This document shows, in pieces, positions 1-64,000 of a DNA stretch of 64,000 nucleotides; within the stretch, counting starts at the first letter, position 1; each line of letters opens with the position of its first letter. The notes beneath the pieces were generated by a model. It made no database searches. It was not told the origin of the DNA and saw only the letters and a list, made by a program, of their open reading frames with translations. Location: NCBI GenBank assembly GCA_017536895.1, contig JAFWCN010000006.1, forward strand, positions 1 through 64,000, given 5' to 3'. A program made the translations under genes and the position numbers. This stretch comes from Candidatus Saccharimonadota bacterium. Its GTDB lineage: Bacteria > Patescibacteriota > Saccharimonadia > Saccharimonadales > Saccharimonadaceae.

Positions 1-1
1 A

Positions 2-1270
2 GATCCAGGTACCTATGAAGAATATACTGGTACAGGAATTAATGTGTCCTGTAATGATCCAGGAGGTTACGCTCTTTATGCGATAGGTTTTTCTGGAGAT
101 TCCTATGATGCTCCAAATAACAATAGAATGCTAGGACTTAACTCCACCTATATCCCGACCGGTAATTCTGGTGATGGTTCATATTGGGCCATGAAAGTTG
201 CTGGTTCTAGTACTACTAGTACCGTCCCAACGATAGATAACAGCTACTCGACCTACCAGATAATCCCAGCTACTTATACTATGGTGTCTCACTATGGTAG
301 CTCTACTACTGGTACTACTACTAACTCGGTCACTACACCAACTTACAAAGTCCAAATTGCTTCAGATCAACCGGTAGGGACCTATGCTGGCAAGGTTAAA
401 TACACTATGGTGCATCCGAGTACAGCGCCGGCACCAACTCCACCATCACCAATTGATCCACCAACATCCTGCCCTACTCCAGTACTGAACCTCACCTATA
501 TGCAAGATCTAAACTCTTCAAACAAAGCTTCAGTCCTTGCATCTATGACAGAAGACAGTCAGTACTATCTTGCTGATAAACGTGATGATAAAGCTTACTG
601 CGTAGCTAAACTAAAAGATGGTAATATTTGGATGACTCAAAACCTAGACCATGACATTAAAACGGATGGTACAGTAACCTATGATTCCACTACTACAGAC
701 ATTGCAGCCGCTTGGACTCCAAGTACTGCTACCTATCCTACCGGCACTACAACTTGGAACTATTCAGCTACCGCCCCAGAATCCTATGATCCAGGAGAAC
801 TATACTGGAGCGGAACACCTGACGATGATATCCCGGTCTCTACTGGCGACTCACACTATCACCTAGGCAACTATTACAACTGGACTGCAGCTGTAGCTAT
901 GAATGATAGCTCTAGCTACACTACTCAGTACCAAGACGCAAACCAATCCATCTGCCCAGCTAACTGGACACTACCAAAGAGTGGTAATGTTACAACCGGT
1001 GGCTCTTTCCAGTATCTAGTTAATCAATATGGTTGGAGCGATTATGAAATGACTAATCCTTATATCTGGAACAGTCCAATCAAAACTTCTCTTAGTGGCT
1101 ACTGGGGCGGTTCGCTTGAATCCGTTGGTGGGGGCGGCCTCTTCTTGTCGCCTGTGGTTTACGATAGTTATGACTCGTATCGCCTCTACGCTTTCTCGGA
1201 TGGGCTCGTCGCCCCTGACGACTTCGACAGTCGCGACTACGGGTTTAGTGTTCGCTGTTTAGCGCGGTAG
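2..1270 (+). CDS. FISUMP-domain secreted surface protein, 5'-truncated at window edge; probable DGR target
   Basis: The frame is open from base 2, so the gene begins outside the window; an in-frame GTG at 44 is not a real start because the homologous reading (DPGT..YTGTGINVSCND) continues upstream. It is a close paralogue of the complete protein at 48212-49780. The N-terminal half is a Ser/Thr/Tyr-rich adhesin-like region ending in a proline linker (APAPTPPSP). The C-terminal half is a Fibrobacter-succinogenes-major-paralogous (FISUMP, C-type-lectin-like) domain with WMTQNLDHDIKTDG, HLGNYYNWTAA, CPANWTLPKSG and terminal SVRCLAR. It is probably exported and bound at the surface (known for the family; the signal peptide is outside the window). 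Its last 50 codons are hypervariable against the paralogue. The ligand is unknown. Confidence 0.85.
   Translation, partial: DPGTYEEYTGTGINVSCNDPGGYALYAIGFSGDSYDAPNNNRMLGLNSTYIPTGNSGDGSYWAMKVAGSSTTSTVPTIDNSYSTYQIIPATYTMVSHYGSSTTGTTTNSVTTPTYKVQIASDQPVGTYAGKVKYTMVHPSTAPAPTPPSPIDPPTSCPTPVLNLTYMQDLNSSNKASVLASMTEDSQYYLADKRDDKAYCVAKLKDGNIWMTQNLDHDIKTDGTVTYDSTTTDIAAAWTPSTATYPTGTTTWNYSATAPESYDPGELYWSGTPDDDIPVSTGDSHYHLGNYYNWTAAVAMNDSSSYTTQYQDANQSICPANWTLPKSGNVTTGGSFQYLVNQYGWSDYEMTNPYIWNSPIKTSLSGYWGGSLESVGGGGLFLSPVVYDSYDSYRLYAFSDGLVAPDDFDSRDYGFSVRCLAR
1100..1246 (+). other. DGR-type variable region (VR1)
   Basis: This block of 49 codons aligns without gaps to 49607-49753 of the paralogue. By my hand count it differs at about 16 first, 19 second and only 11 third codon positions, the reverse of ordinary coding drift. 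Many differing codons are NNC/NNT in both copies (TAC/CTC, GAC/TCC, CTC/GAC, GAC/GTC, TAC/GGC), as expected if AAC/AAT codons of a template were randomised at adenines. Framework codons (TGG, TCG CCT, GGG, CGC) are unchanged. Upstream sequence is far more conserved. Confidence 0.7.
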
Positions 1271-1282
1271 TTTAGGGTTCAG

Positions 1283-1314
1283 GGGTTTCGTGCTTTCCTA
1301 CCTTTCCGAAACCC
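1283..1314 (+). other. Conserved hairpin just after the VR gene
   Basis: GGGTTTCG and CGAAACCC flank a 16-nt pyrimidine-rich loop, 12 nt after the stop. The same hairpin (GGATTTCG/CGGAATCC, 16-nt loop) follows the paralogue at 49795-49826 with compensating stem changes. A DNA hairpin downstream of the VR is a known cis-element of DGR retrohoming; a weak terminator is the alternative because no clear T-run follows. Confidence 0.55.
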
Positions 1315-1382
1315 AAACGAAATTGTTTGAATAAGACCATACAGCGTAGTTTTTCGTGACTCTTATTCCTAATAATCGTAGG

Positions 1383-1398
1383 TATAATATGGTATAAT
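1383..1398 (+). promoter_or_regulatory. Double -10 elements upstream of thyA
   Basis: Two TATAAT hexamers lie 10 bp apart (1383-1388 and 1393-1398), each in a GGTATAAT context, 24-39 bp before the thyA start. No strong -35 box is seen. A GGAGGA ribosome site follows. Confidence 0.6.
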
Positions 1399-1421
1399 AG
1401 GGTAAGTTAAGTGGAGGAATT

Positions 1422-2429
1422 ATGAGTAAATTTGATGAGCAGTATATTGACCTGTGTCGGCGGATTTTAGCGGAGGGGGAGAAAATCACGAATTATCAGA
1501 AGTCGGATAAAAGGAGCGCGAAGGTGGCACAGGCGATTCCGGACCACACAGCGCAGGGTGCTAGCGAGGCTAGGACTATTAGGCTTCCTCATCAAGTTTT
1601 ACAGTTTGACCTTGCGAAGGAATTTCCGATATTGGTGAGCAAAAAGGTGGCGTTTAAGACGGCGGTGCTGGAGATTTTGTGGATTTATCAGCAGGCGTCG
1701 AATGATGTGCGGTGGCTACAGGAGCGAGGAGTGAAGATTTGGAACGAATGGGAGATTGATGAACAGGGCTTTTATCAAGGCAGGAATATCAACGAGATTT
1801 ATGCCAAAAAGACCAAGAATGACACAAATGTTGCAAAAATAACAGGGGAAAGTGCAAAAAATGGTGAAAAAGAAAGTTTTGCACATACGATTGGCACGGC
1901 CTATGGCTGGATTGTGAAGCGATATGATTTAATTCGGAATTTGATTGAAACTTTGAAGTCTAATCCGGGGAATCGGCGGATGGTTTTGTCGCTTTGGCAG
2001 AATGAGTGGCTGGAGACGGCGGCGCTGCCTTCCTGCGTGTGGAATTCACAGTGGAACGTGACGGATGGTCGGCTGAATTTACTCGTGACTTCACGTTCAT
2101 CGGATGTGCCGTTGGGACTGCCATTTAATGTGGTGCAATATGCGGTTTTGTGTCATTTGATTGCGCAGTCGGTAGGAGTGGAGCCAGGGCAGATGACGTT
2201 TATTACTAACGATGCGCACATTTATGAGAATCAGATTGATGGAATTCGGGAGCAGATTTCGCGCTATGACAAGGCGGTCAAAGATGGGACTTTGCCGGAG
2301 GCGCCGAAATTGTGGTTAAATCCTGAAGTGAAAGATTTTTACAAATTTGATAGTTCACGGGAACTTAAAGATATCAAACTCGAAGGATATGAAAACCTCG
2401 GCGCAATTAAAATGCCGGTAACGGAGTAA
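1422..2429 (+). CDS. thyA: Thymidylate synthase
   Basis: 335 aa. It makes dTMP from dUMP and methylene-tetrahydrofolate in the cytoplasm. The active-site cysteine lies in ALPSCVWNSQW (about residue 205), followed by the dUMP/folate-binding stretch SRSSDVPLGLPFN and ITNDAHIYENQ. The ATG is set by GGAGGA about 6 bp upstream. First gene of a compact thyA-folA-glyA unit (2 and 9 bp spacings) that covers the thymidylate cycle: ThyA uses the cofactor, DHFR reduces it, SHMT reloads it. A Lys/Asn-rich insertion at about residues 128-155, before the conserved TAYGW block, looks longer than usual. Confidence 0.97.
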   Translation: MSKFDEQYIDLCRRILAEGEKITNYQKSDKRSAKVAQAIPDHTAQGASEARTIRLPHQVLQFDLAKEFPILVSKKVAFKTAVLEILWIYQQASNDVRWLQERGVKIWNEWEIDEQGFYQGRNINEIYAKKTKNDTNVAKITGESAKNGEKESFAHTIGTAYGWIVKRYDLIRNLIETLKSNPGNRRMVLSLWQNEWLETAALPSCVWNSQWNVTDGRLNLLVTSRSSDVPLGLPFNVVQYAVLCHLIAQSVGVEPGQMTFITNDAHIYENQIDGIREQISRYDKAVKDGTLPEAPKLWLNPEVKDFYKFDSSRELKDIKLEGYENLGAIKMPVTE

Positions 2430-2431
2430 AA

Positions 2432-2905
2432 ATGATTAGTTTAATTGCGGCGATAGGAAAGAACAGAGAACTAGGAAAGAACGGGGATTTGATTTTTCAT
2501 ATCAAGGAAGATATGAAGTATTTTAAAGAGATGACAATGGGACACAAAGTGTTGATGGGGAGAAAAACTTGGGAATCATTACCGGGGAAGCTAACGGGGC
2601 GCGAGAATATCGTGATATCGCGACATGAGGTGCCTGGGGCGGACCTTGTAATACATAATCTGGGGGAGTATTTGCAAGAAAATGCGGATACAGAGGAGGA
2701 GATATTTGTGATTGGGGGTGGAATGGTGTATTTTGAGGCTTTACCTTATGCGCGGAACTTGTATCTAACAGAGGTAGATGCGGAAGTTGAGGGCGCGGAT
2801 TCTTATTTTCCGGAATTTGATAGAAGTTTATATGAAAAACAGATTATAAGGGAAGGGCGAAAGGATGATCTAGCCTATACTTTTGTGAAATATGTAAAAA
2901 AATAA
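2432..2905 (+). CDS. folA: Dihydrofolate reductase
   Basis: 157 aa, normal length for the family. It reduces dihydrofolate with NADPH, recycling the product of the preceding ThyA. Motifs: MISLIAAIGKNRELGKNG at the N-terminus, the catalytic acid in KEDMKYFK (equivalent of E. coli Asp27), GRKTWESLPGKLTGRENIVISR (NADPH loop), VIGGGMVYFEALP, and the Tyr/Phe-rich C-terminus. The Pro-Trp pair usual in the active-site loop is replaced by Ile-Phe (GDLIFH), which could alter antifolate binding (inference). The start lies 2 bp after thyA, suggesting coupled translation. Confidence 0.97.
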   Translation: MISLIAAIGKNRELGKNGDLIFHIKEDMKYFKEMTMGHKVLMGRKTWESLPGKLTGRENIVISRHEVPGADLVIHNLGEYLQENADTEEEIFVIGGGMVYFEALPYARNLYLTEVDAEVEGADSYFPEFDRSLYEKQIIREGRKDDLAYTFVKYVKK

Positions 2906-2914
2906 GGAGGATTT

Positions 2915-4288
2915 ATGCGAGATTTAGTGTTTGATTTGATAGAGAGTGAAAAAACTCGGCAAAGGGAGGGGTTGGAGTTGATTCCGAGTGAGAATTATGT
3001 ATCTTCTGAGGTGCTTGAGGCGATGAGGTCGGTGCTAACGAATAAGTATTCGGAAGGCTATCCGAGTTTTGAGGGGGTGCCGGGGTGGTCGGAAGCTGAA
3101 ATTGCGGAGAAGGTTTTGCCGAATTACCGTTATTACGGGGGGCAGGTGAATGTGGACAGAATAGAGCGCCTTTGTATCGACCGAGCGTGTCGGCTGTTTG
3201 AGGCGGACCACGCAAATGTACAACCTCATTCAGGGGCAAATGCGAACGAAGCGGTGTATTTCGCGTGGTGCGAACCAGGAGATAAGATTCTGGCAATGGA
3301 TTTAGGTCACGGGGGGCATTTGACGCATGGTTCACCGGTGACGAGAAGTGCGAAGATTTACGATTTTGTGGCTTATGGTACGGACGCGGACGGGGATATT
3401 GATTATGACCAGATGGAATCTCTTGCGCTGTCGGAAGATGTGAAGCTGATTCTGGTAGGGTATTCGGCCTTTATGAAGGTGCCGGATTTTAAGAGAGTTG
3501 CGGAAATTCGGGACAAGGCGGAGAAAAAGTGGGGGCATGAAATACTCTTGATGGCGGATATGGCTCATGTAGCAGGGTTAATTGCGGCGGGGGTGCATTC
3601 TAACCCCTTGAAATATGGGTTCAATGTGATGACGACGACTACGCATAAGACTCTTAGAGGACCGCGTGGAGGGTTGATTTTGACGATGGGTGAGGTTGGC
3701 TCACCTCTGAAGAAGATATCAGAGAAAAAGCTTGCGATTATTCCGACATTAGTAGATAAAGCGGTGTTTCCAGGGACGCAGGGTGGGCCGTTAGAGCATG
3801 TAATTGCGGCGAAAGCGGTGGCGTTTGGCGAAGCCTTGAAACCAGAGTTTAAGGAGTACGCGAAGAAGATTGTCGAGAATGCTAAGGCTTTGGCAGAGGA
3901 GCTTATCTCTAATGGATTTGTGCTGCAAGGTGGCGGAACGGAGAATCATTTGATTTTGATTGATATGATGAAAAGTTTTGGAATTACAGGGAAAATGTAT
4001 GAAAAAGCGCTAGATATGGTGGGCTTGACGTTGAATGCGAATTCGCTCCCTGGTGATAAGGGAGGGGCGTTTAAGCCTAACGGGGTGAGACTCGGGACAC
4101 CAGCGATTACTACGAGAGGATTAGGGGTTTCTGAGATGAAAAGATTGGCTGGTTGGATGAAAGAGATGGCGATTATTTGTCAAAAGGCGGAAACAGAGGA
4201 GAATTTGCGAGATTATGCGGAAGATTTGGCGGTGATTCATAATGAAGTAATAGAGGTGGCACTAGAGTTTCCAGTGCCGAGTTTATAG
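2915..4288 (+). CDS. glyA: Serine hydroxymethyltransferase
   Basis: 457 aa, a PLP enzyme that converts serine and tetrahydrofolate into glycine and methylene-tetrahydrofolate. The PLP-lysine motif is TTTTHKTLRGPRGG. Further family marks are SEGYPSFEGVPG, NVQPHSGANANEAVYFA, GHGGHLTHG, MADMAHVAGLIAAG, and the C-terminal RLGTPAITTRG. An AAGGAGG site sits 7 bp before the ATG. It is the last gene of the thyA-folA unit and supplies the one-carbon group ThyA uses. N-terminal, it opens directly with MRDLVFDLIESEK, with no targeting sequence. Confidence 0.97.
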   Translation: MRDLVFDLIESEKTRQREGLELIPSENYVSSEVLEAMRSVLTNKYSEGYPSFEGVPGWSEAEIAEKVLPNYRYYGGQVNVDRIERLCIDRACRLFEADHANVQPHSGANANEAVYFAWCEPGDKILAMDLGHGGHLTHGSPVTRSAKIYDFVAYGTDADGDIDYDQMESLALSEDVKLILVGYSAFMKVPDFKRVAEIRDKAEKKWGHEILLMADMAHVAGLIAAGVHSNPLKYGFNVMTTTTHKTLRGPRGGLILTMGEVGSPLKKISEKKLAIIPTLVDKAVFPGTQGGPLEHVIAAKAVAFGEALKPEFKEYAKKIVENAKALAEELISNGFVLQGGGTENHLILIDMMKSFGITGKMYEKALDMVGLTLNANSLPGDKGGAFKPNGVRLGTPAITTRGLGVSEMKRLAGWMKEMAIICQKAETEENLRDYAEDLAVIHNEVIEVALEFPVPSL

Positions 4289-4355
4289 GGGTGGGGGTCG
4301 AACTTTATAGAGGTGAGCTATAGGTTGAAGAGTGTCTATAAGCTCTAGCATATTA

Positions 4356-4384
4356 TTGACAAATTGGCTAATCTGTGCTATAAT
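4356..4384 (+). promoter_or_regulatory. Consensus sigma70-type promoter of the sortase gene
   Basis: A perfect TTGACA (4356-4361) and a perfect TATAAT (4379-4384) are separated by exactly 17 bp. Transcription would begin near 4391, 28 nt before the chosen ATG. No operator-like repeat is visible, so expression is probably strong and constitutive. Confidence 0.9.
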
Positions 4385-4418
4385 TATAAGCATAAATTGG
4401 TCATAAATGGGAGTTTTA

Positions 4419-5015
4419 ATGGTTAAGAATGTGTTTTTATTATTGATTGCTAGCTTGATGACAATTGTGATGTCGCCTAGTGTTTTGACGGCAACTGATG
4501 ATGTGACAGTGACGAGAGTTTCTGATGCGAGGGCGGTGGAGACTGTGCCGTTGCCAGAACCAGAACCTGTGGTGGTAAAGGCACCTGTAGCGGGCTATGC
4601 GCCAGTTTACTGGGCTCCTGCCAATAATATGGTGATTGGCGGTCGGACGCTTGAAGTGATTCCGGTTGGCAGTACTAAGATTGATGCTGGTAATCACGTT
4701 AATAAATACGGTTCACTTCTTTATGGCCATAACTCTTATAATGTGTTTGGTTCAGTGCTTGGTATGGGGGTTGGTAGCACGTTTACCGTAACCTACGGTG
4801 GCGTGACGACGACTTATCGAGTGGCTAATGCGATTACTTTTGAGAAAAATGGTGAATTGTTGCAGCTTAATGGTTCGGGTAATTTTATGGACGCGGTTTC
4901 AAGGGCTGTGCATATGGGTGCACACTATGATATTTCGGTGATGACTTGTGCTGGTCAGTCGCTTGGGAATGGCGATGCAACGCATCGTTATGTGCTTTTT
5001 GCGAATGCGGTGTAG
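4419..5015 (+). CDS. Secreted/anchored sortase-like cysteine transpeptidase
   Basis: 198 aa from ATG 4419, chosen because GGGAG lies 6 bp upstream; the in-frame ATG at 4407 has no ribosome site. An N-terminal hydrophobic segment (FLLLIASLMTIVMS) acts as signal or anchor, followed by a Pro/Glu-rich linker (PLPEPEPVVVKAP). The catalytic domain shows the sortase triad pattern: His in LLYGHNSYNVFG, Cys in SVMTCAG, Arg in THRYVLFA. Sortases join surface proteins to cell-wall groups or pilins. No LPXTG substrate is visible nearby. Substrate and class are unknown. Confidence 0.8.
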   Translation: MVKNVFLLLIASLMTIVMSPSVLTATDDVTVTRVSDARAVETVPLPEPEPVVVKAPVAGYAPVYWAPANNMVIGGRTLEVIPVGSTKIDAGNHVNKYGSLLYGHNSYNVFGSVLGMGVGSTFTVTYGGVTTTYRVANAITFEKNGELLQLNGSGNFMDAVSRAVHMGAHYDISVMTCAGQSLGNGDATHRYVLFANAV

Positions 5016-5057
5016 GGGGTTGAATATTCCTTCGTTTGTGATATAGAACAAATTATC

Positions 5058-5471
5058 ATGCGAAGAAACCCGAAACCATCGAATAAAAAAGGAATGATTT
5101 CTTGTGAAAAAGGTGCAAGGCCTAAACCCCATGAATATCCTACTGCCTACGCATTAGCGGATGCTGGATATGATGTTAGATTTATCCCTAGTTGTGATGT
5201 CGTTGGGATGGCGGATGTTTATATTGGTAATACTATTTTTGAGTTTAAGGCTCCTGAAGGAAAAACTTGCGAAAGCATAGAACGAAATATTAGAAAAGCT
5301 ATCCACCACCAATCTCCGAATATCGTGATAGATTCCTTTAGAATGAAAAACATACGGGACCGAAGTGTACAGAGTTTTCTCATAGAAAGATTAAGGCGTG
5401 GTCATGGAATACATCGTCTCATTTTTGTTAATCGCAGACGAGAAGTTGTTGATATTAATAAACTTGTATGA
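5058..5471 (+). CDS. CdiA-CT-like nuclease domain protein
   Basis: 137 aa. The central part (GMADVYIGNTIFEFKAPEGK, then NIRKAIHHQSPNIVIDSFRM and a basic C-terminus) matches the pattern of the C-terminal tRNase domain of CdiA-type toxins and its free-standing relatives: D in ADVYI and E-x-K in FEFKAP form a PD-(D/E)xK-like set (known family; assignment by eye). The ATG has no ribosome site. The gene is in the same frame as the sortase gene, separated by its TAG stop and 14 sense codons with no other stop. No immunity gene is apparent next to it. A terminator follows. Confidence 0.6.
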   Translation: MRRNPKPSNKKGMISCEKGARPKPHEYPTAYALADAGYDVRFIPSCDVVGMADVYIGNTIFEFKAPEGKTCESIERNIRKAIHHQSPNIVIDSFRMKNIRDRSVQSFLIERLRRGHGIHRLIFVNRRREVVDINKLV

Positions 5472-5487
5472 TACAATTAATTGTATC

Positions 5488-5536
5488 GAAGCCTACGAGG
5501 GTGAAGCATTCACTGAGACGGAGGCTTCTTTTTTTT
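5488..5536 (+). terminator. Rho-independent terminator
   Basis: GAAGCCT (5488-5494) pairs with AGGCTTC (5522-5528), followed by a run of eight T. Confidence 0.75.
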
Positions 5537-5581
5537 GTCCGCGTAAACGGGATGGTTGTTATGTGGTCCGCGTAAACGGGA
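5537..5581. repeat. 16-bp direct repeat pair
   Basis: GTCCGCGTAAACGGGA occurs at 5537-5552 and 5566-5581, directly after the terminator. Function unknown. Confidence 0.6.
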
Positions 5582-5608
5582 CCCCTGTCGGGCGTTTTGA
5601 AAACATTA

Positions 5609-5724
5609 GATGTAGAATAACAAAGTCATTTCAATTTAACCCAGTATTCGTCCAAAATGAATAAATTCATTTTGTCCGATACTGAGCTAAATTGAAAATA
5701 AGCCTGACGGCTTATTTCTACATC
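5609..5724. repeat. Long nested inverted repeat
   Basis: Outer arms GATGTAGAA/TTTCTACATC enclose imperfect inner arms of about 36 nt around TTCATTTTG/CAAAATGAA, with only TAAA at the centre. It lies on the host side of attL. It could be a bidirectional terminator or a small non-autonomous repeat element. Confidence 0.65.
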
Positions 5725-5751
5725 TACTATTTTCCCCTAAATCTTACTCCG

Positions 5752-5807
5752 TGGTGGAGCGTATGAGATTCAAACTCATGACCTCTACTATGCCATAGTA
5801 GCGCTCT
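5752..5807 (-). pseudogene. 3' half of split tRNA-Ala(GGC)
   Basis: Read on the - strand it holds the second D-stem strand (GAGC), anticodon stem-loop CTACT-ATGGCAT-AGTAG, variable loop AGGTC, T arm ATGAG-TTTGAAT-CTCAT, acceptor strand ACGCTCC, discriminator A and encoded CCA. No matching 5' acceptor lies beside it. The missing strand GGGGCGT is at 40134-40128, at the other end of the prophage. Joined at the shared AGAGCGCT, the halves give a regular tRNA-Ala(GGC). Confidence 0.8.
5800..5807. other. attL core of the prophage
   Basis: AGCGCTCT is shared with 40106-40113 (attR) and marks the crossover inside the host tRNA-Ala. On the phage side an arm GCTTACTCAGAAAA is the near-perfect inverse of CTTTCTGTGTAAGC beside attR. 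Confidence 0.75.
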
Positions 5808-6105
5808 TATGCGTGAGCTTAAGCTTACTCAGAAAACAACTAACTCAAGAGCAATCCTGACCTTATCGTCGGTTTCGCTCTTCTAGTTGTTAACTTTCGT
5901 GTTGCGCATCATGACATGAAGTTGGCGTGCTCTACCTCGTAGCGCCCCGTTCCTTTCATCGTCAATTAAATTGCTTTTTCAATAATTTGATTGTAGCAAA
6001 CTTTGGCCAAAAAGTCAATGGCCAGCTTACGCTTAAAAACAAAAATCGCTCCACATTCGGGAGCGAAATTTGCTACCTCACTTAGTTTCATCGCACCAGC
6101 CCTCG

Positions 6106-7017
6106 TTAAGCTTTATATGTCGCAAAGAGCTGTTGCAGTTGACCGTCAAGTCCGTGCAGATACTTTTGCGTTGTAGTGATGTTTGAATGCCCCATCATCT
6201 TTTGGATAATCATGATGTCGGCGCCTTGTCTTTGAATATCTGAGCCAAAACTATGTCGCAAAGCATGCGGAAAGAAATCGGTATAGCCGCAACGATACCA
6301 AACTTCACGCATGACTCGCCTCACAGTGTCTACGCAGATTGGGTAACCCCATTCATTCAGCCAAACCCTACCTTGGTAGATACCATTGTCTCTTAGATAT
6401 TGCATAAGTCTATCGTAACAATCGCCGCTCATGTAGACTTCTCGCTCTTTTCGGCCTTTGCCTATGAAGTGGATGCGCTGGCCATCTATTTGTTCAACGG
6501 TTAAGTTCTTGATTTCGCTAATTCGCATTCCAGTATCAAATGCAATCTTCGTGAAAAGCCACTGCATATCCGAATTGCAATTGTCTAAGACATAATCGAC
6601 TTCTTCCTTGGTATAGCATGCTCGTCGTGGTGGCAACTCCTTTAGCTTTACTATCAAAGGGATATGAAGAGGAATCTCAAGCCCCATTTCCCGGTAGTAT
6701 CTCACTAAGGCAATAACATGAGCAGATTTCGTGTTTATCGCCCTTGCAGAAACCCCTCGTTCCATTTCCTTCTTCACGAACTTGTCGTAGTGTTTATTGT
6801 CAAAGTTTCGCAAATCATCTATGCCTGATTCGCCGACCATTATTCGCAAAGCGCATTCCTTAGAGCGCATTGTAGCTATTGTCATCTGCCGGACATTGGC
6901 ACAATAATCCAAATAATCGTTGACCTGCTTAATGACTGGCTTCTTACTCTTGCTTTGAATCTTCAAAGAATTGTAAGTTTGCTTTTCAAAAGTTTTATAT
7001 GCGTTATAGTTATTCAT
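6106..7017 (-). CDS. int: Phage tyrosine integrase
   Basis: 303 aa. N-terminal SAM-like core-binding domain (about 25-115), then the catalytic domain with Arg in TGMRISEIKNL, His-x-x-Arg in HALRHSFGSD and the nucleophile Tyr in GHSNITTTQKYLH. It catalyses prophage integration and excision. The start is set by GGAGGAATTGA before ATG. It lies about 300 bp inside attL and reads toward it, the usual place for such an enzyme. The att sites found at both ends (tRNA-Ala) fit its class. Confidence 0.95.
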   Translation of the reverse strand: MNNYNAYKTFEKQTYNSLKIQSKSKKPVIKQVNDYLDYCANVRQMTIATMRSKECALRIMVGESGIDDLRNFDNKHYDKFVKKEMERGVSARAINTKSAHVIALVRYYREMGLEIPLHIPLIVKLKELPPRRACYTKEEVDYVLDNCNSDMQWLFTKIAFDTGMRISEIKNLTVEQIDGQRIHFIGKGRKEREVYMSGDCYDRLMQYLRDNGIYQGRVWLNEWGYPICVDTVRRVMREVWYRCGYTDFFPHALRHSFGSDIQRQGADIMIIQKMMGHSNITTTQKYLHGLDGQLQQLFATYKA

Positions 7018-7074
7018 TCAATTCCTCCAAATGGTTACTACTACTATTATTTTTTTATTTATTTTTATATGGGT

Positions 7075-7201
7075 GTTTCATTTTGAAACAGCGCTCTCTG
7101 TTAGCCGCTGTTGCATTTTGAAACAGCGGAATCGTGTTTTGCACAGACTTTTCCACCAAAATCGTGCCACTTTTCCACATACAAATAGGCAGTTTTCCAC
7201 A
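7075..7201. promoter_or_regulatory. Operator-like repeats and DnaA-box-like sites
   Basis: GTTTCATTTTGAAAC (7075-7089) is a 6-bp inverted repeat; CATTTTGAAACAGCG occurs twice (7079-7093, 7114-7128). Then TTTTCCACC (7149) and TTTTCCACA (7171 and 7193) resemble DnaA boxes (TTWTNCACA). This gene-free stretch lies between integrase and the winged-helix gene and could be an operator region and/or the phage replication origin. Confidence 0.5.
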
Positions 7202-7262
7202 TAACGCAGGCAATAAAAAGTGGAGGCCGTCAACACCTCCAAATATATATCGCCTATTCTAA

Positions 7263-7541
7263 TTATAGTCTTTTAAGCCTATATCGCGGCTTGGCATTTT
7301 GGTTGTTCCCATGGACAACTTCCAGTAGCCCAGCGTCGACTAAACATTGCCTAACTCGCAGGAATTTGTTGCGTTTTAAGCTAGCTCCTCGCATGAGGTA
7401 AATAGAATCTATGCGGCAATACCCATTTTGGTCTTTTGGTAATATTCTCATCGTGGTTTGAATTAGCGACAAAAGCACAGCGGCCTCACAGCCGTAGTTC
7501 GCCACTACGTCACTACTCACTTTGAGATACTTAAGACTCAA
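7263..7541 (-). CDS. Winged-helix DNA-binding protein (replisome-organiser-like)
   Basis: 92 aa. The pattern GCEAAVLLSLIQTTM, followed by GYCRIDSIYLMRGASLKRNKF and RQCLVDAGLLEVV, resembles the winged-helix N-terminal domain found in phage replisome organisers and similar regulators. It is the only candidate in the prophage for a replication initiator or lysogeny regulator, and it flanks the repeat region at 7075-7201. The function is inferred from fold and position only. Confidence 0.5.
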   Translation of the reverse strand: MSLKYLKVSSDVVANYGCEAAVLLSLIQTTMRILPKDQNGYCRIDSIYLMRGASLKRNKFLRVRQCLVDAGLLEVVHGNNQNAKPRYRLKRL

Positions 7542-7587
7542 AATGTTACCTCCATTTGCGTTGACTTTTGAGGTAACAGAACGACAA

Positions 7588-7619
7588 AAGCCTCAACTCG
7601 ACGAATCGAGAAGAGGCTT
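7588..7619. other. Stable hairpin
   Basis: AAGCCTC/GAGGCTT arms enclose TCGA-CGAA-TCGA. A short T-run exists only on the - strand. It could be an attenuator before the - strand gene or a boundary terminator. Confidence 0.5.
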
Positions 7620-7689
7620 CATCACCAAACGAAATATTACTTTGATTATACACCAATATACCATCATGGTCAACAAGTCAAGGCGATTA

Positions 7690-7745
7690 TGGTATAATAT
7701 AAGTAGTCGATAACGCATAGAGAGCAATCTTTGTGCGTTTTTTGA
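7690..7745 (+). promoter_or_regulatory. Late promoter with leader terminator, copy 1
   Basis: An extended -10 (TGGTATAAT) is followed by the conserved ATAAGTAGTCGATAACGCA, a hairpin closing with TGCGT and TTTTTTGATG. The same module occurs at 13457-13513 and on the - strand at 32350-32407. It precedes the packaging genes. No good -35 is present, so an activator may be needed; the terminator in the leader implies antitermination or attenuation. Confidence 0.7.
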
Positions 7746-7774
7746 TGGCAACAAGTTAAACGGAAGAAGTAGGT

Positions 7775-8182
7775 ATGGACAATAGCCTATCAATCGAAGA
7801 ATTCGAGGCACTCGTAACGATGCGAGCGCTCACTGCTACCGAGAAGCTATTCGAAACATTTTCGAGGATGCAAATCGGTATCAAGATGAAGATAGCCGCC
7901 AACGAGGTCATCGAAGACTTCAAATTAAAAGACATATTCCGTGCAAAAACCACAGTTAACGGAAAGGTTCTCTTGCTACATATTCCAACTGGGAAAGTAG
8001 CTTGCGAAATCTGCGTTGACGGTAATTACAGGCATGGAATTATACGGAGGCCTAAAGCAATCCTCATGGACCGAAAAGGATACATCAAGGCCACAGACAT
8101 GCTAGAACTTGCCAAGCAGGTTAACTCTTACGGCAAAGCTAGATTCAAGAAGGAGGCATATGCCAGAAATCATCAAAGTTAA
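7775..8182 (+). CDS. Phage hypothetical protein
   Basis: 135 aa, first gene after the late promoter and terminase-side leader. No recognised domain; mixed charged, with a helical N-terminus (LSIEEFEALVTMRALTATEKLFETFSRMQ) that recalls small packaging-associated proteins. It overlaps the next start by 23 bp. Confidence 0.6.
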   Translation: MDNSLSIEEFEALVTMRALTATEKLFETFSRMQIGIKMKIAANEVIEDFKLKDIFRAKTTVNGKVLLLHIPTGKVACEICVDGNYRHGIIRRPKAILMDRKGYIKATDMLELAKQVNSYGKARFKKEAYARNHQS

Positions 8183-8399
8183 ACAAAATAAAGGCGAACG
8201 CGTTATTGTTAAGATTTTAGGCAATGACTACGATGTTACCGAAAAACTTGTAGATGGAATCGCAACGCTAAACCTGTATGGCGCAGTTTATGAAATTCAC
8301 GTTATACAGGCTAAACCAAAAAAGATTGAAGTTAAAAAGGCGAAGCAGAAAGCCGAAGAGGTAAAAGTAGGCTTTATTGAGACGCCAGAAGAAGGTTGA
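8160..8399 (+). CDS. Small phage protein, Lys-rich C-terminus
   Basis: 79 aa from ATG 8160, selected for the AAGGAGG directly upstream; an earlier in-frame ATG at 8109 lacks a ribosome site. Beta-rich N-terminus (VIVKILGNDYDVTEKL) and a Lys/Glu tail. Not recognised. Confidence 0.6.
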   Translation: MPEIIKVKQNKGERVIVKILGNDYDVTEKLVDGIATLNLYGAVYEIHVIQAKPKKIEVKKAKQKAEEVKVGFIETPEEG

Positions 8400-8404
8400 A
8401 GATT

Positions 8405-8779
8405 ATGGCCAAGGAGCCGAGTAAAAATAAGCCTAAACGCGGACGAAACGCCGACGGCACATTCGCGCAAGGTAACACGATTGGAAATGGCTTTGGCGGA
8501 CGCCCAAAAGAAGATATGTCATTTCGTCATCAAGTTAAGCTCCGCGCCCAAAAAGACCCTCAGCTGGTTCAACGCGCAATCGATACGCTCGTCGAAATCG
8601 CGCTCGACAAAAACCATCCAAAGTGTGTCGAAGCGCTCGAAAAGCTCATTAAGCTCAATGGCAACTACGACCCAGCGGAATCGAAGACCGAGTTATCCGG
8701 CAAAGTTGAAGGCGCGCCGTTCGTCAATCTGTCGGCCAAAGAAGTAGAAGACTTATTGAAGAAGTATGACAAGAGATGA
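8405..8779 (+). CDS. Terminase small subunit-like protein (DUF5681-type N-terminus)
   Basis: 124 aa from ATG 8405 (GAAGG upstream). The N-terminus KRGRNADGTFAQGNTIGNGFGGRPKED is the GRFxxGNxxxGGRP-type motif seen in DUF5681 and related phage packaging proteins. The rest is helical and acidic at the end. It overlaps the large terminase gene by 14 bp, the place expected of a DNA-recognising small terminase subunit. The role is inferred from position and motif. Confidence 0.6.
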   Translation: MAKEPSKNKPKRGRNADGTFAQGNTIGNGFGGRPKEDMSFRHQVKLRAQKDPQLVQRAIDTLVEIALDKNHPKCVEALEKLIKLNGNYDPAESKTELSGKVEGAPFVNLSAKEVEDLLKKYDKR

Positions 8780-10184
8780 AATCATTACTGGCTTAAGGAA
8801 TCGCAAGGCGTCTTGGGATTTTTATACCTTTTGTCAGCAAATGATGCCGAAATTCTACAAAGACAATCGGCGTTATCTCACAGAATTCTGCGAAGCCTTA
8901 CAAGATTTTGTTCAGGAATCGGATAAACATTTCCTTGTCATCAATCTTCCTCCTCGTCACGGCAAATCGTTAACAGCCCAACTATTTACCGCGTGGCTTT
9001 TTGGGCTTGACCCGAAGAATAAAGTAATGACGGCAAGCTATAACGAGACACTCTCAACAACTTTTGCTCAAACTGTGCGCAATCTCATTCAGACCGAAAA
9101 GGTAAACGATGGCATTGTCTATTCGGACATTTTCCCAAACACAAAGGTCAAGTATGGCGAAGCATCATCACAAATGTGGGCGCTAGAGGGTTCGACAATG
9201 AAGAACTATCTTGCCACATCGCCAAAGGCCACGGCAACTGGTTTTGGCGCCCATTTTTTAATCGTAGACGACTTAATTCGCTCCGCTGAAGATGCTTATA
9301 ACGAAAATGTGCTAGACGGTCACTGGTCGTGGTTTAACAACACATTCTTGAGCCGCACCGAAAACCCATGGAAGGTCATCATTATTATGACTCGATGGGC
9401 GGAAGGAGACCTCGCAGGACGCGTTCTGAGCTCATTTAAGGACGATTGCGAGCATATTACATATAAAGCAGTAAAAGAAGATGGGACGATGCTCTGTGAC
9501 GATGTGCTGAGCCGAGAAGATTATCTAGCAAAGACTCGCGAGATGAACCTGGACATCGTGGAAGCCAACTACAACCAGCGCCCAATCGACATTGGCGGTA
9601 GGCTCTATTCGGAGTTCATGACTTGGGATAAACGACCCGTGGGCAAGGTCTTCAACTATACAGATACCGCTGATACTGGCACGGACTTCCTTTGTTCAAT
9701 CAACTATATCGAGTTCGAGAACGAAGCGTACATTACGGACTTAGTTTTCACCGATGAGCCAATGGAAACGACGGAATCTCAAGTGGCAGAGTTGTTGTTT
9801 AACGGGAATGTGGCAGAAGCTCGCGTAGAGTCCAATAATGGCGGCCGAGGCTTTGCTCGCAACGTAGCGACAATTATGTCGGGACGTTACGGGACAAATA
9901 GAACGATTATCAAACCGGTTCCTCAGACGCACAACAAGGAGTCGCGCATTCTATCTTCGTCAGCATGGGTGCAGAATCATGTTTTTATGCCGCCAAACTG
10001 GCAGAAGAGATACCCAGAGTTCTATCGACAGGTTATGAGCTATCAGCGTAAAGGCCGTAATGCGCATGATGACTCCGTGGATGTATTAGCGGCTATTTAC
10101 GAGACTATAACAGCGGTATGCAAACCAACAGTTATAGACAAACATGGTGCTAGGGGTTCAAGGCACAAGAGGTATTGGGCGTAA
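8766..10184 (+). CDS. terL: Terminase large subunit
   Basis: 472 aa packaging motor. ATPase domain: Walker A-like LPPRHGKSLTAQ (about residue 60), Walker B HFLIVDDLIRSAEDA, coupling motif IIIMTRWAEGDLAG. C-terminal RNase H-like nuclease: acidic residues in TDTGTDFLCSINY, RVESNNGGRGFARN and HDDSVDVLAAIYE. It cuts phage concatemers and pumps DNA into proheads with the portal encoded next. Full family length. Confidence 0.95.
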   Translation: MTRDEIITGLRNRKASWDFYTFCQQMMPKFYKDNRRYLTEFCEALQDFVQESDKHFLVINLPPRHGKSLTAQLFTAWLFGLDPKNKVMTASYNETLSTTFAQTVRNLIQTEKVNDGIVYSDIFPNTKVKYGEASSQMWALEGSTMKNYLATSPKATATGFGAHFLIVDDLIRSAEDAYNENVLDGHWSWFNNTFLSRTENPWKVIIIMTRWAEGDLAGRVLSSFKDDCEHITYKAVKEDGTMLCDDVLSREDYLAKTREMNLDIVEANYNQRPIDIGGRLYSEFMTWDKRPVGKVFNYTDTADTGTDFLCSINYIEFENEAYITDLVFTDEPMETTESQVAELLFNGNVAEARVESNNGGRGFARNVATIMSGRYGTNRTIIKPVPQTHNKESRILSSSAWVQNHVFMPPNWQKRYPEFYRQVMSYQRKGRNAHDDSVDVLAAIYETITAVCKPTVIDKHGARGSRHKRYWA

Positions 10185-10195
10185 AAGGAGGATTT

Positions 10196-11578
10196 ATGTT
10201 TCAAGTGTCCAAAGATGCAAAACTAGATGCGGATTTAATCAGAAAAGCGATTAATTATTGCAAGAAGCATCGAGAGCGTTATGATAGGCTAGACCGTTAC
10301 TACGGCGGCCATCACGATATTCTTGACCGTCAAAAGCCAGACGAAATCTTGATGAATAATAAGGTTCTCGTTAATCACGCAAAATACATTACAGATGTCG
10401 CAACGGGTTATTTACTCGGCAATCCAGTTGATTACCAGGTCAATGAAGGTATCGATATTCAGCCAATCCTCGACGCCTACAAAACGCAGACGATGGAGAA
10501 CATTGACTTTGAAATCGCCAAAGAGTGTTCGATTTTTGGCCATAAATACGAGTATGTATACGCAAATGAAAACGCAGAGCCATGCTCGGTCCCTCTTGAT
10601 GTGCGCAATGCGCTGATTATCGTCGATAATACAATGGCCCACAACAAGCTTTATGGCATGAACTATAGGCCAGTATTTGACAATGGCTCTAAGGACGAAC
10701 CAGATTATTTTGAAGTTACAATTGCAACCAAAGATGAGATTATTAACTATCAGCTCAATAATGATGCCCTGAAAGAGATTTCTCGCGACAAGCATTTCTT
10801 CGGCGAGGTGCCACTTATCGAATACAAAAACAATGGCGAGCTTTCCGGCGACTTTGAGCCAGTAATCAGTTTGATTGACGCATATAACCTTATTCAGTCC
10901 GACCGCGTTAATGACCGTGAGCAATTAGTCGATGCGATTCTCTGTTTCTACGGTATGAGCTTTGCGCAGGAGCAGATGGACGAGCTCAAGAGGTCTCGTG
11001 CGCTTTCTGGTATCCCTCAAGACGGCAAGGTCGAATATTTGACGAAAGCTATCAACGAAGGCGATGTCGATGTTCTACGCAAGACTATCGAGCAAGACAT
11101 TCATAAAATCAGTATGGTGCCAAACATGAGCGACCAGAATTTTGTCGGAAATGCCTCAGGCGTTGCGCTTCGTTACAAACTCCTCACCTTTGAACAGATG
11201 GTTAAGAACAAGGAGCGATACTTTGAGAAGGCTCTAATGGAGCGATTCCATCTTTACAATAACTTCTTAATTAAGAAGAGCTCGATGCAAGAAGTGCCGG
11301 TCAAAGAAGTTGATGCTGTCTTTAAGCGCAATCTCCCTTCGAATGACTATGAAACAAGCCAGATGATTGCAAATCTACGCGGCGTTGTTGATGATGAGCT
11401 TCTCGTGGCTCAGCTTAGCTTTGTCGATGATGCTTCCGAGACGGTGCGAATTGCCAAAGAAGAAGCCGACGAAGAGCTTGATGAGGCTGACGAAATGGGC
11501 TTTGGTGGTGTTGATGACATCAATGCCACCAATACTCCTCAGGGCACAAATGTCCTAAGCAACGGAAATGAGGCTTAA
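10196..11578 (+). CDS. Portal protein (SPP1 gp6-like)
   Basis: 460 aa. Start moved to ATG 10196, 8 bp after AAAGGAGG (the ORF opens 7 codons earlier without a site). N-terminal KYITDVATGYLLGNPVDYQ, central VPLIEYKNNGELSGDFEPVISLIDAYN and the long helix with MVPNMSDQNFVGNASGVALRYK are typical of the gp6/A118 portal family. The acidic C-terminal tail (EEADEELDEADEM) follows the family pattern. It forms the dodecameric DNA channel at one head vertex. Confidence 0.92.
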   Translation: MFQVSKDAKLDADLIRKAINYCKKHRERYDRLDRYYGGHHDILDRQKPDEILMNNKVLVNHAKYITDVATGYLLGNPVDYQVNEGIDIQPILDAYKTQTMENIDFEIAKECSIFGHKYEYVYANENAEPCSVPLDVRNALIIVDNTMAHNKLYGMNYRPVFDNGSKDEPDYFEVTIATKDEIINYQLNNDALKEISRDKHFFGEVPLIEYKNNGELSGDFEPVISLIDAYNLIQSDRVNDREQLVDAILCFYGMSFAQEQMDELKRSRALSGIPQDGKVEYLTKAINEGDVDVLRKTIEQDIHKISMVPNMSDQNFVGNASGVALRYKLLTFEQMVKNKERYFEKALMERFHLYNNFLIKKSSMQEVPVKEVDAVFKRNLPSNDYETSQMIANLRGVVDDELLVAQLSFVDDASETVRIAKEEADEELDEADEMGFGGVDDINATNTPQGTNVLSNGNEA

Positions 11579-11581
11579 TCT

Positions 11582-13186
11582 ATGTCGATGAAGCGAACCA
11601 GAGCGTACTGGCAAAAGCGTTCGGCTCAGCGTCTTGTGCGCTCTGAAAAGCTTAGTCTGAAGAATAGGCGCAAGATTAATCACCTATATAATCAATCAAA
11701 AGTTAAGCTTGGCAATGAGCTCAAGCGTATCTATGCCGCCTATTACAAACAAAACGGATGGGATACTACATTATTGGATTCTTTAGCCCCAAATGGCGAC
11801 ATTATCAAGATTCGCCAGGAGATGAAACGGCTTGGCCTAACGACTGAACTGCCAGCAAATTATAAAGGCCGTATTACTCGCCTAGATTTGCTCAACTATC
11901 AGATTGAAGTTGCTTCGCAGGAATTGGCGCTGGAAGAGGCTAAGATTGGCCAGCAATCGCTACTGGAGACCTACAATCAAAACTATTACCGAACTGGTTA
12001 CGACATCTCAAAGGGTTTAGGTGGTAGACCGATTCAGTTTACCAAGCTCGATACAACGACCCTAGATAAAGCATTCTCTACCAAATGGCTTGGTAGTAAT
12101 TATGCCGCGCGTCTTTACAACAACTCTCGTACTCGCGCGCACAAGATTCAGCAAATCTTGGTAACTGGTATCGCTACCGGCGAAAGTATCGATAGGATGT
12201 CGATGGAAGTCCATGAGGCGATGGACACGAGCAAATATACGGCTGATAGGCTTATTAGGACAGAGACCAACTATTTCCACGGACAGTCTGAGCTTGAGAC
12301 TTACAAGCAGATGGGTATTGAAAAATACCAACTCTTGGCCGTCTTAGATAATCGTACGAGCGCAATCTGCCAATATATGGACGGCAAGGTATTTGATGTC
12401 GATAAAGCCGTCGTAGGCGAGAATTATCACCCATTTCATCCAAACTGCCGCACGACTGCCGTTCCATACTTCGGCAAAGAATTTGAGCCAAAAGAGCGTA
12501 TCGCTAGAGACCCAAAAACCGGAGAAAACAAGTTCATCTCGAATATGTCTTTTGATTCATGGCGAGAGAAGCTCAAATTAGACTATGCCGATTCAGATTA
12601 CGACATCGCTATGGCTCTGAGGAAGGGCTATAAGACCGAATACGAAGAATACAAGAAAGTAATCGGCGATAAGCAGATGATTAGTTATGAGACATTCGTA
12701 ACTATTCGCAAAAACGGAATCGATGCCACCAGAAAGCAGAAAGAGTGGTGGAATGCGGCGAAAGCGTATAGGAGATTAGACGAAAGCGGAATTAAGCCAA
12801 ATAGCTTGGACTTTTATACTTTTAGGCGCAATATTTCTGAGCCACCATACAATAGCAATTGGGCTCCAGTCGAATTTGCCGTTGATTCTAGGTATCATAG
12901 AGAATACAAAGGGCGATTATCTTTGCTTGATAGCCATTGGATTGAACATGGAGAAGAAACCGGTGCATTGAGCCAAAGCGTTTATCAGCAAAAAGCAAAG
13001 AAACTACTTAGCCGCCGATTTAGCGACTCCGCAGAATGGCTGGTCGAGAAGAAGCACGGCAATCTAATGGTGTACGACAAGAAGACGGGCGAATTCGCAA
13101 TTGCTAGAAAAAATGGTATAATTAGTTCATATTATAAAGCGCCAATTGACTATTGGAATAATATGAAGGAAGAAAATCATGAATAA
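11582..13186 (+). CDS. Minor head protein (SPP1 gp7/Mu gpF-like) with C-terminal nuclease-toxin-like domain
   Basis: 534 aa. Residues about 1-310 are the phage head-morphogenesis domain, with RTETNYFHGQSELETYKQMG and the conserved RTSAICQYMDGKVF...HPFHPNCRTTAVPYF. Residues about 400-534 are extra: a linker, then HWIEHGEE, LSRRFSDSAEWLVEKKHGNLMVYDKKTGEFAIARKNG, resembling the phage BECR-type RNase domains (Barnase/EndoU/ColicinE5-RelE-like) known to be fused to such head proteins. The toxin could be carried in the virion or act in competition (inference). The next gene may be its immunity protein. Confidence 0.85.
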   Translation: MSMKRTRAYWQKRSAQRLVRSEKLSLKNRRKINHLYNQSKVKLGNELKRIYAAYYKQNGWDTTLLDSLAPNGDIIKIRQEMKRLGLTTELPANYKGRITRLDLLNYQIEVASQELALEEAKIGQQSLLETYNQNYYRTGYDISKGLGGRPIQFTKLDTTTLDKAFSTKWLGSNYAARLYNNSRTRAHKIQQILVTGIATGESIDRMSMEVHEAMDTSKYTADRLIRTETNYFHGQSELETYKQMGIEKYQLLAVLDNRTSAICQYMDGKVFDVDKAVVGENYHPFHPNCRTTAVPYFGKEFEPKERIARDPKTGENKFISNMSFDSWREKLKLDYADSDYDIAMALRKGYKTEYEEYKKVIGDKQMISYETFVTIRKNGIDATRKQKEWWNAAKAYRRLDESGIKPNSLDFYTFRRNISEPPYNSNWAPVEFAVDSRYHREYKGRLSLLDSHWIEHGEETGALSQSVYQQKAKKLLSRRFSDSAEWLVEKKHGNLMVYDKKTGEFAIARKNGIISSYYKAPIDYWNNMKEENHE

Positions 13187-13433
13187 CGCTAAAAATTGCG
13201 AGTGTTGCAATAGAGGAGTTATTGAAGATGGGGCTTCAGAGATTTGTCCTATTTGCGGATGGGAAGATGATATAGTGCAAAATAAACGCCCCGACTATAA
13301 TTTTGGTGCTAACAAATTATCGCTTAACGAACACAGAAAAAACTTCGAAGAAAAGATAAAACAAGACCCAAATTACACTTGGGAAGAGGAAGCTGCCCGG
13401 AAGATTCCCAAGAAAGACAGAAACGATGCTTGA
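13179..13433 (+). CDS. CPCC-type cysteine-rich protein, possible immunity partner
   Basis: 84 aa. Cys residues in CECCNRG and ICPICGWEDDIVQNKRPDYNFGANKLSLNEHRKNF match the CPCC cysteine-rich family (zinc-binding). The start overlaps the head-protein stop by 8 bp, so both are translated together. CPCC proteins frequently lie beside polymorphic toxins, which suggests immunity to the C-terminal domain of the preceding protein (inference). Confidence 0.75.
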   Translation: MNNAKNCECCNRGVIEDGASEICPICGWEDDIVQNKRPDYNFGANKLSLNEHRKNFEEKIKQDPNYTWEEEAARKIPKKDRNDA

Positions 13434-13456
13434 CATTTTGTCGATTATTCCACTTG

Positions 13457-13513
13457 TGGTATAATATAAGTAATCGATAACGCACTAGGACGAAAGTCTG
13501 GTGCGTTTTTTGA
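13457..13513 (+). promoter_or_regulatory. Late promoter with leader terminator, copy 2
   Basis: Extended -10 TGGTATAAT, conserved ATAAGTAATCGATAACGC, a hairpin with GAAA loop (ACGCAC...GTGCGT) and TTTTTTGATG. It drives scaffold, capsid and tail genes. A TTGACA at 13430 is too far (24 bp) to serve as its -35. Confidence 0.7.
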
Positions 13514-13544
13514 TGCAGCTGACAAGCGTTAAATGGAGGTTCTT

Positions 13545-14099
13545 ATGGACAAAACCGTAAACCAGAACTCTGCCGACACTAACCAGGCCGGAAATACAGA
13601 GGATAAAGGTAGCAACTCAAAAACTTTTACTCAAGAGGAGGTCAATGCTCTCTTGCAAAAGCGTATTGGCGAGGTAAACGCCAAGGCCGAAGAGCGTAGT
13701 AAACAAGCCGCAGAAGATGCGGTAGCAGAATATGCTCGCAAGCAGAAAATGACTGAAGAGGAAAGGTTGAACGAGGAGCGCAAGAAAAAGGATGACGAAC
13801 TTGCCGAGAAGGAACGCAACATTACATTGCGCGAAAATCGAGCAGATGCCATCGAGAAACTTGCTCAACTAAATATCGATACGAAGCTTGTGGATTTTGT
13901 AGTGGATATTGATGCAGATAAGACTGCTGAAAATGTCACAAAGCTTAGCAAAGCATTCAATGAGGCCGTCTCAAAGGCAGTTGAAGCTAAGTTAGCTGGC
14001 AAAACTCCTGCCGACTACGGTAACGGGAGCAAGTCGAAGGATAAGGATAAAGCGCTAACCAATCGAGGCTATACCGGCCAGGGAGTTATCGCGTTCTAG
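13545..14099 (+). CDS. Capsid scaffolding protein (DUF4355-like)
   Basis: 184 aa from ATG 13545 (GGAGG upstream; ATG 13533 would place the ribosome site inside the gene). Low-complexity N-terminus, then a long charged coiled coil (KAEERSKQAAEDAVAEYARK, EEERLNEERKKKDDELAEKE), then a folded C-terminal part with TPADYGNG. Together with its position directly before the major capsid gene this fits a phage scaffold that directs prohead assembly and is then removed. Confidence 0.85.
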   Translation: MDKTVNQNSADTNQAGNTEDKGSNSKTFTQEEVNALLQKRIGEVNAKAEERSKQAAEDAVAEYARKQKMTEEERLNEERKKKDDELAEKERNITLRENRADAIEKLAQLNIDTKLVDFVVDIDADKTAENVTKLSKAFNEAVSKAVEAKLAGKTPADYGNGSKSKDKDKALTNRGYTGQGVIAF

Positions 14100-14160
14100 C
14101 TCCTTATCTGCATAAGTTTGAGAGTCGTATCAAACAATCGAAGAAAAAGGAGAAATTACT

Positions 14161-15102
14161 ATGGCACGCACAGATGCTCTTAGTATTACTACGAATGGCA
14201 CCACCGCCGATTCGCTCGAAGAGAGCTACGGCAAAGTTATTGACGCCATTCAGAAGGGCGCTCTCTCTGAGAAGCTCAAAAATACGGATTATTCCGGCGA
14301 CCCAACGACCGGTTCTGTTGAAATCAATCGTTTCAAGAACGCTCAGTCCAATGACTACGGCACCGCACGCGCCGCTGGCCAAGGTTCTGCACTTGTTAAC
14401 AGCGGTAAGGTAACCGTTAATATCGATACCGATAAAGAAATCGTTGAGGAAATCGAAGGCAAGGATGTTAAGCTTTTCGGCGTCGAAGGTATCATCGCAA
14501 AGCGTCGTGGTAATCACTCGCTTCGCGCTATTGCAACGCTTGATAATGCATACTTTGCAACCCTCGAATCTGAAGGTTCTGCCGTTACCTTGCCGGAAGG
14601 CGTAACTGACATTGAAGATGTCGTCGAAACCATGATTCAGGCTATCGAGACGACTCAGAACGACTGGGTTGATGGTGTTGACCGCTCGATGATTGCCCTT
14701 ACCTTGAAGCCGAATGCTTACGGTAAGCTTCGCAATTACATCGACAAGGTTTCTGTCCCAACTGTCGATTCTGGTGTTGAAGAGATTGAGATGTTCCATG
14801 GTGTTCGTGTATTCAGCAACGTTCGCCAGACCAAGGCCATCATCGCAACCATCTTCGGTTCTGCCGGTCAGCCAGCTATGTTTAACCAGTACGAAGACGA
14901 GAAGATTAACTTGAGTAACGCTCACGCTGTCGAGCTCTTCTACTCCTATGGTTCTAAGGCTGTGACGCCTGACCTTATCAAGACTCTTGCTGAACTCCCA
15001 ACCCCTCAGGCGACGGAGACTGCAAGCGAAACTCCAGCTAGCGGCGAAACCCCAACTGGTGGCGAAACCCCAACTGGTGGCGATACTAACGGCCAAAGCT
15101 AA
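14161..15102 (+). CDS. Major capsid protein
   Basis: 313 aa. Follows the scaffold, and has the composition of an HK97-fold capsid protein: N-arm with SYGKVIDAIQKGALSEKLK, E-loop region NDYGTARAAGQGSALVNSGKVTVN, and a P/A-domain with FHGVRVFSNVRQTKAIIATIFGSAGQPAM. After residue about 280 comes an unstructured tail with tandem TPTGGETPTGG units, which could protrude from the shell. Good AAGGAG site. Confidence 0.88.
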   Translation: MARTDALSITTNGTTADSLEESYGKVIDAIQKGALSEKLKNTDYSGDPTTGSVEINRFKNAQSNDYGTARAAGQGSALVNSGKVTVNIDTDKEIVEEIEGKDVKLFGVEGIIAKRRGNHSLRAIATLDNAYFATLESEGSAVTLPEGVTDIEDVVETMIQAIETTQNDWVDGVDRSMIALTLKPNAYGKLRNYIDKVSVPTVDSGVEEIEMFHGVRVFSNVRQTKAIIATIFGSAGQPAMFNQYEDEKINLSNAHAVELFYSYGSKAVTPDLIKTLAELPTPQATETASETPASGETPTGGETPTGGDTNGQS

Positions 15103-15157
15103 TTCAAACGCCCTGCCGGTGGCGTAATACCGGCAAAAATCTAAGGAGAAAAATACA

Positions 15158-15322
15158 ATGAGGTATTTCAAAAATATCCAGGTCGGCACCATCGAAGCCG
15201 TAAGTAACAAGGATGTCATCGCACAAATGGAGGATTATCCTGAAGTTTACGAAGAGGTATTCCCAAAGGGAGCTGAGCCTGAAAAGAAAGCTAAAGCTCC
15301 GAAGAAAGAAGCTAAGAAATAG
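15158..15322 (+). CDS. Small phage protein between capsid and connector genes
   Basis: 54 aa, starting MRYFKNIQVGTIEAVSNKD, with a Lys/Ala/Pro-rich tail. AAGGAG stands 8 bp before ATG. Similar short proteins with this layout often sit between capsid and head-tail connector genes; function unknown. Confidence 0.7.
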   Translation: MRYFKNIQVGTIEAVSNKDVIAQMEDYPEVYEEVFPKGAEPEKKAKAPKKEAKK

Positions 15323-15334
15323 TTTGGAGAGAAA

Positions 15335-15718
15335 ATGACCAGCGAGCAAAAAACGAGGATTGAAGAGTACGTCAAAGCAATCAATGAGACTGCGGCAGAC
15401 GCATCGAGCGAATCTATCCTAGACTTTGCTGTCGAGGATGTAGCGTCTCGCGTTTTGCTTTATCTAAATTGCGAGGAGTTACCGGAACGCATTGAGCGCA
15501 TCGTGGCTCGCGTAGTTTCTGGCATCTTCAACCAAATTATCAACTCTTCAACATCTACCCAGGCTGATTCTGCTATTAGTTCGTTAAGTGATAACGGCCA
15601 ATCAATCAGTTTTGCCAACCAAGTTAAAAGCTATCTCTGTACAACGGACGATAATGAAATCTTTGCTGGCTTTACCAAATTGCTTGCGCCGTATAGGAGA
15701 ATCAATGTTGTTTCCTGA
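15335..15718 (+). CDS. Head-tail connector (gp6/gp15-like)
   Basis: 127 aa, helical: SILDFAVEDVASRVLLYLNCEELPERIERIVARVVSGIFNQ is the four-helix pattern of adaptor proteins that bind under the portal. Gene order (capsid, connector, head closure, gp10-like, tail terminator) supports it. Confidence 0.75.
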   Translation: MTSEQKTRIEEYVKAINETAADASSESILDFAVEDVASRVLLYLNCEELPERIERIVARVVSGIFNQIINSSTSTQADSAISSLSDNGQSISFANQVKSYLCTTDDNEIFAGFTKLLAPYRRINVVS

Positions 15719-16061
15719 GAATGCTAGAAACGCTATCTCGAAAGCCTTCTATGACAAAGAGGTGGAGGTTCTAAGCACGACAGAAACAATTGACGCTGAG
15801 GGTGGCGTGGTGAAAAACACCCCAATTATTAGAAGCACATTTAGAGGTAATGTAAGATTCGCAAATCTAGGCGAATTACAAACCGAACTTGGTCTCACCG
15901 AATCTATCGACATTAGCATCACATGTGATACTGATGTTCAGATTAGTTTAGGCGATTTGTTCCGCTATCAAGGCAAAACATACCAAGCAAGTGCAGTGAT
16001 TCCGTCCGATTCGCATCTTACGATTGCGGGGAAAAACTATGGGTCTGAGCATTCAAATTAA
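15705..16061 (+). CDS. Head closure protein-like (gp16/gp7 adaptor)
   Basis: 118 aa from ATG 15705 (AGGAGAATCA upstream; the long upstream extension has no site and overlaps the connector). Beta-rich small barrel with EVEVLSTTETIDAEGGVVKN and LGDLFRYQGKTYQASAVIP, typical of head-closure proteins. It overlaps both neighbours by 14-23 bp. Confidence 0.7.
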   Translation: MLFPENARNAISKAFYDKEVEVLSTTETIDAEGGVVKNTPIIRSTFRGNVRFANLGELQTELGLTESIDISITCDTDVQISLGDLFRYQGKTYQASAVIPSDSHLTIAGKNYGSEHSN

Positions 16062-16470
16062 AGGTATCGAAGCTGCTTCAAAACGCCTACAATCAGTTTC
16101 CACTAGAGGTCTTAGGAAAATCGCCAATGGCGTAAATAAGGCCGCGGCAGTAGTTGAGGCGGGAGCTAAAAGGAACTGTCCTGTTGATACTGGGTATTTG
16201 CGTGCGTCAATCCATACCGACCCAGCGAAAATCGAAGGCCAAAGTGTATCGGCCACAGTAGGAACTAGCGTCGAGTACGCTCCGTATGTCGAATTCGGAA
16301 CCGGTTCTCGTGGTAGCTACCCATACGAAACGGATATACCGCTTTCGTACCGGAAAGACTGGCCAGGACAGGCCGCACAGCCATTTCTTGGCAAATCTCT
16401 AAATGAGAATAAACGGCTCGTTAAAAAGATTATTAACGAGTCAATCAAAGAGGCGGTAAGCAATGTTTAA
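16039..16470 (+). CDS. HK97 gp10-like tail-component protein
   Basis: 143 aa from ATG 16039 (GGGG 9 bp upstream). NCPVDTGYLRASI and VEYAPYVEFGTG are diagnostic of the HK97 gp10 family, which acts at the head-tail joint during siphovirus assembly. Confidence 0.9.
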   Translation: MGLSIQIKGIEAASKRLQSVSTRGLRKIANGVNKAAAVVEAGAKRNCPVDTGYLRASIHTDPAKIEGQSVSATVGTSVEYAPYVEFGTGSRGSYPYETDIPLSYRKDWPGQAAQPFLGKSLNENKRLVKKIINESIKEAVSNV

Positions 16471-16801
16471 TCCGAAACCAGAAATCTATCAGAAACTTTG
16501 CGAGATTGAGGGCGTGAAAGTTACTCAAAGTTCGCAGAATATCTTCAACGATTTACCAGCAATCACATTCCGCATTGATGGCAATTCGGCAGATTATGAT
16601 TTGGACAACGACATCGCTTCCCAAGAAATCTTTTGCTCCATTGATATTTGGGCTGAAGATAGCGTGACTGCTTCAAGCATTCTGGCTCAGACCGAGGCTA
16701 AAATGCGAGAGTTGAAATATCGGTTATCAAATTCCCTCGATGTTCCATCACCGAAGGGAGCGTTGTATCACATCAATGCCACCTTTATCGGCTTGCGTTG
16801 A
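16463..16801 (+). CDS. Tail terminator-like protein
   Basis: 112 aa, overlaps the gp10-like gene by 8 bp. ITFRIDGNSADYDLDNDIASQEIFCSIDIWA followed by two helices is the general pattern of minor-tail/tail-completion proteins (gpU/DUF3168-type). It would cap the tail tube. Assigned by gene order and pattern. Confidence 0.7.
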   Translation: MFNPKPEIYQKLCEIEGVKVTQSSQNIFNDLPAITFRIDGNSADYDLDNDIASQEIFCSIDIWAEDSVTASSILAQTEAKMRELKYRLSNSLDVPSPKGALYHINATFIGLR

Positions 16802-16818
16802 TGTAGAGGAGAAATAAC

Positions 16819-17241
16819 ATGGCTGGAATTCAAGCTATGGCTACGAGCCTCAAAATGGTTAAAACCCAGGATGAAGCCGCGGACCTCGTTATCGCTCACA
16901 TCACGAGCATCGGCGAGCAAAGCTCTGAGGCGGAAGAAATTGACGTGACTACACTCGATTCCCCGAACCGCTCTAAGGAGTTTATCCAAGGCGCAAAAGA
17001 CTCAGGAAGCATCGAAGTTGCAGTCAATAACTGTTTTGATGGACAGGTTGCGGCTTTGCGCTCTGTTTATCAAAGTGGCGCCGTTCGCCAATGGGTCGAG
17101 ACTTATCCAGATGATGCTGGCACGCTAACCTATAGCGGTTATATTTCCGCTCTTAAGTTTGGCGAAGCTACCACAGATGGCTTAGTCACGGCAAACTTCA
17201 CTATTCGTCTCACAGGCGAGCCAGTTTACGCTGAAGCTTAA
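16819..17241 (+). CDS. Major tail tube protein
   Basis: 140 aa. Small beta-sandwich with QSSEAEEIDVTTLDSPNRSKEFIQGAKDSGSIEVAVN and LTYSGYISALKFGEATTDGLVTANFTIRLTGEP, the signature of the TP901-1/lambda gpV-like tail tube family. Lies between the tail terminator and the tail-assembly chaperone genes as expected. Confidence 0.88.
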   Translation: MAGIQAMATSLKMVKTQDEAADLVIAHITSIGEQSSEAEEIDVTTLDSPNRSKEFIQGAKDSGSIEVAVNNCFDGQVAALRSVYQSGAVRQWVETYPDDAGTLTYSGYISALKFGEATTDGLVTANFTIRLTGEPVYAEA

Positions 17242-17304
17242 TCAGAACCTCTTGGGCGTGGAGGTTAACTACGCCCACTATGTAATCTAAACAAGGACAA
17301 TCCT

Positions 17305-17616
17305 ATGGAAGACTCCAATAAAAAATTAAATTACAAAGCATCTAACATCGCTCTCGCAGAAAAGAAGCTCGGTTTACGATTCTTTAGTGTAATCAAGGGT
17401 TTTAAGACGGGCGAAGTTGGCTTTATTGACATTTTGTTTTTATGGTCTGCTGGCGGTGGCGATAAAGACGAATTCGACAAGAGAGTAATCGACGACACTG
17501 AGAACATCATGGTTGAAATCATGCAGGGACTTAGTGATGCGGGTTTTTTAGGGGCGAAGGGCAAGTTCAGCATCGAACAAGCCAGGAAGGAACTCCGCAA
17601 AGCTCTGAAGGACTAA
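17305..17616 (+). CDS. Tail assembly chaperone, short form (gpG-like)
   Basis: 103 aa, helical, starting MEDSNKKLNYKASNIALAEKKLG. Directly before the tape measure gene. It contains the slippery heptamer T-TTT-TTA at 17544-17550 in its own frame, 66 nt before the stop, giving a second, extended product (next entry). The short form would coat the tape measure during assembly (known role of the family). Confidence 0.8.
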   Translation: MEDSNKKLNYKASNIALAEKKLGLRFFSVIKGFKTGEVGFIDILFLWSAGGGDKDEFDKRVIDDTENIMVEIMQGLSDAGFLGAKGKFSIEQARKELRKALKD

Positions 17617-17930
17617 CCAGTTTTACAGAGATATGGAAGAGCCTTGAACCGAAGGCTTTTGAAATCGGTATTCATTTGGCGGAGTTTTGGGAATTGAATT
17701 ATGGCCAGTTCGAACATTGCGTCGATGGCTATTTCGCTCGAATTAATTCGCAAGTAAGGATTCAAGACCAATTGAATCACGTTTTGGGCAGATATATCAT
17801 TCCGGCCGTCCATGAGCCGAAAAAGTATCCAAAGGAGCCTTATAGCAAGGAGCAGGAGAGAGAAAAGACCTTTATCTCCAATACAGATAATGACCGAATC
17901 GCAAGAGCGAAAATGTTGTACGGAAAGTAG
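17544..17930 (+). CDS. Tail assembly chaperone, -1 frameshift extension (gpGT-like)
   Basis: After the heptamer the -1 frame is open without a stop from 17550 to 17930 and reads ...GLTSFTEIWKSLEPKAFEIG, IHLAEFWELNYGQFEHCVDGYF, clearly coding. A free-standing ATG at 17676 would cut off this conserved part and lacks a ribosome site. The fused gpGT product would be about 208 aa. This matches the programmed -1 frameshift of lambda G/GT genes. Confidence 0.8.
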   Translation, partial: FFRGEGQVQHRTSQEGTPQSSEGLTSFTEIWKSLEPKAFEIGIHLAEFWELNYGQFEHCVDGYFARINSQVRIQDQLNHVLGRYIIPAVHEPKKYPKEPYSKEQEREKTFISNTDNDRIARAKMLYGK

Positions 17931-17935
17931 GTTTT

Positions 17936-20593
17936 ATGGCTGAAATTAACGATATTAAAGTTAAAATTGCGGCAGACGCTTCTGGCGTCAAAAAAGGCAC
18001 TAGCGACGCTACCAAGCATTTGCAAGGGTTTGCTGGCAGTGCGGCTAGTGCTTTTTCGGGTATTTCCGCGAAAGCCGTTGCAGTTGGTAATGTTATCGCC
18101 AGAGCAATCTCTAAAGCGTTCCAGATGATTGCTAGTTCAATCGATGATGCCATTAAGCGCGTCGATACGCTCAACAACTTTCCTACCGTCATGCAGAACC
18201 TCGGCATTGGTGCCGATATTTCGACAAAGTCAATCAATTATCTCCAGGAGAAATTATTAGGGCTACCGACGACGTTGGACAGTGCAGTCGCGTCGGTCAA
18301 GCGCTTTACGGCCGCTAACGGCAATCTTGAAGCCTCTACTAAAATGTTCGAGGCGGTCAATAATGCGATTCTAGCTGGTACCAATGATGTCCAAATGCAA
18401 GCATCGGCCCTAGAACAGCTTACTCAGGCTTACACTAAAGGCAAGCCGGAGATGCAGGACTGGAAGACACTATTGCAAGCTATTCCTGGTCAGTTGAACC
18501 AAATCGCAATTGCGATGGGTTATGCTAGCTCGAATGCTCTTTACGACGCTTTGCAAAAAGGCGAAGTCTCGATGAATGACTTCATGAGGACGGTCGTTAA
18601 GTTAAACAATGAAGGCGTTACTGGCTTTGCGTCATTCTCGGAACAAGCAAGAAGTTCTGTCAACGGCATTCAGACATCTATTACTAACCTTAAGACTGCG
18701 ATTACGAGAGGTTTGGCAACAATTGTCGATGCTATTGGACAGACAAATATCGCGGCATTCTTTAATGGTATCGCTTCTGCCATCGGTACAGCCGCCAACT
18801 ATGTCGCCGCATTCGTAAGAATCATCTTGACGGCTATTAATGCATTGCGCGCATTGTTTGGCCAATCGGCTATCCAATTCGGCAAAACATCAAGTTCAGC
18901 AGATTCTACGGCCGGTGCGGTTGGAGGAATTGCAGACGCCGCGGACGATGCAACAAAGGGCATTGACGGAACTAGCAAAGCGGCAAAGAAGTTAGCGCAA
19001 CAGCTTGCTGGTTTCGACGAAATGAACGTTCTTAAAGAGCCTGATTCTGGCTCAGGCGGCGGTTCGGGTTCAGGTGGTGGAGCTGGCGCCGCAGATTTAA
19101 GTGGCATTGATTTCGGCTCTCTTGATGTCGGCTCGCTCACAGATAAGGTTCAAGAAGCATTCGATAAGATTATGTCTATCTTTAGTAATTTAGACCTCTC
19201 GAAGTGGTATGCCGCAATTAATAAATTCAAAAAGGGCGCAATTAAGGCATTTGAATTGATTCAGAAAGTCGGCACATCGGCATGGGATAACCTTTTCAAA
19301 CCTTTGGCAAAATATGTAGCTGAAAACACGCTACCGGATATGATTTATGGCGTATCGGATGCTCTTGAGCGAATTAATGTAGATTCTATCGGCAAAGGCG
19401 TAGATACATTCTTCAAGGGCTTAGAAACTACATGCCAGGGTCTACTTGATATACTTACTCCTCTGGTTACGGTCTTGTCTGGCTTCGTGACTTGGCTAGG
19501 CAATATTGTCCTGCCGCCAGCATTGTCAATTCTTGGCGCAACATTTGAAATTATCGGTAATGTCCTAACTGGCATTGGTGAAGGAATTCAATATGTTTGG
19601 ACGGAAGAAATCCAGCCAGCGCTCGACGCTTTTGCTAAGGCGTTCCAGCCTATCATTGACAAGATTAACGATGTATTTGCCGCAATTGGCGAGTGCACGC
19701 CATTAATGGAGATTTTCAAGGGTATTGGGCAAGCTATCGGTATTATCGTAGGTGGAGCATTCGAAGCAGTTGCAGATGCAATCATGATTGTCGTAGGCTT
19801 TATTCTAATCGCCATTGACTTCTTCATTGAGATGGGAGAATGGGCCGGAAATGTAATTCTTGATATTATCGACTTCTTCTCTAATTTGGGCGAAAACATC
19901 CACAATATTTTCGAAAACGCCAAGAAATTCATCTGCGACGTTTGGAAAAATATCTGGGACTTTATGGTTAAGATTTTTACCCCAATTGGCAATTTCTTCA
20001 ATAATTGTTTCAACGCAATCAAGAATGCGCTAAGCGGAGTCGCAAATTTCTTTGGGAATATGTTTAGTAATGCATTTAACGCCGTTAAAAATGCATTCTC
20101 AGCAGTCGGTAGCTTCTTCCAGGGTATCTTTAACACAATCAAGGGTATTTTCGTAAGCATTGGTACTACTATCGGAAATGCCGTCAGTGGCTCTTTCAAG
20201 GGTGTAGTGAATGGAATTATCGGTTTCGCAGAAGGATTCGTTAATACCCCTATCAGGGCTATCAATGCACTCATCGACGTAATCAACGCCATTCCTGGCA
20301 TTAGTATTGGAAAGCTAGGTGAGCTACATCTACCTCGCATGGCCAAAGGTGGCATTGTTGACGGTGCAACTGTAGCAATGATTGGCGAACGTGGTAAAGA
20401 GGCAGTCATGCCACTAGAAAACAATACTGGATGGATTGACAAGTTCGCTCAAGATATTCAGGAGCGCGGCGGAACAAACAACGAGCCTATCCATGTGACC
20501 GTAAATATCGGCGAGGATACGCTCGTTGATAAGATTATCGATGGCGTGAACGACAAATCGTTCTTAAATAATAGACTAGTCCTTAATATCTAG
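17936..20593 (+). CDS. Tail tape measure protein
   Basis: 885 aa, the largest + strand gene, 5 bp after the chaperone. N-terminal TMP domain (VDTLNNFPTVMQNLGI, ALEQLTQAYTKGKPEMQDWKTLLQAIPGQLN), a Gly/Ser linker near residue 370 (GSGGGSGSGGGAGA), then long hydrophobic repeats (FFNNCFNAIKNALSGVANFFGNMF and similar) and the tail-tip PRMAKGGIVDGATVAMIGERGKEAVMPLEN. It fixes tail length and may form the DNA channel in the membrane. Its stop overlaps the stop of the convergent gene (CTAG). Confidence 0.95.
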   Translation: MAEINDIKVKIAADASGVKKGTSDATKHLQGFAGSAASAFSGISAKAVAVGNVIARAISKAFQMIASSIDDAIKRVDTLNNFPTVMQNLGIGADISTKSINYLQEKLLGLPTTLDSAVASVKRFTAANGNLEASTKMFEAVNNAILAGTNDVQMQASALEQLTQAYTKGKPEMQDWKTLLQAIPGQLNQIAIAMGYASSNALYDALQKGEVSMNDFMRTVVKLNNEGVTGFASFSEQARSSVNGIQTSITNLKTAITRGLATIVDAIGQTNIAAFFNGIASAIGTAANYVAAFVRIILTAINALRALFGQSAIQFGKTSSSADSTAGAVGGIADAADDATKGIDGTSKAAKKLAQQLAGFDEMNVLKEPDSGSGGGSGSGGGAGAADLSGIDFGSLDVGSLTDKVQEAFDKIMSIFSNLDLSKWYAAINKFKKGAIKAFELIQKVGTSAWDNLFKPLAKYVAENTLPDMIYGVSDALERINVDSIGKGVDTFFKGLETTCQGLLDILTPLVTVLSGFVTWLGNIVLPPALSILGATFEIIGNVLTGIGEGIQYVWTEEIQPALDAFAKAFQPIIDKINDVFAAIGECTPLMEIFKGIGQAIGIIVGGAFEAVADAIMIVVGFILIAIDFFIEMGEWAGNVILDIIDFFSNLGENIHNIFENAKKFICDVWKNIWDFMVKIFTPIGNFFNNCFNAIKNALSGVANFFGNMFSNAFNAVKNAFSAVGSFFQGIFNTIKGIFVSIGTTIGNAVSGSFKGVVNGIIGFAEGFVNTPIRAINALIDVINAIPGISIGKLGELHLPRMAKGGIVDGATVAMIGERGKEAVMPLENNTGWIDKFAQDIQERGGTNNEPIHVTVNIGEDTLVDKIIDGVNDKSFLNNRLVLNI

Positions 20594-21159
20594 TCGTGAA
20601 GTTCGATAACAACTTCTTTCTTGCCCCAGTAATCAGGCTTATAGTGGACTTTTAGACCGGTATCGTCTTGCGGAACTTCAAACACAATCGTGCCGGTCTT
20701 TTTGCCGCCACTAGTCAATTCGCCAGAGTTTAGGGCGTTATCTCCTTGCGCCATACCTTCCCAGCCGCGAACATCACCTTCCGATGTCTCAATCTTCCAG
20801 TTCATTACATTGTAAGAAATTGTTTCGTTTGAATTGTTTTCAATCGTCACAGCTATCTGAACAAACTCTTGCCCAGAATCCGGTTCGACTAATTCAGACA
20901 CATAATTACGGGAGATGGAGTCAACGGTCACCTTCTGGCCATCGACTTCTACCGTATCACCAATGACGAACGGTTTGTTTTCCGTTTGGTTGTTAGAACT
21001 ATTATTCTCTTTAGCTTGATTAGACACATCGCTAATATGCTCAGAACCGCCTCGCATACCTACGCCAATACTGCCAACGAAAATAATCACTATGACCCAA
21101 AACCACCACTTTTTATAGATTGGAGTTTTAGAGTTATTATTCGTTGCTTTGGTTGCCAT
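20590..21159 (-). CDS. Membrane-anchored DUF4352-like Ig-fold protein
   Basis: 189 aa. Basic N-terminus, one membrane helix (WWFWVIVIIFVGSIGVGM), a Ser/Asn linker, then an external beta domain with VEVDGQKVTVDSISRNYVSE and GQEFVQIAVTIENNSNETISYN, the DUF4352 pattern. Last gene of a three-gene - strand unit behind the Panacea pair and overlapping it by 23 bp, so it may be a third component (membrane effector or superinfection barrier) or just lysogenic cargo. Confidence 0.7.
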   Translation of the reverse strand: MATKATNNNSKTPIYKKWWFWVIVIIFVGSIGVGMRGGSEHISDVSNQAKENNSSNNQTENKPFVIGDTVEVDGQKVTVDSISRNYVSELVEPDSGQEFVQIAVTIENNSNETISYNVMNWKIETSEGDVRGWEGMAQGDNALNSGELTSGGKKTGTIVFEVPQDDTGLKVHYKPDYWGKKEVVIELHD

Positions 21160-21637
21160 CTGGCTCCTCCTTTTGGTTACTTACATCGGGTCTAATTAGC
21201 TTCTTATACTCCGGCAAGACATTATCGCTTGCCAGCGCCGCATTAACTAGGCGGTCTACGTCTTCTTGCGAGAGCTGGTTGCCTATGAGCTTCGCATCGT
21301 CGTTATCAAATGAAATGTCTTCGATATTGATTGTGTGAACCGAGTTACAGTTGAATAAGGTCGGTTTCGTAATGAAACTATACGAACCGGCTTCAAGAAT
21401 TACTGTTGTAGCCTCAACATCTACATGGGTGCGGCGTAGATAGTTGGTTTGTTTCTCTACCTGCGACGTTCCATTTGTTAATAACAAAACGTCTCCAGTC
21501 TTAGGGTCAAAGTTTAAGACGGCAAAAACATGATAATCCTCACTCTCGAAAGGAATATCTCCGCGCAATCGAAAAACAAAACCTTGCTTGATTAGATTAT
21601 TAAAAGCAGACTTCTTTACTTCGTTTGGGATTTCCAT
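21137..21637 (-). CDS. Probable toxin of a Panacea (PanAT-type) pair
   Basis: 166 aa, 6 bp after the Panacea-domain gene. Beta-rich: GDIPFESEDYHVFAVLNFDPKTG, DVLLLTNGTSQVEKQ, ILEAGSYSFITKPTLFNCNSVHTI. This looks like an SH3-barrel protein of the PemK/MazF-like type, but no exact family is claimed. Partner and position suggest toxin function; the target is unknown. Confidence 0.55.
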   Translation of the reverse strand: MEIPNEVKKSAFNNLIKQGFVFRLRGDIPFESEDYHVFAVLNFDPKTGDVLLLTNGTSQVEKQTNYLRRTHVDVEATTVILEAGSYSFITKPTLFNCNSVHTINIEDISFDNDDAKLIGNQLSQEDVDRLVNAALASDNVLPEYKKLIRPDVSNQKEEPDGNQSNE

Positions 21638-21643
21638 CAGCTT

Positions 21644-22276
21644 TTAGCCCTCGATTCCGAATATAACAGCAAGTTCTTTTTGCGCTTCTTTGTTATCCTC
21701 GTAAATGCCACGCGCCGCTTCTAAACGGTCTTCATCCTCGGCGAAATACTCGTCATTGTCTGGATTCTTAAAGAAATCCTCTAAATCAATGTTCTTGCGC
21801 CCACCGTTCGTTTCGAAAAACTTTCGGAACTTACTCCATTCGGGATAACGATGGCTAATATCATCGGAGAGTTCAAAAGTCTCTATGTCTTTGAATTTTT
21901 CCCACGCTTCTTTAAGCATGGCTTTGTCGCTTTCAGAAAGATAGCCATCGCCTACATCTTTCTGCATGCTAGTGCTTCTATCGTCAGAAGTAAAATACTC
22001 TTCAAGATATTCTTTATCAGCATCAGAAAGAACGATACCGTCTTTATCCATTTGAGGAATATCTAAAGCAAGGGAACAGACTGGCCCGTGCGCCATGGCA
22101 TAATAATCGGACTCAGAAATAGTACGTCCATATCTGCGGAGATGTAATCTATCTGCCGCCCAAAGGAGCTTTATAAGTTTGACTCTGTCCATTTTATGGT
22201 TATCGTCAAGAGACAACAAAAAACCGAGCGCCTGTGAGACTTTTATCACATTTTTGGATGCTTTCTTCTCGTTCAT
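21644..22276 (-). CDS. Panacea (SocA/DUF4065-like) antitoxin
   Basis: 210 aa. KVSQALGFLLSLDDNHKMDRVKLIKLLWAADRLHLRRYGRTISESDYYAMAHGPV is the Panacea/SocA fold signature, used as a versatile antitoxin domain in PanAT systems. The C-terminal half is acidic and helical. AAGGAG precedes the ATG. First gene of the unit with the putative toxin and the DUF4352 protein. It could stabilise the prophage or act in phage defence (inference from the family). Confidence 0.8.
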   Translation of the reverse strand: MNEKKASKNVIKVSQALGFLLSLDDNHKMDRVKLIKLLWAADRLHLRRYGRTISESDYYAMAHGPVCSLALDIPQMDKDGIVLSDADKEYLEEYFTSDDRSTSMQKDVGDGYLSESDKAMLKEAWEKFKDIETFELSDDISHRYPEWSKFRKFFETNGGRKNIDLEDFFKNPDNDEYFAEDEDRLEAARGIYEDNKEAQKELAVIFGIEG

Positions 22277-22443
22277 AATTGCTATCTCCTTACTATTATT
22301 TTAACATATTTTTTTATTTTTGTGAATATTGCTATTGTGTTTTCGAAATATTTGTGCTACTTCCATTTTAACATAAGCATAAATTTAATGCAAAAATGAA
22401 TCTAATTACGTCGAATTCGACGTAATTAAAATAAAAAATCCTA

Positions 22444-22472
22444 TTGCAAAGATTTTTAGCATGCATTAGTAT
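22444..22472 (+). promoter_or_regulatory. Promoter of the secreted cargo gene
   Basis: TTGCAA (22444-22449), 17 bp, TAGTAT (22467-22472). The leader is about 50 nt and ends in AAGGGGG before the ATG. It is isolated from the late modules, so the gene is probably on in the lysogen. Confidence 0.65.
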
Positions 22473-22530
22473 AGGGAAATGCAGGTTTTGAGTTAATCGC
22501 ACATTAATTACTAAGGGGGTACCAAAATAT

Positions 22531-22962
22531 ATGAAAAATATTTTTGGACGATTCATTGTACCGCTTGCTGTTGTTGCAACACTGTTCGGCAACGTAAGCG
22601 CAACGGCTATGGCCGCAGACTCGGAGACAGCTACAGAGCCGAGTGCGGTCTATTCTGCATCTACCGACGACACTTCTGACTCAGGTAAGGTAACACCAAC
22701 CCGTGCGTATAAGAGCATCTATAGCGACATCGAAACGCTCATCTACACCGGTAATGGCTCTGACCGCTGGCTCCATATTACGCCTTGGGTAACACCTAAC
22801 ACTTTCACCATCAGAATGGTCGACTACAGTGGGACCACCGTTTGGAACCAGACTTTCTACACTACAGGAACTACAGACTGGTTCATCGGTTCGAATGTTC
22901 GTTATGTCTATCTTCAGGGCATCCCTGGTGGCGTAGTCCAGGTCACCGACACCGCAAACTAA
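22531..22962 (+). CDS. Small secreted protein (lysogenic-conversion candidate)
   Basis: 143 aa with a classic signal peptide (FIVPLAVVATLFGNVSATAMAA, cut after Ala-x-Ala near residue 29). The mature part is a short Thr-rich linker and a beta domain (YTGNGSDRWLHITPWVTPNTFT, TVWNQTFYTTGTTDWFIGSNVRYVYLQG). No family recognised. Own promoter and terminator and opposite strand to its neighbours mark it as a moron gene expressed from the prophage. Confidence 0.75.
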   Translation: MKNIFGRFIVPLAVVATLFGNVSATAMAADSETATEPSAVYSASTDDTSDSGKVTPTRAYKSIYSDIETLIYTGNGSDRWLHITPWVTPNTFTIRMVDYSGTTVWNQTFYTTGTTDWFIGSNVRYVYLQGIPGGVVQVTDTAN

Positions 22963-23000
22963 CGTAAGTCTATAAGCCAATGATTAACTCAAGAACTGTA

Positions 23001-23028
23001 CCCTCCGGCAATAGCCGGGGGGATTTTT
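23001..23028 (+). terminator. Rho-independent terminator after secreted cargo gene
   Basis: CCCTCCGGC/GCCGGGGGG hairpin followed by ATTTTT. Confidence 0.8.
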
Positions 23029-23095
23029 CATGGTTCGTAAAATTCACTAATTAGCTATAGTGCCAAATTACGAACCCCTATAGGTTCACTTAGAC

Positions 23096-23132
23096 AAGAA
23101 AAACGCTCCCTACAAAAGAGGTAGAGAGCGTT
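23096..23132 (-). terminator. Rho-independent terminator of the 23157-23534 gene
   Basis: On the - strand AACGCTC...GAGCGTT, with inner CTAC/GTAG, followed by TTTTCTTG. Confidence 0.8.
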
Positions 23133-23156
23133 CACTTATCTCCCAATAGTATTCAA

Positions 23157-23534
23157 TTAATCGCCTAAAGCTTCGGCGTACCCGCCTTTACCGCCAGCGA
23201 ATTCGGATGGATGTTGGAAATAAAGCGTATGATACTCTTTACTACCAGATGGTTCATGAGTATCGGCGTCATAATTCTGGCACCAGAATCTAACCGACAC
23301 TTCATTGTCTTTCGAAAGACTATGGCTTTCCATTTCGCAAACTTGATTATCCTTCTGATAATTCAGTTTAACGAACCTACTTAGCAAATGGTCTTGAAGA
23401 GCAAGATATTCCTTATCTTCTGCGCTCTTAATGTTTGCACAGCAATAAATTAAGGCTCCAACTAGAGCCACTACTACACACCCCAAAACAATACAAGGAG
23501 TCTTGTAATTATTTTTTGTGTTTTGTTTTTTCAT
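23157..23534 (-). CDS. Small membrane-anchored phage cargo protein
   Basis: 125 aa. A single N-terminal membrane helix (CIVLGCVVVALVGALIYCCA) and a hydrophilic outer part with three further Cys and KEYHTLYFQHPSEFAGGKGGYAEALGD. Function not recognised; the layout resembles superinfection-exclusion or lysogenic surface proteins. It has its own terminator, and the candidate small RNA (23626-23747) lies upstream on the same strand. Confidence 0.65.
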   Translation of the reverse strand: MKKQNTKNNYKTPCIVLGCVVVALVGALIYCCANIKSAEDKEYLALQDHLLSRFVKLNYQKDNQVCEMESHSLSKDNEVSVRFWCQNYDADTHEPSGSKEYHTLYFQHPSEFAGGKGGYAEALGD

Positions 23535-23625
23535 TTTTGTTTCCTTTGTTTAATATTTTAACCTTTACCACGATTATATAACAGTCAACATTATTGTCAA
23601 GACCTGCGCGTAAACATCACACAAC

Positions 23626-23747
23626 AAAAAATCGCCTCATGGACGATTCCTTGCTTGACCAGGCATCCCGAAGAATGACCTGGCGAGCCACTGGCGTTGA
23701 AGCCATGAGCTCTGTCAGCGGCTAAGCTGTGCAGGACAGCACAACCT
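23626..23747 (-). ncRNA. Candidate phage small RNA
   Basis: On the - strand a TATAAT (23759-23754) with TAGACG 18 bp further upstream would start RNA near 23747. The sequence folds into a 10-bp stem with a UUCG loop and one bulge (23659-23683), a long-range CTCATGG/CCATGAG pairing, and ends in AATCG...CGATTTTTTG, a terminator. It has no long reading frame. Alternatively it is a leader with attenuator for the gene at 23157-23534. Confidence 0.5.
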
Positions 23748-23760
23748 ACCAATATTATAG

Positions 23761-24240
23761 CTTAAGCAACGCGATTACGTCTATAACAACGAAAAGAGGT
23801 TAATTACCGTCGATGAAGCACCACACCATTCTACGCATGTCGGACAAGTTATTATGTCGACAACGCTTGATACCGCGGCAAAGGTTCAAGCTATTTATGG
23901 CGGAACTTGGGAAAGATGGGGTGCAGGACGTGTGCCGGTTGGCGTAGACCCAAATGATACTGATTTTGATGAACCAAATAAGACAGGCGGTAGTAAGACC
24001 GTTATCTTAACGAAAAACCAGCTGCCAAAGATTCAGGGTGAGTTCGAAGCAGTCGTATATGATAGTTATGCATCTACGGGCGTTTTTTATAATACGACGC
24101 ATTCTGGCGGCAAAACAGGACGAAACGGCGGCGCATACACATCTCCAATTTGGTCTTTCGGAATGAAGTTCGGGAACGATGAACCGCATGAGAATATGTC
24201 GCCGTATCGAACGCTATATATGTGGCTACGAACTGCCTAA
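23761..24240 (+). CDS. Silent tail-fibre tip cassette A (no start codon)
   Basis: Open from just after TAG (23758-23760) to 24240. The product would read YVYNNEKRLITVDE, GQVIMSTTLDTAAKVQAIYGGTWERWGAGRVPVGV and end PHENMSPYRTLYMWLRTA, parallel to the last 150 aa of the expressed fibre. The ATG at 23854 falls in the middle of this homology and has no ribosome site. Only cassette A reaches back to the 24-bp repeat; the others begin later. Confidence 0.7.
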   Translation, partial: LKQRDYVYNNEKRLITVDEAPHHSTHVGQVIMSTTLDTAAKVQAIYGGTWERWGAGRVPVGVDPNDTDFDEPNKTGGSKTVILTKNQLPKIQGEFEAVVYDSYASTGVFYNTTHSGGKTGRNGGAYTSPIWSFGMKFGNDEPHENMSPYRTLYMWLRTA

Positions 24241-24253
24241 TCGCCCCTGTTAG

Positions 24254-24481
24254 CTGATACAGACCGTTACATTGAACGTAAACCAAATGCCTAGACACAC
24301 GCACACGATTTTTGGTCGCATTGATAGGTATCAGGGTAATGGCACTGTGTTCAGGGAACCATTTGAAGGTACTGCTATTTCAGCTCGTAATGATGTTGCT
24401 ACTGATTATGCTGGTGGCGGCCAGCCGCACGAGAATATGCCCCCATACGAAACAATCTATTATTGGTTGAGAACCTCTTAA
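24254..24481 (+). CDS. Silent tail-fibre tip cassette B
   Basis: Opens directly after a TAG and reads LIQTVTLNVNQMPRHTHTIFG ... GGGQPHENMPPYETIYYWLRTS, an alternative collar-type tip of about 75 aa. Its first 22 bp (CTGAT..AGACCGTTACATTGA) recur inverted at the start of cassette C (20 of 22 identical). No start codon context. Its stop overlaps that of convergent cassette C. Confidence 0.65.
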   Translation: MIQTVTLNVNQMPRHTHTIFGRIDRYQGNGTVFREPFEGTAISARNDVATDYAGGGQPHENMPPYETIYYWLRTS

Positions 24482-24705
24482 TCTGTACGAATCCACATAT
24501 AAACAGTAGAGTATGGTGGCATATTCTCATGGGCTTTTCCTCCACCAACAGGGATAGCCTTCGAGTCTGAGCTTCCAGTTGCCGTTCCGGGGTCAACCGT
24601 CCATTGACCAGAGGAGCCAACTGCAATATTTGTATCTGTACGATATGGAAGCGGATGTTTATGGCTAGGAATCTGCTCAAGCGTCAATGTAACGGTCTCA
24701 ATCAG
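24478..24705 (-). CDS. Silent tail-fibre tip cassette C
   Basis: Reads LIETVTLTLEQIPSHKHPLPY ... GGGKAHENMPPYSTVYMWIRTD on the - strand. Same conserved entry (TVTL) and exit (PPY.T.YMW.RT) as the expressed fibre, with a different middle. It lies between the stop of B and the stop of D and has no own start. Confidence 0.65.
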   Translation of the reverse strand: MIETVTLTLEQIPSHKHPLPYRTDTNIAVGSSGQWTVDPGTATGSSDSKAIPVGGGKAHENMPPYSTVYMWIRTD

Positions 24706-24706
24706 T

Positions 24707-24939
24707 TTAAGAGGTGCGCTTCCACATGTACAATGTCATATACGGTTGCATATTATTATGAGCTTGACCTCCGCCTGTATCTCTCACGGCTGGTCTACTA
24801 TCACCACCAGTTGAGCCTGCTAGTACCGTTGAGTATGCGCTTTGCGAACCACCAGTGTAGCCGAGCGTGTAGTTTATAGCTCCATGATGGTGAGATGGGA
24901 TATGTTCTATTTTCAAGGTTACGGTCTTACCCTCTATTA
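24707..24939 (-). CDS. Silent tail-fibre tip cassette D
   Basis: Reads LIEGKTVTLKIEHIPSHHHGA ... GGGQAHNNMQPYMTLYMWKRTS on the - strand. Its start is back-to-back with cassette E, so the two TVTL segments form an imperfect inverted repeat around 24915-24960. No start codon context. Confidence 0.65.
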
Positions 24940-25200
24940 GATATAAAAACTGTTACATTGACCGCGGCGCAGATGCCTAAACACTATCTGACGGTGCCAC
25001 ATATTGCATATATGGAAAACTCATATTCTGTCAGTAATGGAACTCACACTACGGGCTCGCCTGTCAGTAGTGAACATGAGGGCGCCGAGGCGTCTATTAG
25101 TGGCAATAGAGACTCGCACAAGTTTTCGTTTGGTAGTGGTAGCGCACATAATAACTTACAGCCTTATATAACCGTATATATGTGGAGAAGAACAGCTTAA
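24937..25200 (+). CDS. Silent tail-fibre tip cassette E
   Basis: Reads LDIKTVTLTAAQMPKHYLTVPH ... GSAHNNLQPYITVYMWRRTA on the + strand. Its stop overlaps the stop of the expressed fibre at the palindrome GCTTAAGC. The in-frame GTG-type start further upstream is outside the homology. AAAACTGTTACATTGA-type entry sequence matches the expressed fibre. Confidence 0.65.
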   Translation, partial: LDIKTVTLTAAQMPKHYLTVPHIAYMENSYSVSNGTHTTGSPVSSEHEGAEASISGNRDSHKFSFGSGSAHNNLQPYITVYMWRRTA

Positions 25201-27311
25201 GCCGTGCGGCGCCAAATATAAACCGTAATGTATGGCTGAAGGTTCCCATGTGCTTGGCCGCCGCCAGTTTTATTGATTAGCGCGCTCACGGTAGGGTATG
25301 GGTTATTACTTGTCGTTTGATATACAACTCTGACATTTGGGTCAGCCCATGTCGCTGGATTGCCATTTGGGAAGCCGGCAATGGTGTGTGTATGGGACGG
25401 CATCTGGTCGACAGTCAATGTAACAGTTTTACTACCGCCAGTCTTACCAACGGTTGCAAAATCAGTATCACTTGTGTTGATACCGACGAGTGTTCGACCA
25501 CTTGCGAATGCCGACCATGTACCGCCAAGAAATGTTGATGGGTTCTTATTGACATAACTGATATAAATAGAGCCGACGGGATAAATCTTGTTTAGAAGCT
25601 GAGTGGTTAGTGCCGAACCGGTTAAATCATCAACGGTCAACATCCTCTTTTCGTTGTTATAGACGTACCCATCAGTTCCAATGCGAAAAGTTGCAATACC
25701 AACCGAAACAGATAGCGCAACCGTTGTCCCCGTAAATTCATCGGCAATTTTAGTTTCGACATCCCATTGATAATTATTATCGAGAGTTACAGAAAACTCT
25801 GGAACCGTCCAGTTGCTCCCCGAAATGCTGACAGCTTTGGAAACCCATGCGCCCCAGCTAGAGCTCGAAGATTGCTTCACGCGATATTGGAAGGTGAGGG
25901 TATTCTTTACAACACCATCAATGGTAATAGGCGAATATACGCCGGAGGCCCTGATTCTAGTGTCGGGTTCGAAATTATTGACACGCTGAGCTGATGAAGA
26001 AATCGTCGGAGCCGACCATGGATAAATGACTACCTGTTTAGAAACAGCTTTAGAGGTCGAAAGACTATCAATAGCCGAAACCGTAAGACTACTCGTTCCG
26101 GCCTCGGTAGGAGTTCCTAGCTGAATATTGACATTGGAGTCACTAGAATAACTAGCTGTATTAGAGCGTCCGGTTAAAACGGCTGAGTAATTCGTGACAT
26201 TAACGCCATCATTTCCGGTCGCTTTGTTTGCTTGCGAAATCGTAATCAGTGGGACAGATTGGCCCTGAATCATTGTCTGATTATTGCCGGTCAAGGCAAC
26301 CGTATCAGGGTTGTTGTCGACATACTCGAAATTAGAAAAATTTGGCGCAGTGTGCGTATTTAAGGTCGAGAAAGTAACTGTCTTAATTGTCGAGTCTCCG
26401 CCGTTCGGAGTAGACAGCTTGGCTTGCAATCTGATGCTTGAGCTGGTTGGTAGATTAGCGGTGAAGGTTGCAGCCGTTCCAGCTGCGACGCTAACCGTTC
26501 CGAAGCTAGTCCATGCCGAATAAGTCGAACCTCCGTCTGTAGAGTATCGATAATACCCAGTTCTTGTCTCCGCGCCACCATCGGCTTGACGCTTGTAAGA
26601 GATGACCGCGTTGACTTTATTGTATGTCGAATATGACTGACTAGTAAATGTGAGCGTAGAGAGCGGAGGACATGGCGTGTAGAATGTCCCAGCGACTTTT
26701 TTATCACTCGCCTGTGTGTTTGAAGCAAAACAACCGTACCAGTATTTATGGTTGCCTTCAATACTAAATGAGCTCGGATTCGCATTGGAGGAGTTATTGA
26801 CGGTAATTGTTGAAGATGTAGTGTTGCTAGCAGTTGCAAATCGGTACGATGTACCGTAAGAATTCTGGCCAAGAATTGCCGCTTCGATATATCTACCATT
26901 TGCACTAGCAGGAGTGCCATATGACGAAACCGAGGTTGCAAATGTGGCCGAATTGTAAGTCTTAGACTTAAGTGTTACCGACAGACCACTTGGCTTGGCA
27001 ATTCCGCTCGGAATGTAGCCTGTACCAGAGTAGTTTACTGAGCCAGAGTACCAAGGGCAGGTGTAGGAGACTGTTCTATTGCCAGCCGAGAGTGAGCCTT
27101 CCCAGAGCGTGCAACTGCCGGTAACTAGCTTTTGGCCTAAATTGTTGCCATCGACGGTAAAGTTATTAAAATAAACGTAAATACTTGCGCCAGAATTAAG
27201 TTCAAAAATCACCCTCGACGAACGACTTTCGCCAGTCGACGAATCATCGTATTGCAGTCTAGTATAGCCATACCCGCCGGTATTGATTGATTCAACCGTA
27301 ACCCAACTCAT
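25197..27311 (-). CDS. Tail fibre / receptor-binding protein (expressed copy)
   Basis: 704 aa. Long Ser/Thr-rich beta-repeat shaft with fibronectin/Ig-like units, then a collar-type tip from about residue 560: FRIGTDGYVYNNEKR, KIYPVGSIYISYVNKNPSTFLGGTWSAFASGRTLVGI, KTGGSKTVTLTVDQMPSHTHTIAG and GGGQAHGNLQPYITVYIWRRTA. It should bind the host surface. Overlaps the tail protein upstream by 1 base (ATGA type). Its tip is the one placed in frame at present; five alternatives follow. Confidence 0.88.
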   Translation of the reverse strand: MSWVTVESINTGGYGYTRLQYDDSSTGESRSSRVIFELNSGASIYVYFNNFTVDGNNLGQKLVTGSCTLWEGSLSAGNRTVSYTCPWYSGSVNYSGTGYIPSGIAKPSGLSVTLKSKTYNSATFATSVSSYGTPASANGRYIEAAILGQNSYGTSYRFATASNTTSSTITVNNSSNANPSSFSIEGNHKYWYGCFASNTQASDKKVAGTFYTPCPPLSTLTFTSQSYSTYNKVNAVISYKRQADGGAETRTGYYRYSTDGGSTYSAWTSFGTVSVAAGTAATFTANLPTSSSIRLQAKLSTPNGGDSTIKTVTFSTLNTHTAPNFSNFEYVDNNPDTVALTGNNQTMIQGQSVPLITISQANKATGNDGVNVTNYSAVLTGRSNTASYSSDSNVNIQLGTPTEAGTSSLTVSAIDSLSTSKAVSKQVVIYPWSAPTISSSAQRVNNFEPDTRIRASGVYSPITIDGVVKNTLTFQYRVKQSSSSSWGAWVSKAVSISGSNWTVPEFSVTLDNNYQWDVETKIADEFTGTTVALSVSVGIATFRIGTDGYVYNNEKRMLTVDDLTGSALTTQLLNKIYPVGSIYISYVNKNPSTFLGGTWSAFASGRTLVGINTSDTDFATVGKTGGSKTVTLTVDQMPSHTHTIAGFPNGNPATWADPNVRVVYQTTSNNPYPTVSALINKTGGGQAHGNLQPYITVYIWRRTA

Positions 27312-29674
27312 TAACTATCACTCCTTACGAATGCCCAGCCGTTATTTTGGGGCACTAATTTAATCGGTGGCATACTAATGCCTTCTGTAAACTCCGCTTT
27401 CGGTGCCGCAATGCCGTCATCATTAATCGTTGCAACCATGGTATTATTTTGGAAAGCAGACAATTCCTGAGGCGTTTGTTTCGTGTAAGTTCCGTTTAGA
27501 GAACTTGAACGAACCGTTACGCCATTGCTGTCAATTGCGACCTGAGTATTAGCAAATTCACCATTAGCTTGAGTCCATTGGCTTTTATAATCACCAACGG
27601 CTAGCATCATATCGTTGATACTGAATTCGGAATCATTGGAGCCATAGACCGATACGGTCAAGCTAGGAGAATTCGGCAAAATACCTTCTAGGCTATATTC
27701 TTTGTAGAACGCCTCATCGCCGTTATTTAGGGCAATATCCCAAACGCCATTTTCCGTACCATCAGTAATCCTGATTAAACATTCGCCAGGCGCAGTTTTC
27801 TTAATCTTGCAAGAGAACGAATAATATGTCTTATCTACGATACTGGAGTTATCTGCTTTAACATCGACCACCTGTGTAGCTGTCTTATTTTTGAGCGTGA
27901 TGTTTTGGCGTGATAATGAACCATTCACCGCAGATTCCGCCGATGGCGCAATTGTAATAGTGCCGTTTCCGCTCAAAGCCCATGAGATAGGCAATCCATC
28001 ACTATCAAGCGAATACATTGCGGAGTTCTTTAGCAGGTTGTTGCCGCCAGAATTTTGAACAGATGTAACAACATCCGAGATAGTTTGAGTAACGGTCGTG
28101 AAGTTTTCATTCACCTGATTTTCGAGTGTAATCTGCTCTTCGACGATTGACTCAATGGTCTGGCCTTGCTTGTCGACTTTGATTTCGGTGTTGTAGACCG
28201 TTTTCGTAATACCGCCGGCGAGCGCATAGTTGGTTTGAGTCTCGTCAGGAGCAATGCCTTTAATGACTTCTTTAAGCGAGCCATCGATAGTGAGCTTAAT
28301 GTCTGTAATAACGACGTCCCAAGAATTAGTATCGTTTGCAATCGTAAGCCTATCGCCACACTCATACCAGCCATGGCCTTCCGTAGTTGCCTCAAACGGG
28401 CAGAATTCAAAACCATCAATAGCGTTCAAGATTGGCGTAATCATTTCTTCGCGATTGTCATCGAGAATCTCATTGTTGGCCAACTTAAGCTCGGTTAATC
28501 CGTTAGGCTTGAATGGCTCATAACTACTCGCCGAACTGCCTTTCTCGATTTGATATGTTTCGATTATTTCTTCGAAAGATGGCGTAGTGGCATTATTTTT
28601 AACTACATATACGCCAAGATAGTGTGCATTGTTTGGAGTTGTGATTGTATGCGCTAAAGCAGTATCGTCTCCTTGTCGCACACCTACAGAATTCAAGACT
28701 GGCTCATTATTCAATGGCGGATTAGCTGTAGTAAAAACACAGAAACGCGGATTAGTGCCAACTACGGCCCTCGAGACGGTATATGTTGTATTTGGCTCGC
28801 ACGGAATATAGATATTTTTGAAAGCGCCAGGTGAGGTCATTTTATTAGTGGACGAGCTTGCGTAGCAAGTGGTAATATTTGCGTTATCTTTATCAAAAAG
28901 GTTTTTTCCGCCAGCAGCATTTCTCATAGCTTCATCGACAACAGCGATATTATCTTCAGCTGGCGTTCTTGCAAGCACGACACTATCTACCGGGCCATAC
29001 TTAGGCTCTACTTTAACTTTGCGCAAATTCGAATAAGTTAGAGTCTCTTGGCTCTGAAAACCCGGCATAGCGACGGTCAGGGTATTATTTAGGCTATTTG
29101 TCCGTGGCAAAGTAGCCGTTGCACCGGCAAACTCAGCCAAAATGTCACGATAGGTAATACCGCTAATTTTCGCATACAAATCTTCAGGGATTACATAGTC
29201 ACCGTTAGGCAAGTCATTTTCAACGGAATAGACCATACCAAACTTGTTTGCAATCTCTGCGACCAATTGTTTAACCGTACAAGGGAAGGTAATTTCGCCT
29301 TCTTGATATGGCGTAAGCGCCGCCAAAGCAATACTATCGTATGCTTTAACGGTAGTAACACCTTTTTCCAAATCCGTTGTTTGCTCACGGACGAGATACT
29401 TGCCGTAATCGCAAGTTTCCCATACAGAATCAGCCAATACCTGTAGCTCGACTAGCAAATTCTTCTCAACCAAGTCGTATTCCGTACCGATAAGAGTGAA
29501 GCTTAGCACTTTCGTTGCGACACCGAAAAAATAACCACTCTGCTCAATCTCAAACTTTTGTAGAACATCGCTTGATGTATAAACATTTTCTGTTCCTTGG
29601 ACCGTGATGGCCGCCTGCAGCGTTTTGACAGGCGCCTTCATCGCGTCTTTGAATGCTTCTGATACCTCAATCAT
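27311..29674 (-). CDS. Tail-associated (Tal/gp18-type) baseplate protein
   Basis: 787 aa. N-terminal ~370 aa follow the tail-tip hub pattern (VSEAFKDAMKAPVKTLQAAITVQ, YGKYLVREQTTDLEKGVTTVKAYDSIALA, SGITYRDILAEFAGATATLPR), with a carbohydrate-binding-like insert (GGKNLFDKDNANITTCYAS). The C-terminal part contains helical and jelly-roll-like segments leading to the fibre. It would form the tail tip and connect fibre to tube. Confidence 0.8.
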   Translation of the reverse strand: MIEVSEAFKDAMKAPVKTLQAAITVQGTENVYTSSDVLQKFEIEQSGYFFGVATKVLSFTLIGTEYDLVEKNLLVELQVLADSVWETCDYGKYLVREQTTDLEKGVTTVKAYDSIALAALTPYQEGEITFPCTVKQLVAEIANKFGMVYSVENDLPNGDYVIPEDLYAKISGITYRDILAEFAGATATLPRTNSLNNTLTVAMPGFQSQETLTYSNLRKVKVEPKYGPVDSVVLARTPAEDNIAVVDEAMRNAAGGKNLFDKDNANITTCYASSSTNKMTSPGAFKNIYIPCEPNTTYTVSRAVVGTNPRFCVFTTANPPLNNEPVLNSVGVRQGDDTALAHTITTPNNAHYLGVYVVKNNATTPSFEEIIETYQIEKGSSASSYEPFKPNGLTELKLANNEILDDNREEMITPILNAIDGFEFCPFEATTEGHGWYECGDRLTIANDTNSWDVVITDIKLTIDGSLKEVIKGIAPDETQTNYALAGGITKTVYNTEIKVDKQGQTIESIVEEQITLENQVNENFTTVTQTISDVVTSVQNSGGNNLLKNSAMYSLDSDGLPISWALSGNGTITIAPSAESAVNGSLSRQNITLKNKTATQVVDVKADNSSIVDKTYYSFSCKIKKTAPGECLIRITDGTENGVWDIALNNGDEAFYKEYSLEGILPNSPSLTVSVYGSNDSEFSINDMMLAVGDYKSQWTQANGEFANTQVAIDSNGVTVRSSSLNGTYTKQTPQELSAFQNNTMVATINDDGIAAPKAEFTEGISMPPIKLVPQNNGWAFVRSDS

Positions 29675-29681
29675 ACAGACC

Positions 29682-30056
29682 TCACATCTTCGACACCGGA
29701 ATTAAGTTCACACTAAAACTCTTATAAAGCTTTCTCTGACGGTCAAGAATCTCTGGCTCATAATCGCCAGCATAATACTGAGCAGTCCTCGTTTGCTTAA
29801 GCTTTGCATCGTGATAAGTGACATTGAAATACGGCTCATCAAGCAACGCGCAAATCGTGGATACTTCATCTTCAGTTAAAGCATCACGAAAAACAATCGA
29901 AATCTTAGGGAAGACGCCAATCAGAGTAGCGCGAACATCGCCATTCATATTGCGGTCGGCGTCTTTCCATAGCTTGTTACGGCCAACCTTATACTCCTTG
30001 ATTCCAGGAATTGTCGTATTGTTAATCTTTAGTAAGTCACCATTGGCAATGCTCAT
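29682..30056 (-). CDS. Distal tail-like protein (DUF6711 type)
   Basis: 124 aa from ATG 30056, which shares one base with the preceding stop (TAATG); the longer frame to 30092 lies within that gene. LLKINNTTIPGIKEYKVGRNKLW, RNMNGDVRATLIGVFPKISIVFRDALTEDEVSTI and FNVTYHDAKLKQTRTAQYYAGDYEPE fit the DUF6711 phage family, placed where a distal tail (Dit-like) protein is expected. Confidence 0.75.
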   Translation of the reverse strand: MSIANGDLLKINNTTIPGIKEYKVGRNKLWKDADRNMNGDVRATLIGVFPKISIVFRDALTEDEVSTICALLDEPYFNVTYHDAKLKQTRTAQYYAGDYEPEILDRQRKLYKSFSVNLIPVSKM

Positions 30057-31375
30057 TACGCTTTCCTCAAAGAGCTCGGTGCGACCGCGCAACGCACGGT
30101 TCCATTAGCGGTTCGAAGGACCGCCATACCGCGCCCATTATTTTCCGTCCAAATCGAATTACCATCGTTGATAATTTTCAAGTTGAGATAAGTGCCATTT
30201 TGGTCGGTCTGGCTAGTCGTGATAACGTGGTCACCAATTTTAGCTGAACCATTGCCAGATGGAGCCGGAGTGCTACCACTAGAAAGCTGATTCACGATTG
30301 CCTGGACTGCATTGTAGTCATATCCTGCCGCGCGAAGCCTTTGCTCACGCTCTGGCCAGTTGCCCCAATCGCCACGAAGACACTCGCGAGCCAGCTCTTC
30401 ATTCGACTTTTTAGCTGGAGTCGGAGCTGGGGTATTGCCGTTGTAAATGTTTGGACGATAATGGCAAAGATAGCCGTTTAAGCTGAGGCTCATTAGGTTG
30501 AATGGGCAACCAACGCTTGCATCTCTTGCACCTTGGTTTTGGCCAAAGAATTTACCGTTGTAATACATCGCGACATGGCCATATTGACCAGTGCCCCAAA
30601 TCACCCAGTCACCATTTTGCAATTTGCCGTCTGTATGGCGAGTAAAGCCCATGTTAGCTAGGTCTGCGCCTTGGTTTGCGTAGCCATTGGCGCCACCGCC
30701 AGCACAAGCTAAGATACGGCCACAAAGTGAATACTGGAATTCTTTGAACCCAGCGACACACTGCATCCCAAAGCCTTCATTAAAGCCCTTGCCATTAACC
30801 GCATTTACGAACTTATCCGGAGTGGAGACATCGACTTTATAATATGGCCAAGCGCCATTCTGGGACTTAACCTCATCTTCGGTTTTCTCTTTGCCGTCGC
30901 CTGAATCATGTCTAATGTTTACGGCTTTGGCGATTACTTCGTCGCCATCTAAATCAATAGCGATTCCGGTTTCGTCGTCAATCTCCGCTTCGAGAACGGT
31001 CTGACGAATTTGCGCAATCTGCTTCTCGGAAAGACCAAACGCAAGTAATGCTTCGCTAATGGCGTAACCAATTGCGCCAATATCAGCGATAAATAGCCCT
31101 ACGAGCAAGGTTTTTACTGATACTTGGTCAATTCCTTGGACATCAACGCCAGACGCGTCTACGAGGCTCAGGAAGGCCAAGATAAGCGCCGCTAATCCTC
31201 CGATAGCTAGAGTCAAAAGAATCGGCTTCAGCGAGCCGCTTAAGAATTTCTTCCAATCAAATTTAATATCTTCAATCGCGATTTTTTTGTTTTTGAGATA
31301 GCCAAAGATACCACGGAGAGTCATAGCTCCGAAAAACACTCCAGCCGCTCCTAAGCACATTAGAATGTCGTTCAT
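30056..31375 (-). CDS. Holin-endolysin fusion (membrane N-terminus, CHAP, Cpl-7, SH3-like)
   Basis: 439 aa. Residues 1-130 hold three or four membrane helices (ILMCLGAAGVFFGAMTL, PILLTLAIGGLAALILAFL, TLLVGLFIADIGAIGYAI), as in a holin. A CHAP amidase/peptidase domain follows: Cys in GFGMQCVAGFKEF, His in GDWVIWGTGQYGHVAMYYNG, GQNQG. Then a Cpl-7 wall-binding repeat (ELARECLRGDWGNWPEREQRLRAAGYDYNAVQAIV) and a C-terminal SH3-like part. Fusing the pore and the lysin in one chain is unusual; a membrane-tethered lysin would need no separate export. Confidence 0.85.
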   Translation of the reverse strand: MNDILMCLGAAGVFFGAMTLRGIFGYLKNKKIAIEDIKFDWKKFLSGSLKPILLTLAIGGLAALILAFLSLVDASGVDVQGIDQVSVKTLLVGLFIADIGAIGYAISEALLAFGLSEKQIAQIRQTVLEAEIDDETGIAIDLDGDEVIAKAVNIRHDSGDGKEKTEDEVKSQNGAWPYYKVDVSTPDKFVNAVNGKGFNEGFGMQCVAGFKEFQYSLCGRILACAGGGANGYANQGADLANMGFTRHTDGKLQNGDWVIWGTGQYGHVAMYYNGKFFGQNQGARDASVGCPFNLMSLSLNGYLCHYRPNIYNGNTPAPTPAKKSNEELARECLRGDWGNWPEREQRLRAAGYDYNAVQAIVNQLSSGSTPAPSGNGSAKIGDHVITTSQTDQNGTYLNLKIINDGNSIWTENNGRGMAVLRTANGTVRCAVAPSSLRKA

Positions 31376-31698
31376 TATTTGCCTCCTTTCGGCTTATTTG
31401 TCGAGCGCATGCTATTTTCTACGCTCTTATACCATTGGTTATATTCATCAACCCTTTTGGTAACTTCACCATTGCCGCCGTTTTTGTGGTAAACGGAATA
31501 CTCGTCTTGAATCCTGCCATAATTCATTGGGAATTTCTTGAAAGCCTCCCAATTGAACTGGTCCTCCATGCACATTTGTAGAATTGACTGTTTTGCGGAA
31601 TGCCTACGGCTCAATCTGTTCTGCCAGAGCGAAGCAAAGAGAGTCGCTAAGCTAGGCACGCCAGCTGTAATTAATGCAACTATAATCGAATCGCCCAT
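31375..31698 (-). CDS. Small membrane protein of the lysis module
   Basis: 107 aa from ATG 31698. One N-terminal membrane helix (SIIVALITAGVPSLATLFASLW) then a basic, helical cytoplasmic part. It overlaps the holin-endolysin start by 1 base. The topology and position suggest a holin partner or antiholin. Confidence 0.65.
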   Translation of the reverse strand: MGDSIIVALITAGVPSLATLFASLWQNRLSRRHSAKQSILQMCMEDQFNWEAFKKFPMNYGRIQDEYSVYHKNGGNGEVTKRVDEYNQWYKSVENSMRSTNKPKGGK

Positions 31699-31727
31699 CT
31701 TATCCTTTCTTGGTTCTGGCGCCCCAC

Positions 31728-32096
31728 TCACGAGGCGCCTAGTCTTTCAGTGAAAAAGTCTATCTGCTTCTGAATTTCCTTACGAAAAGCTACATCGTCG
31801 ATATGGACATACAGCCAAGCCAGCGCCCGGCAGATGCCAAATCCGTCAATCTCGTATTTTCGGTCTTGGTACGCCTCCCATGCAGCTTTCATCATTTCTT
31901 CGGACGGGACCGGAATCTCTTTGACGATATATTGATGAAGTTCGTTGTGAATCCCAACCGGAATTTCGCGAATAAAAGCATGACGTACGAGATACGCATA
32001 GCCGTAACTCCAATCCCTGCGCGGATAAAGCAAGTGGTGATGATTCACTTCACGCTTGCGCTGGAGTTTACGAATCCTTCGACCTCTTCTTCCCAC
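31728..32096 (-). CDS. His-rich HNH-like phage protein
   Basis: 122 aa if started at GTG 32096, after GGAGGTGATT; longer in-frame starts overlap the previous gene more. NHHHLLYPRRDWSYGYAYLVRHAF followed by GIHNELHQYIVKEIPVP is the histidine pattern of small HNH/zinc-site proteins often found near phage lysis or replication genes. Nuclease activity not shown. Confidence 0.6.
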   Translation of the reverse strand: MGRRGRRIRKLQRKREVNHHHLLYPRRDWSYGYAYLVRHAFIREIPVGIHNELHQYIVKEIPVPSEEMMKAAWEAYQDRKYEIDGFGICRALAWLYVHIDDVAFRKEIQKQIDFFTERLGAS

Positions 32097-32298
32097 ATGA
32101 ATCACCTCCATATTCAGATTCAATTTCGCCAAACATAGAGCAGAAAGCAATTATGTCTACGGCATCATCAAATGAGACATCGCCGTAAACGAGAACGATT
32201 TTGCCCAAATCGGTCAAATTAACCTCGTAGCGCTTAATGAGCGACCAGAGTTTCTTGCTGTCGAACGGTCCTTGAATTTTTACCATTAGGTATGCCAT
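32068..32298 (-). CDS. Phage hypothetical protein
   Basis: 76 aa, first gene after the third late promoter module. MAYLMVKIQGPFDSKKLWSLI, acidic centre (GDVSFDDAVDIIAFCSMFGEIESEYGGD), no recognised domain. Confidence 0.6.
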   Translation of the reverse strand: MAYLMVKIQGPFDSKKLWSLIKRYEVNLTDLGKIVLVYGDVSFDDAVDIIAFCSMFGEIESEYGGDSCGKKRSKDS

Positions 32299-32349
32299 AA
32301 AATCACTCCTCCCACATGGACGGATAGACTTTCACCTTTATAATGTGCT

Positions 32350-32407
32350 CAAAAAACGCCCTGAAGCTATAAGCCTCAAAGCGTTATCGACTACTTATAT
32401 TATATCA
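32350..32407 (-). promoter_or_regulatory. Late promoter with leader terminator, copy 3
   Basis: On the - strand: TGATATAAT (extended -10), ATAAGTAGTCGATAACGC, hairpin CGCTTTGAGG..CTTCAGGGCG and TTTTTTGAG. It drives lysis, tail-tip and fibre genes (32298 down to 25197). Base-for-base kinship with the + strand copies at 7690 and 13457 links all structural units to one control signal. Confidence 0.7.
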
Positions 32408-32521
32408 TAAAAGCACCACCTTTTTGAGTGATGCTAATGGTTGGCAAACCTTAACGACAAAATTTAGACGGTCACATCCAGAGAAGTGCTAACTGGTGCT
32501 AGTAACCATAACTATATTATA

Positions 32522-32689
32522 TCACTTCTTGAATATCTTCTTATCAACGAAATAAAAAATGCACCCACCTACAAAATTAGCAATCACCGTTGCCCAAAAG
32601 CTCCCCAGATTAGAGAGCAGGGCAAGGCAAATGGCTAAAATTGGAGTAGAAAGTTGCCATCGGAGTAAATAAAGCAGAAATCTCTTCAT
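32522..32689 (-). CDS. Small two-helix membrane protein
   Basis: 55 aa, MKRFLLYLLRWQLSTPILA then AICLALLSNLGSFWATVIANFVGGCIFYFVDKK. ATG overlaps the stop of the HicA-like gene (ATGA). Two membrane helices and a basic end; possible holin-like or anchor role, unproved. Confidence 0.65.
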   Translation of the reverse strand: MKRFLLYLLRWQLSTPILAICLALLSNLGSFWATVIANFVGGCIFYFVDKKIFKK

Positions 32690-32886
32690 CGTCTACCTTT
32701 CTTGGTATTGTTCAGCAGTTGCCTCCGAACAGATAACTCTATATTCTTCTTTATCTTATTTGGAATAGTTATTTTATCCGGCCTATTTGGATGAACGAAT
32801 TGGCAATGGCTTCCTCTTTGGCGCAATAATATCCAGCCATTGTCCTTGAGGAGCTTAATCAATCTATCTCTCTCTGAATTTGCCAT
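32686..32886 (-). CDS. HicA-like toxin domain protein
   Basis: 66 aa. DRLIKLLKDNGWILLRQRGSHCQFVHPNRPDKITIPN is the HicA fold with its catalytic histidine in GSH. HicA proteins cleave mRNA. No HicB partner lies beside it; the next gene is a membrane protein, so it may be orphan or serve a different purpose in the phage. Confidence 0.8.
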   Translation of the reverse strand: MANSERDRLIKLLKDNGWILLRQRGSHCQFVHPNRPDKITIPNKIKKNIELSVRRQLLNNTKKGRR

Positions 32887-32888
32887 TA

Positions 32889-33302
32889 CTATTTACCCAA
32901 ATAGCTGTCAATCAACGCTTTCGCTTCTTCGAACCCGCAAGCAAATTCGGCTTCGTAGCCTTGTTGGCGAAGTTGCTCCAATACATCAAATTGCTCGCGA
33001 ATATGTTCGTCAGCTACAAGCGTGCCGTCTTTTTTGAAGATTCGGGTTCCTTCTTTCTTTAATTCCAAGAAAAGTCCAGCACATAAAGTACCGTTTATCT
33101 GATTTTCGATACTTACCCAAGGTTTAGCTATAAACATATCTGGCCATCCCCTGCGACCGCCATTCATATCTTTAAGTTTCTTTGCTAAGCTAATCGGTAA
33201 TTTGATACCGCCAGCATCGGTTCTAAATAACACATTAGGATAATTCTCGACCAGATAACCGGCTACGGCGATTTGAAGTTGCTCCTCAGCTTTTCTTACC
33301 AT
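32889..33302 (-). CDS. VRR-NUC domain nuclease
   Basis: 137 aa from ATG 33302 (the longer frame overlaps the next gene). FRTDAGGIKLP, MNGGRRGWPDMFIAKP, LFLELKKEGTRIF and REQFDVLEQLRQQGYEAEFACGFEEA follow the phage VRR-NUC family, a PD-(D/E)xK fold (D in WPDMF, E-x-K in LELKK). Probably acts on phage DNA structures such as branched intermediates. Confidence 0.85.
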   Translation of the reverse strand: MVRKAEEQLQIAVAGYLVENYPNVLFRTDAGGIKLPISLAKKLKDMNGGRRGWPDMFIAKPWVSIENQINGTLCAGLFLELKKEGTRIFKKDGTLVADEHIREQFDVLEQLRQQGYEAEFACGFEEAKALIDSYLGK

Positions 33303-33552
33303 ATTCCTCCTTTGCCTCGAACTCGTAGAAATCAAACATGTAACATATATTTTCAAGGTTCGTGTCATCAAAAACTGCACCTCTTCTTTCGTTATCTATG
33401 ATTAGAAAGGTGCGGTCTCTCTTATCTTTCTTGCTGTCCCAACGCCAAATAGAGAAGTATTCACCCTTTTGAATTAGGTACCATTTAGCGACATCGCTCT
33501 CCCAAGTTGGCTTGGTATCGTCTTTAATTAGAAGTGGATTCAGCTCTTTCAT
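33286..33552 (-). CDS. Phage hypothetical protein
   Basis: 88 aa, overlaps the VRR-NUC start by 17 bp. Aromatic and acidic (YFSIWRWDSKKDKRD, NICYMFDFYEFEAKEEYG). Not recognised. Confidence 0.55.
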   Translation of the reverse strand: MKELNPLLIKDDTKPTWESDVAKWYLIQKGEYFSIWRWDSKKDKRDRTFLIIDNERRGAVFDDTNLENICYMFDFYEFEAKEEYGKKS

Positions 33553-33778
33553 CGTCCACTCCGCATGTTTTTCGAATTTTTCCCACTAGCCGCCAATCGA
33601 TTTCTAGTGTCCAATGCTCGCAATTAAAGTTTTTATAGCCCTTAGGGGATGCTTCCACATTACTAATCTTTGTTCTGATGGCCGGTTTTCTGATGCCGTC
33701 GTCATCAATCACCTCAAATAGTTCATTGTAAGTTCCGAAGGTAAGCCATTTTAAGAATCTATATTCTTCTTCACTCAT
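33524..33778 (-). CDS. Phage hypothetical protein
   Basis: 84 aa, MSEEEYRFLKWLTFGTYNEL, ending ESTSN. No recognised domain; overlapped with both neighbours, in the accessory - strand operon. Confidence 0.55.
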   Translation of the reverse strand: MSEEEYRFLKWLTFGTYNELFEVIDDDGIRKPAIRTKISNVEASPKGYKNFNCEHWTLEIDWRLVGKIRKTCGVDDERAESTSN

Positions 33779-34286
33779 TAGGCTTGACCTCCGCTACTTC
33801 GTAAAGCCGTTCTGTGCCAAAACACAACCCTTTGAAATTCGGGAATGCCTTTTCGATAGCAATAATATTGTTCGGGTCATCATCGATAAAATACCCACTA
33901 GGCGGCTCCATTGTAGATAAAACAGGAAGCTTTTCAAGATGTGTAAGCAATTCTCCCATTAATTCAACTTTGACGATTGGCGAGGGGCGATGGTCGCCGG
34001 TATTTCGCATGGAGACCTCCACTGGAAACGGTAATGCACCCATGTGAGCAAGCATTAGTATTCTTTTGAGCCACTTGATGGTAGCTTCTCTACAGATTTC
34101 CGAGCGGCCAGTTACAAAGTGAATTTCATGTCCTTTGAACATACTCAAAAGATTAACCCCTTTAAGCAAGGGCTCGTCCTTCAATACTTCTTCTTGGGAA
34201 TAGTATTTCACGAAATTCCCTTCCTTGGCATAATGCAGACGATGCGAGTTATCAGCTAAAACGCCATCAATATCAAATATAATCAT
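33771..34286 (-). CDS. HAD-family phosphatase
   Basis: 171 aa. Motif I MIIFDIDGVLADNSHR (nucleophile Asp and general acid Asp), motif II EIHFVTGRSE, and motif IV GYFIDDDPNNIIAIE mark a HAD hydrolase similar to phage polynucleotide 3'-phosphatases and nucleotidases. Substrate not predictable. Overlaps the next gene by 4 bp. Confidence 0.85.
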   Translation of the reverse strand: MIIFDIDGVLADNSHRLHYAKEGNFVKYYSQEEVLKDEPLLKGVNLLSMFKGHEIHFVTGRSEICREATIKWLKRILMLAHMGALPFPVEVSMRNTGDHRPSPIVKVELMGELLTHLEKLPVLSTMEPPSGYFIDDDPNNIIAIEKAFPNFKGLCFGTERLYEVAEVKPNE

Positions 34287-34492
34287 TTTTTCTCCCTCAG
34301 AATTTGGCTTGCTTTTTTGAAGTGGTCTATTTCAGACTTTGTGATTATTTCGTCACGGAGCTTCCTGTGTAGTCGATTGCGGCGACATACCCAACAACGA
34401 CCGTGGTTACGGCACCAGGCATCAACAGATTTTGGACCATGGAAAGGCTTCCGTTTTTCTTTACCATGCTTAATTGCTTGGTCTAGGCTCAT
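34283..34492 (-). CDS. Small Cys-containing phage protein
   Basis: 69 aa. DQAIKHGKEKRKPFHGPKSVDAWCRNHGRCWVCRRNRLHR has a compact CxxHxxCxxC metal site and strong basic charge. This layout recurs in Gram-positive phage genomes; probably a nucleic-acid or protein binder. Confidence 0.7.
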   Translation of the reverse strand: MSLDQAIKHGKEKRKPFHGPKSVDAWCRNHGRCWVCRRNRLHRKLRDEIITKSEIDHFKKASQILREKK

Positions 34493-34546
34493 TTTTCCTC
34501 CTCGCCTGGTTGCGGCTCAAGCATTCGTACTAGTGGACGATAATAC

Positions 34547-34690
34547 TCAGTTACAGAAAGGATTTTTTTTACATCCCCTACATTCAACTATTGTGGTATT
34601 CGATAATACCTCTACTTGGTCGGGTACACCTTTTGGTATATGAGATTCTACCGCATTCTCGTAGGAGCAAGATGGACATTTGGCAAGCAT
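34547..34690 (-). CDS. Small zinc-ribbon protein
   Basis: 47 aa starting MLAKCPSCSYENAVE; second Cys pair VECRGCKKNPFC. Two CxxC knuckles separated by about 25 residues are a zinc-ribbon pattern. Lies between the YopX-like gene and the preceding Cys protein. Confidence 0.65.
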   Translation of the reverse strand: MLAKCPSCSYENAVESHIPKGVPDQVEVLSNTTIVECRGCKKNPFCN

Positions 34691-34693
34691 CGT

Positions 34694-35089
34694 TTATTTC
34701 TCCTCCAATAGCTCTGGATTCTCGTGAATGTTGCCGATGACCTCCATGTATTCGCTCAAATTGAAATATCCGATGTTGTGCGGTTGTCCGAAGTCGTCCG
34801 AATCCCATTCTTCCCGTTCGACAACTTTGCGGTGGCGTTTTTCATTGCCGTAGTAGCAGGTCGTGTATTCGACTATATCCCCCTCATAAATCTCTTTACC
34901 GTTCTTGTCTTTAAGACCTGTGTATTGCTCGAGAATTACATTAGGCTTGTGTGTGATTAGACAAGTCCCTCGTTTGTTACTAGCTTCTTCACAAACCTCA
35001 TAAACTTGTCCGAAGTTGTCAGTCAAGATTGGGTCTTTGACATAACATTTCGCCTCTGTATCCCACGCTCTAAACTTTAGCTCTCTCAT
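34694..35089 (-). CDS. YopX-family phage protein
   Basis: 131 aa. MRELKFRAWDTEAKCYVKD, LEQYTGLKDKNGKEIYEGDIVEY and VIGNIHENPELLEEK are the diagnostic start, middle and end of YopX proteins, widespread in phages of Gram-positive hosts and of unknown role. Confidence 0.92.
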   Translation of the reverse strand: MRELKFRAWDTEAKCYVKDPILTDNFGQVYEVCEEASNKRGTCLITHKPNVILEQYTGLKDKNGKEIYEGDIVEYTTCYYGNEKRHRKVVEREEWDSDDFGQPHNIGYFNLSEYMEVIGNIHENPELLEEK

Positions 35090-35562
35090 TCTTCCTCCTT
35101 CTTAAACATTGACGATATATCGCCATGCGTAACATAATTTACGAACAGATGAGGGCATTTCAAGCGAATAAGCGCCTCTGCTTCATCATCCGGCACGTAG
35201 TTACAAATTACGAACGAATCCTCGACTATGCTGTAATTAGACAAGAATTCTTGGGCCGTCATGTCATACCATTCAGAGTTTTTAGTTCTAAAAGGCCTTT
35301 CCGTTCCAGGCGAGATACCAATGTACTTCTTGTGATTCCTGAACCAGAAAGACTGAAAGCCGTATGCGGCACCGAAGTCGTAAATTGTGCGATTTTTCGG
35401 AATAATCTGAGCTAGTTTTTCATATGGGTCACCACCGCAAACTAGACAAGTAGAATCGACATCGGCAGTTATACCCCAATTATTCTGGAATACAACCTCC
35501 AACTCTTTGCTAGCTATCGGGTCCTCTTTGATTGCCCTATAGAGAGAGCACTCCTCAGCCAT
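35086..35562 (-). CDS. Rossmann-like (methyltransferase-type) phage protein
   Basis: 158 aa. TIYDFGAAYGFQSFWFRNHKKYIGI has the shape of a SAM-binding glycine loop followed by the second strand; ICNYVPDDEAEALIRLKCPHLF resembles the catalytic end. The rest is too divergent for a firm family. Possibly a degenerate methyltransferase. Confidence 0.5.
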   Translation of the reverse strand: MAEECSLYRAIKEDPIASKELEVVFQNNWGITADVDSTCLVCGGDPYEKLAQIIPKNRTIYDFGAAYGFQSFWFRNHKKYIGISPGTERPFRTKNSEWYDMTAQEFLSNYSIVEDSFVICNYVPDDEAEALIRLKCPHLFVNYVTHGDISSMFKKEEE

Positions 35563-35905
35563 TACGTCCTTCTTCCAACTTCTTAATCCGTGCGTTCAAC
35601 TGCTCAAATGCGTCCTTAATGCAATCGCGAATCTGACCTTCCTCTGAATTTGGATTCTCACTATCGATTACGAACATGTCATAATCAAAACTTCCGGATT
35701 GTGAGTCTATCTCTTCAAACCATTCTTTGAATTCGTCCTTGAATTTCTCCAATGTGGTATGATGATATGCCATTATGGATGGCATCCAGTGCTTACTACC
35801 ATCAATCTGATATTCTTCGAGATATAAGTCTCCTTGAGCATTCATTCTGAATGTTGAACCTACTGGGAAGGTCATGAGTGGCAATTTCAATCTATAGCGT
35901 TTCAT
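35555..35905 (-). CDS. Phage hypothetical protein
   Basis: 116 aa. Start MKRYRLKLPLMTFPVGSTFR, a conserved-looking MTFPxGSxFxxN entry known from small phage proteins, and a C-terminal coiled coil (IRDCIKDAFEQLNARIKKLEEG). No function assigned. Confidence 0.6.
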   Translation of the reverse strand: MKRYRLKLPLMTFPVGSTFRMNAQGDLYLEEYQIDGSKHWMPSIMAYHHTTLEKFKDEFKEWFEEIDSQSGSFDYDMFVIDSENPNSEEGQIRDCIKDAFEQLNARIKKLEEGRNG

Positions 35906-35917
35906 AAAACCTCCATA

Positions 35918-36094
35918 TTATTCTGAGAACACTAACCAAATAACTAAGCCAATCAAGACGGGAATCCAAATAGGGGAGAGAACCCACCACCAACTCCAGT
36001 TAATAATCCCCAACAGCTTAAACGCTATAAACATAAGCGTTAGAAAACCAAAGAACCCAATCCCACTTCCGCTTTCTTCATATTTTTTACTCAT
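35918..36094 (-). CDS. Small membrane protein (Fragile-X-F/TMEM185-like)
   Basis: 58 aa. MSKKYEESGSGIGFFGFLTL, then INWSWWWVLSPIWIPVLIGL: two membrane helices with the WSWWWVLSPxWIP motif typical of tiny phage transmembrane proteins of this family. Overlaps the next gene by 8 bp. Confidence 0.75.
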   Translation of the reverse strand: MSKKYEESGSGIGFFGFLTLMFIAFKLLGIINWSWWWVLSPIWIPVLIGLVIWLVFSE

Positions 36095-36254
36095 CTGTCC
36101 TCCTTTGAGTATTGATTAAATATTCAGCCTTCTTGAGCGACCTCTTTATGTCGCGAATCGCCTCAATAGTGTCATCGTCATCGTGGCAATCTACAGCGGC
36201 TTCGGCCGCATTCCTTATTGCCAGCAACTCATCGTATACATCTTCACTAATCAT
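36087..36254 (-). CDS. Small acidic helical phage protein
   Basis: 55 aa from ATG 36254, picked for GGAGGTGGGAA upstream. MISEDVYDELLAIRNAAEAAV and RDIKRSLKKAEYLIN predict two helices. Function unknown. Confidence 0.6.
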   Translation of the reverse strand: MISEDVYDELLAIRNAAEAAVDCHDDDDTIEAIRDIKRSLKKAEYLINTQRRTDE

Positions 36255-36336
36255 TTCCCACCTCCTCAATACTTGGCGAATCTAATTCACACCAGAATTT
36301 CGCCGCATTTACTAAATCTTCTTCGTCATTCATCAT
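36247..36336 (-). CDS. Very small phage ORF
   Basis: 29 aa (MMNDEEDLVNAAKFWCELDS...). It starts in an ATGA overlap with the preceding stop and ends 8 bp inside the next gene, the same tight overlap as other genes in this unit. It may be translated mainly to pass ribosomes on. Confidence 0.45.
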   Translation of the reverse strand: MMNDEEDLVNAAKFWCELDSPSIEEVGND

Positions 36337-36569
36337 GCGCCAGCCCTTTCTAATGAATCGAGGGGAATGGCTTTCATTTCAATTAGCGCGCCCGCCTTCG
36401 TTTTCATCTTCTCGACTGGGCTTTTGGCCACAACCGATGACGGAGCAACCCAATCGCCTTTGTATGCACCTTTCTTGATGCGTAATTTGACCGGATAACC
36501 AGGTGTAATTTTATACCGAGCCGCGAGCACAACCCTATCTCTGTATCTCGGCTCAAAGATTTCTAGCAT
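36333..36569 (-). CDS. Phage hypothetical protein
   Basis: 78 aa, basic: MLEIFEPRYRDRVVLAARYK, LRIKKGAYKGDWVAPSSVVAKSPVEKMKTK. Small beta-rich protein, maybe nucleic-acid binding. First of the block downstream of the tRNA-Met region. Confidence 0.6.
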   Translation of the reverse strand: MLEIFEPRYRDRVVLAARYKITPGYPVKLRIKKGAYKGDWVAPSSVVAKSPVEKMKTKAGALIEMKAIPLDSLERAGA

Positions 36570-36606
36570 TTTTACCTCCTTTGCTATTTAACTCTCGACC
36601 ATATAT

Positions 36607-36882
36607 GGATGGGCTAACGCAGAATAAATAGACGTGCAGGAACTCGGCTATGGGTTAACCTGCGGATAGCAATTTAATTGACTATTTACGCTTAGTTACG
36701 TTAGGTACTCACTTCTTTTGGGCTAAGCTATCGATAACGCTAAACCCATCCGTATATGGCAAAGAGCGTCTTGGTTCTCGACCAAGGATGGATGAATTAG
36801 TGATTGAGTTAATAGTGTGCGGAGTTCGAAACGGCATCGAACAAAACATAGGCCACCAATTCATCCGTCTTTGGCAAAGAGC
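36607..36882. repeat. Structured gene-free stretch with direct and inverted repeats
   Basis: A 21-nt unit CATCCGTxTxTGGCAAAGAG(C) occurs at 36747-36767 and 36862-36882 with two differences. Inverted arms GGATGGG/CCCATCC (36607/36745) and GGATGAATT/AATTCATCC (36790/36858) enclose it. No gene fits. It sits directly 3' of tRNA-Met, so it may be a processed RNA, tRNA-like remnants or an operator. Confidence 0.5.
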
Positions 36883-36885
36883 ATT

Positions 36886-36961
36886 TGGTTGCAGGGGCGA
36901 GAGTCGAACTCGCTTTGACTTGTTTATGAGGCAAGTAAGATTACCGAATCTTCTCCCTGCA
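36886..36961 (-). tRNA. tRNA-Met(CAT)
   Basis: 76 nt with encoded CCA. Acceptor TGCAGGG/CCCTGCA, D arm AAGA-TTCGGTAA-TCTT, anticodon loop CTCATAA, variable TCAAA, T arm GCGAG-TTCGACT-CTCGC. One C-A mismatch closes the anticodon stem. It could also be an Ile tRNA that needs lysidine. It is phage-borne, in the accessory operon. Confidence 0.85.
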
Positions 36962-37005
36962 ATATGGCCTCCCGATGGCAGAATCATCGAGAGGCGAGCG
37001 ACGAG

Positions 37006-37296
37006 CTATTGCAATCCGTTCATGTCAAGGTACCGGTCGCGTTCTTCCTTTACGGCTTCATCAGCCTCCTTGCGTTTTTCAATCATCACATCGTCAATAA
37101 GGTCAATCAAATCTATGTCACATTCTCGAATAAGTTGCTCTACTTTATAGCCCAGGTCACACCAATTCACGAAGTAGGCTATCGCATCGTCTGCTTCGTT
37201 CATCCATGTGACCAGTAGCGCAAGTTGGTCGAGCGGATATTCTTCAATAACCGTGGTGATAAATCCGTTGACGCTTAATGCTTTTTCCGTAGTCAT
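37006..37296 (-). CDS. Phage hypothetical protein
   Basis: 96 aa from ATG 37296 (GAGGAAGAAAT upstream; the 49 codons before it overlap the next gene). Acidic, helical, ending in a coiled coil (MIEKRKEADEAVKEERDRYLD). No family recognised. Confidence 0.65.
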   Translation of the reverse strand: MTTEKALSVNGFITTVIEEYPLDQLALLVTWMNEADDAIAYFVNWCDLGYKVEQLIRECDIDLIDLIDDVMIEKRKEADEAVKEERDRYLDMNGLQ

Positions 37297-37306
37297 ATTT
37301 CTTCCT

Positions 37307-37588
37307 CTAAAACGGAACTTCTCCATCGACAGGAACCACATCTTCGCCCAACTCTTCTTCGCTATCTTCGCGCTCAAGCCGTAGATGTACGCCTTTGTCG
37401 TTTGCGATGTAGATGTATTTCTGTTCCGATGTGGCAGTGGCATGCAAGCTAATAATTAGCTGGCTCCCGTGAGGGGAGGAGAGAAGCACGCCTACTTCGT
37501 TGTAGCGGTTCTTCTCGACCCCATCCTTCTTGTATGTCCCATTCTTCACTTTTAATGTTGCTATCTTTGAAAATGGCGTATTGCTCAT
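37307..37588 (-). CDS. Phage hypothetical protein (recombination module)
   Basis: 93 aa. TLKVKNGTYKKDGVEKNRYNEVGVLLSSPHGSQLIISLHATATSEQK suggests a small OB-like beta barrel, with an acidic tail (EREDSEEELGEDVVPVDGEVPF). Acidic DxxPF ends are typical of single-strand DNA-binding proteins, so an SSB-like role is possible. Confidence 0.55.
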   Translation of the reverse strand: MSNTPFSKIATLKVKNGTYKKDGVEKNRYNEVGVLLSSPHGSQLIISLHATATSEQKYIYIANDKGVHLRLEREDSEEELGEDVVPVDGEVPF

Positions 37589-37638
37589 TTTTTCTCCTTG
37601 GTTTTGCTAATCTCTCGCCAGGTTTGAAGCCGGCGATG

Positions 37639-37887
37639 CTATTTTTCATTGGCCGCTGTCGCTGCTAGTTTTAGGTCTGCAATCTGCTCCTCGGTCAAGT
37701 CAATCGGCTTAAACATGACAACGGAACCACCAGTTTTTTCGGCCAAGGTAGCTGCTTTTGCGAAACTACAAAGCTGTTTAGGCTGTTCCGACAATGAAAC
37801 GCTTTCGCTATACGATTCTTCGCCAGCCCACATCTTGCCTACCCGCACAGCAAAGTTTCCTTTGACATCAATAGTTGGTTCTTCCAT
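37639..37887 (-). CDS. Phage hypothetical protein
   Basis: 82 aa, MEEPTIDVKGNFAVRVGKMW, ending in a helix rich in Ala/Glu. It precedes the exonuclease gene product in order. Not recognised. Confidence 0.6.
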   Translation of the reverse strand: MEEPTIDVKGNFAVRVGKMWAGEESYSESVSLSEQPKQLCSFAKAATLAEKTGGSVVMFKPIDLTEEQIADLKLAATAANEK

Positions 37888-37896
37888 ATTTCTCCT

Positions 37897-38688
37897 TTAA
37901 AAACTTAATCCTTCAATCTTATCGACGGCCTTAGCAATTCGTTTCAAAATCACTTTTTCGAATGCTTTAGCCTCTTCGAGCCTGTCGGCTACTTCCTCGC
38001 GCTTAATGTCGAAAATTTGGATTTCTAGCCCAGGAATTACATCCGTGTACATCACGAAATGTAGGGTTTCCAAGTCTTCGTTCACTACGAAATATTTGAT
38101 GACTTGCGGCTCGTATTCTTTCGGATAATGGCCTTCAAGATACGCTTTAACCACCTCGGCGCTAGACAGACACTTCACCTCTACAGCTTCGCGCGCCTTG
38201 CCGTCTTCTCCAGTGATTACGCCGTCTGGGCTGATGTATGAGTCCTCATCGAAGTCTGAAATCCACACCACCGAATCCTTATCGACGACTTTACCGGTCT
38301 TTTCTTCAAAAGCCGCGATTGCTTGAGGCTCCAGAATATGACCGCGCGCCATCATCGTAAATGGCTCACCATTAAGCTCTTCGATGTAGTCATTAGGCGT
38401 AATCGGGCGAGCGACGCGTTCGGCGATGATTTCGTAGAATCTCTTTTTTGGCTCGCCGTCGAGCTTCATTTCTGCTAACTCCTCCGGTTCAAGCAAACTT
38501 GCTACGCTTGCGACCGTTTTTTTATCTTCTGGTGGTAATTTTTGGCCGTCGCGCTCCAAATACTCAACCATTTTAGACTTTAGAGGAAGCCCTGCAATCC
38601 ATAGGTCTTTGAACTCGGAGCCGCCAGACTTGCCTTTGCGAAATTCCGCCCATTCTTCGCTATTTTGCTGAATCTTTAGAACTTTCAC
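37897..38688 (-). CDS. YqaJ-type (lambda-exonuclease-like) recombinase
   Basis: 263 aa. QQNSEEWAEFRKGKSGGSEF at the N-terminus, ARGHILEPQAIAAFEEKTGK, SYISPDGVITGEDGK (Asp), EAVEVKCLSSAEVVK (E-x-K) and YKEYEPQ-like QVIKYF helix are the YqaJ nuclease series. It degrades one strand at ends and loads the annealing protein encoded just upstream; together they form a Red-like phage recombination system. Confidence 0.88.
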   Translation of the reverse strand: MKVLKIQQNSEEWAEFRKGKSGGSEFKDLWIAGLPLKSKMVEYLERDGQKLPPEDKKTVASVASLLEPEELAEMKLDGEPKKRFYEIIAERVARPITPNDYIEELNGEPFTMMARGHILEPQAIAAFEEKTGKVVDKDSVVWISDFDEDSYISPDGVITGEDGKAREAVEVKCLSSAEVVKAYLEGHYPKEYEPQVIKYFVVNEDLETLHFVMYTDVIPGLEIQIFDIKREEVADRLEEAKAFEKVILKRIAKAVDKIEGLSF

Positions 38689-39274
38689 TTAGCTCTCCTT
38701 TCCTTGCATCCTTACGGGCTTGAACATCTTTATCTAATTGCTGGTCTTTCGTCAGAGATTTCCAAACCGCCAACAATCCTTTCATCGTTTTGGCGTTCGT
38801 TATCTTTTCGATTGCTTCACTCCTAGCTTCTTCTAACTTTTGCTTCTTCCAAGATTCAAATTCTTCCATCTCTTCTCCAGAAGCTATTTCGCCAGAGCCG
38901 GCATAACCGAGAATAGCTAGCGCGCGACCGATGGCGATGGTTTCATTCTTTTCGAACCCCTTTTCCACCTTTAGCCTTTCGCACGGCATAAATGAACTGC
39001 CTTCGGCTTCACAGCTTTCGAGCGCATCTTCAGCATTAACCCCTTGCTTGAGCAATTCGTAGTATTCCGTCTTGTCCTTCCAGAGTCTTGCCGTATGCGT
39101 TAAGTTACCGTTTTCGTCATAGGAAGCTTTGACCGAAATCTTTGAACGAGGATTTTCTTTCCTAAATTCTCCAAGGCGGTCAGCAACCTTTGCGTAGTTG
39201 ATTTCAAGAGTTTTAGTCTCGCCATCTTTCGTCTTGTATTTCTTTTGAATCTTCGTCGTCTTAACTTGCTTCAT
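38660..39274 (-). CDS. Single-strand annealing protein (ERF/Sak-like)
   Basis: 204 aa. NYAKVADRLGEFRKENPRSKIS, then VEKGFEKNETIAIGRALAILGYAGSGEIASGEEM is the conserved core of ERF/Rad52-like phage annealing proteins. The C-terminus is a charged helix. It overlaps the exonuclease start by 29 bp, the usual coupling for a recombinase pair. Confidence 0.78.
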   Translation of the reverse strand: MKQVKTTKIQKKYKTKDGETKTLEINYAKVADRLGEFRKENPRSKISVKASYDENGNLTHTARLWKDKTEYYELLKQGVNAEDALESCEAEGSSFMPCERLKVEKGFEKNETIAIGRALAILGYAGSGEIASGEEMEEFESWKKQKLEEARSEAIEKITNAKTMKGLLAVWKSLTKDQQLDKDVQARKDARKGELSESSKDSAK

Positions 39275-39677
39275 AGGCTAGCCCCATTCTGCGACTTTGA
39301 ATTGTCGCATGGTCTTCTTTCTTTAGACCAACGTAGTTACTAATCGCGGAGTCGAGGAGTTTATTGGCATGACGATATTGCTTTGCGCACTTAATCGCCT
39401 TGCGGAACTCTGCTTTGCCTAAATCCACGAGGTTGTTGACGATGATTGCATTAGCCTTATTGGATTGAATTTTTATCTTCACAGACTCATCATCCAAGAA
39501 GCTAAATATTGCTTTATTTGCCTTACGATATTTCTTCGATACGACGATTACTTTGCGAAAATCGTAATCGTCGAGCTTCAATAGCTTATCGACCGTAGTT
39601 GCCATCTTAGCGGAGTGTTCTATTCGAACATTCACGGAGTTGCTATCGTCTAGGCGTTTAACTTTGATATTTTTCAT
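39261..39677 (-). CDS. Phage protein with internal duplication
   Basis: 138 aa. Two copies of about 50 aa: LLKLDDYDFRKVIVVSKKYRKANKAIF and LVDLGKAEFRKAIKCAKQYRHANKLLD share L..L....FRK.I...K.YR.ANK. First gene of the early - strand operon. No family recognised. Confidence 0.65.
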   Translation of the reverse strand: MKNIKVKRLDDSNSVNVRIEHSAKMATTVDKLLKLDDYDFRKVIVVSKKYRKANKAIFSFLDDESVKIKIQSNKANAIIVNNLVDLGKAEFRKAIKCAKQYRHANKLLDSAISNYVGLKKEDHATIQSRRMGLAYEAS

Positions 39678-39747
39678 TGAGATGTTTCCTTTCGGTTATT
39701 TGATATTTCTCGCTGACTCCTGCGCCCTCTCAACTGGCGCACGAATC

Positions 39748-39798
39748 AGTAACCGTAGTTCGAGAGGCCTCGCATACCCCTCGAACCGTGGTTGATTG
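39748..39798. other. Strong hairpin upstream of the early operon
   Basis: AACCGTAGTTCGAGAGG pairs with CCCTCGAACCGTGGTT around an 11-nt loop, in the 300-bp gene-free stretch 39678-39983 before the - strand early genes. Possible operator or leader RNA; the rest of the stretch shows nothing else clear apart from terminators. Confidence 0.5.
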
Positions 39799-39900
39799 AA
39801 GCTTTGGTCCATAGTTAGTCGCTTTAATCTCTGCGCACTAATCGTATGGGCTTTTGTCTTCGATGAGATGGCAATATTTCGTTTGGCTTGTCACCTCAAT

Positions 39901-39932
39901 AAAAGAAAAAAGTCGGCTTCATCAACCGACTT
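39901..39932 (-). terminator. Second terminator after tRNA-Ala
   Basis: On the - strand AAGTCGG...CCGACTT followed by TTTTCTTTT. Confidence 0.75.
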
Positions 39933-39936
39933 GTCA

Positions 39937-39970
39937 ATAAAAAACTACCCAAGATTACTCTTGAGTAGTT
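39937..39970 (-). terminator. Terminator after tRNA-Ala
   Basis: On the - strand AACTACTCAAG..CTTGGGTAGTT followed by TTTTATTG, 14 nt beyond the tRNA 3' end. Confidence 0.85.
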
Positions 39971-39983
39971 GAAAATTCTCATG

Positions 39984-40059
39984 TGGTGGAGTGTACGGGA
40001 CTTGAACTCGTGACCTCCTCAATGCCATTGAGGCGCTCTACCAGCTGAGCTAACACCCC
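39984..40059 (-). tRNA. tRNA-Ala(GGC), intact, phage-borne
   Basis: 76 nt with encoded CCA. Acceptor GGGGTGT/ACACTCC, D arm GCTC-AGCTGGTA-GAGC, anticodon CCTCA-ATGGCAT-TGAGG, variable AGGTC, T arm ACGAG-TTCAAGT-CCCGT (pairs allow one mismatch). It lies 47 bp inside the attR core, on the phage side, in the same direction as the 5' half of the host tRNA-Ala. It would replace the isoacceptor the phage destroyed on integration and could use the host tRNA promoter. Confidence 0.95.
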
Positions 40060-40105
40060 ATGATTCTCGATTTTTTGCAATGTTCTCACAGGGGCTTTCT
40101 GTGTA

Positions 40106-40134
40106 AGCGCTCTAATCAGCTGAGCTAACGCCCC
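40106..40134 (-). pseudogene. 5' half of split tRNA-Ala(GGC) with attR core
   Basis: On the - strand: GGGGCGT acceptor, TA, GCTC D-stem, AGCTGATTA loop, GAGC, then GCT at the crossover; the core AGCGCTCT spans 40106-40113. After this the sequence (TACACAGAAAGCCCC) is no longer tRNA. Acceptor GGGGCGT pairs with ACGCTCC of the remnant at 5756-5762, 34 kb away, with the same G-T wobble as in the intact tRNA-Ala. Confidence 0.8.
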
Positions 40135-40161
40135 ATGTTTTTATTTTAGCACAATCTATGG

Positions 40162-40167
40162 TAAAAT
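40162..40167 (+). promoter_or_regulatory. trpS promoter, leaderless type
   Basis: TGGTAAAAT (extended -10) ends 6 nt before the trpS ATG, so the transcript would begin at or next to the start codon. A divergent - strand promoter (TTTCAT, 17 bp, TAAAAT) for the tRNA overlaps it. Confidence 0.55.
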
Positions 40168-40173
40168 GAAAGT

Positions 40174-41184
40174 ATGAAAACGATTCTTACTGGTATTAGA
40201 GTGAATTCGGAGCTGACGCTGGGTAATTTCCTAGGGGCACTTTTGCCGATGACGCGGCTAGCGAACAAATACTCTGACGAATACAATATCAACATTTTTG
40301 TGGCGGATCTTCACACGATTATCGCCGAGCAGGACGGTGGATTACAACATAATCTACTAATGCTGATTAAGATGTATCTAGCGGCTGGGCTGAAGGTTAA
40401 CGATAACGTACATATTTATCGGCAAAGCTATGTGCCGGCGACTTCGGAAATGACCTGGATTTTGAACTGTGTGGCGACGATGGGTGAGCTTGGTCGGATG
40501 ATTCAGTATAAGGAGAAGGGCCGCGGGGAAGATTCTTGCAACGTTGGGATTTTTGACTATCCAGTGTTGATGGCGACGGATATTTTGCTATTTGACGGAA
40601 ACTACATTCCGGTGGGGCAAGACCAATTCCAGCACATTGAACTAACTCGTGATATCGCGATAAGAGTAAATCATCGATATGGCGAGATATTTACCGTTCC
40701 GGAGAAGACTTCCGAGCAGGCGAAATTTATGGGTTCAAATGATGGAATTAGGATTCGTGATTTAGTGAACCCGGAGAAGAAAATGAGTAAATCGGCTAAG
40801 GCGGAGAATTCTAAAATTATGATGACTGATGATCCGGAGAAAGTTGCGAAGAAGATTATGTCGGCAACGACTGATTCGCTGGGGGAGATTGATTTTGATT
40901 TGAAGAAGCGACCAGGGATTTCGAACTTACTACAGATTGAGGCGTTGGTAAATGACAGACCATTAGATGAAGTGGTGGCCGAATGGAAGGGTAAGTCGAA
41001 CTATGGTGATTTGAAGAAAAAGGTGGCTGAGAGTGTATCGACGATGCTTGCTGATTTTCAGGCGAGACTCGCTAAAATTACCGATGAAGAAGTATATGAA
41101 TTGATGGAAACTGGCGAGAAATATGCTAACAAGTTAGCGAATGCTAAGCTTTTGAAATTGCAAAAAGCCTTTGAGCTAAGATAG
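40174..41184 (+). CDS. trpS: Tryptophanyl-tRNA synthetase
   Basis: 336 aa class I synthetase that charges tRNA-Trp. ATP-site motifs: ELTLGNFLGALLP (in place of the TIGN/HIGH-type motif) and MSKS in EKKMSKSAKAENSKI. Trp-site features: NIFVADLHTI, QSYVPATSEMTWILNC, and GQDQFQHIELTRDIA. Normal length. The ATG is nearly leaderless behind an extended -10. First host gene right of the prophage. Confidence 0.96.
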   Translation: MKTILTGIRVNSELTLGNFLGALLPMTRLANKYSDEYNINIFVADLHTIIAEQDGGLQHNLLMLIKMYLAAGLKVNDNVHIYRQSYVPATSEMTWILNCVATMGELGRMIQYKEKGRGEDSCNVGIFDYPVLMATDILLFDGNYIPVGQDQFQHIELTRDIAIRVNHRYGEIFTVPEKTSEQAKFMGSNDGIRIRDLVNPEKKMSKSAKAENSKIMMTDDPEKVAKKIMSATTDSLGEIDFDLKKRPGISNLLQIEALVNDRPLDEVVAEWKGKSNYGDLKKKVAESVSTMLADFQARLAKITDEEVYELMETGEKYANKLANAKLLKLQKAFELR

Positions 41185-41193
41185 GGGAGGTTG

Positions 41194-42096
41194 ATGATTA
41201 GGACTGGTAAAAAATTTAGTAAACCTGAAATGTCGCGCGTGATTAATGGCGATACGGTTTTGCCAGAGGAAGAAGTGGCGCCGGAGAAGGTACGACTAGA
41301 CGTATTGATGACAGAAATATTTAGGAGTTATAATCGTTCAACTTTGCAGAAGTTTATCGAGAGTGGTTATGTGAAAGTGGACGGTGAACTAGCGGAAAAA
41401 CCAAACCAGAAATTTGAGCGAGGAGCTTATATTGAACTGGAACTGCCGGAAGAAGTACGAAACAGCGATATTGAGCCGGAGATTATTTACGAAGACGATG
41501 ATGTGATGGTGGTGAATAAGCCATGCGGGATGTTAAGTGAGCCACGTGGGCAGTATTGTCCGGAGAAAACTCTGGGTGATTATGGATTTATTGCGCATCG
41601 ATTGGACCGAGATACTTCGGGATTGGTGATTATTGCGAAAACCGAAGAGGTACAACTTTTTTTAAAGAAACAGTTTAAGGAACGTGAGGTAAGTAAAACT
41701 TATGTTGCGGTGGTGCTTGGCCAGCCAAGACTTGAGGCGGCGAGATTAGATCTTCCTTTGACGCGCAATCTCAAGAGGCCCACGACTTTTCTGGTGGATG
41801 CAAAGGGTAAACCGGCAGAGACTTTTTACAAAGTGTTGAAGTCAAATGGTGATTTGTCGTTGGTGGAGCTAATGCCGACGACCGGTCGGACACATCAGTT
41901 AAGAGTGCATATGAAGTATTTGGGGCATCCGATTTTAGGGGATAGAGTTTATGGAGATGCTAAAACTACTGCGGCTTTAGGGTTGAAGCCGGAACGACTA
42001 TATCTCCACGCGGAGAAATTGAGAATTAAACTTCCTAACGGTGGGGTGAAAACGTTTACAGCGCCTGTGCCGCGGGAGTTTAAAGATGTTTTTTGA
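41194..42096 (+). CDS. RluD/RluC-type pseudouridine synthase
   Basis: 300 aa from ATG 41194 (GGGGAGG upstream). N-terminal S4 RNA-binding domain (VRLDVLMTEIFRSYNRSTLQKFIESGYVKVDG), then the catalytic domain with Asp in HRLDRDTSGLVIIAK, and the LVELMPTTGRTHQLRVHMKYLGHPILGD motif. It converts uridines of 23S rRNA to pseudouridine. Lies 9 bp after trpS and overlaps the following gene. Confidence 0.93.
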   Translation: MIRTGKKFSKPEMSRVINGDTVLPEEEVAPEKVRLDVLMTEIFRSYNRSTLQKFIESGYVKVDGELAEKPNQKFERGAYIELELPEEVRNSDIEPEIIYEDDDVMVVNKPCGMLSEPRGQYCPEKTLGDYGFIAHRLDRDTSGLVIIAKTEEVQLFLKKQFKEREVSKTYVAVVLGQPRLEAARLDLPLTRNLKRPTTFLVDAKGKPAETFYKVLKSNGDLSLVELMPTTGRTHQLRVHMKYLGHPILGDRVYGDAKTTAALGLKPERLYLHAEKLRIKLPNGGVKTFTAPVPREFKDVF

Positions 42097-42742
42097 GTCG
42101 GTTGCTGAAATTAGTAAGATTGCGAAAAGATGTGGGACGGCTATTTTTGTGGTGCCGAATAATGTATCAGTGGATATAAAAAACGCGTTAGTGATCTCGC
42201 CGGAGGAGAAAAGTGTGATTGCGATTGAACAAGTACGGAAGATATTGCCGCGTCTTGCGGCGAAGCAGACCGCGGATTTGTTTATCATGATTCGGCCAGC
42301 AGAGGCGATGAATGCGGAGGCGGCTAATGCTTTACTTAAAGTGTTAGAGGAACCAGGGGAGAAAGTGCATTTTGTGTTGGTGACGAGCGAGCCGTCTATG
42401 ATTTTGCCGACGATTCTTAGTCGGGCGGCAGTGTATATTTTTCGTACCGAGGTGAATGACGAAATTGTTGCTGACGATAAAATAAAGGAATTAGCGAAAA
42501 AATTATTAGTTGCTAAGGGCTCTGAGCTTGTGGCGATTACGGAGGAAATTGCTAAGAAGAAAGACGGAGTGCGTGCTCATGCGCTTGAGGTGCTAGGTGT
42601 TGCGATTGAAATGCTTTATAAGACGTACTATATTACTGGAAAAGATGTTTTTGTGAAAAAAATTCCGAAGTTTTTGGCGGCTTATGAGGGTGTGAACCGA
42701 AATGGGCACGTGAAACTACAAATTGTGTCGAATTTATGCTAA
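42086..42742 (+). CDS. holB: DNA polymerase III delta'-like clamp-loader subunit
   Basis: 218 aa, shorter than usual delta' (about 300). It keeps EAANALLKVLEEPGEKVHFVLVTSEP and the arginine in PTILSRAAVYIF, but lacks Walker A (as delta' may) and has a reduced N-terminus and collar domain. It overlaps the pseudouridine synthase by 11 bp. Reduced clamp-loader subunits are a habit of CPR genomes. Gene symbol by motif only. Confidence 0.8.
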   Translation: MFFESVAEISKIAKRCGTAIFVVPNNVSVDIKNALVISPEEKSVIAIEQVRKILPRLAAKQTADLFIMIRPAEAMNAEAANALLKVLEEPGEKVHFVLVTSEPSMILPTILSRAAVYIFRTEVNDEIVADDKIKELAKKLLVAKGSELVAITEEIAKKKDGVRAHALEVLGVAIEMLYKTYYITGKDVFVKKIPKFLAAYEGVNRNGHVKLQIVSNLC

Positions 42743-42751
42743 AATAGATAC

Positions 42752-43543
42752 ATGATAGCTATTTTTGCGATTATACTTTTTACGTTGTATTTGGTGTTCT
42801 TTTTCCCGATGGAATCAAGAAAGAAGAAAGAGGAGGTAAAATCTCCGAAATATAATGCTCAGATGAAAAAACTGTGGCAAGTGGCACAAACCTCAATGAG
42901 GGAGCATAAACCTTCGCGAGCGGAGAAGGCGTTACTTACGATTTTGAAGTTTGACGAGAAGAATGCTGCAGCGTATAACAGGCTTGGGATTTTGTATGCA
43001 AAAGGGCAGAAGTATGATGAAGCGGTGGAATGTTTTGAAATTGCACAGTCTTTAGATAATAACCCAGCTTCGATTCATAATGCGGGGTTAATTTACCTTG
43101 AAACGGGCGCGTACGAAAAAGCCGAAATGGCGTTTAACCAGGCGATTGCACTCGAGGGTGACGTGCCAGCTAGGTTTGTAGCGTTAGCTAAGGCTGAAGA
43201 GAAATTAGGGAATAATAAGAAGGCGATTGAGGCTTTAGAAAATGCTTTTGAACTGGATCCAAAAGTTTCGACGCTCAGGCAGATTTTAGCAATTTACGAG
43301 GCTTTGGGAGATACCGAGGCGGCAACAGTTACTGCGGCGAGGATTGAAGAGCAGGTGATTAAAGATAATAATGCAAAAAAGCGCCGTGAAAAGAAAGTAG
43401 TGACGAAGAAAAAGGTAACAAAGCCCACAGTGCGACGACGGAGATTGGTCGGTTCTAGAGCGGTGAATAGTACTAAAGCTCCAGTTAGACCTAAACCTGC
43501 AGCTAAAGTTGTAAAATCCCACGCTGGACGGAAGCGAATATAA
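42752..43543 (+). CDS. Membrane-anchored TPR protein
   Basis: 263 aa. N-terminal membrane helix (IAIFAIILFTLYLVFFFPM), TPR repeats between about 30 and 190 (AAAYNRLGILYAKGQKYDEAVECFEIAQSL, ASIHNAGLIYLETGAYEKAEMAFNQA), and a Lys/Arg/Pro-rich tail. A TAAAAT 6 nt before its ATG suggests its own leaderless transcript. Role probably scaffolding; unknown partner. Confidence 0.85.
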   Translation: MIAIFAIILFTLYLVFFFPMESRKKKEEVKSPKYNAQMKKLWQVAQTSMREHKPSRAEKALLTILKFDEKNAAAYNRLGILYAKGQKYDEAVECFEIAQSLDNNPASIHNAGLIYLETGAYEKAEMAFNQAIALEGDVPARFVALAKAEEKLGNNKKAIEALENAFELDPKVSTLRQILAIYEALGDTEAATVTAARIEEQVIKDNNAKKRREKKVVTKKKVTKPTVRRRRLVGSRAVNSTKAPVRPKPAAKVVKSHAGRKRI

Positions 43544-43546
43544 TAA

Positions 43547-43575
43547 TTGATTTATTAATTTTTATTTGTTATAAT
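43547..43575 (+). promoter_or_regulatory. tRNA-Tyr promoter
   Basis: TTGATT (43547-43552), 17 bp, TATAAT (43570-43575), 9 bp before the tRNA. Confidence 0.8.
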
Positions 43576-43584
43576 ATAGTTACT

Positions 43585-43670
43585 GCTGGAGTCGTCTAGT
43601 GGCAATGACAAGAGACTGTAAATCTCTCGCGCTTCGCGCTTCGTAGGTTCGAGTCCTACCTCCAGCACCA
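43585..43670 (+). tRNA. tRNA-Tyr(GTA)
   Basis: 86 nt with encoded CCA. Acceptor GCTGGAG/CTCCAGC, anticodon stem-loop AGAGA-CTGTAAA-TCTCT, long variable arm (CGCGCTTCGCG) as in bacterial tRNA-Tyr, T arm GTAGG-TTCGAGT-CCTAC. The integrative element begins shortly after it. Confidence 0.95.
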
Positions 43671-43710
43671 TAAGTATCTGAATCGTGGAGTGTCTTCCAC
43701 AAACAACAAA

Positions 43711-43735
43711 ACCCCTATTTTATAGGGGTAATTTT
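43711..43735 (+). terminator. Terminator after tRNA-Tyr
   Basis: ACCCCTA-ttt-TAGGGGT hairpin followed by AATTTTA. Confidence 0.75.
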
Positions 43736-43774
43736 AATGCCTGGAGCCTACTATGGGTTTAAATCTCTGTGTAG

Positions 43775-43801
43775 AAAAGTGGCTTTTAGACCACTTTTTT
43801 T
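43775..43801. terminator. Bidirectional terminator at element left end
   Basis: AAAAGTGG-cttttaga-CCACTTTTTT works on both strands, and would end the - strand restriction operon if read through. Confidence 0.65.
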
Positions 43802-43802
43802 A

Positions 43803-43866
43803 GGTGTACGCAAAATCCTTGTTTGTTTTCTTCAAAAAACGGCCAGGTGTACGCAAGTGTACGCAA
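43803..43866. repeat. Three GTGTACGCAA repeats, possible element end
   Basis: Copies at 43803-43813, 43846-43856 and 43857-43866, the last two directly tandem. They mark the change from host tRNA-Tyr to mobile cargo and could be recombinase-binding sites at the left end of the element; the right end is outside the window. Confidence 0.45.
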
Positions 43867-43897
43867 AGGTTTTCCGATGCGAAAACATCACCTAGGT

Positions 43898-44914
43898 TCA
43901 GAAATCTAACAGATATGTCCCATCTTCATATTTCCTGAAGGTGACTTTGGTCTTGCCGTAGTTTTCTAGCATTTGCTTGGTGATGTAGGTTCCAGATGGA
44001 ACATGCATCTCCTGCCGGATCCACTCGCCGAGGATGCTGTTGCTCTCAGCGGAATGGAGAGCCTTATTGCCGGCCTGAGCCATCCTCATATGGAAGGTTC
44101 CACCATTTTTCGTAATAACACGAAATACCGGACAATTCTTATCATCAGGATTAACTCTATCTGGGAAGAAGCCTGGAACCTTATCTGCTCTATTATATGG
44201 GATGTAGGCTTGGTTTGGGTTCCTTTTAGTGCCATTAGGACGAATACCCCAGTTTACAGATGAGCCATAGCCGATATCTCCACGAGCTGTGAGAAGTGAA
44301 ATCTCAGCAGTAGCTACTGGTGTCTTCTTATCGTAGCTTGCATAATCATCGTTGTCTGGGTCATCTAGCTCATCTATGAGAAGTCCTCCACCCTGCTTGG
44401 CTAAAGTAATACGACTTTCTATATTACTATCTAGGCAATCCATACTATCCGGCAGAAGGTATCTGAAATACTCGCTTGCAGCCTTTGGGTCGCAATCTGC
44501 CATGCACTCTCTGCGGTTTCTGAAGGCATTAATCGTGTAGTTAGCAGAACCACAAAAAGCAATCTGAGGCTCATTATCAGATGACCAAACATAGACCTTG
44601 CTATGGACTTCCTTGTTCTGGACAATATACCGGCAGGTGAACTTCGGCATTTTGTAGACAGGAATAGTGTAAGCTAGGAGCCTTTGGATCTGCTGATGCT
44701 TTCTTTTAGTGATGGAGGCGCCTTTATACATACCAAGGATCATTTCTATCTCTATATCCTTGTTGTAAATATGCTCCTTGGCTCCGTCTGTGAGCTCAAT
44801 CAGATGAGTAGATATCCGCTCACAGTCAGTAAAGCCTGTAATAATCTGAAGCTTATTACAAGTTTTGGCTGGTTCATAAAGGATTGGAGATTCCAGGTTT
44901 TCGTAGTAGAACAT
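43898..44914 (-). CDS. NgoFVII-family type II restriction endonuclease (PLD fold)
   Basis: 338 aa. The phospholipase-D-type active site is EVHSKVYVWSSDNEPQIAFCGSANYT (H-x-K and G-S-x-N). C-terminal half resembles the B3-like DNA-recognition domain of BfiI/NgoFVII (GYGSSVNWGIRPNGTKRNPNQAYIPYN, YGKTKVTFRKYEDGTYLLDF). It follows its methylase by 3 bp. Needs no metal, by family knowledge. The recognition sequence cannot be read from the gene. Confidence 0.88.
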   Translation of the reverse strand: MFYYENLESPILYEPAKTCNKLQIITGFTDCERISTHLIELTDGAKEHIYNKDIEIEMILGMYKGASITKRKHQQIQRLLAYTIPVYKMPKFTCRYIVQNKEVHSKVYVWSSDNEPQIAFCGSANYTINAFRNRRECMADCDPKAASEYFRYLLPDSMDCLDSNIESRITLAKQGGGLLIDELDDPDNDDYASYDKKTPVATAEISLLTARGDIGYGSSVNWGIRPNGTKRNPNQAYIPYNRADKVPGFFPDRVNPDDKNCPVFRVITKNGGTFHMRMAQAGNKALHSAESNSILGEWIRQEMHVPSGTYITKQMLENYGKTKVTFRKYEDGTYLLDF

Positions 44915-44917
44915 CTC

Positions 44918-45982
44918 TCACTCCATTAGATTTGCTTCCACTGATGGATATTCTATTCCGGCAAAGGAATTAAGGATTGCTGTTGTCACTATCTCCGCTA
45001 GTTTACACGGCACTGCCATACCGATCTGCTTCCTGACAGATGAGTACTTTCCTACAAACTCAAAATCATCCGGGAAGGTTTGGATGCGAGCCCTTTCACG
45101 GTTAGTGAGTTCACGGTCTGTCCAGTGATACATAAAAGTGCCACCGCCACCAGCTGCGGTAACTGTATAAGCTGGCTTTGCTGGATCAAGTTTTCTATAA
45201 ATCTGACTAATCTTTGTCTTGGTGTGGATCTTTAAATCATCTGGGATTCTGCCGGCTGCTTCAGCTTGCCAGACGTTCTCGCCAGGACGAATACAAGATA
45301 GTCTTCTGGTTACCTTATCTGAGAGCTTGCGGACCTCATTATTAGGTGCATCAGCTGGAATATTAGATAGTGCAGTACGGGCACTAATATCACACCCATT
45401 ATAAACGGCTGGATCTGGCACTTTGAACTCCACATCTAAATCATCACGGATGCCCACAATGATGACTCTGTGCCTGGTTTGAGGGATGCCATACTGTTCA
45501 GACTTATAGAGATTTGCTACTAGTTTGTAGCCGGATTCTTCTAAGTCTTTCATAATCAGCTTGAAGTCACCACTACCAGCGCTTCTGATGCCGGATACAT
45601 TCTCGGCGATAAACCACTGCGGACGATAATAGCGAAGCACCTCTACACCATACCAATAGAGTTGCCCGAACTTCTCGTTAGCAATCCCTTGATGCTCACC
45701 TACTTGGGAAAACGAATTACAAGGAAAGCCATAAGCAAAAGCGTCAATGGCTCCGAGTTCTGGGATTACAAGCTCCCTCACATCACCATGAATAACGGAT
45801 TCTGGTTTATCTGGGCAGATATTCTTACGATAAGTCTCACAAGTATCTGCATCATAATCATTGGCCCAAGCATGAACAACACTTAGGCTTCCATCTGCGC
45901 TTGTTGATCTTAAAGCCCCACAAGCTAGCCCTCCAGGACCACAATATAATTCGCCAAGCCGAAAGGTGCTTTTATCTGGCAT
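44918..45982 (-). CDS. DNA (cytosine-5) methyltransferase
   Basis: 354 aa from ATG 45982 (GGGG upstream; TTG 45991 possible). Motif I RLGELYCGPGGLACGAL, catalytic PC in AFAYGFPCNSFSQVG (motif IV), ENV in WFIAENVSGIRSAG (motif VI), QTRHRVIIVG (motif VIII), and TNRERARIQTFPDDFEFVG/QIGMAVPCKLAE (IX-X). It protects sites against the endonuclease that follows, forming a type II RM cassette. Confidence 0.95.
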   Translation of the reverse strand: MPDKSTFRLGELYCGPGGLACGALRSTSADGSLSVVHAWANDYDADTCETYRKNICPDKPESVIHGDVRELVIPELGAIDAFAYGFPCNSFSQVGEHQGIANEKFGQLYWYGVEVLRYYRPQWFIAENVSGIRSAGSGDFKLIMKDLEESGYKLVANLYKSEQYGIPQTRHRVIIVGIRDDLDVEFKVPDPAVYNGCDISARTALSNIPADAPNNEVRKLSDKVTRRLSCIRPGENVWQAEAAGRIPDDLKIHTKTKISQIYRKLDPAKPAYTVTAAGGGGTFMYHWTDRELTNRERARIQTFPDDFEFVGKYSSVRKQIGMAVPCKLAEIVTTAILNSFAGIEYPSVEANLME

Positions 45983-46036
45983 GAAAAACAATCCCCTTCA
46001 AACAGTTTAGTGACCATCAGAAATAAAACTGATTCA

Positions 46037-46252
46037 TTATAGCATATCCGGGGAGCATCTGAGTTGGTCGGCGATTATTTCTGCAAGTTTAAGTTGGCTA
46101 TCTGCCAGGTAGTATATAGCGAGTAAACGATGCTGATCTTGTAGAGGCATCTCGGTGCTCATGTCATCTACCAAAACTTTGATGGCATCGGCGAGGCCGC
46201 TGATTTCGGATAATGCATCTTCTGCTACATCAAAAAACGTATTGTGTTCCAT
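46037..46252 (-). CDS. Small hypothetical protein
   Basis: 71 aa, acidic and helical (DVAEDALSEISGLADAIKVLV, LLAIYYLADSQLKLAEIIADQL), upstream of the RM genes in the same direction. It could be a control protein but shows no HTH. Confidence 0.55.
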   Translation of the reverse strand: MEHNTFFDVAEDALSEISGLADAIKVLVDDMSTEMPLQDQHRLLAIYYLADSQLKLAEIIADQLRCSPDML

Positions 46253-46439
46253 AACTTATCCCTCCGGTTTAATCAAGAAGTTGCAAGCTAGTCACAATAC
46301 GCTTTTCTTGATGATAGCAGAATACGTCTTATGAGTGACATGACTTGCCGAAACGGTAAGCGTAGTTGCTGACAGTAAGAACTACAAAAAGCTACCAAAA
46401 GCAACAAACACAAGTTCTGGAAACATGATAAAATAGTAT

Positions 46440-46571
46440 TGTTACATCTAAGCTAGTTATAATACTTCATGTATTTCCTTTTGTGAGAATTAACTATGCC
46501 AAAAGGCGCGTTGCATTTACAACTGCACACTTTGGCAAAATGATAACTACAGCTTAGATGTAACATTTTTT
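46440..46571 (+). ncRNA. Candidate structured RNA 1
   Basis: A -10 TGATAAAAT ends at 46434. The RNA would begin near 46440 and end at TTTTTT (46566-46571). Its ends pair: TGTTACATCTAAGCT (46440-46454) with AGCTTAGATGTAACA (46551-46565), extended by AGTTAT/ATAACT. Inside, TGCCAAA/TTTGGCA and GTTG/CAAC form further stems. No ORF. Shares promoter style with 47979-48126. Confidence 0.55.
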
Positions 46572-46644
46572 GATGAAACTTCTATGTAGAGCCGAGTTAT
46601 ATTATCGGCAACACAAGTACCCTCTTTAAATATTTTTGAGTTTT

Positions 46645-46659
46645 GTATAGCCATTATAC
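46645..46659. promoter_or_regulatory. GTATA-type palindrome, copy 1
   Basis: GTATAGCCATTATAC followed by GAAACTC, upstream of the regulator-like gene; the second copy (GTATAGCCACTATAC) is at 51426-51440. Looks like an operator for a dimeric regulator. Confidence 0.45.
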
Positions 46660-46746
46660 GAAACTCATTTTTTGCTATATCTCTTTTTCGTGACGCCGAG
46701 CATAATGGTAAGTAATACCGATTAAAAAACAAAGATGAGGGAATAT

Positions 46747-47346
46747 ATGGGTGGGGCAAGCAAACTCCAAATAGCAAAGAATAGCGACAGAAGAGTAAGA
46801 CGCAATAACGAACTTTTATGGTCTGCAATTGTTGAGGCAGCGGAAGCACATTTTGACGATTTTCCGTTCGGTGCCAGAGAAGTACTAATACGTGCTGGCA
46901 AGAATGAATCTAGCCCTATGCTGACACGAGACCGGGGAGGACTGAAACGATTCGTTTCCGATACCTGGGAGGAGTTTGCTAACGAATTGCGAGCCTTAGT
47001 GGATAGACACAAAGGAGAAGCGATAGAACGAAGCTTTTGCCGGGAGTTGGGGTTTCTATTCGTTATGTATCACGGCTTTATTCAGCTTGATGTCGTGACA
47101 TATAGCCACCGATACATAAAAGAAATGCTTGAAGTGATAGAGCCAATGATAGATGAGCGATACTTATTAATATTCAAAGCGGAGTTTTATCAGCTGACTG
47201 TCTTATGGCATGAGGATGGATTTACGAGAGCATCAGTTTTAGAGAAATACGGTAATGAACTTTACCAGCTATTCATGAAATACCATGCAGTATGGCCTCA
47301 ACCTAATGACAATAACCATGAGGAGAATAGTCAAAATGAGTATTGA
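46747..47346 (+). CDS. TetR-like regulator candidate
   Basis: 199 aa from ATG 46747 (GAGGG upstream; ATG 46735 also possible). NELLWSAIVEAAEAHFDDFPFGAREVLIRAGK...GGLKRFVSDTWEEFANELRAL has the spacing of a TetR N-terminal HTH, and the rest is all helical (GFLFVMYHGFIQLDVV). The family call is tentative. Overlaps the next gene by 11 bp; a GTATA palindrome lies upstream. Confidence 0.5.
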   Translation: MGGASKLQIAKNSDRRVRRNNELLWSAIVEAAEAHFDDFPFGAREVLIRAGKNESSPMLTRDRGGLKRFVSDTWEEFANELRALVDRHKGEAIERSFCRELGFLFVMYHGFIQLDVVTYSHRYIKEMLEVIEPMIDERYLLIFKAEFYQLTVLWHEDGFTRASVLEKYGNELYQLFMKYHAVWPQPNDNNHEENSQNEY

Positions 47347-47857
47347 GGGTGAAAACAATATAAATGAAACAAATGTTGCAAAACTTGATCAGAATGATAC
47401 TACCGCTACTAATCTCAAAAAAGCCATCAACCACGAGCTACTTAACAGAGTTTCCAAAAGTAGCATGACATTTTGGAAAGCAGAGTTTAGCGACTCCATT
47501 GACGATATGGTGAGATCTTTTTTAAACTTCCCGGACTCTGTGCCACAAAGCTTCCGGGACAAGCAGTTTGCAAGACATTTCTTATGGCGAGTAGGCGATA
47601 ACGCAAGCAAGTTCCAGGAGTTATTTATAAAAGGTACATGGCCGGCGGATTTTGACTTCATCTGGAAGAGACTGATGCTCTACATCACAGGTGAACCATA
47701 TGATGAGGTTTCCACCATAGATGGTAGGTTTATGCGAGTTAGTATAGACTTTTACAAAGTCGTCCAGGATTATATTGTCTTGCATCAATCAGATTTTAAT
47801 GAACTGATGGATAGAATGGTGCAGACGATAAATGTTGTGAGATATTTAAAATCATGA
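47336..47857 (+). CDS. Hypothetical helical protein paired with the regulator candidate
   Basis: 173 aa from ATG 47336 (AGGAG upstream). NHELLNRVSKSSMTFWKAEFSDSIDDMVRSFLNFP and KRLMLYITGEPYDEVSTIDGRFMRVSIDFYKVV; no known domain. Carries an in-frame NETNVAK segment shared with ThyA and the VirD4-like protein. Translation coupled to the preceding gene. Confidence 0.6.
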   Translation: MSIEGENNINETNVAKLDQNDTTATNLKKAINHELLNRVSKSSMTFWKAEFSDSIDDMVRSFLNFPDSVPQSFRDKQFARHFLWRVGDNASKFQELFIKGTWPADFDFIWKRLMLYITGEPYDEVSTIDGRFMRVSIDFYKVVQDYIVLHQSDFNELMDRMVQTINVVRYLKS

Positions 47858-47978
47858 CGTCGTAAACTACCTTTGTAATTGACCGTTTCTGATAGAGTAT
47901 CTGCTGAGTTTTCCACAAGAAGGCGAAAAACAAAGCATAAAAACGAACAAAAGTTCTAAAATGTATGATAAAATAAAA

Positions 47979-48126
47979 GTGCAACAAGTTAACAATTTGA
48001 TAGTCGGCAATTTTATTATAAAGGCGACTTAGGGTTAGAGATGGCACCGTAAAGGGAAGCCGATAACTCTAAGTCGTTTCCGACAGTAGATTGTTAGCTT
48101 GTTGCACCCCTTGCGGTGCCATTTTT
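47979..48126 (+). ncRNA. Candidate structured RNA 2 / leader of FISUMP gene
   Basis: A -10 TGATAAAAT ends at 47974. GTGCAACAAG (47979-47988) pairs with CTTGTTGCAC (48098-48107), and an inner region folds (CGACTTAG../CTAAGTCG). It ends with CGGTGCCATTTTT, a terminator whose arm pairs with ATGGCACCG at 48041. A second ATGGCACCG at 48165, beyond the terminator, could pair with the same arm, so the RNA may switch between two folds before the surface-protein gene. Confidence 0.55.
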
Positions 48127-48211
48127 ATGTAAAACCTCATTTGCTATAAGTATGGCGCATGAAGATGGCACCGTAAGGGGGCAAACTATCAACAAATAAG
48201 GTATTTAACAC

Positions 48212-49780
48212 ATGAAGAAATCAAATCAGAATACTAGCTCCAGTTATAACACGCTGACTAAAGTAGTGTGTAGACTAACTGGATTTTTGATACTTATTAC
48301 AATGCTTAGTGGAGTCGTCATAGGCTCATCCATCACCCATGCAGATACTACCGTTTCAAGTAATGCTTCAGTTATCGTCAATGCCTCATGCACCATTACC
48401 ACTGGTGGCGGAGAATACTCAGAAACCATAGATCCAGGTACATCTAAGACAATAACTGGCAATGGTATCAATGTATCCTGTAATGACTCAGGAGGCTATG
48501 CTCTCTATGCAATCGGCTTTTCTGGAGATTCCTATGACACACCAAGCAACAATAGAATGCTTGGCCCCAATTCTCTTTATATTCCTACCGCTAACTCAGG
48601 AAGCAATTCATACTGGGCCATGAAAGCAACTGGTTCTAGTACTACCAGTAACATACCAACTATAGACAATAGCTATTCTGACTTCCAAATTATCCCAGCT
48701 ACCTACACCAAGATTTCTCATTATAATAGCTCTACCACCGGTACTACTACCAATTCTGTCACTACTCCTTCTTACAAGGTAAATATATCAAGTACCCAAA
48801 CACAGGGTGCTTATGTTGGTAAAGTCAAATACACTATGGTACATCCAAATAATGCCCCAGCTCCTACTCCACCAATGACCTTTGATGATGCCTATGCTAA
48901 GGCTGGCAAACAAAAAGTCGCTGGCTACTACGCTATGCAAGATATGTCTTCATCTATCTGTAGTGCAGTAACCTTCGTAGATGACGAATCAGAAACTACT
49001 CTCATTGATACACGCGATAATAAAACCTACACCGTATCCAAACTAAAAGACGGTAATTGTTGGATGACGCAAAACCTGGACCATGATATTAAAACAGATG
49101 GTACTGTGACATATAATTCCACTACTACAGACATTCCAACCGCCTGGACACCAAGTACCGCTACCTATCCTACTGGCACTACAACCTGGGACTATTCAAA
49201 TACCACTCCAGAATCCTATAATCCAGGTACTCTATACTGGAATGGGAATCTATTGCCAACCGACCAAGCAAGCTGTGAAGCAGCTGGAGGAACGTGGGAC
49301 ACAGAATACGAATATTGTTATGGCTTCGACCTCACTTCAACCACCGGTGACTCCCACTACCACCTAGGCAACTACTACAACTGGACTGCAGCTGTAGCTA
49401 TGAATGATAGCTCTAGCTACACCACTGATAACCAAGATGTAAACCAATCCATCTGCCCAGCTAACTGGACACTCCCTAAAAGCGGCAACATTACAACCAG
49501 TGGCTCCTTCCAGTATTTAGTCACCCAATATGGTTGGGATAGTAGCACGGGGACGATGACAAATCCTTACATCTGGAACAGCCCTATCAAAGCTTCTCTT
49601 AGTGGCCACTGGGATGGTTCGCTAGGAGGCGTTGGCAGCGGCGGTAGCTTCTGGTCGCCTATGGTTCTCGATAGCAACTCCTCGTATCACCTCAACGCCT
49701 ATTTCGCTGGGGACGTCCGCCCTGTCAGCAATTACAATCGCGTCGGCGGGATTAGCGTGCGTTGTCTTGCTCGGTGGTAG
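48212..49780 (+). CDS. FISUMP-domain secreted surface protein, full length; probable DGR target
   Basis: 522 aa. Signal peptide with RLTGFLILITMLSGVVIGSSITHADT (cleavage near residue 45). Residues 50-230 are a Ser/Thr/Asn/Tyr-rich beta region (GGYALYAIGFSGDSYDTPSNN, IIPATYTKISHYNSSTTGT) ending in NNAPAPTPP. The FISUMP C-type-lectin-like domain follows (about 265-522): YTVSKLKDGNCWMTQNLDHDIK, HLGNYYNWTAAVAM, CPANWTLPKSGN, SVRCLARW. It lies inside the mobile element, unlike its paralogue at the window start. Its 3' 147 nt are the variable part. Confidence 0.9.
   Translation: MKKSNQNTSSSYNTLTKVVCRLTGFLILITMLSGVVIGSSITHADTTVSSNASVIVNASCTITTGGGEYSETIDPGTSKTITGNGINVSCNDSGGYALYAIGFSGDSYDTPSNNRMLGPNSLYIPTANSGSNSYWAMKATGSSTTSNIPTIDNSYSDFQIIPATYTKISHYNSSTTGTTTNSVTTPSYKVNISSTQTQGAYVGKVKYTMVHPNNAPAPTPPMTFDDAYAKAGKQKVAGYYAMQDMSSSICSAVTFVDDESETTLIDTRDNKTYTVSKLKDGNCWMTQNLDHDIKTDGTVTYNSTTTDIPTAWTPSTATYPTGTTTWDYSNTTPESYNPGTLYWNGNLLPTDQASCEAAGGTWDTEYEYCYGFDLTSTTGDSHYHLGNYYNWTAAVAMNDSSSYTTDNQDVNQSICPANWTLPKSGNITTSGSFQYLVTQYGWDSSTGTMTNPYIWNSPIKASLSGHWDGSLGGVGSGGSFWSPMVLDSNSSYHLNAYFAGDVRPVSNYNRVGGISVRCLARW
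49607..49753 (+). other. DGR-type variable region (VR2)
   Basis: Same length and frame as VR1. Encodes the loop residues from GHWDGSLGGV through RVGGI. Variable codons are largely AAC, AGC, GTC, GAC, CTC and TAC, i.e. N-N-C forms compatible with an AAC template, between fixed TGG, TCG CCT, GGG, CCT and CGC codons. Confidence 0.7.
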
Positions 49781-49794
49781 TTTCTGATTTCTGA

Positions 49795-49826
49795 GGATTT
49801 CGTTCCTTCCTGCCTTTCCGGAATCC
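49795..49826 (+). other. Conserved hairpin after VR2 gene
   Basis: GGATTTCG/CGGAATCC with a 16-nt loop almost identical to the one at 1291-1306, 14 nt after the stop. Confidence 0.55.
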
Positions 49827-49946
49827 CTAAGAAATCGCTTAAATAAGACCATATGACACAATTGTTTCATAACTTCATCTGTTAGTACCATTCCGTACGA
49901 AACTCCTGGTTGTCCGGCAAGGCTGGTTGGAGTATGTGCGGTCATA

Positions 49947-49986
49947 AAAAAGCATGCTGAAGTCATATGACTCAGCATGCTTTTTC
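49947..49986. terminator. Bidirectional terminator
   Basis: AGCATGCTGA/TCAGCATGCT 10-bp stem with A-run before and T-run after, between convergent genes. Confidence 0.85.
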
Positions 49987-49998
49987 AATGCTTGCTTT

Positions 49999-50496
49999 TT
50001 AAGATGCGTCCACTCTTGGCAAGGATACTCGCCAAATGTCATGGCCTGTAGTGTAAAGTGCACCGGAGTTCACAGCATCTGCTACTGCATCGTCTATAAG
50101 AGATTCACCTTTTATAGCAATCCTCTTTTGCAAGGTTGTGAGGAAGTGCTGAAGCAAATGATCCTCTCTTTTTCTGATGGCCTCGGTGCTCGTTCCTGGT
50201 CCACAGTATTCTGCGAACTCCACTCGGCGTTCTGTAATCCTTAAGAACCTGTAATCCGCTAGGAGCCCTAGGCTCATCAGAAGCGTCAACCTTCTTTCAT
50301 CGTAGCCATAGATATTAGTTGCTAGCGAGATCAAGATTCCTTTGGCATAGTCTTCGGTGGGTACTTCATACTCTACACCCAGAGCTCTTAATACGTTCTC
50401 CAGCTCTTCCTTGTATAGAGCGGTACCGGACCGGAGCCTTATTAATGCCGTTTTTGCAATAACGAATTCTTTGGAAGGATTTATGATACCGCTCAT
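49999..50496 (-). CDS. Hypothetical protein of the element
   Basis: 165 aa from ATG 50496 (AGGAGG upstream). Helical; ELENVLRALGVEYEVPTEDYAKGILISLATNIYGYDERR and FAEYCGPGTSTEAIRKREDHLLQHFL. Not recognised. The - strand 300 bp upstream (50540-50830) hold no gene. Confidence 0.6.
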   Translation of the reverse strand: MSGIINPSKEFVIAKTALIRLRSGTALYKEELENVLRALGVEYEVPTEDYAKGILISLATNIYGYDERRLTLLMSLGLLADYRFLRITERRVEFAEYCGPGTSTEAIRKREDHLLQHFLTTLQKRIAIKGESLIDDAVADAVNSGALYTTGHDIWRVSLPRVDAS

Positions 50497-50831
50497 TTTT
50501 AACCTCCTTTTAGAAAACGAGCAATTACGTATAATCAATCACTTCCTTTTGTGTTATTGGTTTAAATACGCTCCTTTTGTGGTCTTATTATCTCAAATGA
50601 ACTGCAAAAATCAAAGAAATCTCATTGTTTTCGTTTGTATTTTTCCGGTAAATCATCCTAGTACGCGCCTCTCACCTGACCTGTCCACAGCCTTCCGTTC
50701 TGAACCTTTTACGTACCTTTGAATCTCTTTTTCTTTGCTGTAATACTGTATTAAGAACACATGGAGTGTCTGGAAAGCTCCTAGTGATCATACTAAAAGT
50801 TAATAATCATCGGAGAAAGGAGGATAACACT

Positions 50832-51116
50832 ATGGCAAAGAGAGATTACATGCTCGCTAAAATCAACCAGTCCATTAACAACGAGAAACCTCTGGCGATT
50901 CAGCATCTGGAATACACCCTCACCATAGACCATGGCAGGGCTGCTCTCACAGAACATGCCATGCGCAATACTCAGCTTCTGATGAGCTATGCGGTAGATA
51001 TCATGCAGGAAAACCCTGAATCTGCCGGAGCTCTGAAGGAAATCATGGGTGCCTATGTAGATGCTACGGCTGAAGATATCAGAGGCTTTGGCAGACCAAA
51101 ACAGAGAGTCCGTTAG
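50832..51116 (+). CDS. Hypothetical protein of the transfer region
   Basis: 94 aa from ATG 50832 (AAAGGAGG upstream). MAKRDYMLAKINQSINNEKPLAIQHLEYTL, helical. Begins the transfer-type gene block; no known family. Confidence 0.65.
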   Translation: MAKRDYMLAKINQSINNEKPLAIQHLEYTLTIDHGRAALTEHAMRNTQLLMSYAVDIMQENPESAGALKEIMGAYVDATAEDIRGFGRPKQRVR

Positions 51117-51130
51117 AAAGGAGGTACAAG

Positions 51131-51379
51131 ATGGAGTTCTATATCGTTTCTTTTCTCGCCCTGGTAATAGGCGGAGCGATCGGGATAGTGCTTGGCAAAG
51201 GCATCGCCTCTCTTATCCGTTCCGTGATCCGGGCAACAGACAAATGCAGGCTCCAGACAGCAATGCTTCGTGAAAAGTATCTCAACGATCTTTACGAAGA
51301 ATGCATCTACGAGAAGCAGGACAGGCTGGCCAGAAAGGCCGCCAAGGAAATGTCTCAGTATGACAACGACTATTACTAG
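51131..51379 (+). CDS. Small membrane protein of the transfer region
   Basis: 82 aa. One N-terminal membrane helix (FYIVSFLALVIGGAIGIVLG) and a charged cytoplasmic helix (NDLYEECIYEKQDRLARKAAKEM). AAAGGAGG upstream, 14 bp after its neighbour. Confidence 0.65.
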   Translation: MEFYIVSFLALVIGGAIGIVLGKGIASLIRSVIRATDKCRLQTAMLREKYLNDLYEECIYEKQDRLARKAAKEMSQYDNDYY

Positions 51380-51425
51380 CTGAAAACCACTTATAGGGGT
51401 GAGCAAAAGTCAATTTTTCTGTTTC

Positions 51426-51440
51426 GTATAGCCACTATAC
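51426..51440. promoter_or_regulatory. GTATA-type palindrome, copy 2
   Basis: GTATAGCCACTATAC then TTAACTC. See 46645-46659. Confidence 0.45.
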
Positions 51441-51502
51441 TTAACTCTCATAAGCCATCTTCTAATATTTTGAAAGTGTGAGATAATGCCGGCAAGGGGG
51501 TG

Positions 51503-51555
51503 CTGGACAAAAACACAGAAATGTGTTGTAGCAGTTGCAAAAGCAACAAGTCCAG
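51503..51555 (+). ncRNA. Candidate three-way-junction RNA
   Basis: CTGGAC/GTCCAG closes two inner hairpins, ACAC-agaaat-GTGT and GTTGC-aaaa-GCAAC. It lies in the 390-bp gap before the MT-A70 gene, which also contains CCCTTGAG/CTCAAGGG (about 51702-51750). It could be part of an mRNA leader (riboswitch-like) or an independent RNA. Confidence 0.45.
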
Positions 51556-51766
51556 TCCTCTCAGCAAGTTAACAATTTGGATTAGTAAAGAATATCCGGC
51601 ATACCCTTCTGGTTACCGTTCTGGTTAAGACCGCTTCATGCCTTTCATCGCTCACCTCACACTATACTTCTATAACAACTTTAATTCTTACAATCCCTTG
51701 AGTGGGAGCTAGCTGAGGAAGATCTCGCTACCTTCCTGCTCAAGGGCCCTTCCAAAGGAGCACATT

Positions 51767-52444
51767 ATGACAAAAAAACCTAAGACTGTTAAAGACAGCA
51801 ATATCAAAATAATTAACCCTAACATCCATAAAAAACCAGACGAAATACCGGCAAGGTTCAAGACGATTCTTCTGGATCCGCCTTGGAATATTCAGCAGAA
51901 GGGTCATCTTGGAGCATCAAAGCATTACGATTTGATGAGTATGGATGAGATCAAGGCTCTGCCGGTTAACAGCCTTCTTGCTGATAATGCTCACGTGTGG
52001 CTGTGGATGACCAACGCCACCCTCCCCTATCTTTCTTCACTGATGGAAGCCTGGGGGCTGACATACCGCTCCGTCTTCACCTTCTGTAAGCCAAGGCTTG
52101 GGCTGGGGGTGTATCTCAGGAACTGCACGGAACAGCTGATCCTGGCTACAAGAGGAAAAGCTCCTATTCAGTTCAAGGGGCAGATGAACTGGGGATTCAT
52201 GCCGGTCCAGGACCACTCCCATAAGCCAGAGGAAGTCTATGAGATCATTGAGCGCTGTAGCCCTGGCCCATTCCTTGAGATGTTCGCTCGTCAGCGTCAT
52301 CCGGGCTGGTATGTCTGGGGAAACGAGATCTCTTCAGACATCGTAATAGACGACCAGCCGGTGCCGGAATACACCAAAGACGCTAAGATCTGGCTGGAGA
52401 AAAGAGCCAAGGAGCAGGTAGAAAGTGAGGTGAGGAATGAATAA
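51767..52444 (+). CDS. MT-A70-type N6-adenine methyltransferase
   Basis: 225 aa. Catalytic DPPW in KTILLDPPWNIQQKG, substrate loop HVWLWMTNATLPYLSSLMEAWGL, SAM-binding end FLEMFARQRHPGWYVWGNEI. It would methylate adenines in DNA (or RNA) and may guard the element on entry into a new host. No matching endonuclease adjoins it. Confidence 0.9.
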   Translation: MTKKPKTVKDSNIKIINPNIHKKPDEIPARFKTILLDPPWNIQQKGHLGASKHYDLMSMDEIKALPVNSLLADNAHVWLWMTNATLPYLSSLMEAWGLTYRSVFTFCKPRLGLGVYLRNCTEQLILATRGKAPIQFKGQMNWGFMPVQDHSHKPEEVYEIIERCSPGPFLEMFARQRHPGWYVWGNEISSDIVIDDQPVPEYTKDAKIWLEKRAKEQVESEVRNE

Positions 52445-52659
52445 TGAGGAAGATCATTTACAGCAAGCCTTCACCCCTTTCCAGGTTCCTGGAGTGGCTT
52501 GTTACTATCGCACTTGTCGTTTGGCTGGTAAGGATACTGCTCTGCTACCTAAAACAGCATGTAGGTATCCTGATCGCGATAGGTGTTATCGCCGTAACCA
52601 TACTTGGTGGGATCATCGCCTTCCGCATCATAGATTATCACCGGCGTATCCGGTTCTAG
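52444..52659 (+). CDS. Small two-helix membrane protein
   Basis: 71 aa. LEWLVTIALVVWLVRILLCYL and GILIAIGVIAVTILGGIIAFRII. ATG shares a base with the preceding stop (TAATG type). Immediately before the coupling ATPase, so possibly its membrane partner. Confidence 0.7.
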   Translation: MRKIIYSKPSPLSRFLEWLVTIALVVWLVRILLCYLKQHVGILIAIGVIAVTILGGIIAFRIIDYHRRIRF

Positions 52660-52675
52660 AAAAAGGAGGCTTGCC

Positions 52676-54922
52676 ATGAAGTATATAAGTATGAAATGGA
52701 AACGCCCCTTTGTAGTAGAACAGGTCGAGGGGGTACTTACTACCATGGCCGAGATAAGGCCTAGGGGGATGGTGGTCTTTGAGATCAGAGGTGGTGGCGG
52801 AAGAGATATCCAGTACCTGATAGGTGCTAGTGAAAACACTCTGCCGAAGATAAGACGTGCCTTCCAGGCACACGGCGAAGTGACCTTCCGGGAACTTATT
52901 GAAGATCCGGGTGGTGGTTACTACATCGCCCGGTCCTCGCCCGTAGCAGCCCGGAGCCTTAAAATCACCCGGGCAAAGCTTTCTCTCAACACGGATGTAG
53001 CTGAGGGGATGCTGAGGTCTGGTCTAGCTACTCTAAGTCAGCTAGGTAAGAACTCATCTGCGGTAATCCAGATCATTCTGGGAGCAGCTTATGCGCCAGC
53101 CATGGTCGTATCTAACCAAAGTGATATGAGTGCATCATGGCTAGATGTGGTACTAGGTAACGTACAGAAAGCATCAAGCGAGCAGATGAAGTCCATGCGT
53201 GAAAAGGTAGGACAGTATACCTATGACGCAGTAATCCGGATAGGAGCATCAGGACATAGTGCAACCAGCATCTTAAACTCACTTACTGGAGTATTTCGTA
53301 CTATGTCATCAGCTGGGGTCCGGGTCAGCAGTAAGACTATAGACCCTATGGATATAGTGACGGCTAAGATTCCGTGGCGGATGCCTCTTAGGTTATCCGT
53401 CACTGAGCTGGCTGTATCCATGCTTCTTCCTACTGGCACGGAGGAATATCCAGGCACCCGGGATATCCACCCAATGGATATGATAGTGCCAGCCTGGTAC
53501 CGCTCACCCACTGCTAAAACTGCAGACAGAACCTTCGCGGTTGCACCAGACCCAGCCGGAAAAGATGACCTGAAACTTTCCATCTCACCGCGTGACGCCC
53601 TGGAGCATACTATGATCCTGGGGCCTACGGGAGCTGGCAAAAGTACAGTAATGCTTAACCTCATCATGAGCGATATCAACGCTGGAAGAAGCGTACTTGT
53701 GATAGACCCTAAAGCAGATCTTGTTAGTGATATCCTCTCCCGGATGCCGGAAGAGCGGATGGATGACCTGGTCGTAATAGACCCGTCAGATGACACGGCA
53801 GTAGGCTGGAATCCACTAAACGTATCTAATGGTCATCCAGAACTTACCGCCGATGCAATACTCGCCGTCTTCCAAGACATCTTCAGTGAAAACTGGGGAA
53901 TAAGAGCGCAGGACATTCTCTCGGCAGCCCTTCTCACACTCGCTTCAAGAAAAGACGCCACCCTGATGTGGCTCCCCTCCCTTCTTACAGACGAGAATTT
54001 CCGGAACCGAGTGATTAAAGGAACTCTTGACCCCATTGCACTGAAACCTTTTTGGGAACAGTACAATGCGATGAAGGAGTCTGAACGCCGAGCGATGATT
54101 GAGTCCTCGCTTAACAAAGTCAGGCAGATTATGTTCCGTCCGGGACTGAGAAATGTGCTCGGACAGGCCCACCCGAAGTTCCAGCTCAAAGAGCTTTTCA
54201 CCAAAAGAAAGATCGTACTAGTACCCTTGAACAAGGGTCTGATCGGAAGCGATTCAGCCAGACTACTGGGAAGTCTCCTGGTAGGCATGGCCTGGATAGA
54301 AGCACTCTCTCGTGCCAACATCCCGAAAGAAAAACGCCATATCGTATCTATGTATATTGATGAGTTACAGGACTATGTGAGTCTTCCTGGTAGCTTTGCA
54401 GACTCCCTAGCTCAGGCTAGGGGTCTCGGGCTTGCGATCACGGTAGCTCACCAATACCGGGCTCAACTTGATAGTAATCTCAGAGAAGGTATAGACGCTA
54501 ACTGCCGGAATAAGATCATCTTCGGTCTTTCATCCAGCGATGCTAGTACCGTATCTCATCTCTCAAATGAGCTTAAGCCGATAGACTTCATGAGTTTGCC
54601 TAGATACCACATCTACACGAACTTTATGGTAAGAGGCAGAGCCACCGGCTGGGTTTCAGCCACTACCCTTCCCCCACAAGAGCCTATTCGTCTCCCGGCA
54701 GAAGCCAAGGCAATGTCACAGACTAAGTACGGGAAACCGAGCAAGGAGGTGGAGGAAGAGATCATCTTAGCTCTATACCCTAAAACAAGAAATGACACAA
54801 ATGTCGCAAATAGTGCACTGGACCCAAACGGTACATTTGTAGAGCTTAAGGATATAGAACAGCCAAGTACAGGTAAAAAGGACGTTAATATCGGCGCTAA
54901 GTTTGAAGGAGGTGCGCCATGA
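52676..54922 (+). CDS. VirD4/TraG-like transfer ATPase (coupling protein)
   Basis: 748 aa. The first 300 residues are an uncommon N-terminal domain without clear membrane helices. Walker A HTMILGPTGAGKSTVML (about residue 320), SVLVIDPKADLVSDIL, WNPLNV, then Walker B MYIDELQDYVSLPGSF (about 560) and ITVAHQYRAQL. This is the type IV coupling protein/DUF87 ATPase layout that drives DNA transfer. The membrane part may be supplied by the small protein before it. No relaxase or VirB4 in view. Confidence 0.85.
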   Translation: MKYISMKWKRPFVVEQVEGVLTTMAEIRPRGMVVFEIRGGGGRDIQYLIGASENTLPKIRRAFQAHGEVTFRELIEDPGGGYYIARSSPVAARSLKITRAKLSLNTDVAEGMLRSGLATLSQLGKNSSAVIQIILGAAYAPAMVVSNQSDMSASWLDVVLGNVQKASSEQMKSMREKVGQYTYDAVIRIGASGHSATSILNSLTGVFRTMSSAGVRVSSKTIDPMDIVTAKIPWRMPLRLSVTELAVSMLLPTGTEEYPGTRDIHPMDMIVPAWYRSPTAKTADRTFAVAPDPAGKDDLKLSISPRDALEHTMILGPTGAGKSTVMLNLIMSDINAGRSVLVIDPKADLVSDILSRMPEERMDDLVVIDPSDDTAVGWNPLNVSNGHPELTADAILAVFQDIFSENWGIRAQDILSAALLTLASRKDATLMWLPSLLTDENFRNRVIKGTLDPIALKPFWEQYNAMKESERRAMIESSLNKVRQIMFRPGLRNVLGQAHPKFQLKELFTKRKIVLVPLNKGLIGSDSARLLGSLLVGMAWIEALSRANIPKEKRHIVSMYIDELQDYVSLPGSFADSLAQARGLGLAITVAHQYRAQLDSNLREGIDANCRNKIIFGLSSSDASTVSHLSNELKPIDFMSLPRYHIYTNFMVRGRATGWVSATTLPPQEPIRLPAEAKAMSQTKYGKPSKEVEEEIILALYPKTRNDTNVANSALDPNGTFVELKDIEQPSTGKKDVNIGAKFEGGAP

Positions 54923-55176
54923 ATACCGTAAAAACAAGCTCGTTTCATGCTTCGCTTCATGATTCGCTTCATGTAACGACTGATAGTTCTAACAGGGGCG
55001 AAAGAGGTGCTGTTTCCCCCGGTTCTAGGGAAAAGCTGGAAGAGACAGTATTGCTGTATCCAGCAATAATAACCACTCCGGACGGCCAGGGAGCCAATAC
55101 ACAGCTCACTACACTTGCCGAAGCCCTTGACATAATCAGGCAAAGAGCAGAGGAGGCACGCCATGGCACTGACTAG
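54919..55176 (+). CDS. Hypothetical linker-like protein
   Basis: 85 aa, ATGA overlap with the ATPase gene and 14-bp overlap with the next. Low complexity N-terminus (SFHASLHDSLHVTTDSS), helical end. Not recognised. Confidence 0.55.
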   Translation: MNTVKTSSFHASLHDSLHVTTDSSNRGERGAVSPGSREKLEETVLLYPAIITTPDGQGANTQLTTLAEALDIIRQRAEEARHGTD

Positions 55177-55993
55177 GGAGAAGCTGATCCTCATAGAGTA
55201 TCAGCTGACAGACCGGGATAAAGAGATTCTCAGAACCTTAAGAGATGCCAAGTGTCTCTTCACCTACCACATCCGGAGATTGTTCTATCACGATGCTAAA
55301 AACGTAAGGAGCGGAGCTCGTTCCACTCAGCACGCCCTGAAGCGTCTGAAAGAATATGGTCTCATTGATGTGATGGTGGATAGAAGAATCGGCGGAGTGA
55401 GAGCCGGCTCATCATCCTATATTTGGTACCTGACAGAACAAGGCAATCGCCTACTCAACCTTAATCAGAAGCATAAAGAAGATGTGCCCAAACGCATTCG
55501 CTTTCTTGAACCAGCGGATAGTACGCTCGGCCACAGGATGGCGATCAACGAATGTTATGTAAAGCTTTGTGAGCTGGAACACGCCGACCTTCTCACCATT
55601 AAAGAGGTGACCTTTGAACCGAATAACTGGCACTACTTCACCTTCAAGGGGAAGAACGAAATCCTGAAGCCAGACCTTTCTATCGTTACCGCACATGATG
55701 GCTATGAGTACCGCTTCTTTATAGAGATAGACCTCTCTACTGAATCTGTTGATACAGTGCTCAGAAAGTGTATCCGCTATCACAAATATCTGCAGACCGA
55801 GATAGAACAGAATGAGCACGGCGTCTTTCCAGTCGTTCTCTTCATCGTAAAAGATGAGAAGAGAAAGAGTAAGCTGGAACATGCTATCCGGACTCACCTG
55901 AAGAACCATCCGAACATCTTTCTTTTCATCACCGCTGATGACTACGATCAGCTCATGACCACTATCACCATACCTTCTGACAAACTTTGCTAA
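55163..55993 (+). CDS. Replic_Relax-type protein (replication-relaxation/transfer)
   Basis: 276 aa. Winged-helix N-terminus (LTDRDKEILRTLRDAKCLFTYHIRRLFYH, RSTQHALKRLKEYGLIDVM), then GHRMAINECYVKLCEL and a nuclease-like core (ILKPDLSIVTAHDGYEYRFFIEIDLSTESVDTVLRKCIRYHKYL). This is the replication-relaxation family seen next to FtsK/VirD4-type ATPases on Gram-positive mobile elements. A structured gap downstream could be its target. Confidence 0.82.
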   Translation: MALTREKLILIEYQLTDRDKEILRTLRDAKCLFTYHIRRLFYHDAKNVRSGARSTQHALKRLKEYGLIDVMVDRRIGGVRAGSSSYIWYLTEQGNRLLNLNQKHKEDVPKRIRFLEPADSTLGHRMAINECYVKLCELEHADLLTIKEVTFEPNNWHYFTFKGKNEILKPDLSIVTAHDGYEYRFFIEIDLSTESVDTVLRKCIRYHKYLQTEIEQNEHGVFPVVLFIVKDEKRKSKLEHAIRTHLKNHPNIFLFITADDYDQLMTTITIPSDKLC

Positions 55994-56527
55994 TCCAATC
56001 TTATCGCGAAGTGCACCTTAGCGGTGCCTTCGTCCAGGCAGCTTTTCACACCCTTTCATCATCACCACTTCAAGAAACTAATGTACGGATGATGGCTGCC
56101 TGGCCGAAGGTATCCTAACCAGTACCTTCGCACCTTAAAGGGGACGTTCTAATTGGTTATGAGCGCAAAAAAGGAGTCTTGGTATCTCCTTCCCCAGATT
56201 GCCGGGAAGATGTGATCAAGTCTTCCTGGCACCGAATTAGGCCCCCACTAACCTCAACAAGCATTTTGATTATGCAAACCACAAGCCAGGTGGCTTACTG
56301 GAAGCATCTTTAATCCTTTATTAGTTATTAATATTCTCCTTCGTTTGTTAATAAGTAGGTTCGGATCGCTTTGCTACCTGTGACTGCTTGGCAGTGGTTT
56401 GCATAACCGAGATACTAATCGCACCTTGACAATTTAATACCCTTTATCCTCACCGTCATAAGCAGGAAGTATGTTGGAGCAAGGACTACCTTTACTAGTT
56501 TTAACAAAGGAAAGGAGAACTTCTCTT
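55994..56527. other. Structured 530-bp gap, possible origin or leader region
   Basis: CCTTCGTCCAGGCAGC (56027-56042) pairs with GCTGCCTGGCCGAAGG (56095-56110); CGAAGGTA (56105-56112) pairs alternatively with TACCTTCG (56123-56130), so the two stems exclude each other. The first bracket pair TTATGCAAACCAC/GTGGTTTGCATAA also lies here, with no ORF between. Candidate oriT/ori for the Replic_Relax protein or a switching leader. Confidence 0.5.
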
Positions 56528-56893
56528 ATGGATAAAAGAAAATCAGATTCCGGAGCAAACCGGAAACTACTTAATCTTACTTATGCTTATGCTGTCTACG
56601 ACGTGGATGACAGTATCTTCATAGAAGCTCTGAAAGATGATGAACCATATGCAGATGTTACGGTTAATCTCTCTAGCTATGGCTATACTTTCACACCGGA
56701 AAGTAACCAAGTTGTGATCAAAGCATATGAAATGAGCCCGGACTTTCTTGATACTGTACTTCATGATCTCGTAGAGGAAGTGATAGAAAAGATCAACTAC
56801 GGCCCGTTTGATGCTTATGGATACTTAGCCAGACTTAAAGGTGACTGGAGAGAGCGTGCAGTTTCTCTGGAATCCTTATACCGAAACGCTTGA
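56528..56893 (+). CDS. Acidic protein of the element (DUF4313-like)
   Basis: 121 aa from ATG 56528 (AAAGGAGAAC upstream). YAYAVYDVDDSIFIEALKDDEPYADVTVNLSSYGYTFTPESNQVVIKAYEMSPDFL; beta-rich start, acidic. The pattern recalls DUF4313 proteins of Firmicutes elements; function unknown. Confidence 0.6.
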   Translation: MDKRKSDSGANRKLLNLTYAYAVYDVDDSIFIEALKDDEPYADVTVNLSSYGYTFTPESNQVVIKAYEMSPDFLDTVLHDLVEEVIEKINYGPFDAYGYLARLKGDWRERAVSLESLYRNA

Positions 56894-57027
56894 GCAAGCA
56901 GTAGTCCTTCCAGTATTCACTTCTTGCTTATGACGGTGGGGATAAAAAGCATTTTCATTATGCAAACCGCAGGTTAGCGAATCTACGCTCTGTCATATCA
57001 TCAACTATTAAGCCTGAAAGGAAATGT

Positions 57028-57228
57028 ATGGGAAAGGATTTCAAATTCTATGTTGTGAAACTAAATGGTGAAGATTATGCATTTTTCACTGACTATTATG
57101 GAGCATTAGATTACATCAATTATTTTAAAGATATCCGGAAAGACATGGATGAAGATGAGTGTGATTCATATGACATAGATACCGTAAACGATGTACATGA
57201 ATTAACCTCTCGTCTCAGTGCTCTATGA
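57028..57228 (+). CDS. Small acidic protein, family member 1
   Basis: 66 aa. FKFYVVKLNGEDYAFFTDYYGALDYINYF then MDEDECDSYDIDTVNDVHEL. Same plan as the 100-aa proteins at 57422 and 57989 (F-Y-x3-NG, Y/A-x-AL, D-E-x-Y-x-I-x2-V), shortened. Enclosed by repeat pair 2. Strong negative charge is compatible with a DNA mimic (inference). Confidence 0.65.
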   Translation: MGKDFKFYVVKLNGEDYAFFTDYYGALDYINYFKDIRKDMDEDECDSYDIDTVNDVHELTSRLSAL

Positions 57229-57421
57229 TAACCATGGTGCTCATAGACACCTAAAAACAAAATTCAACCCTTCAAGACATAGGCTAAAACAGCCAAACAG
57301 TAGCCAGAGCGATTCGCTTAGCTAAATGCGGTTTGCATAACCAAGGTGCTACAAGCATCTTCATTATGCAAACCATTGGCCCCTCTCTTTTTATTAACTG
57401 TAACTTGAAGGAGAAATCTAT

Positions 57422-57724
57422 ATGCAAGGGAACTATACGTTTTATGCGTTTAATGTAAACGGTCATACAGTTGCCATTTACAACACTCCCGCAGAGGCTT
57501 TGGACGAACTAGAATATCGCCTCAAGGAATGTGATACCGATGAATACAGCATTGAGCCTATTGATGGTATCTGGAGAATGCTGGAGAGAATGGGCGATTT
57601 TGATGATCGTTATGATGATGACTGGATGGAAGAAGTTGTCATGACGGCAAGCCGATTGATCATGGAGAAAAACGAAAAACCAGACAGCAAAAAGACCTCT
57701 CCAGAAAAACAAACAGCGACATAA
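57422..57724 (+). CDS. Small acidic protein, family member 2
   Basis: 100 aa. YTFYAFNVNGHTVAIYNTPAEALDELEYRLKECDTDEYSIEPIDGIWRMLERMGDFDDRYDDDWMEE, Lys-rich end. Clear paralogue of the 57989 protein. Enclosed by repeat pair 3. Function unknown; acidic composition and position among transfer-entry genes fit an antirestriction or antidefence role (inference). Confidence 0.7.
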   Translation: MQGNYTFYAFNVNGHTVAIYNTPAEALDELEYRLKECDTDEYSIEPIDGIWRMLERMGDFDDRYDDDWMEEVVMTASRLIMEKNEKPDSKKTSPEKQTAT

Positions 57725-57988
57725 ACACATAAGAGACTGCGGCCACATGGTTTGCATAACCAAGGTGCTTAATCCTTCTAACAACCCATCATAATACCCA
57801 GCCTACATGGGGAGGCTCCGGGAAGGCCGGACTCACCCCACCCAATCTATTAGCTGTGATGAAACAGATGAAGTTTTGAAACAAATGTTTCATTTCTCTT
57901 TCATCACTGCACCTTAACAATTTATCACCCTAACACTATTCGTTATCACTCACCGCTATTTTTTGCATCCAGAAAGGAGGATTTAACT

Positions 57989-58291
57989 ATGGATGAGATT
58001 AGCTATGTTTTCTATGCCCTGACGGTAAATGATCACGATGCTTCAATTCATCTTACGGCCGAAGAAGCTGTAGAGGAATTATCCTTCAGAATCGCAGATT
58101 GTGATGATGAGGATTATGGGATTGAACCAGTGAGAGGTATCTGGAGTCTGATCAAGCGGCTCGGGGCCTTTGAAGGCTATGCAGATTATTGGATGGAAGA
58201 TGCTTTAAGTATCGCCCATGACATGGTGCAGTCCAAGAAGGCCATGGAGAGCAAGAACAAGGAAAATCACAAGGAGGAAAGCAATGAATAA
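57989..58291 (+). CDS. Small acidic protein, family member 3
   Basis: 100 aa. YVFYALTVNDHDASIHLTAEEAVEELSFRIADCDDEDYGIEPVRGIWSLIKRLGAFEGYADYWMED. About half its residues match the 57422 protein. No bracket repeats around this copy; AAAGGAGG upstream, and it leads into the next gene with an 8-bp overlap. Confidence 0.7.
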   Translation: MDEISYVFYALTVNDHDASIHLTAEEAVEELSFRIADCDDEDYGIEPVRGIWSLIKRLGAFEGYADYWMEDALSIAHDMVQSKKAMESKNKENHKEESNE

Positions 58292-58709
58292 TGACACAAA
58301 AGTACCAAAAGGACTGAAACTTCAGGAGGCAATCCAGAGGATGGAATATCTGGATCTTCACCCAGACGCTATCACCTGTTTTAAGGAAGAAGGACGGATC
58401 CCACTCTCGCTTGGATCTGACGAAGAACTCTACGGAGTTAAGAAAGACAACGTGGAGCGCATTGCTGCTTTTGAGAAGAAGCATAATGCCCTCGTCTACT
58501 ATGTCATATTCACTCCTACTACGATAGGCGACATGGAATCTTATCTCTTTGTATCAGACTACCAGGATGAATGGGGATCTGACTGGGATGATATCCACGA
58601 GGGTTATGCCCTTTCCTGGGTTAATAACCTGACCTATCCGGAGTGCAGTGAGTTTGGCACGATCTCGTTTGAAAGAACTGATGCCGGCACCTTAAGGCGT
58701 GTCGGGTAG
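58284..58709 (+). CDS. Hypothetical protein of the element
   Basis: 141 aa from ATG 58284 (AAGGAGG upstream). LKLQEAIQRMEYLDLHPDAITCFKEEGRIPLSLGSDEELYGVKKDN and VYYVIFTPTTIGDMESYLFVSDYQDEWGSDWDDIHEGYALSWV. Alpha/beta, acidic; widespread in Clostridia-type elements by appearance, unnamed. Confidence 0.65.
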   Translation: MNNDTKVPKGLKLQEAIQRMEYLDLHPDAITCFKEEGRIPLSLGSDEELYGVKKDNVERIAAFEKKHNALVYYVIFTPTTIGDMESYLFVSDYQDEWGSDWDDIHEGYALSWVNNLTYPECSEFGTISFERTDAGTLRRVG

Positions 58710-58725
58710 AAAGGAGAAAGGCAAA

Positions 58726-59598
58726 ATGATGAACTTCAACGAATTCAAAGAACATGTGAGGGAAGCTATCCTGGACTATCTGCCGGAGGAATATGCAGAC
58801 GCAGAAGTCTGTCTGACTGAGGTTGAAAAGCTGGATAATTCATATACCGGCATGATACTGAAGCAGGAGCACAAAAGCTCCTCCCCCATCATCAACTTGG
58901 ATCAGAGCTTCAAACAGTATGGAAAAGTTCCACTTGAAGAGCTGATGGTGAAGATGGCAAAGGTCATCAAAGCTAGTCAACTGATAGTGGATGAGGACAT
59001 GTTGGAAAGCTACGAGAAGTGTAAGAGTCAGCTTTTCATGCGCCTTGCATCTGCCTCTGGAAAAGAATCCATTATGGAGAGTAGCCCATATCGGCTCATA
59101 GGTGACATACTGCTCACCTACTATGTCCTTTTCCCGGCCGAAGCTAGCAGTTTCTACTCTGCCAGAGTAAACAACAGACTAATGAGAGACTGGGGAATCA
59201 GTGAAGAGGAGCTTTATGAGGATGCGGTGAAAAGTACTGTAAAGCTCTTTCCTCCTACGATCACAACACTCGTGGAGGCTACTACCGGCATAGCTGATGA
59301 TGAATGCGAAGCACTAGTCGTTTCTAACAAGCAAATGATGTTTGGAGCGGCAGCGCTCTTCATTCCTAGCGTAACCTCTGAAGTGGTGGAACGTATGGGT
59401 GGAGGATTCATCGCAATCCCTTCATCCGTTCACGAATGGTTGGTTATATCTACGAATTCTGAATTCCGCATGAAAGACCTTCGCGAGACCTTAAAACAAG
59501 CTAACCAGACTGTGACAAGACCAGAAGACATTCTTTCGTGGGTACCTTACTACTATTCTGCAGAAGAAGGGGTTTTCCATGCACTGGATAATCGCTAG
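58726..59598 (+). CDS. DUF5688-family protein
   Basis: 290 aa from ATG 58726. FNEFKEHVREAILDYLPEEYADAEVCLTEVEKLDNSYTGMIL, SSPIINLDQSFKQY, SPYRLIGDILLTYYVLFP and FIAIPSSVHEWLVI are the ordered blocks of DUF5688, common on Firmicutes conjugative elements and of unknown role. Its presence supports a Firmicutes origin of the element. Confidence 0.85.
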   Translation: MMNFNEFKEHVREAILDYLPEEYADAEVCLTEVEKLDNSYTGMILKQEHKSSSPIINLDQSFKQYGKVPLEELMVKMAKVIKASQLIVDEDMLESYEKCKSQLFMRLASASGKESIMESSPYRLIGDILLTYYVLFPAEASSFYSARVNNRLMRDWGISEEELYEDAVKSTVKLFPPTITTLVEATTGIADDECEALVVSNKQMMFGAAALFIPSVTSEVVERMGGGFIAIPSSVHEWLVISTNSEFRMKDLRETLKQANQTVTRPEDILSWVPYYYSAEEGVFHALDNR

Positions 59599-59651
59599 CT
59601 TGAAAGACGCAAAACTTTAACAAGTAACAACAAAGAAAGGAAGTAATAACT

Positions 59652-59861
59652 ATGGCAGAAAAAGTAAAGATCAATAGAACAGCTCTTGAGCAGCTCCTCA
59701 CTATCAGAGACAGCGGTGAAACTAATATGTTCGCTTTCAATACTGTTCAGAGAATCGCCTATGAGCGCGATTTCTATGAACTGGTGGAATGGATGGAAGA
59801 ACATAAGGATGAATATGGTGCTCTCATCATGTATGGAGCAGATGAAGAAACGGAGGAATAG
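59652..59861 (+). CDS. DUF5049-like small protein
   Basis: 69 aa. LLTIRDSGETNMFAFNTVQRIAYERDFYELVEWMEEHKDEYG matches the short DUF5049 pattern found on Gram-positive elements. AAAGGAAG upstream. Confidence 0.8.
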   Translation: MAEKVKINRTALEQLLTIRDSGETNMFAFNTVQRIAYERDFYELVEWMEEHKDEYGALIMYGADEETEE

Positions 59862-59863
59862 TG

Positions 59864-60103
59864 ATGGCAAACACGGTTATTCGCGTAGAAATCAAGAAGC
59901 ATTTCGGCGTGATCAGCACCAATGATCTGGGCTGGACGAAGGAGCTTAACATCGTGGCCTGGAATGGTGGAAAACCTAAGTACGATATCCGGGAGTGGTC
60001 GCCAGACCATGCCCGGATGAGTAGAGGCATCACCTTCTCTGACGACGAGATGGATGCCGTTGCAAAGCTTTATGCTAGTCGCACAAAGGGTGATAAAGAA
60101 TAA
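59864..60103 (+). CDS. YdbC/PC4-like ssDNA-binding protein
   Basis: 79 aa from ATG 59864. IKKHFGVISTNDLGWTKELNIVAWNGGKPKYDIREWSPDHARMSRGITFSDDEM is the YdbC (PC4-fold) signature, a small protein that binds single-stranded DNA as a dimer. It could protect DNA during transfer. Confidence 0.9.
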   Translation: MANTVIRVEIKKHFGVISTNDLGWTKELNIVAWNGGKPKYDIREWSPDHARMSRGITFSDDEMDAVAKLYASRTKGDKE

Positions 60104-60219
60104 TACCAATACCAACATACCTAAAGGGAGCGCATATCGTGCTCCCTATCCCAAAATATGCCGGGCTTCCCGGTACCAATAATATTAACTTTAAGACTAT
60201 ACGTCAGAAAGGAATCATT

Positions 60220-60645
60220 ATGACAGAAGATGAAAAGGTCAAGATTCAGACCTTAAGATCTGCTGGTTACTCCTATGGAGAGATTGCTGCTATGCTCGGC
60301 AAAGCAAGAAGCACTGTTAGTAGTTTCTGCTTGAGACACGAGATTGAAGCTCCAGATCAGGATATCTTGGCTGCACTTGCAACTAAAAGATATAAGGTCT
60401 GCCTCAAATGTGGCAAGTTGTTCATGATAGGAAATAACCCTAATAAACAGTTCTGTTCGGATAATTGCCGGGTTTCCTACTGGCAGGTCGAGAAAGATAA
60501 TAAACGAGCTCTGGAAAAGGACGAAAAGGATCACAGAGCACTCATGAAAGAGCTGGACTTTTTTGGGAAGAAGAGTGATGAATGGTGTGGTAGCAGTACC
60601 CCTGTACTGTATCGCATAACAGAAGCCAATAGAAAGGAGGAATAA
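60220..60645 (+). CDS. HTH and zinc-finger protein upstream of recombinases
   Basis: 141 aa from ATG 60220 (AAAGGAATC upstream). N-terminal HTH (IQTLRSAGYSYGEIAAMLGKARSTVSSFCLRHEI) and a treble-clef-like Cys cluster (CLKCGKLFMIGNNPNKQFCSDNCRVSYW). ATG of the first recombinase overlaps its stop by 1 base. Likely recombination accessory or regulator. Confidence 0.8.
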   Translation: MTEDEKVKIQTLRSAGYSYGEIAAMLGKARSTVSSFCLRHEIEAPDQDILAALATKRYKVCLKCGKLFMIGNNPNKQFCSDNCRVSYWQVEKDNKRALEKDEKDHRALMKELDFFGKKSDEWCGSSTPVLYRITEANRKEE

Positions 60646-61997
60646 TGGCAACCATTCGTCATAAAATCGCCACTAACCTAGATCAATTCAAAAGGAAACG
60701 CGTAGCAGTATATGCTCGGGTATCTAGGGAAGGTGCAGAAAAACATCGCTCTATGGAGGCTCAGGAAGAAAACCTGAGGGCCTATATCGGCAAACACCCT
60801 GGCTGGATTTTTGTAGGCGTCTATGCCGATGAAGGTGTGACGGGAACTAAAATGAATCGTCCAGAGTTTAACCGGATGATGAAAGATGCGAGAGCCGGCA
60901 AGATAGATATCATACTGACTAAAGCTGTATCTCGCTTCGGACGTAATACCGCTCAAGTACTAAAAGTCTTGCAGGAGCTAAAGGAGCTAGACGTTATCGT
61001 TATCTTCGATAGTGAGCAAATCTCTACTGCGGATTCAGACTGTTTAATACGATTGCAGTATAACAGCATTATGGCTGAACATGAGGCCGAGCAAAACAGC
61101 AAGAACAAGAAGTGGTCGGTGAAGCATCACTTCCAAAAAGGAATACCTAGCTTCTTCAGAATCTATGGATACCGGATGGTGGATAATCAACTCCAGGTAG
61201 TTCCGGAAGAAGCTGTGATTGTAAGACGGATTTTCGAGATGTTTCTGGATGGGCTTGGGAAACTCGCAATCAGCAAAAAGTTGAATGAAGACGGTATCCC
61301 CAGTTTCTACGGCAATATGTGGACTCCAACTTCCATTTACAACATTCTTCTAAACGAAAAGTATACCGGTGACCTATTACTCCAGAAATGGTATGTGCCG
61401 GATTTTAAGACTAAGACCGGAGTACTTAACCGTGGCGCTCTAGATAAGTATTTCGTAGAAGACGCACACGAGGCAATAATAACCCGAGATATCTTTGATA
61501 AAACACAGCAAGAGATAGAGCGTCGCAAGAAAATATACGGAAAAGAGAAACGAACTAACTCTAACCCTCCCCGTATTATGCAGCAATTGGTGCGTTGCGA
61601 GCACTGTAATAAGAGCATCTACTACAAAAGGGTAAAAGGTGGTTCGGTACGTGAGCTCTGGGTGTGTAGGACTCATGTAGAGCAGGGACCAAAATACTGC
61701 CCGACGAAGTCTATTAGAGATGACGTCTTAGTTGCCACTACACGCGAGGTCTTACTCCAAGAAAAACTGATTAAAAAAGACACCCCTCTTACAAATGCAC
61801 TTCTTAAAAAACTAATCCTAGTAATCATCGCTAAAGAAAACCAGGTGCTTGAGTATCACTTAATGAACGATACAGTCATCCATAAGACTTGGCAAAACCC
61901 ACCACGAAGTAAATCCTGGACACCAGAAATGAGGCAAAAAGCGCGTGAGAATGCTTTGGCCTTTCATGCAAAGAGAAAGGAGGTAAACCATGAGTAA
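60645..61997 (+). CDS. Large serine recombinase 1
   Basis: 450 aa. Catalytic Ser in AVYARVSREGAEKHRSMEAQ (about residue 28), VYADEGVTGTKMNRPEFNRMM, TKAVSRFGRNTAQVL; Recombinase domain (IYGYRMVDNQLQVVPEEAVIVRRIFEMFLDG, NEKYTGDLLLQKWY); zinc ribbon CEHCNKSIYY...CPTK. The C-terminal coiled coil is short compared with the second enzyme. Both likely act together in excision and integration of the element. Confidence 0.92.
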   Translation: MATIRHKIATNLDQFKRKRVAVYARVSREGAEKHRSMEAQEENLRAYIGKHPGWIFVGVYADEGVTGTKMNRPEFNRMMKDARAGKIDIILTKAVSRFGRNTAQVLKVLQELKELDVIVIFDSEQISTADSDCLIRLQYNSIMAEHEAEQNSKNKKWSVKHHFQKGIPSFFRIYGYRMVDNQLQVVPEEAVIVRRIFEMFLDGLGKLAISKKLNEDGIPSFYGNMWTPTSIYNILLNEKYTGDLLLQKWYVPDFKTKTGVLNRGALDKYFVEDAHEAIITRDIFDKTQQEIERRKKIYGKEKRTNSNPPRIMQQLVRCEHCNKSIYYKRVKGGSVRELWVCRTHVEQGPKYCPTKSIRDDVLVATTREVLLQEKLIKKDTPLTNALLKKLILVIIAKENQVLEYHLMNDTVIHKTWQNPPRSKSWTPEMRQKARENALAFHAKRKEVNHE

Positions 61998-63648
61998 CAC
62001 AAGTGAACCAACGACTAAAAAGATTACTATTATTCCGGCTACGAAGAGTCTTCACCCTGAACGAGATGGAGTAACACCGACAAGGGACAAAAAGCGCGTA
62101 GCAGCCTACTGCCGAGTATCTACTTCACAGGAAGAACAGCAAGGAAGTTATAACTTGCAACAGAGCTATTATGAGCACTTGATTAATAGTCGCCCTGATT
62201 GGGAGCTTGCTGGTATCTATGGCGATGAAGGCAAAAGTGGTACTTCTTTAAGCGGCCGGACAGGATTCATCCAGATGATGGATGATGTAAGAGCCGGCAA
62301 GATTGACTATATTATCGCAAAAGCAACATCTAGGTTTGGAAGAAATAACTCAGAATTTATTACTATCCTTGACGAGCTAGACTCCTACGGCGTAGAAGTA
62401 CTCTTTGAATCTGAAGGTATCTTAACCTCTGGACAGAAGGATCGTACTATGCTCCAGATTATGGGTGTAGCTAATGAACACTATTCTAGCACCCTTTCTA
62501 ACAATGTGCGTTGGAGTAAAGAACGCAATATGAGGGATGGCAAAGTCACCTTCTGCTACAAGACCTTCCTCGGCTACAAAAAAGGAGCTGATGGCAACCC
62601 CGAAATTGTGGAGGAAGAAGCCAGAATTGTAAGAGAGATTTATGAGATGTTTCTTTCCGGAAAAAGTTATACCTATATCGCTCGCAACTTGACAGAACGA
62701 TGTATCCCTACTCCCAGTGGAAAGACGACCTGGGGGTGCGGAACTATCAAAAGTATTCTGACCAACGAAAAATATACTGGTGATGCTATCTTACAGAAGA
62801 CCTTCACACGTAGCTACCTTGATAAGCACGTTTACAAGAACAATGGTGAGAGGCCACAAGTTGTGGTAGAAGATAATCATCCTGGTATTATTGATAAGGC
62901 GACCTTTGAGAGAACCCAGGAATTAGTGGAGAAACGTAAAACCCACAAAGACCCTGGTACTGGTAAAACACCTTTTACAGGCAGAATAATCTGCAAGGAA
63001 TGTGGCAGCATATTCGGGCACAAAACCTGGTCTAGCAGAGGTGGAATAAAGTATTCCATATGGGCCTGCAATCACAAGTATTCGGAGGAAACTACTTATG
63101 GGGGACACAAGTGTAAAGTCGCCAATTTGCGCCAAGAATGGATAGAGCAAGGGTATCTGTATGCCCTTGGCCAGATTCTTGCCGACAGAGGCGAATATTT
63201 GGGCAAATACAGACGAAAGCTGGTGCGAGTTAATAAGCGTTTAAATTCTGGAGATATTGACCGGGAGTTGAAAGAACTAGAAAACATAAGTAAGACCACA
63301 GAAGAGAATCTTGCCAAGCTAAGAAATGAATGGGAATTCACCTACGGCGATCATACAGAGTTTGACAAGCGCCAGGATGCCTTGACTAGAGAAGCCGCAG
63401 AAGCCATTTCCCGTATAGACGAGCTTGAAAAAGAGCGTGGGCAATTACGTGCAGATAAAAAGATGCTCACGACTGTTATCCAGACGATTGAAGCCCTGCC
63501 GGATAAACTATCACCACATTTTAACGGAAAGATATTTATTAACCTCATAGACTATGTAGAGGTAAGCCAGTATGTACTCGCATATCACTTCTTCGGTGAT
63601 GAGTGCGTCAAAGTAAACATTAGTCTAACTCAGAAGATAAGTTATTAA
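61990..63648 (+). CDS. Large serine recombinase 2
   Basis: 552 aa, overlaps recombinase 1 by 8 bp. Catalytic Ser in AAYCRVSTSQEEQQGSYNLQ, IYGDEGKSGTSLSGRTGF, KATSRFGRNNSEF, NEKYTGDAILQKTF, zinc ribbon GRIICKECGSIFGHK...YGGHKC and the usual coiled coil (ELENISKTTEENLAKL, ISRIDELEKERGQL). Full-length member of the Tn4451/TnpX-type group. Confidence 0.93.
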   Translation: MSNTSEPTTKKITIIPATKSLHPERDGVTPTRDKKRVAAYCRVSTSQEEQQGSYNLQQSYYEHLINSRPDWELAGIYGDEGKSGTSLSGRTGFIQMMDDVRAGKIDYIIAKATSRFGRNNSEFITILDELDSYGVEVLFESEGILTSGQKDRTMLQIMGVANEHYSSTLSNNVRWSKERNMRDGKVTFCYKTFLGYKKGADGNPEIVEEEARIVREIYEMFLSGKSYTYIARNLTERCIPTPSGKTTWGCGTIKSILTNEKYTGDAILQKTFTRSYLDKHVYKNNGERPQVVVEDNHPGIIDKATFERTQELVEKRKTHKDPGTGKTPFTGRIICKECGSIFGHKTWSSRGGIKYSIWACNHKYSEETTYGGHKCKVANLRQEWIEQGYLYALGQILADRGEYLGKYRRKLVRVNKRLNSGDIDRELKELENISKTTEENLAKLRNEWEFTYGDHTEFDKRQDALTREAAEAISRIDELEKERGQLRADKKMLTTVIQTIEALPDKLSPHFNGKIFINLIDYVEVSQYVLAYHFFGDECVKVNISLTQKISY

Positions 63649-63660
63649 GGAGGTACTGAT

Positions 63661-63840
63661 ATGTCTAGTAAAACTACAAAAGCAAGTAAAAAAGCATCAT
63701 TTAAAGATGTCTTAATTCTCAAGATTAATGACTATTTGGACCAAGCTTTTTCTACGGAAGACACTGATAAGAGGCAAAAATATCGTGAGGCAATCATGGC
63801 TATGGAACAATTATTGCTTCTGGTCTCCGATTTAGAATAG
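63661..63840 (+). CDS. Small protein behind the recombinases
   Basis: 59 aa: MSSKTTKASKKASFKDVLIL, INDYLDQAFSTEDTDKRQKY, helical end. AAGGAGG upstream, 12 bp after recombinase 2. Possibly an accessory (directionality) factor by position only. Confidence 0.65.
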   Translation: MSSKTTKASKKASFKDVLILKINDYLDQAFSTEDTDKRQKYREAIMAMEQLLLLVSDLE

Positions 63841-63860
63841 CGTAAAGTATCCTATAATTC

Positions 63861-63886
63861 AGCTCCGGATATTCCGGAGCTTTTAT
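63861..63886 (+). terminator. Terminator of the recombinase operon
   Basis: AGCTCCGG-atatt-CCGGAGCT followed by TTTTATG. The remaining 110 bp hold a -10-like GATATAATAG and no gene start in view. Confidence 0.85.
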
Positions 63887-64000
63887 GTTTTTTCATTGTT
63901 TTTCCTAAAACATGATATAATAGTAATGGCCTTTAGGGCACAGTAATAAATAATGCTGTAACCATATTCTCACGTTTTGGAATAGTCATTAACGGTTGAT

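Follow-up and report, generated by a model that had tools for sequence, protein, structure and literature searches.

A temperate phage of Saccharibacteria appears to swap the receptor-binding tip of its tail fibre through a multiple DNA-inversion system of the shufflon type. We assign this reading a probability of roughly 0.7; the inversion itself, the phage integrase as its catalyst and a resulting change of host range are all inferred. The locus lies in a 64,000-nucleotide stretch of DNA (the window), which is contig C1 of an 836-kb genome that is 99% complete.

The phage is integrated at a tRNA gene. In prophage-free relatives, tRNA-Ala(GGC) is intact and followed by trpS. Comparison with the window indicates that the phage splits the host tRNA and brings along a complete tRNA-Ala(GGC) at 39984-40059. 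The ends of the prophage were set by comparing the window with the empty site of relatives:

5801..5806: attL spacer GCGCTC, within the interrupted host tRNA-Ala
5807..40106: prophage body, between both att spacers
40107..40112: attR spacer GCGCTC
6106..7017, minus strand: tyrosine integrase, XerC/D-like, 303 aa (PF00589, E 8e-31), candidate shufflon recombinase

Within this prophage, the expressed fibre gene ends beside five further C-terminal tips:

25197..27311, minus strand: expressed tail fibre, DUF859-like body and Gp10_C tip (PF05895 and PF21939)
25200-25433, minus strand: fibre tip (F), profile match
24937..25200, plus strand: silent cassette E, profile match 24946-25197; tail-to-tail with the fibre
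24707..24939, minus strand: silent cassette D, profile match 24710-24928
24478..24705, minus strand: silent cassette C, profile match 24481-24699; homologue in L051 (80% aa)
24254..24481, plus strand: silent cassette B, distal half of the tip, profile match 24260-24478; tail-to-tail with C
23761..24240, plus strand: silent cassette A, a complete alternative tip domain from the outer site on, profile match 23992-24237

The initial annotation had described these elements from the letters alone, and its layout held throughout. A profile of the tip recovered all six tips (E between 1e-20 and 1e-30). Their coordinates, strands and lack of internal stops were confirmed, and the six are homologous, with the common heads and tails that had been noted on both strands. 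The absence of start signals from the five additional tips was likewise borne out, as the cassettes have neither promoters nor ribosome sites. Read on the fibre strand, the order is fibre.F> <E D> C> <B <A. F/E and B/C form tail-to-tail pairs with overlapping stop codons (at 25197-25200 for F and E), and D/E are oriented head-to-head. The reading frame from the fibre site to the cassette's own stop codon is kept in five of five cassettes. Decay by stop codons had been named as a possible refutation; none of the five contains a stop or a frameshift. No reliable structure model was obtained for the tip domain (prediction pLDDT 39).

The fibre itself and each cassette carry an in-frame inner site, consisting of a 6-bp spacer followed by T(A/T)ACATTGA, which encodes (K)TVTL and is degenerate in A and D:

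25415..25429, minus strand: fibre inner site, AAACTG + TTACATTGA
24947..24961, plus strand: cassette E inner site, AAACTG + TTACATTGA
24913..24927, minus strand: cassette D inner site, AGACCG + TAACCTTGA
24684..24698, minus strand: cassette C inner site, AGACCG + TTACATTGA
24261..24275, plus strand: cassette B inner site, AGACCG + TTACATTGA
23996..24010, plus strand: cassette A inner site, AGACCG + TTATCTTAA

F and E have an exact 17-bp inner repeat in common (AAAACTGTTACATTGAC). The inverted repeat of 20/22 bp reported to bound B and C was found as 24254-24310 / 24649-24705, where 57 nt are 70% identical and the first 22 bases include 20 matches. The motif T(A/T)ACATTGA occurs four times in the 34-kb prophage (0.7 expected), each time at a head. 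In a related IMG/VR phage (L026, contig G295, 33 kb), its six copies are accounted for by four heads and two attP arms.

We compared codon identity between the heads and tails of 20 tips from five phages, using same-residue comparisons within each phage (T, V, T and L of the head against the tail). Head codons were identical in 97 of 120 comparisons (81%), against 82 of 236 (35%) in the equally conserved tails. Codon usage predicts 0.18-0.28 for Thr, Val and Leu, and the tail value lies near this expectation. Of 20 tips, 19 use TTG for the head Leu (usage 0.21), and ACA encodes the second head Thr in 15 of 17 (usage 0.25). Because head codons agree far beyond those of the tails, the site is constrained as DNA and not only as protein.

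The two arms of the inner site and its spacer behave differently among the array phages. The right arm is conserved and the left arm variable; the spacer is kept only within pairs (AAACTG, AGACCG) and not across all segments. All eight tail-to-tail pairs have an identical 6-bp spacer, whereas non-pair combinations have unlike spacers (AAACTG versus AGACCG in the window, AGACTG versus AGGAAG in L026). By a rough hand count, random labelling would give this degree of matching with a probability of about 0.01. A site-specific recombinase would need such matched spacers within pairs for strand exchange.

A second, outer type of site encodes YVYNNEKR:

25644..25667, minus strand: outer exchange site in the fibre, exact 24-bp inverted repeat with 23776-23799
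23776..23799, plus strand: outer exchange site in cassette A, pairs with 25644-25667

This repeat is exact over 24 bp, as first described, and 88% identical over 41 bp. Shuffling the region 200 times produced a longest exact inverted repeat of 17 bp (mean 11.4). The right arm of the outer site (TAACAACGAA) is similar to the inner arm (P 0.001 to 0.015). Inside each phage, the outer arms are identical over about 18-24 bp, and they show synonymous differences between phages. Gene conversion would give this pattern of identity within and divergence between phages, and the prophage encodes a YqaJ domain protein at 37897-38688, so homologous recombination or single-strand annealing at heads and tails through a YqaJ-type nuclease, without any site-specific enzyme, has to be weighed. 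We give that explanation little credence. The repeats are only 15-24 bp long, and identity does not extend beyond the head site: the protein tails, although conserved to the same degree, diverge synonymously. Homologous exchange also predicts neither the matching of spacers in tail-to-tail pairs nor the match to the attachment-site arm given below.

The initial annotation had proposed that related prophages be searched for shuffled cassettes. Four related phages carry similar arrays in which orders and orientations differ. The expressed tip of L026 is a homologue of the window's silent cassette A (66% aa), and its homologue of E (61% aa) shares the fibre's strand, the reverse of the arrangement in the window. 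G375/L094 holds a single alternative tip, which is inverted and comes with an exact 18-bp repeat, together with a further pair at a distance of 6 kb. In G144/L051, the homologue of cassette C is antisense to the fibre. In G398/L222, three tips are antisense and the outer cassette is of another tip type. Even the nearest rearranged phage shares no more than about 74% identity in its fibre body, so long evolution separates the rearrangement events. Additional viral scans using cassettes A, E and the integrase yielded no further two-strand array. Separately, G125 (L066) contains a single orphan tip without an array.

Cassettes that are silent in both phages could be compared directly. The two C homologues differ with dN 0.145 and dS 1.37; the E homologues are 61% identical (aa) and their dS is saturated. 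Judged by these substitution estimates, the silent cassettes are under purifying selection. Since they are silent in both phages yet conserved, they must be expressed at times. These comparisons bear on the possibility that the tips are relics, left from past mosaic exchange between phages in a locus where rearrangement has ceased. The cassettes do lack promoters and ribosome sites, and the window's assembly provides a single known orientation. Nevertheless, all five cassettes are intact, selection acts between silent homologues, and similar arrays have been maintained in five phages from at least two host genera, which makes the relic explanation very improbable. The rearranged relatives, the undecayed cassettes under purifying selection, the retained frame and the DNA-level constraint on the site support the original shufflon-like reading.

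The earlier observation that no dedicated invertase adjoins the array can be extended to the whole prophage, in which none was found. The integrase at 6106-7017, about 17 kb from the array, is the only tyrosine or serine recombinase found there. Its alignment to phrog_1 starts only at profile position 160. Resolvase-family genes occur only at 60645-63648, beyond the prophage, and code for large serine recombinases. G295 has one tyrosine recombinase only and no serine recombinase; a serine invertase, absent from both the prophage and G295, was therefore ruled out. No reverse transcriptase was present among the prophage proteins scanned with Pfam, a scan that left out some small ORFs.

The attachment site offers a possible link between the integrase and the array. 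In free phages, a core of the form ATTCAATGTTA-N6-TAACATTGAAT adjoins the integrase. G295 has the perfect repeat AATTCAATGTTA-CTATTA-TAACATTGAATT directly downstream of its integrase, and a second free phage has this integrase-side repeat with another spacer. In integrated relatives, one arm is swapped for host DNA exactly at the core, which identifies the repeat beside the integrase as attP. A search of other genomes of the genus for an attP-like perfect repeat returned only three one-mismatch sites in two genomes, with no recognisable integrase adjoining.

We compared the att arm with the shufflon right arm in each array phage. In G295, the att arm TAACATTGAAT equals the shufflon arm (11/11, P 1e-4), and outside the array the arm is present only at the integrase-side att site. 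The match is 10/11 in G375 (P 2e-4) and 9/11 in G398 (P 3e-4). It is weak in G144 (7/11, P 0.017) and in the window (8/11, P 0.014), where it could be due to chance. These P values are not independent, as the att arms are homologous among phages. The expectation that the window's own att arm be identical to its shufflon arm was thus only weakly met, and we attribute this to the integration of the window's lineage in tRNA-Ala. The integrase family is present in all five array phages, and its four full-length members are 45-62% identical. It is encoded on the same record as the array in four phages (split into two frames in G398), and in G144 it lies in the same genome on a different contig. An exclusive association was ruled out: 39 of 394 family genomes carry the integrase, most without an array, so the link between integrase and array is one-way.

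The agreement of att arm and shufflon arm in related array phages makes the phage integrase a specific candidate for the recombinase. We consider it reasonably likely that this enzyme catalyses tip exchange, an inference that for the window itself is drawn from its relatives. Inversion of the same array might instead depend on a recombinase of the host, encoded by the XerC/D-like genes of contigs C10 or C17, or on an enzyme acting in trans from another element. The host does encode two further tyrosine recombinases, and the arms of XerD-type sites are short and A+T-rich. Trans-acting invertases are known, and one has been invoked for a bifidophage locus that lacks a recombinase of its own (PMC6109161). 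This explanation remains possible, although we regard it as unlikely: in G295 and G375 the shufflon arm is equal or nearly equal to the attP arm adjoining the phage integrase, and outside the array the G295 arm is confined to the att site.

Site-specific inversion, as in the R64 or Rin shufflons, is the most likely mechanism, inferred from an array whose other orders are known only from diverged relatives. In the model we propose, each cassette would be a promoterless C-terminal tip that opens with a recombination site read as (K)TVTL and composed of the right arm T(A/T)ACATTGA, which is conserved, a 6-bp spacer, and a left arm that shows little conservation. If the fibre site recombined with an inverted site of matching spacer, the DNA between them would flip, placing a new tip in frame on the fibre and leaving the old tip silent. 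F and E would represent a pair ready for exchange. The fibre spacer AAACTG fits only E and not A-D (AGACCG), so under strict matching only one inner switch is directly open now. The outer YVYNNE pair may exchange a larger tip domain that includes cassette A. The phage's own XerD-like integrase is predicted to act on these sites, whose right arm resembles its attachment-site arms. We lean, with clear reservation, towards a single enzyme for both jobs, in which the integrase inserts the prophage and also shuffles the fibre tips, each tip carrying a half attachment site, made up of a pair-specific spacer and the conserved right arm. That this would alter host range is inferred from where the tips sit and by analogy with known fibre shufflons.

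We compared the array to known diversification systems. The Rin shufflon of bifidobacterial and Eggerthella lenta prophages (PMC6109161, PMC8778435) is also found in temperate phages and combines a constant N-terminus of a fibre or receptor-binding protein with several silent variable C-termini in both orientations. The constant gene contains a short asymmetric site, which also precedes every variable C-terminus, and the Rin enzyme, like the candidate integrase here, is a XerD-type tyrosine recombinase without an arm-binding domain. Rin, however, is a dedicated invertase that flanks its array and is distinct from the integrase; no such gene was found here, and the candidate integrase is some 17 kb away. 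The match of the att arm to the site in relatives, the two nested site types with pair-specific spacers, the repeat sequence and the tip family further distinguish our array from the Rin shufflon.

The R64 shufflon (Rci/sfx, IncI plasmids; PMC11852207) likewise has tail-to-tail alternative C-terminal segments in alternating orientation and one constant gene. Its asymmetric site is a partial parallel, with a left arm that varies and a right arm that is conserved on either side of a spacer. It also uses a tyrosine recombinase, as our candidate would be. Its single conserved spacer is 7 bp, whereas the spacer here is 6 bp and conserved only within pairs. The rci gene is adjacent to the R64 array, but only the integrase and no rci-like gene was found here, and the R64 target is a plasmid pilus adhesin rather than a phage fibre. 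By its defining feature, an adjacent dedicated invertase, neither the R64 nor the Rin kind includes this array. Min/Cin/Gin inversion (p15B, P1, Mu) also switches phage host range through inverted alternative fibre C-termini, but depends on a serine recombinase, an enhancer and sites of the hix type; the prophage has no small serine invertase. Diversity-generating retroelements similarly diversify the receptor-binding tips of phages. They need a reverse transcriptase and a template repeat, whereas the array holds whole alternative tips, and the scanned ORFs include no reverse transcriptase.

To our knowledge, published tyrosine-type phage tail-fibre shufflons all use a dedicated invertase beside the array. 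We found no literature report of a shufflon in a Saccharibacteria phage or of an integrase with such a double role. Four elements are new here: an integrase that probably serves two purposes, spacers specific to each pair, a nested arrangement of two exchange points, and the host group. If one enzyme does serve both functions, a single recombinase would link host-range switching to integration and excision. If the integrase works the tips, a phage could acquire a host-range switch through the evolution of half att sites in a fibre gene, without an extra gene, and such arrays would escape searches keyed to a neighbouring invertase. Saccharibacteria (Patescibacteria) are minute episymbionts, and as far as we know their phages and the receptors for these have received almost no study. 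A fibre repertoire kept under selection suggests that the receptors on Saccharibacteria cells are variable.

The prophage is inserted in the 5' half of a host tRNA-Ala(GGC) gene, which is destroyed as a result (window positions 5749-5830 and 40107-40136). The prophage itself brings a complete tRNA-Ala(GGC), at 39984-40059, and a tRNA-Ala also adjoins attP in two free phages (L425 and L426). Two further genes lie within the prophage:

36886-36961, tRNA-Met (CAT) gene
21644-22276, SocA/Panacea antitoxin-like protein, adjoining the tail-fibre region

The SocA-like gene and a gene for a small secreted protein flank a perfect 26-bp palindrome, TAATTACGTCGAATTCGACGTAATTA (22403-22428), which is a possible operator. 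In the records L145-L148 and L339, we found an extra conserved copy of (A/C)AACATTGAA located 3' of the integrase gene, about 45 bp ahead of the att core. This copy is perhaps an accessory integrase site.

Outside the prophage, two consecutive genes at 60645-63648 code for large serine recombinases of 450 and 552 aa and are probably part of another mobile element. The window also encodes two large secreted proteins that resemble each other, one of 408 aa (44-1270) and one of 522 aa (48212-49780), about 47 kb apart. The segment CPANWTLPKSGN is common to both.

We also examined tip arrays in other phage records. The array phage G375 carries a second tail-to-tail cassette pair (16016-16550 in its record L094), about 6 kb from the fibre gene and with a spacer of its own, AGGCGG. 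Several assemblies break inside the fibre gene or tip array (at the ends of L051, another array phage, and L350, and in L013, L014, L016 and L017). As no more than a weak hint, such breaks fit the expectation for a region of mixed order.
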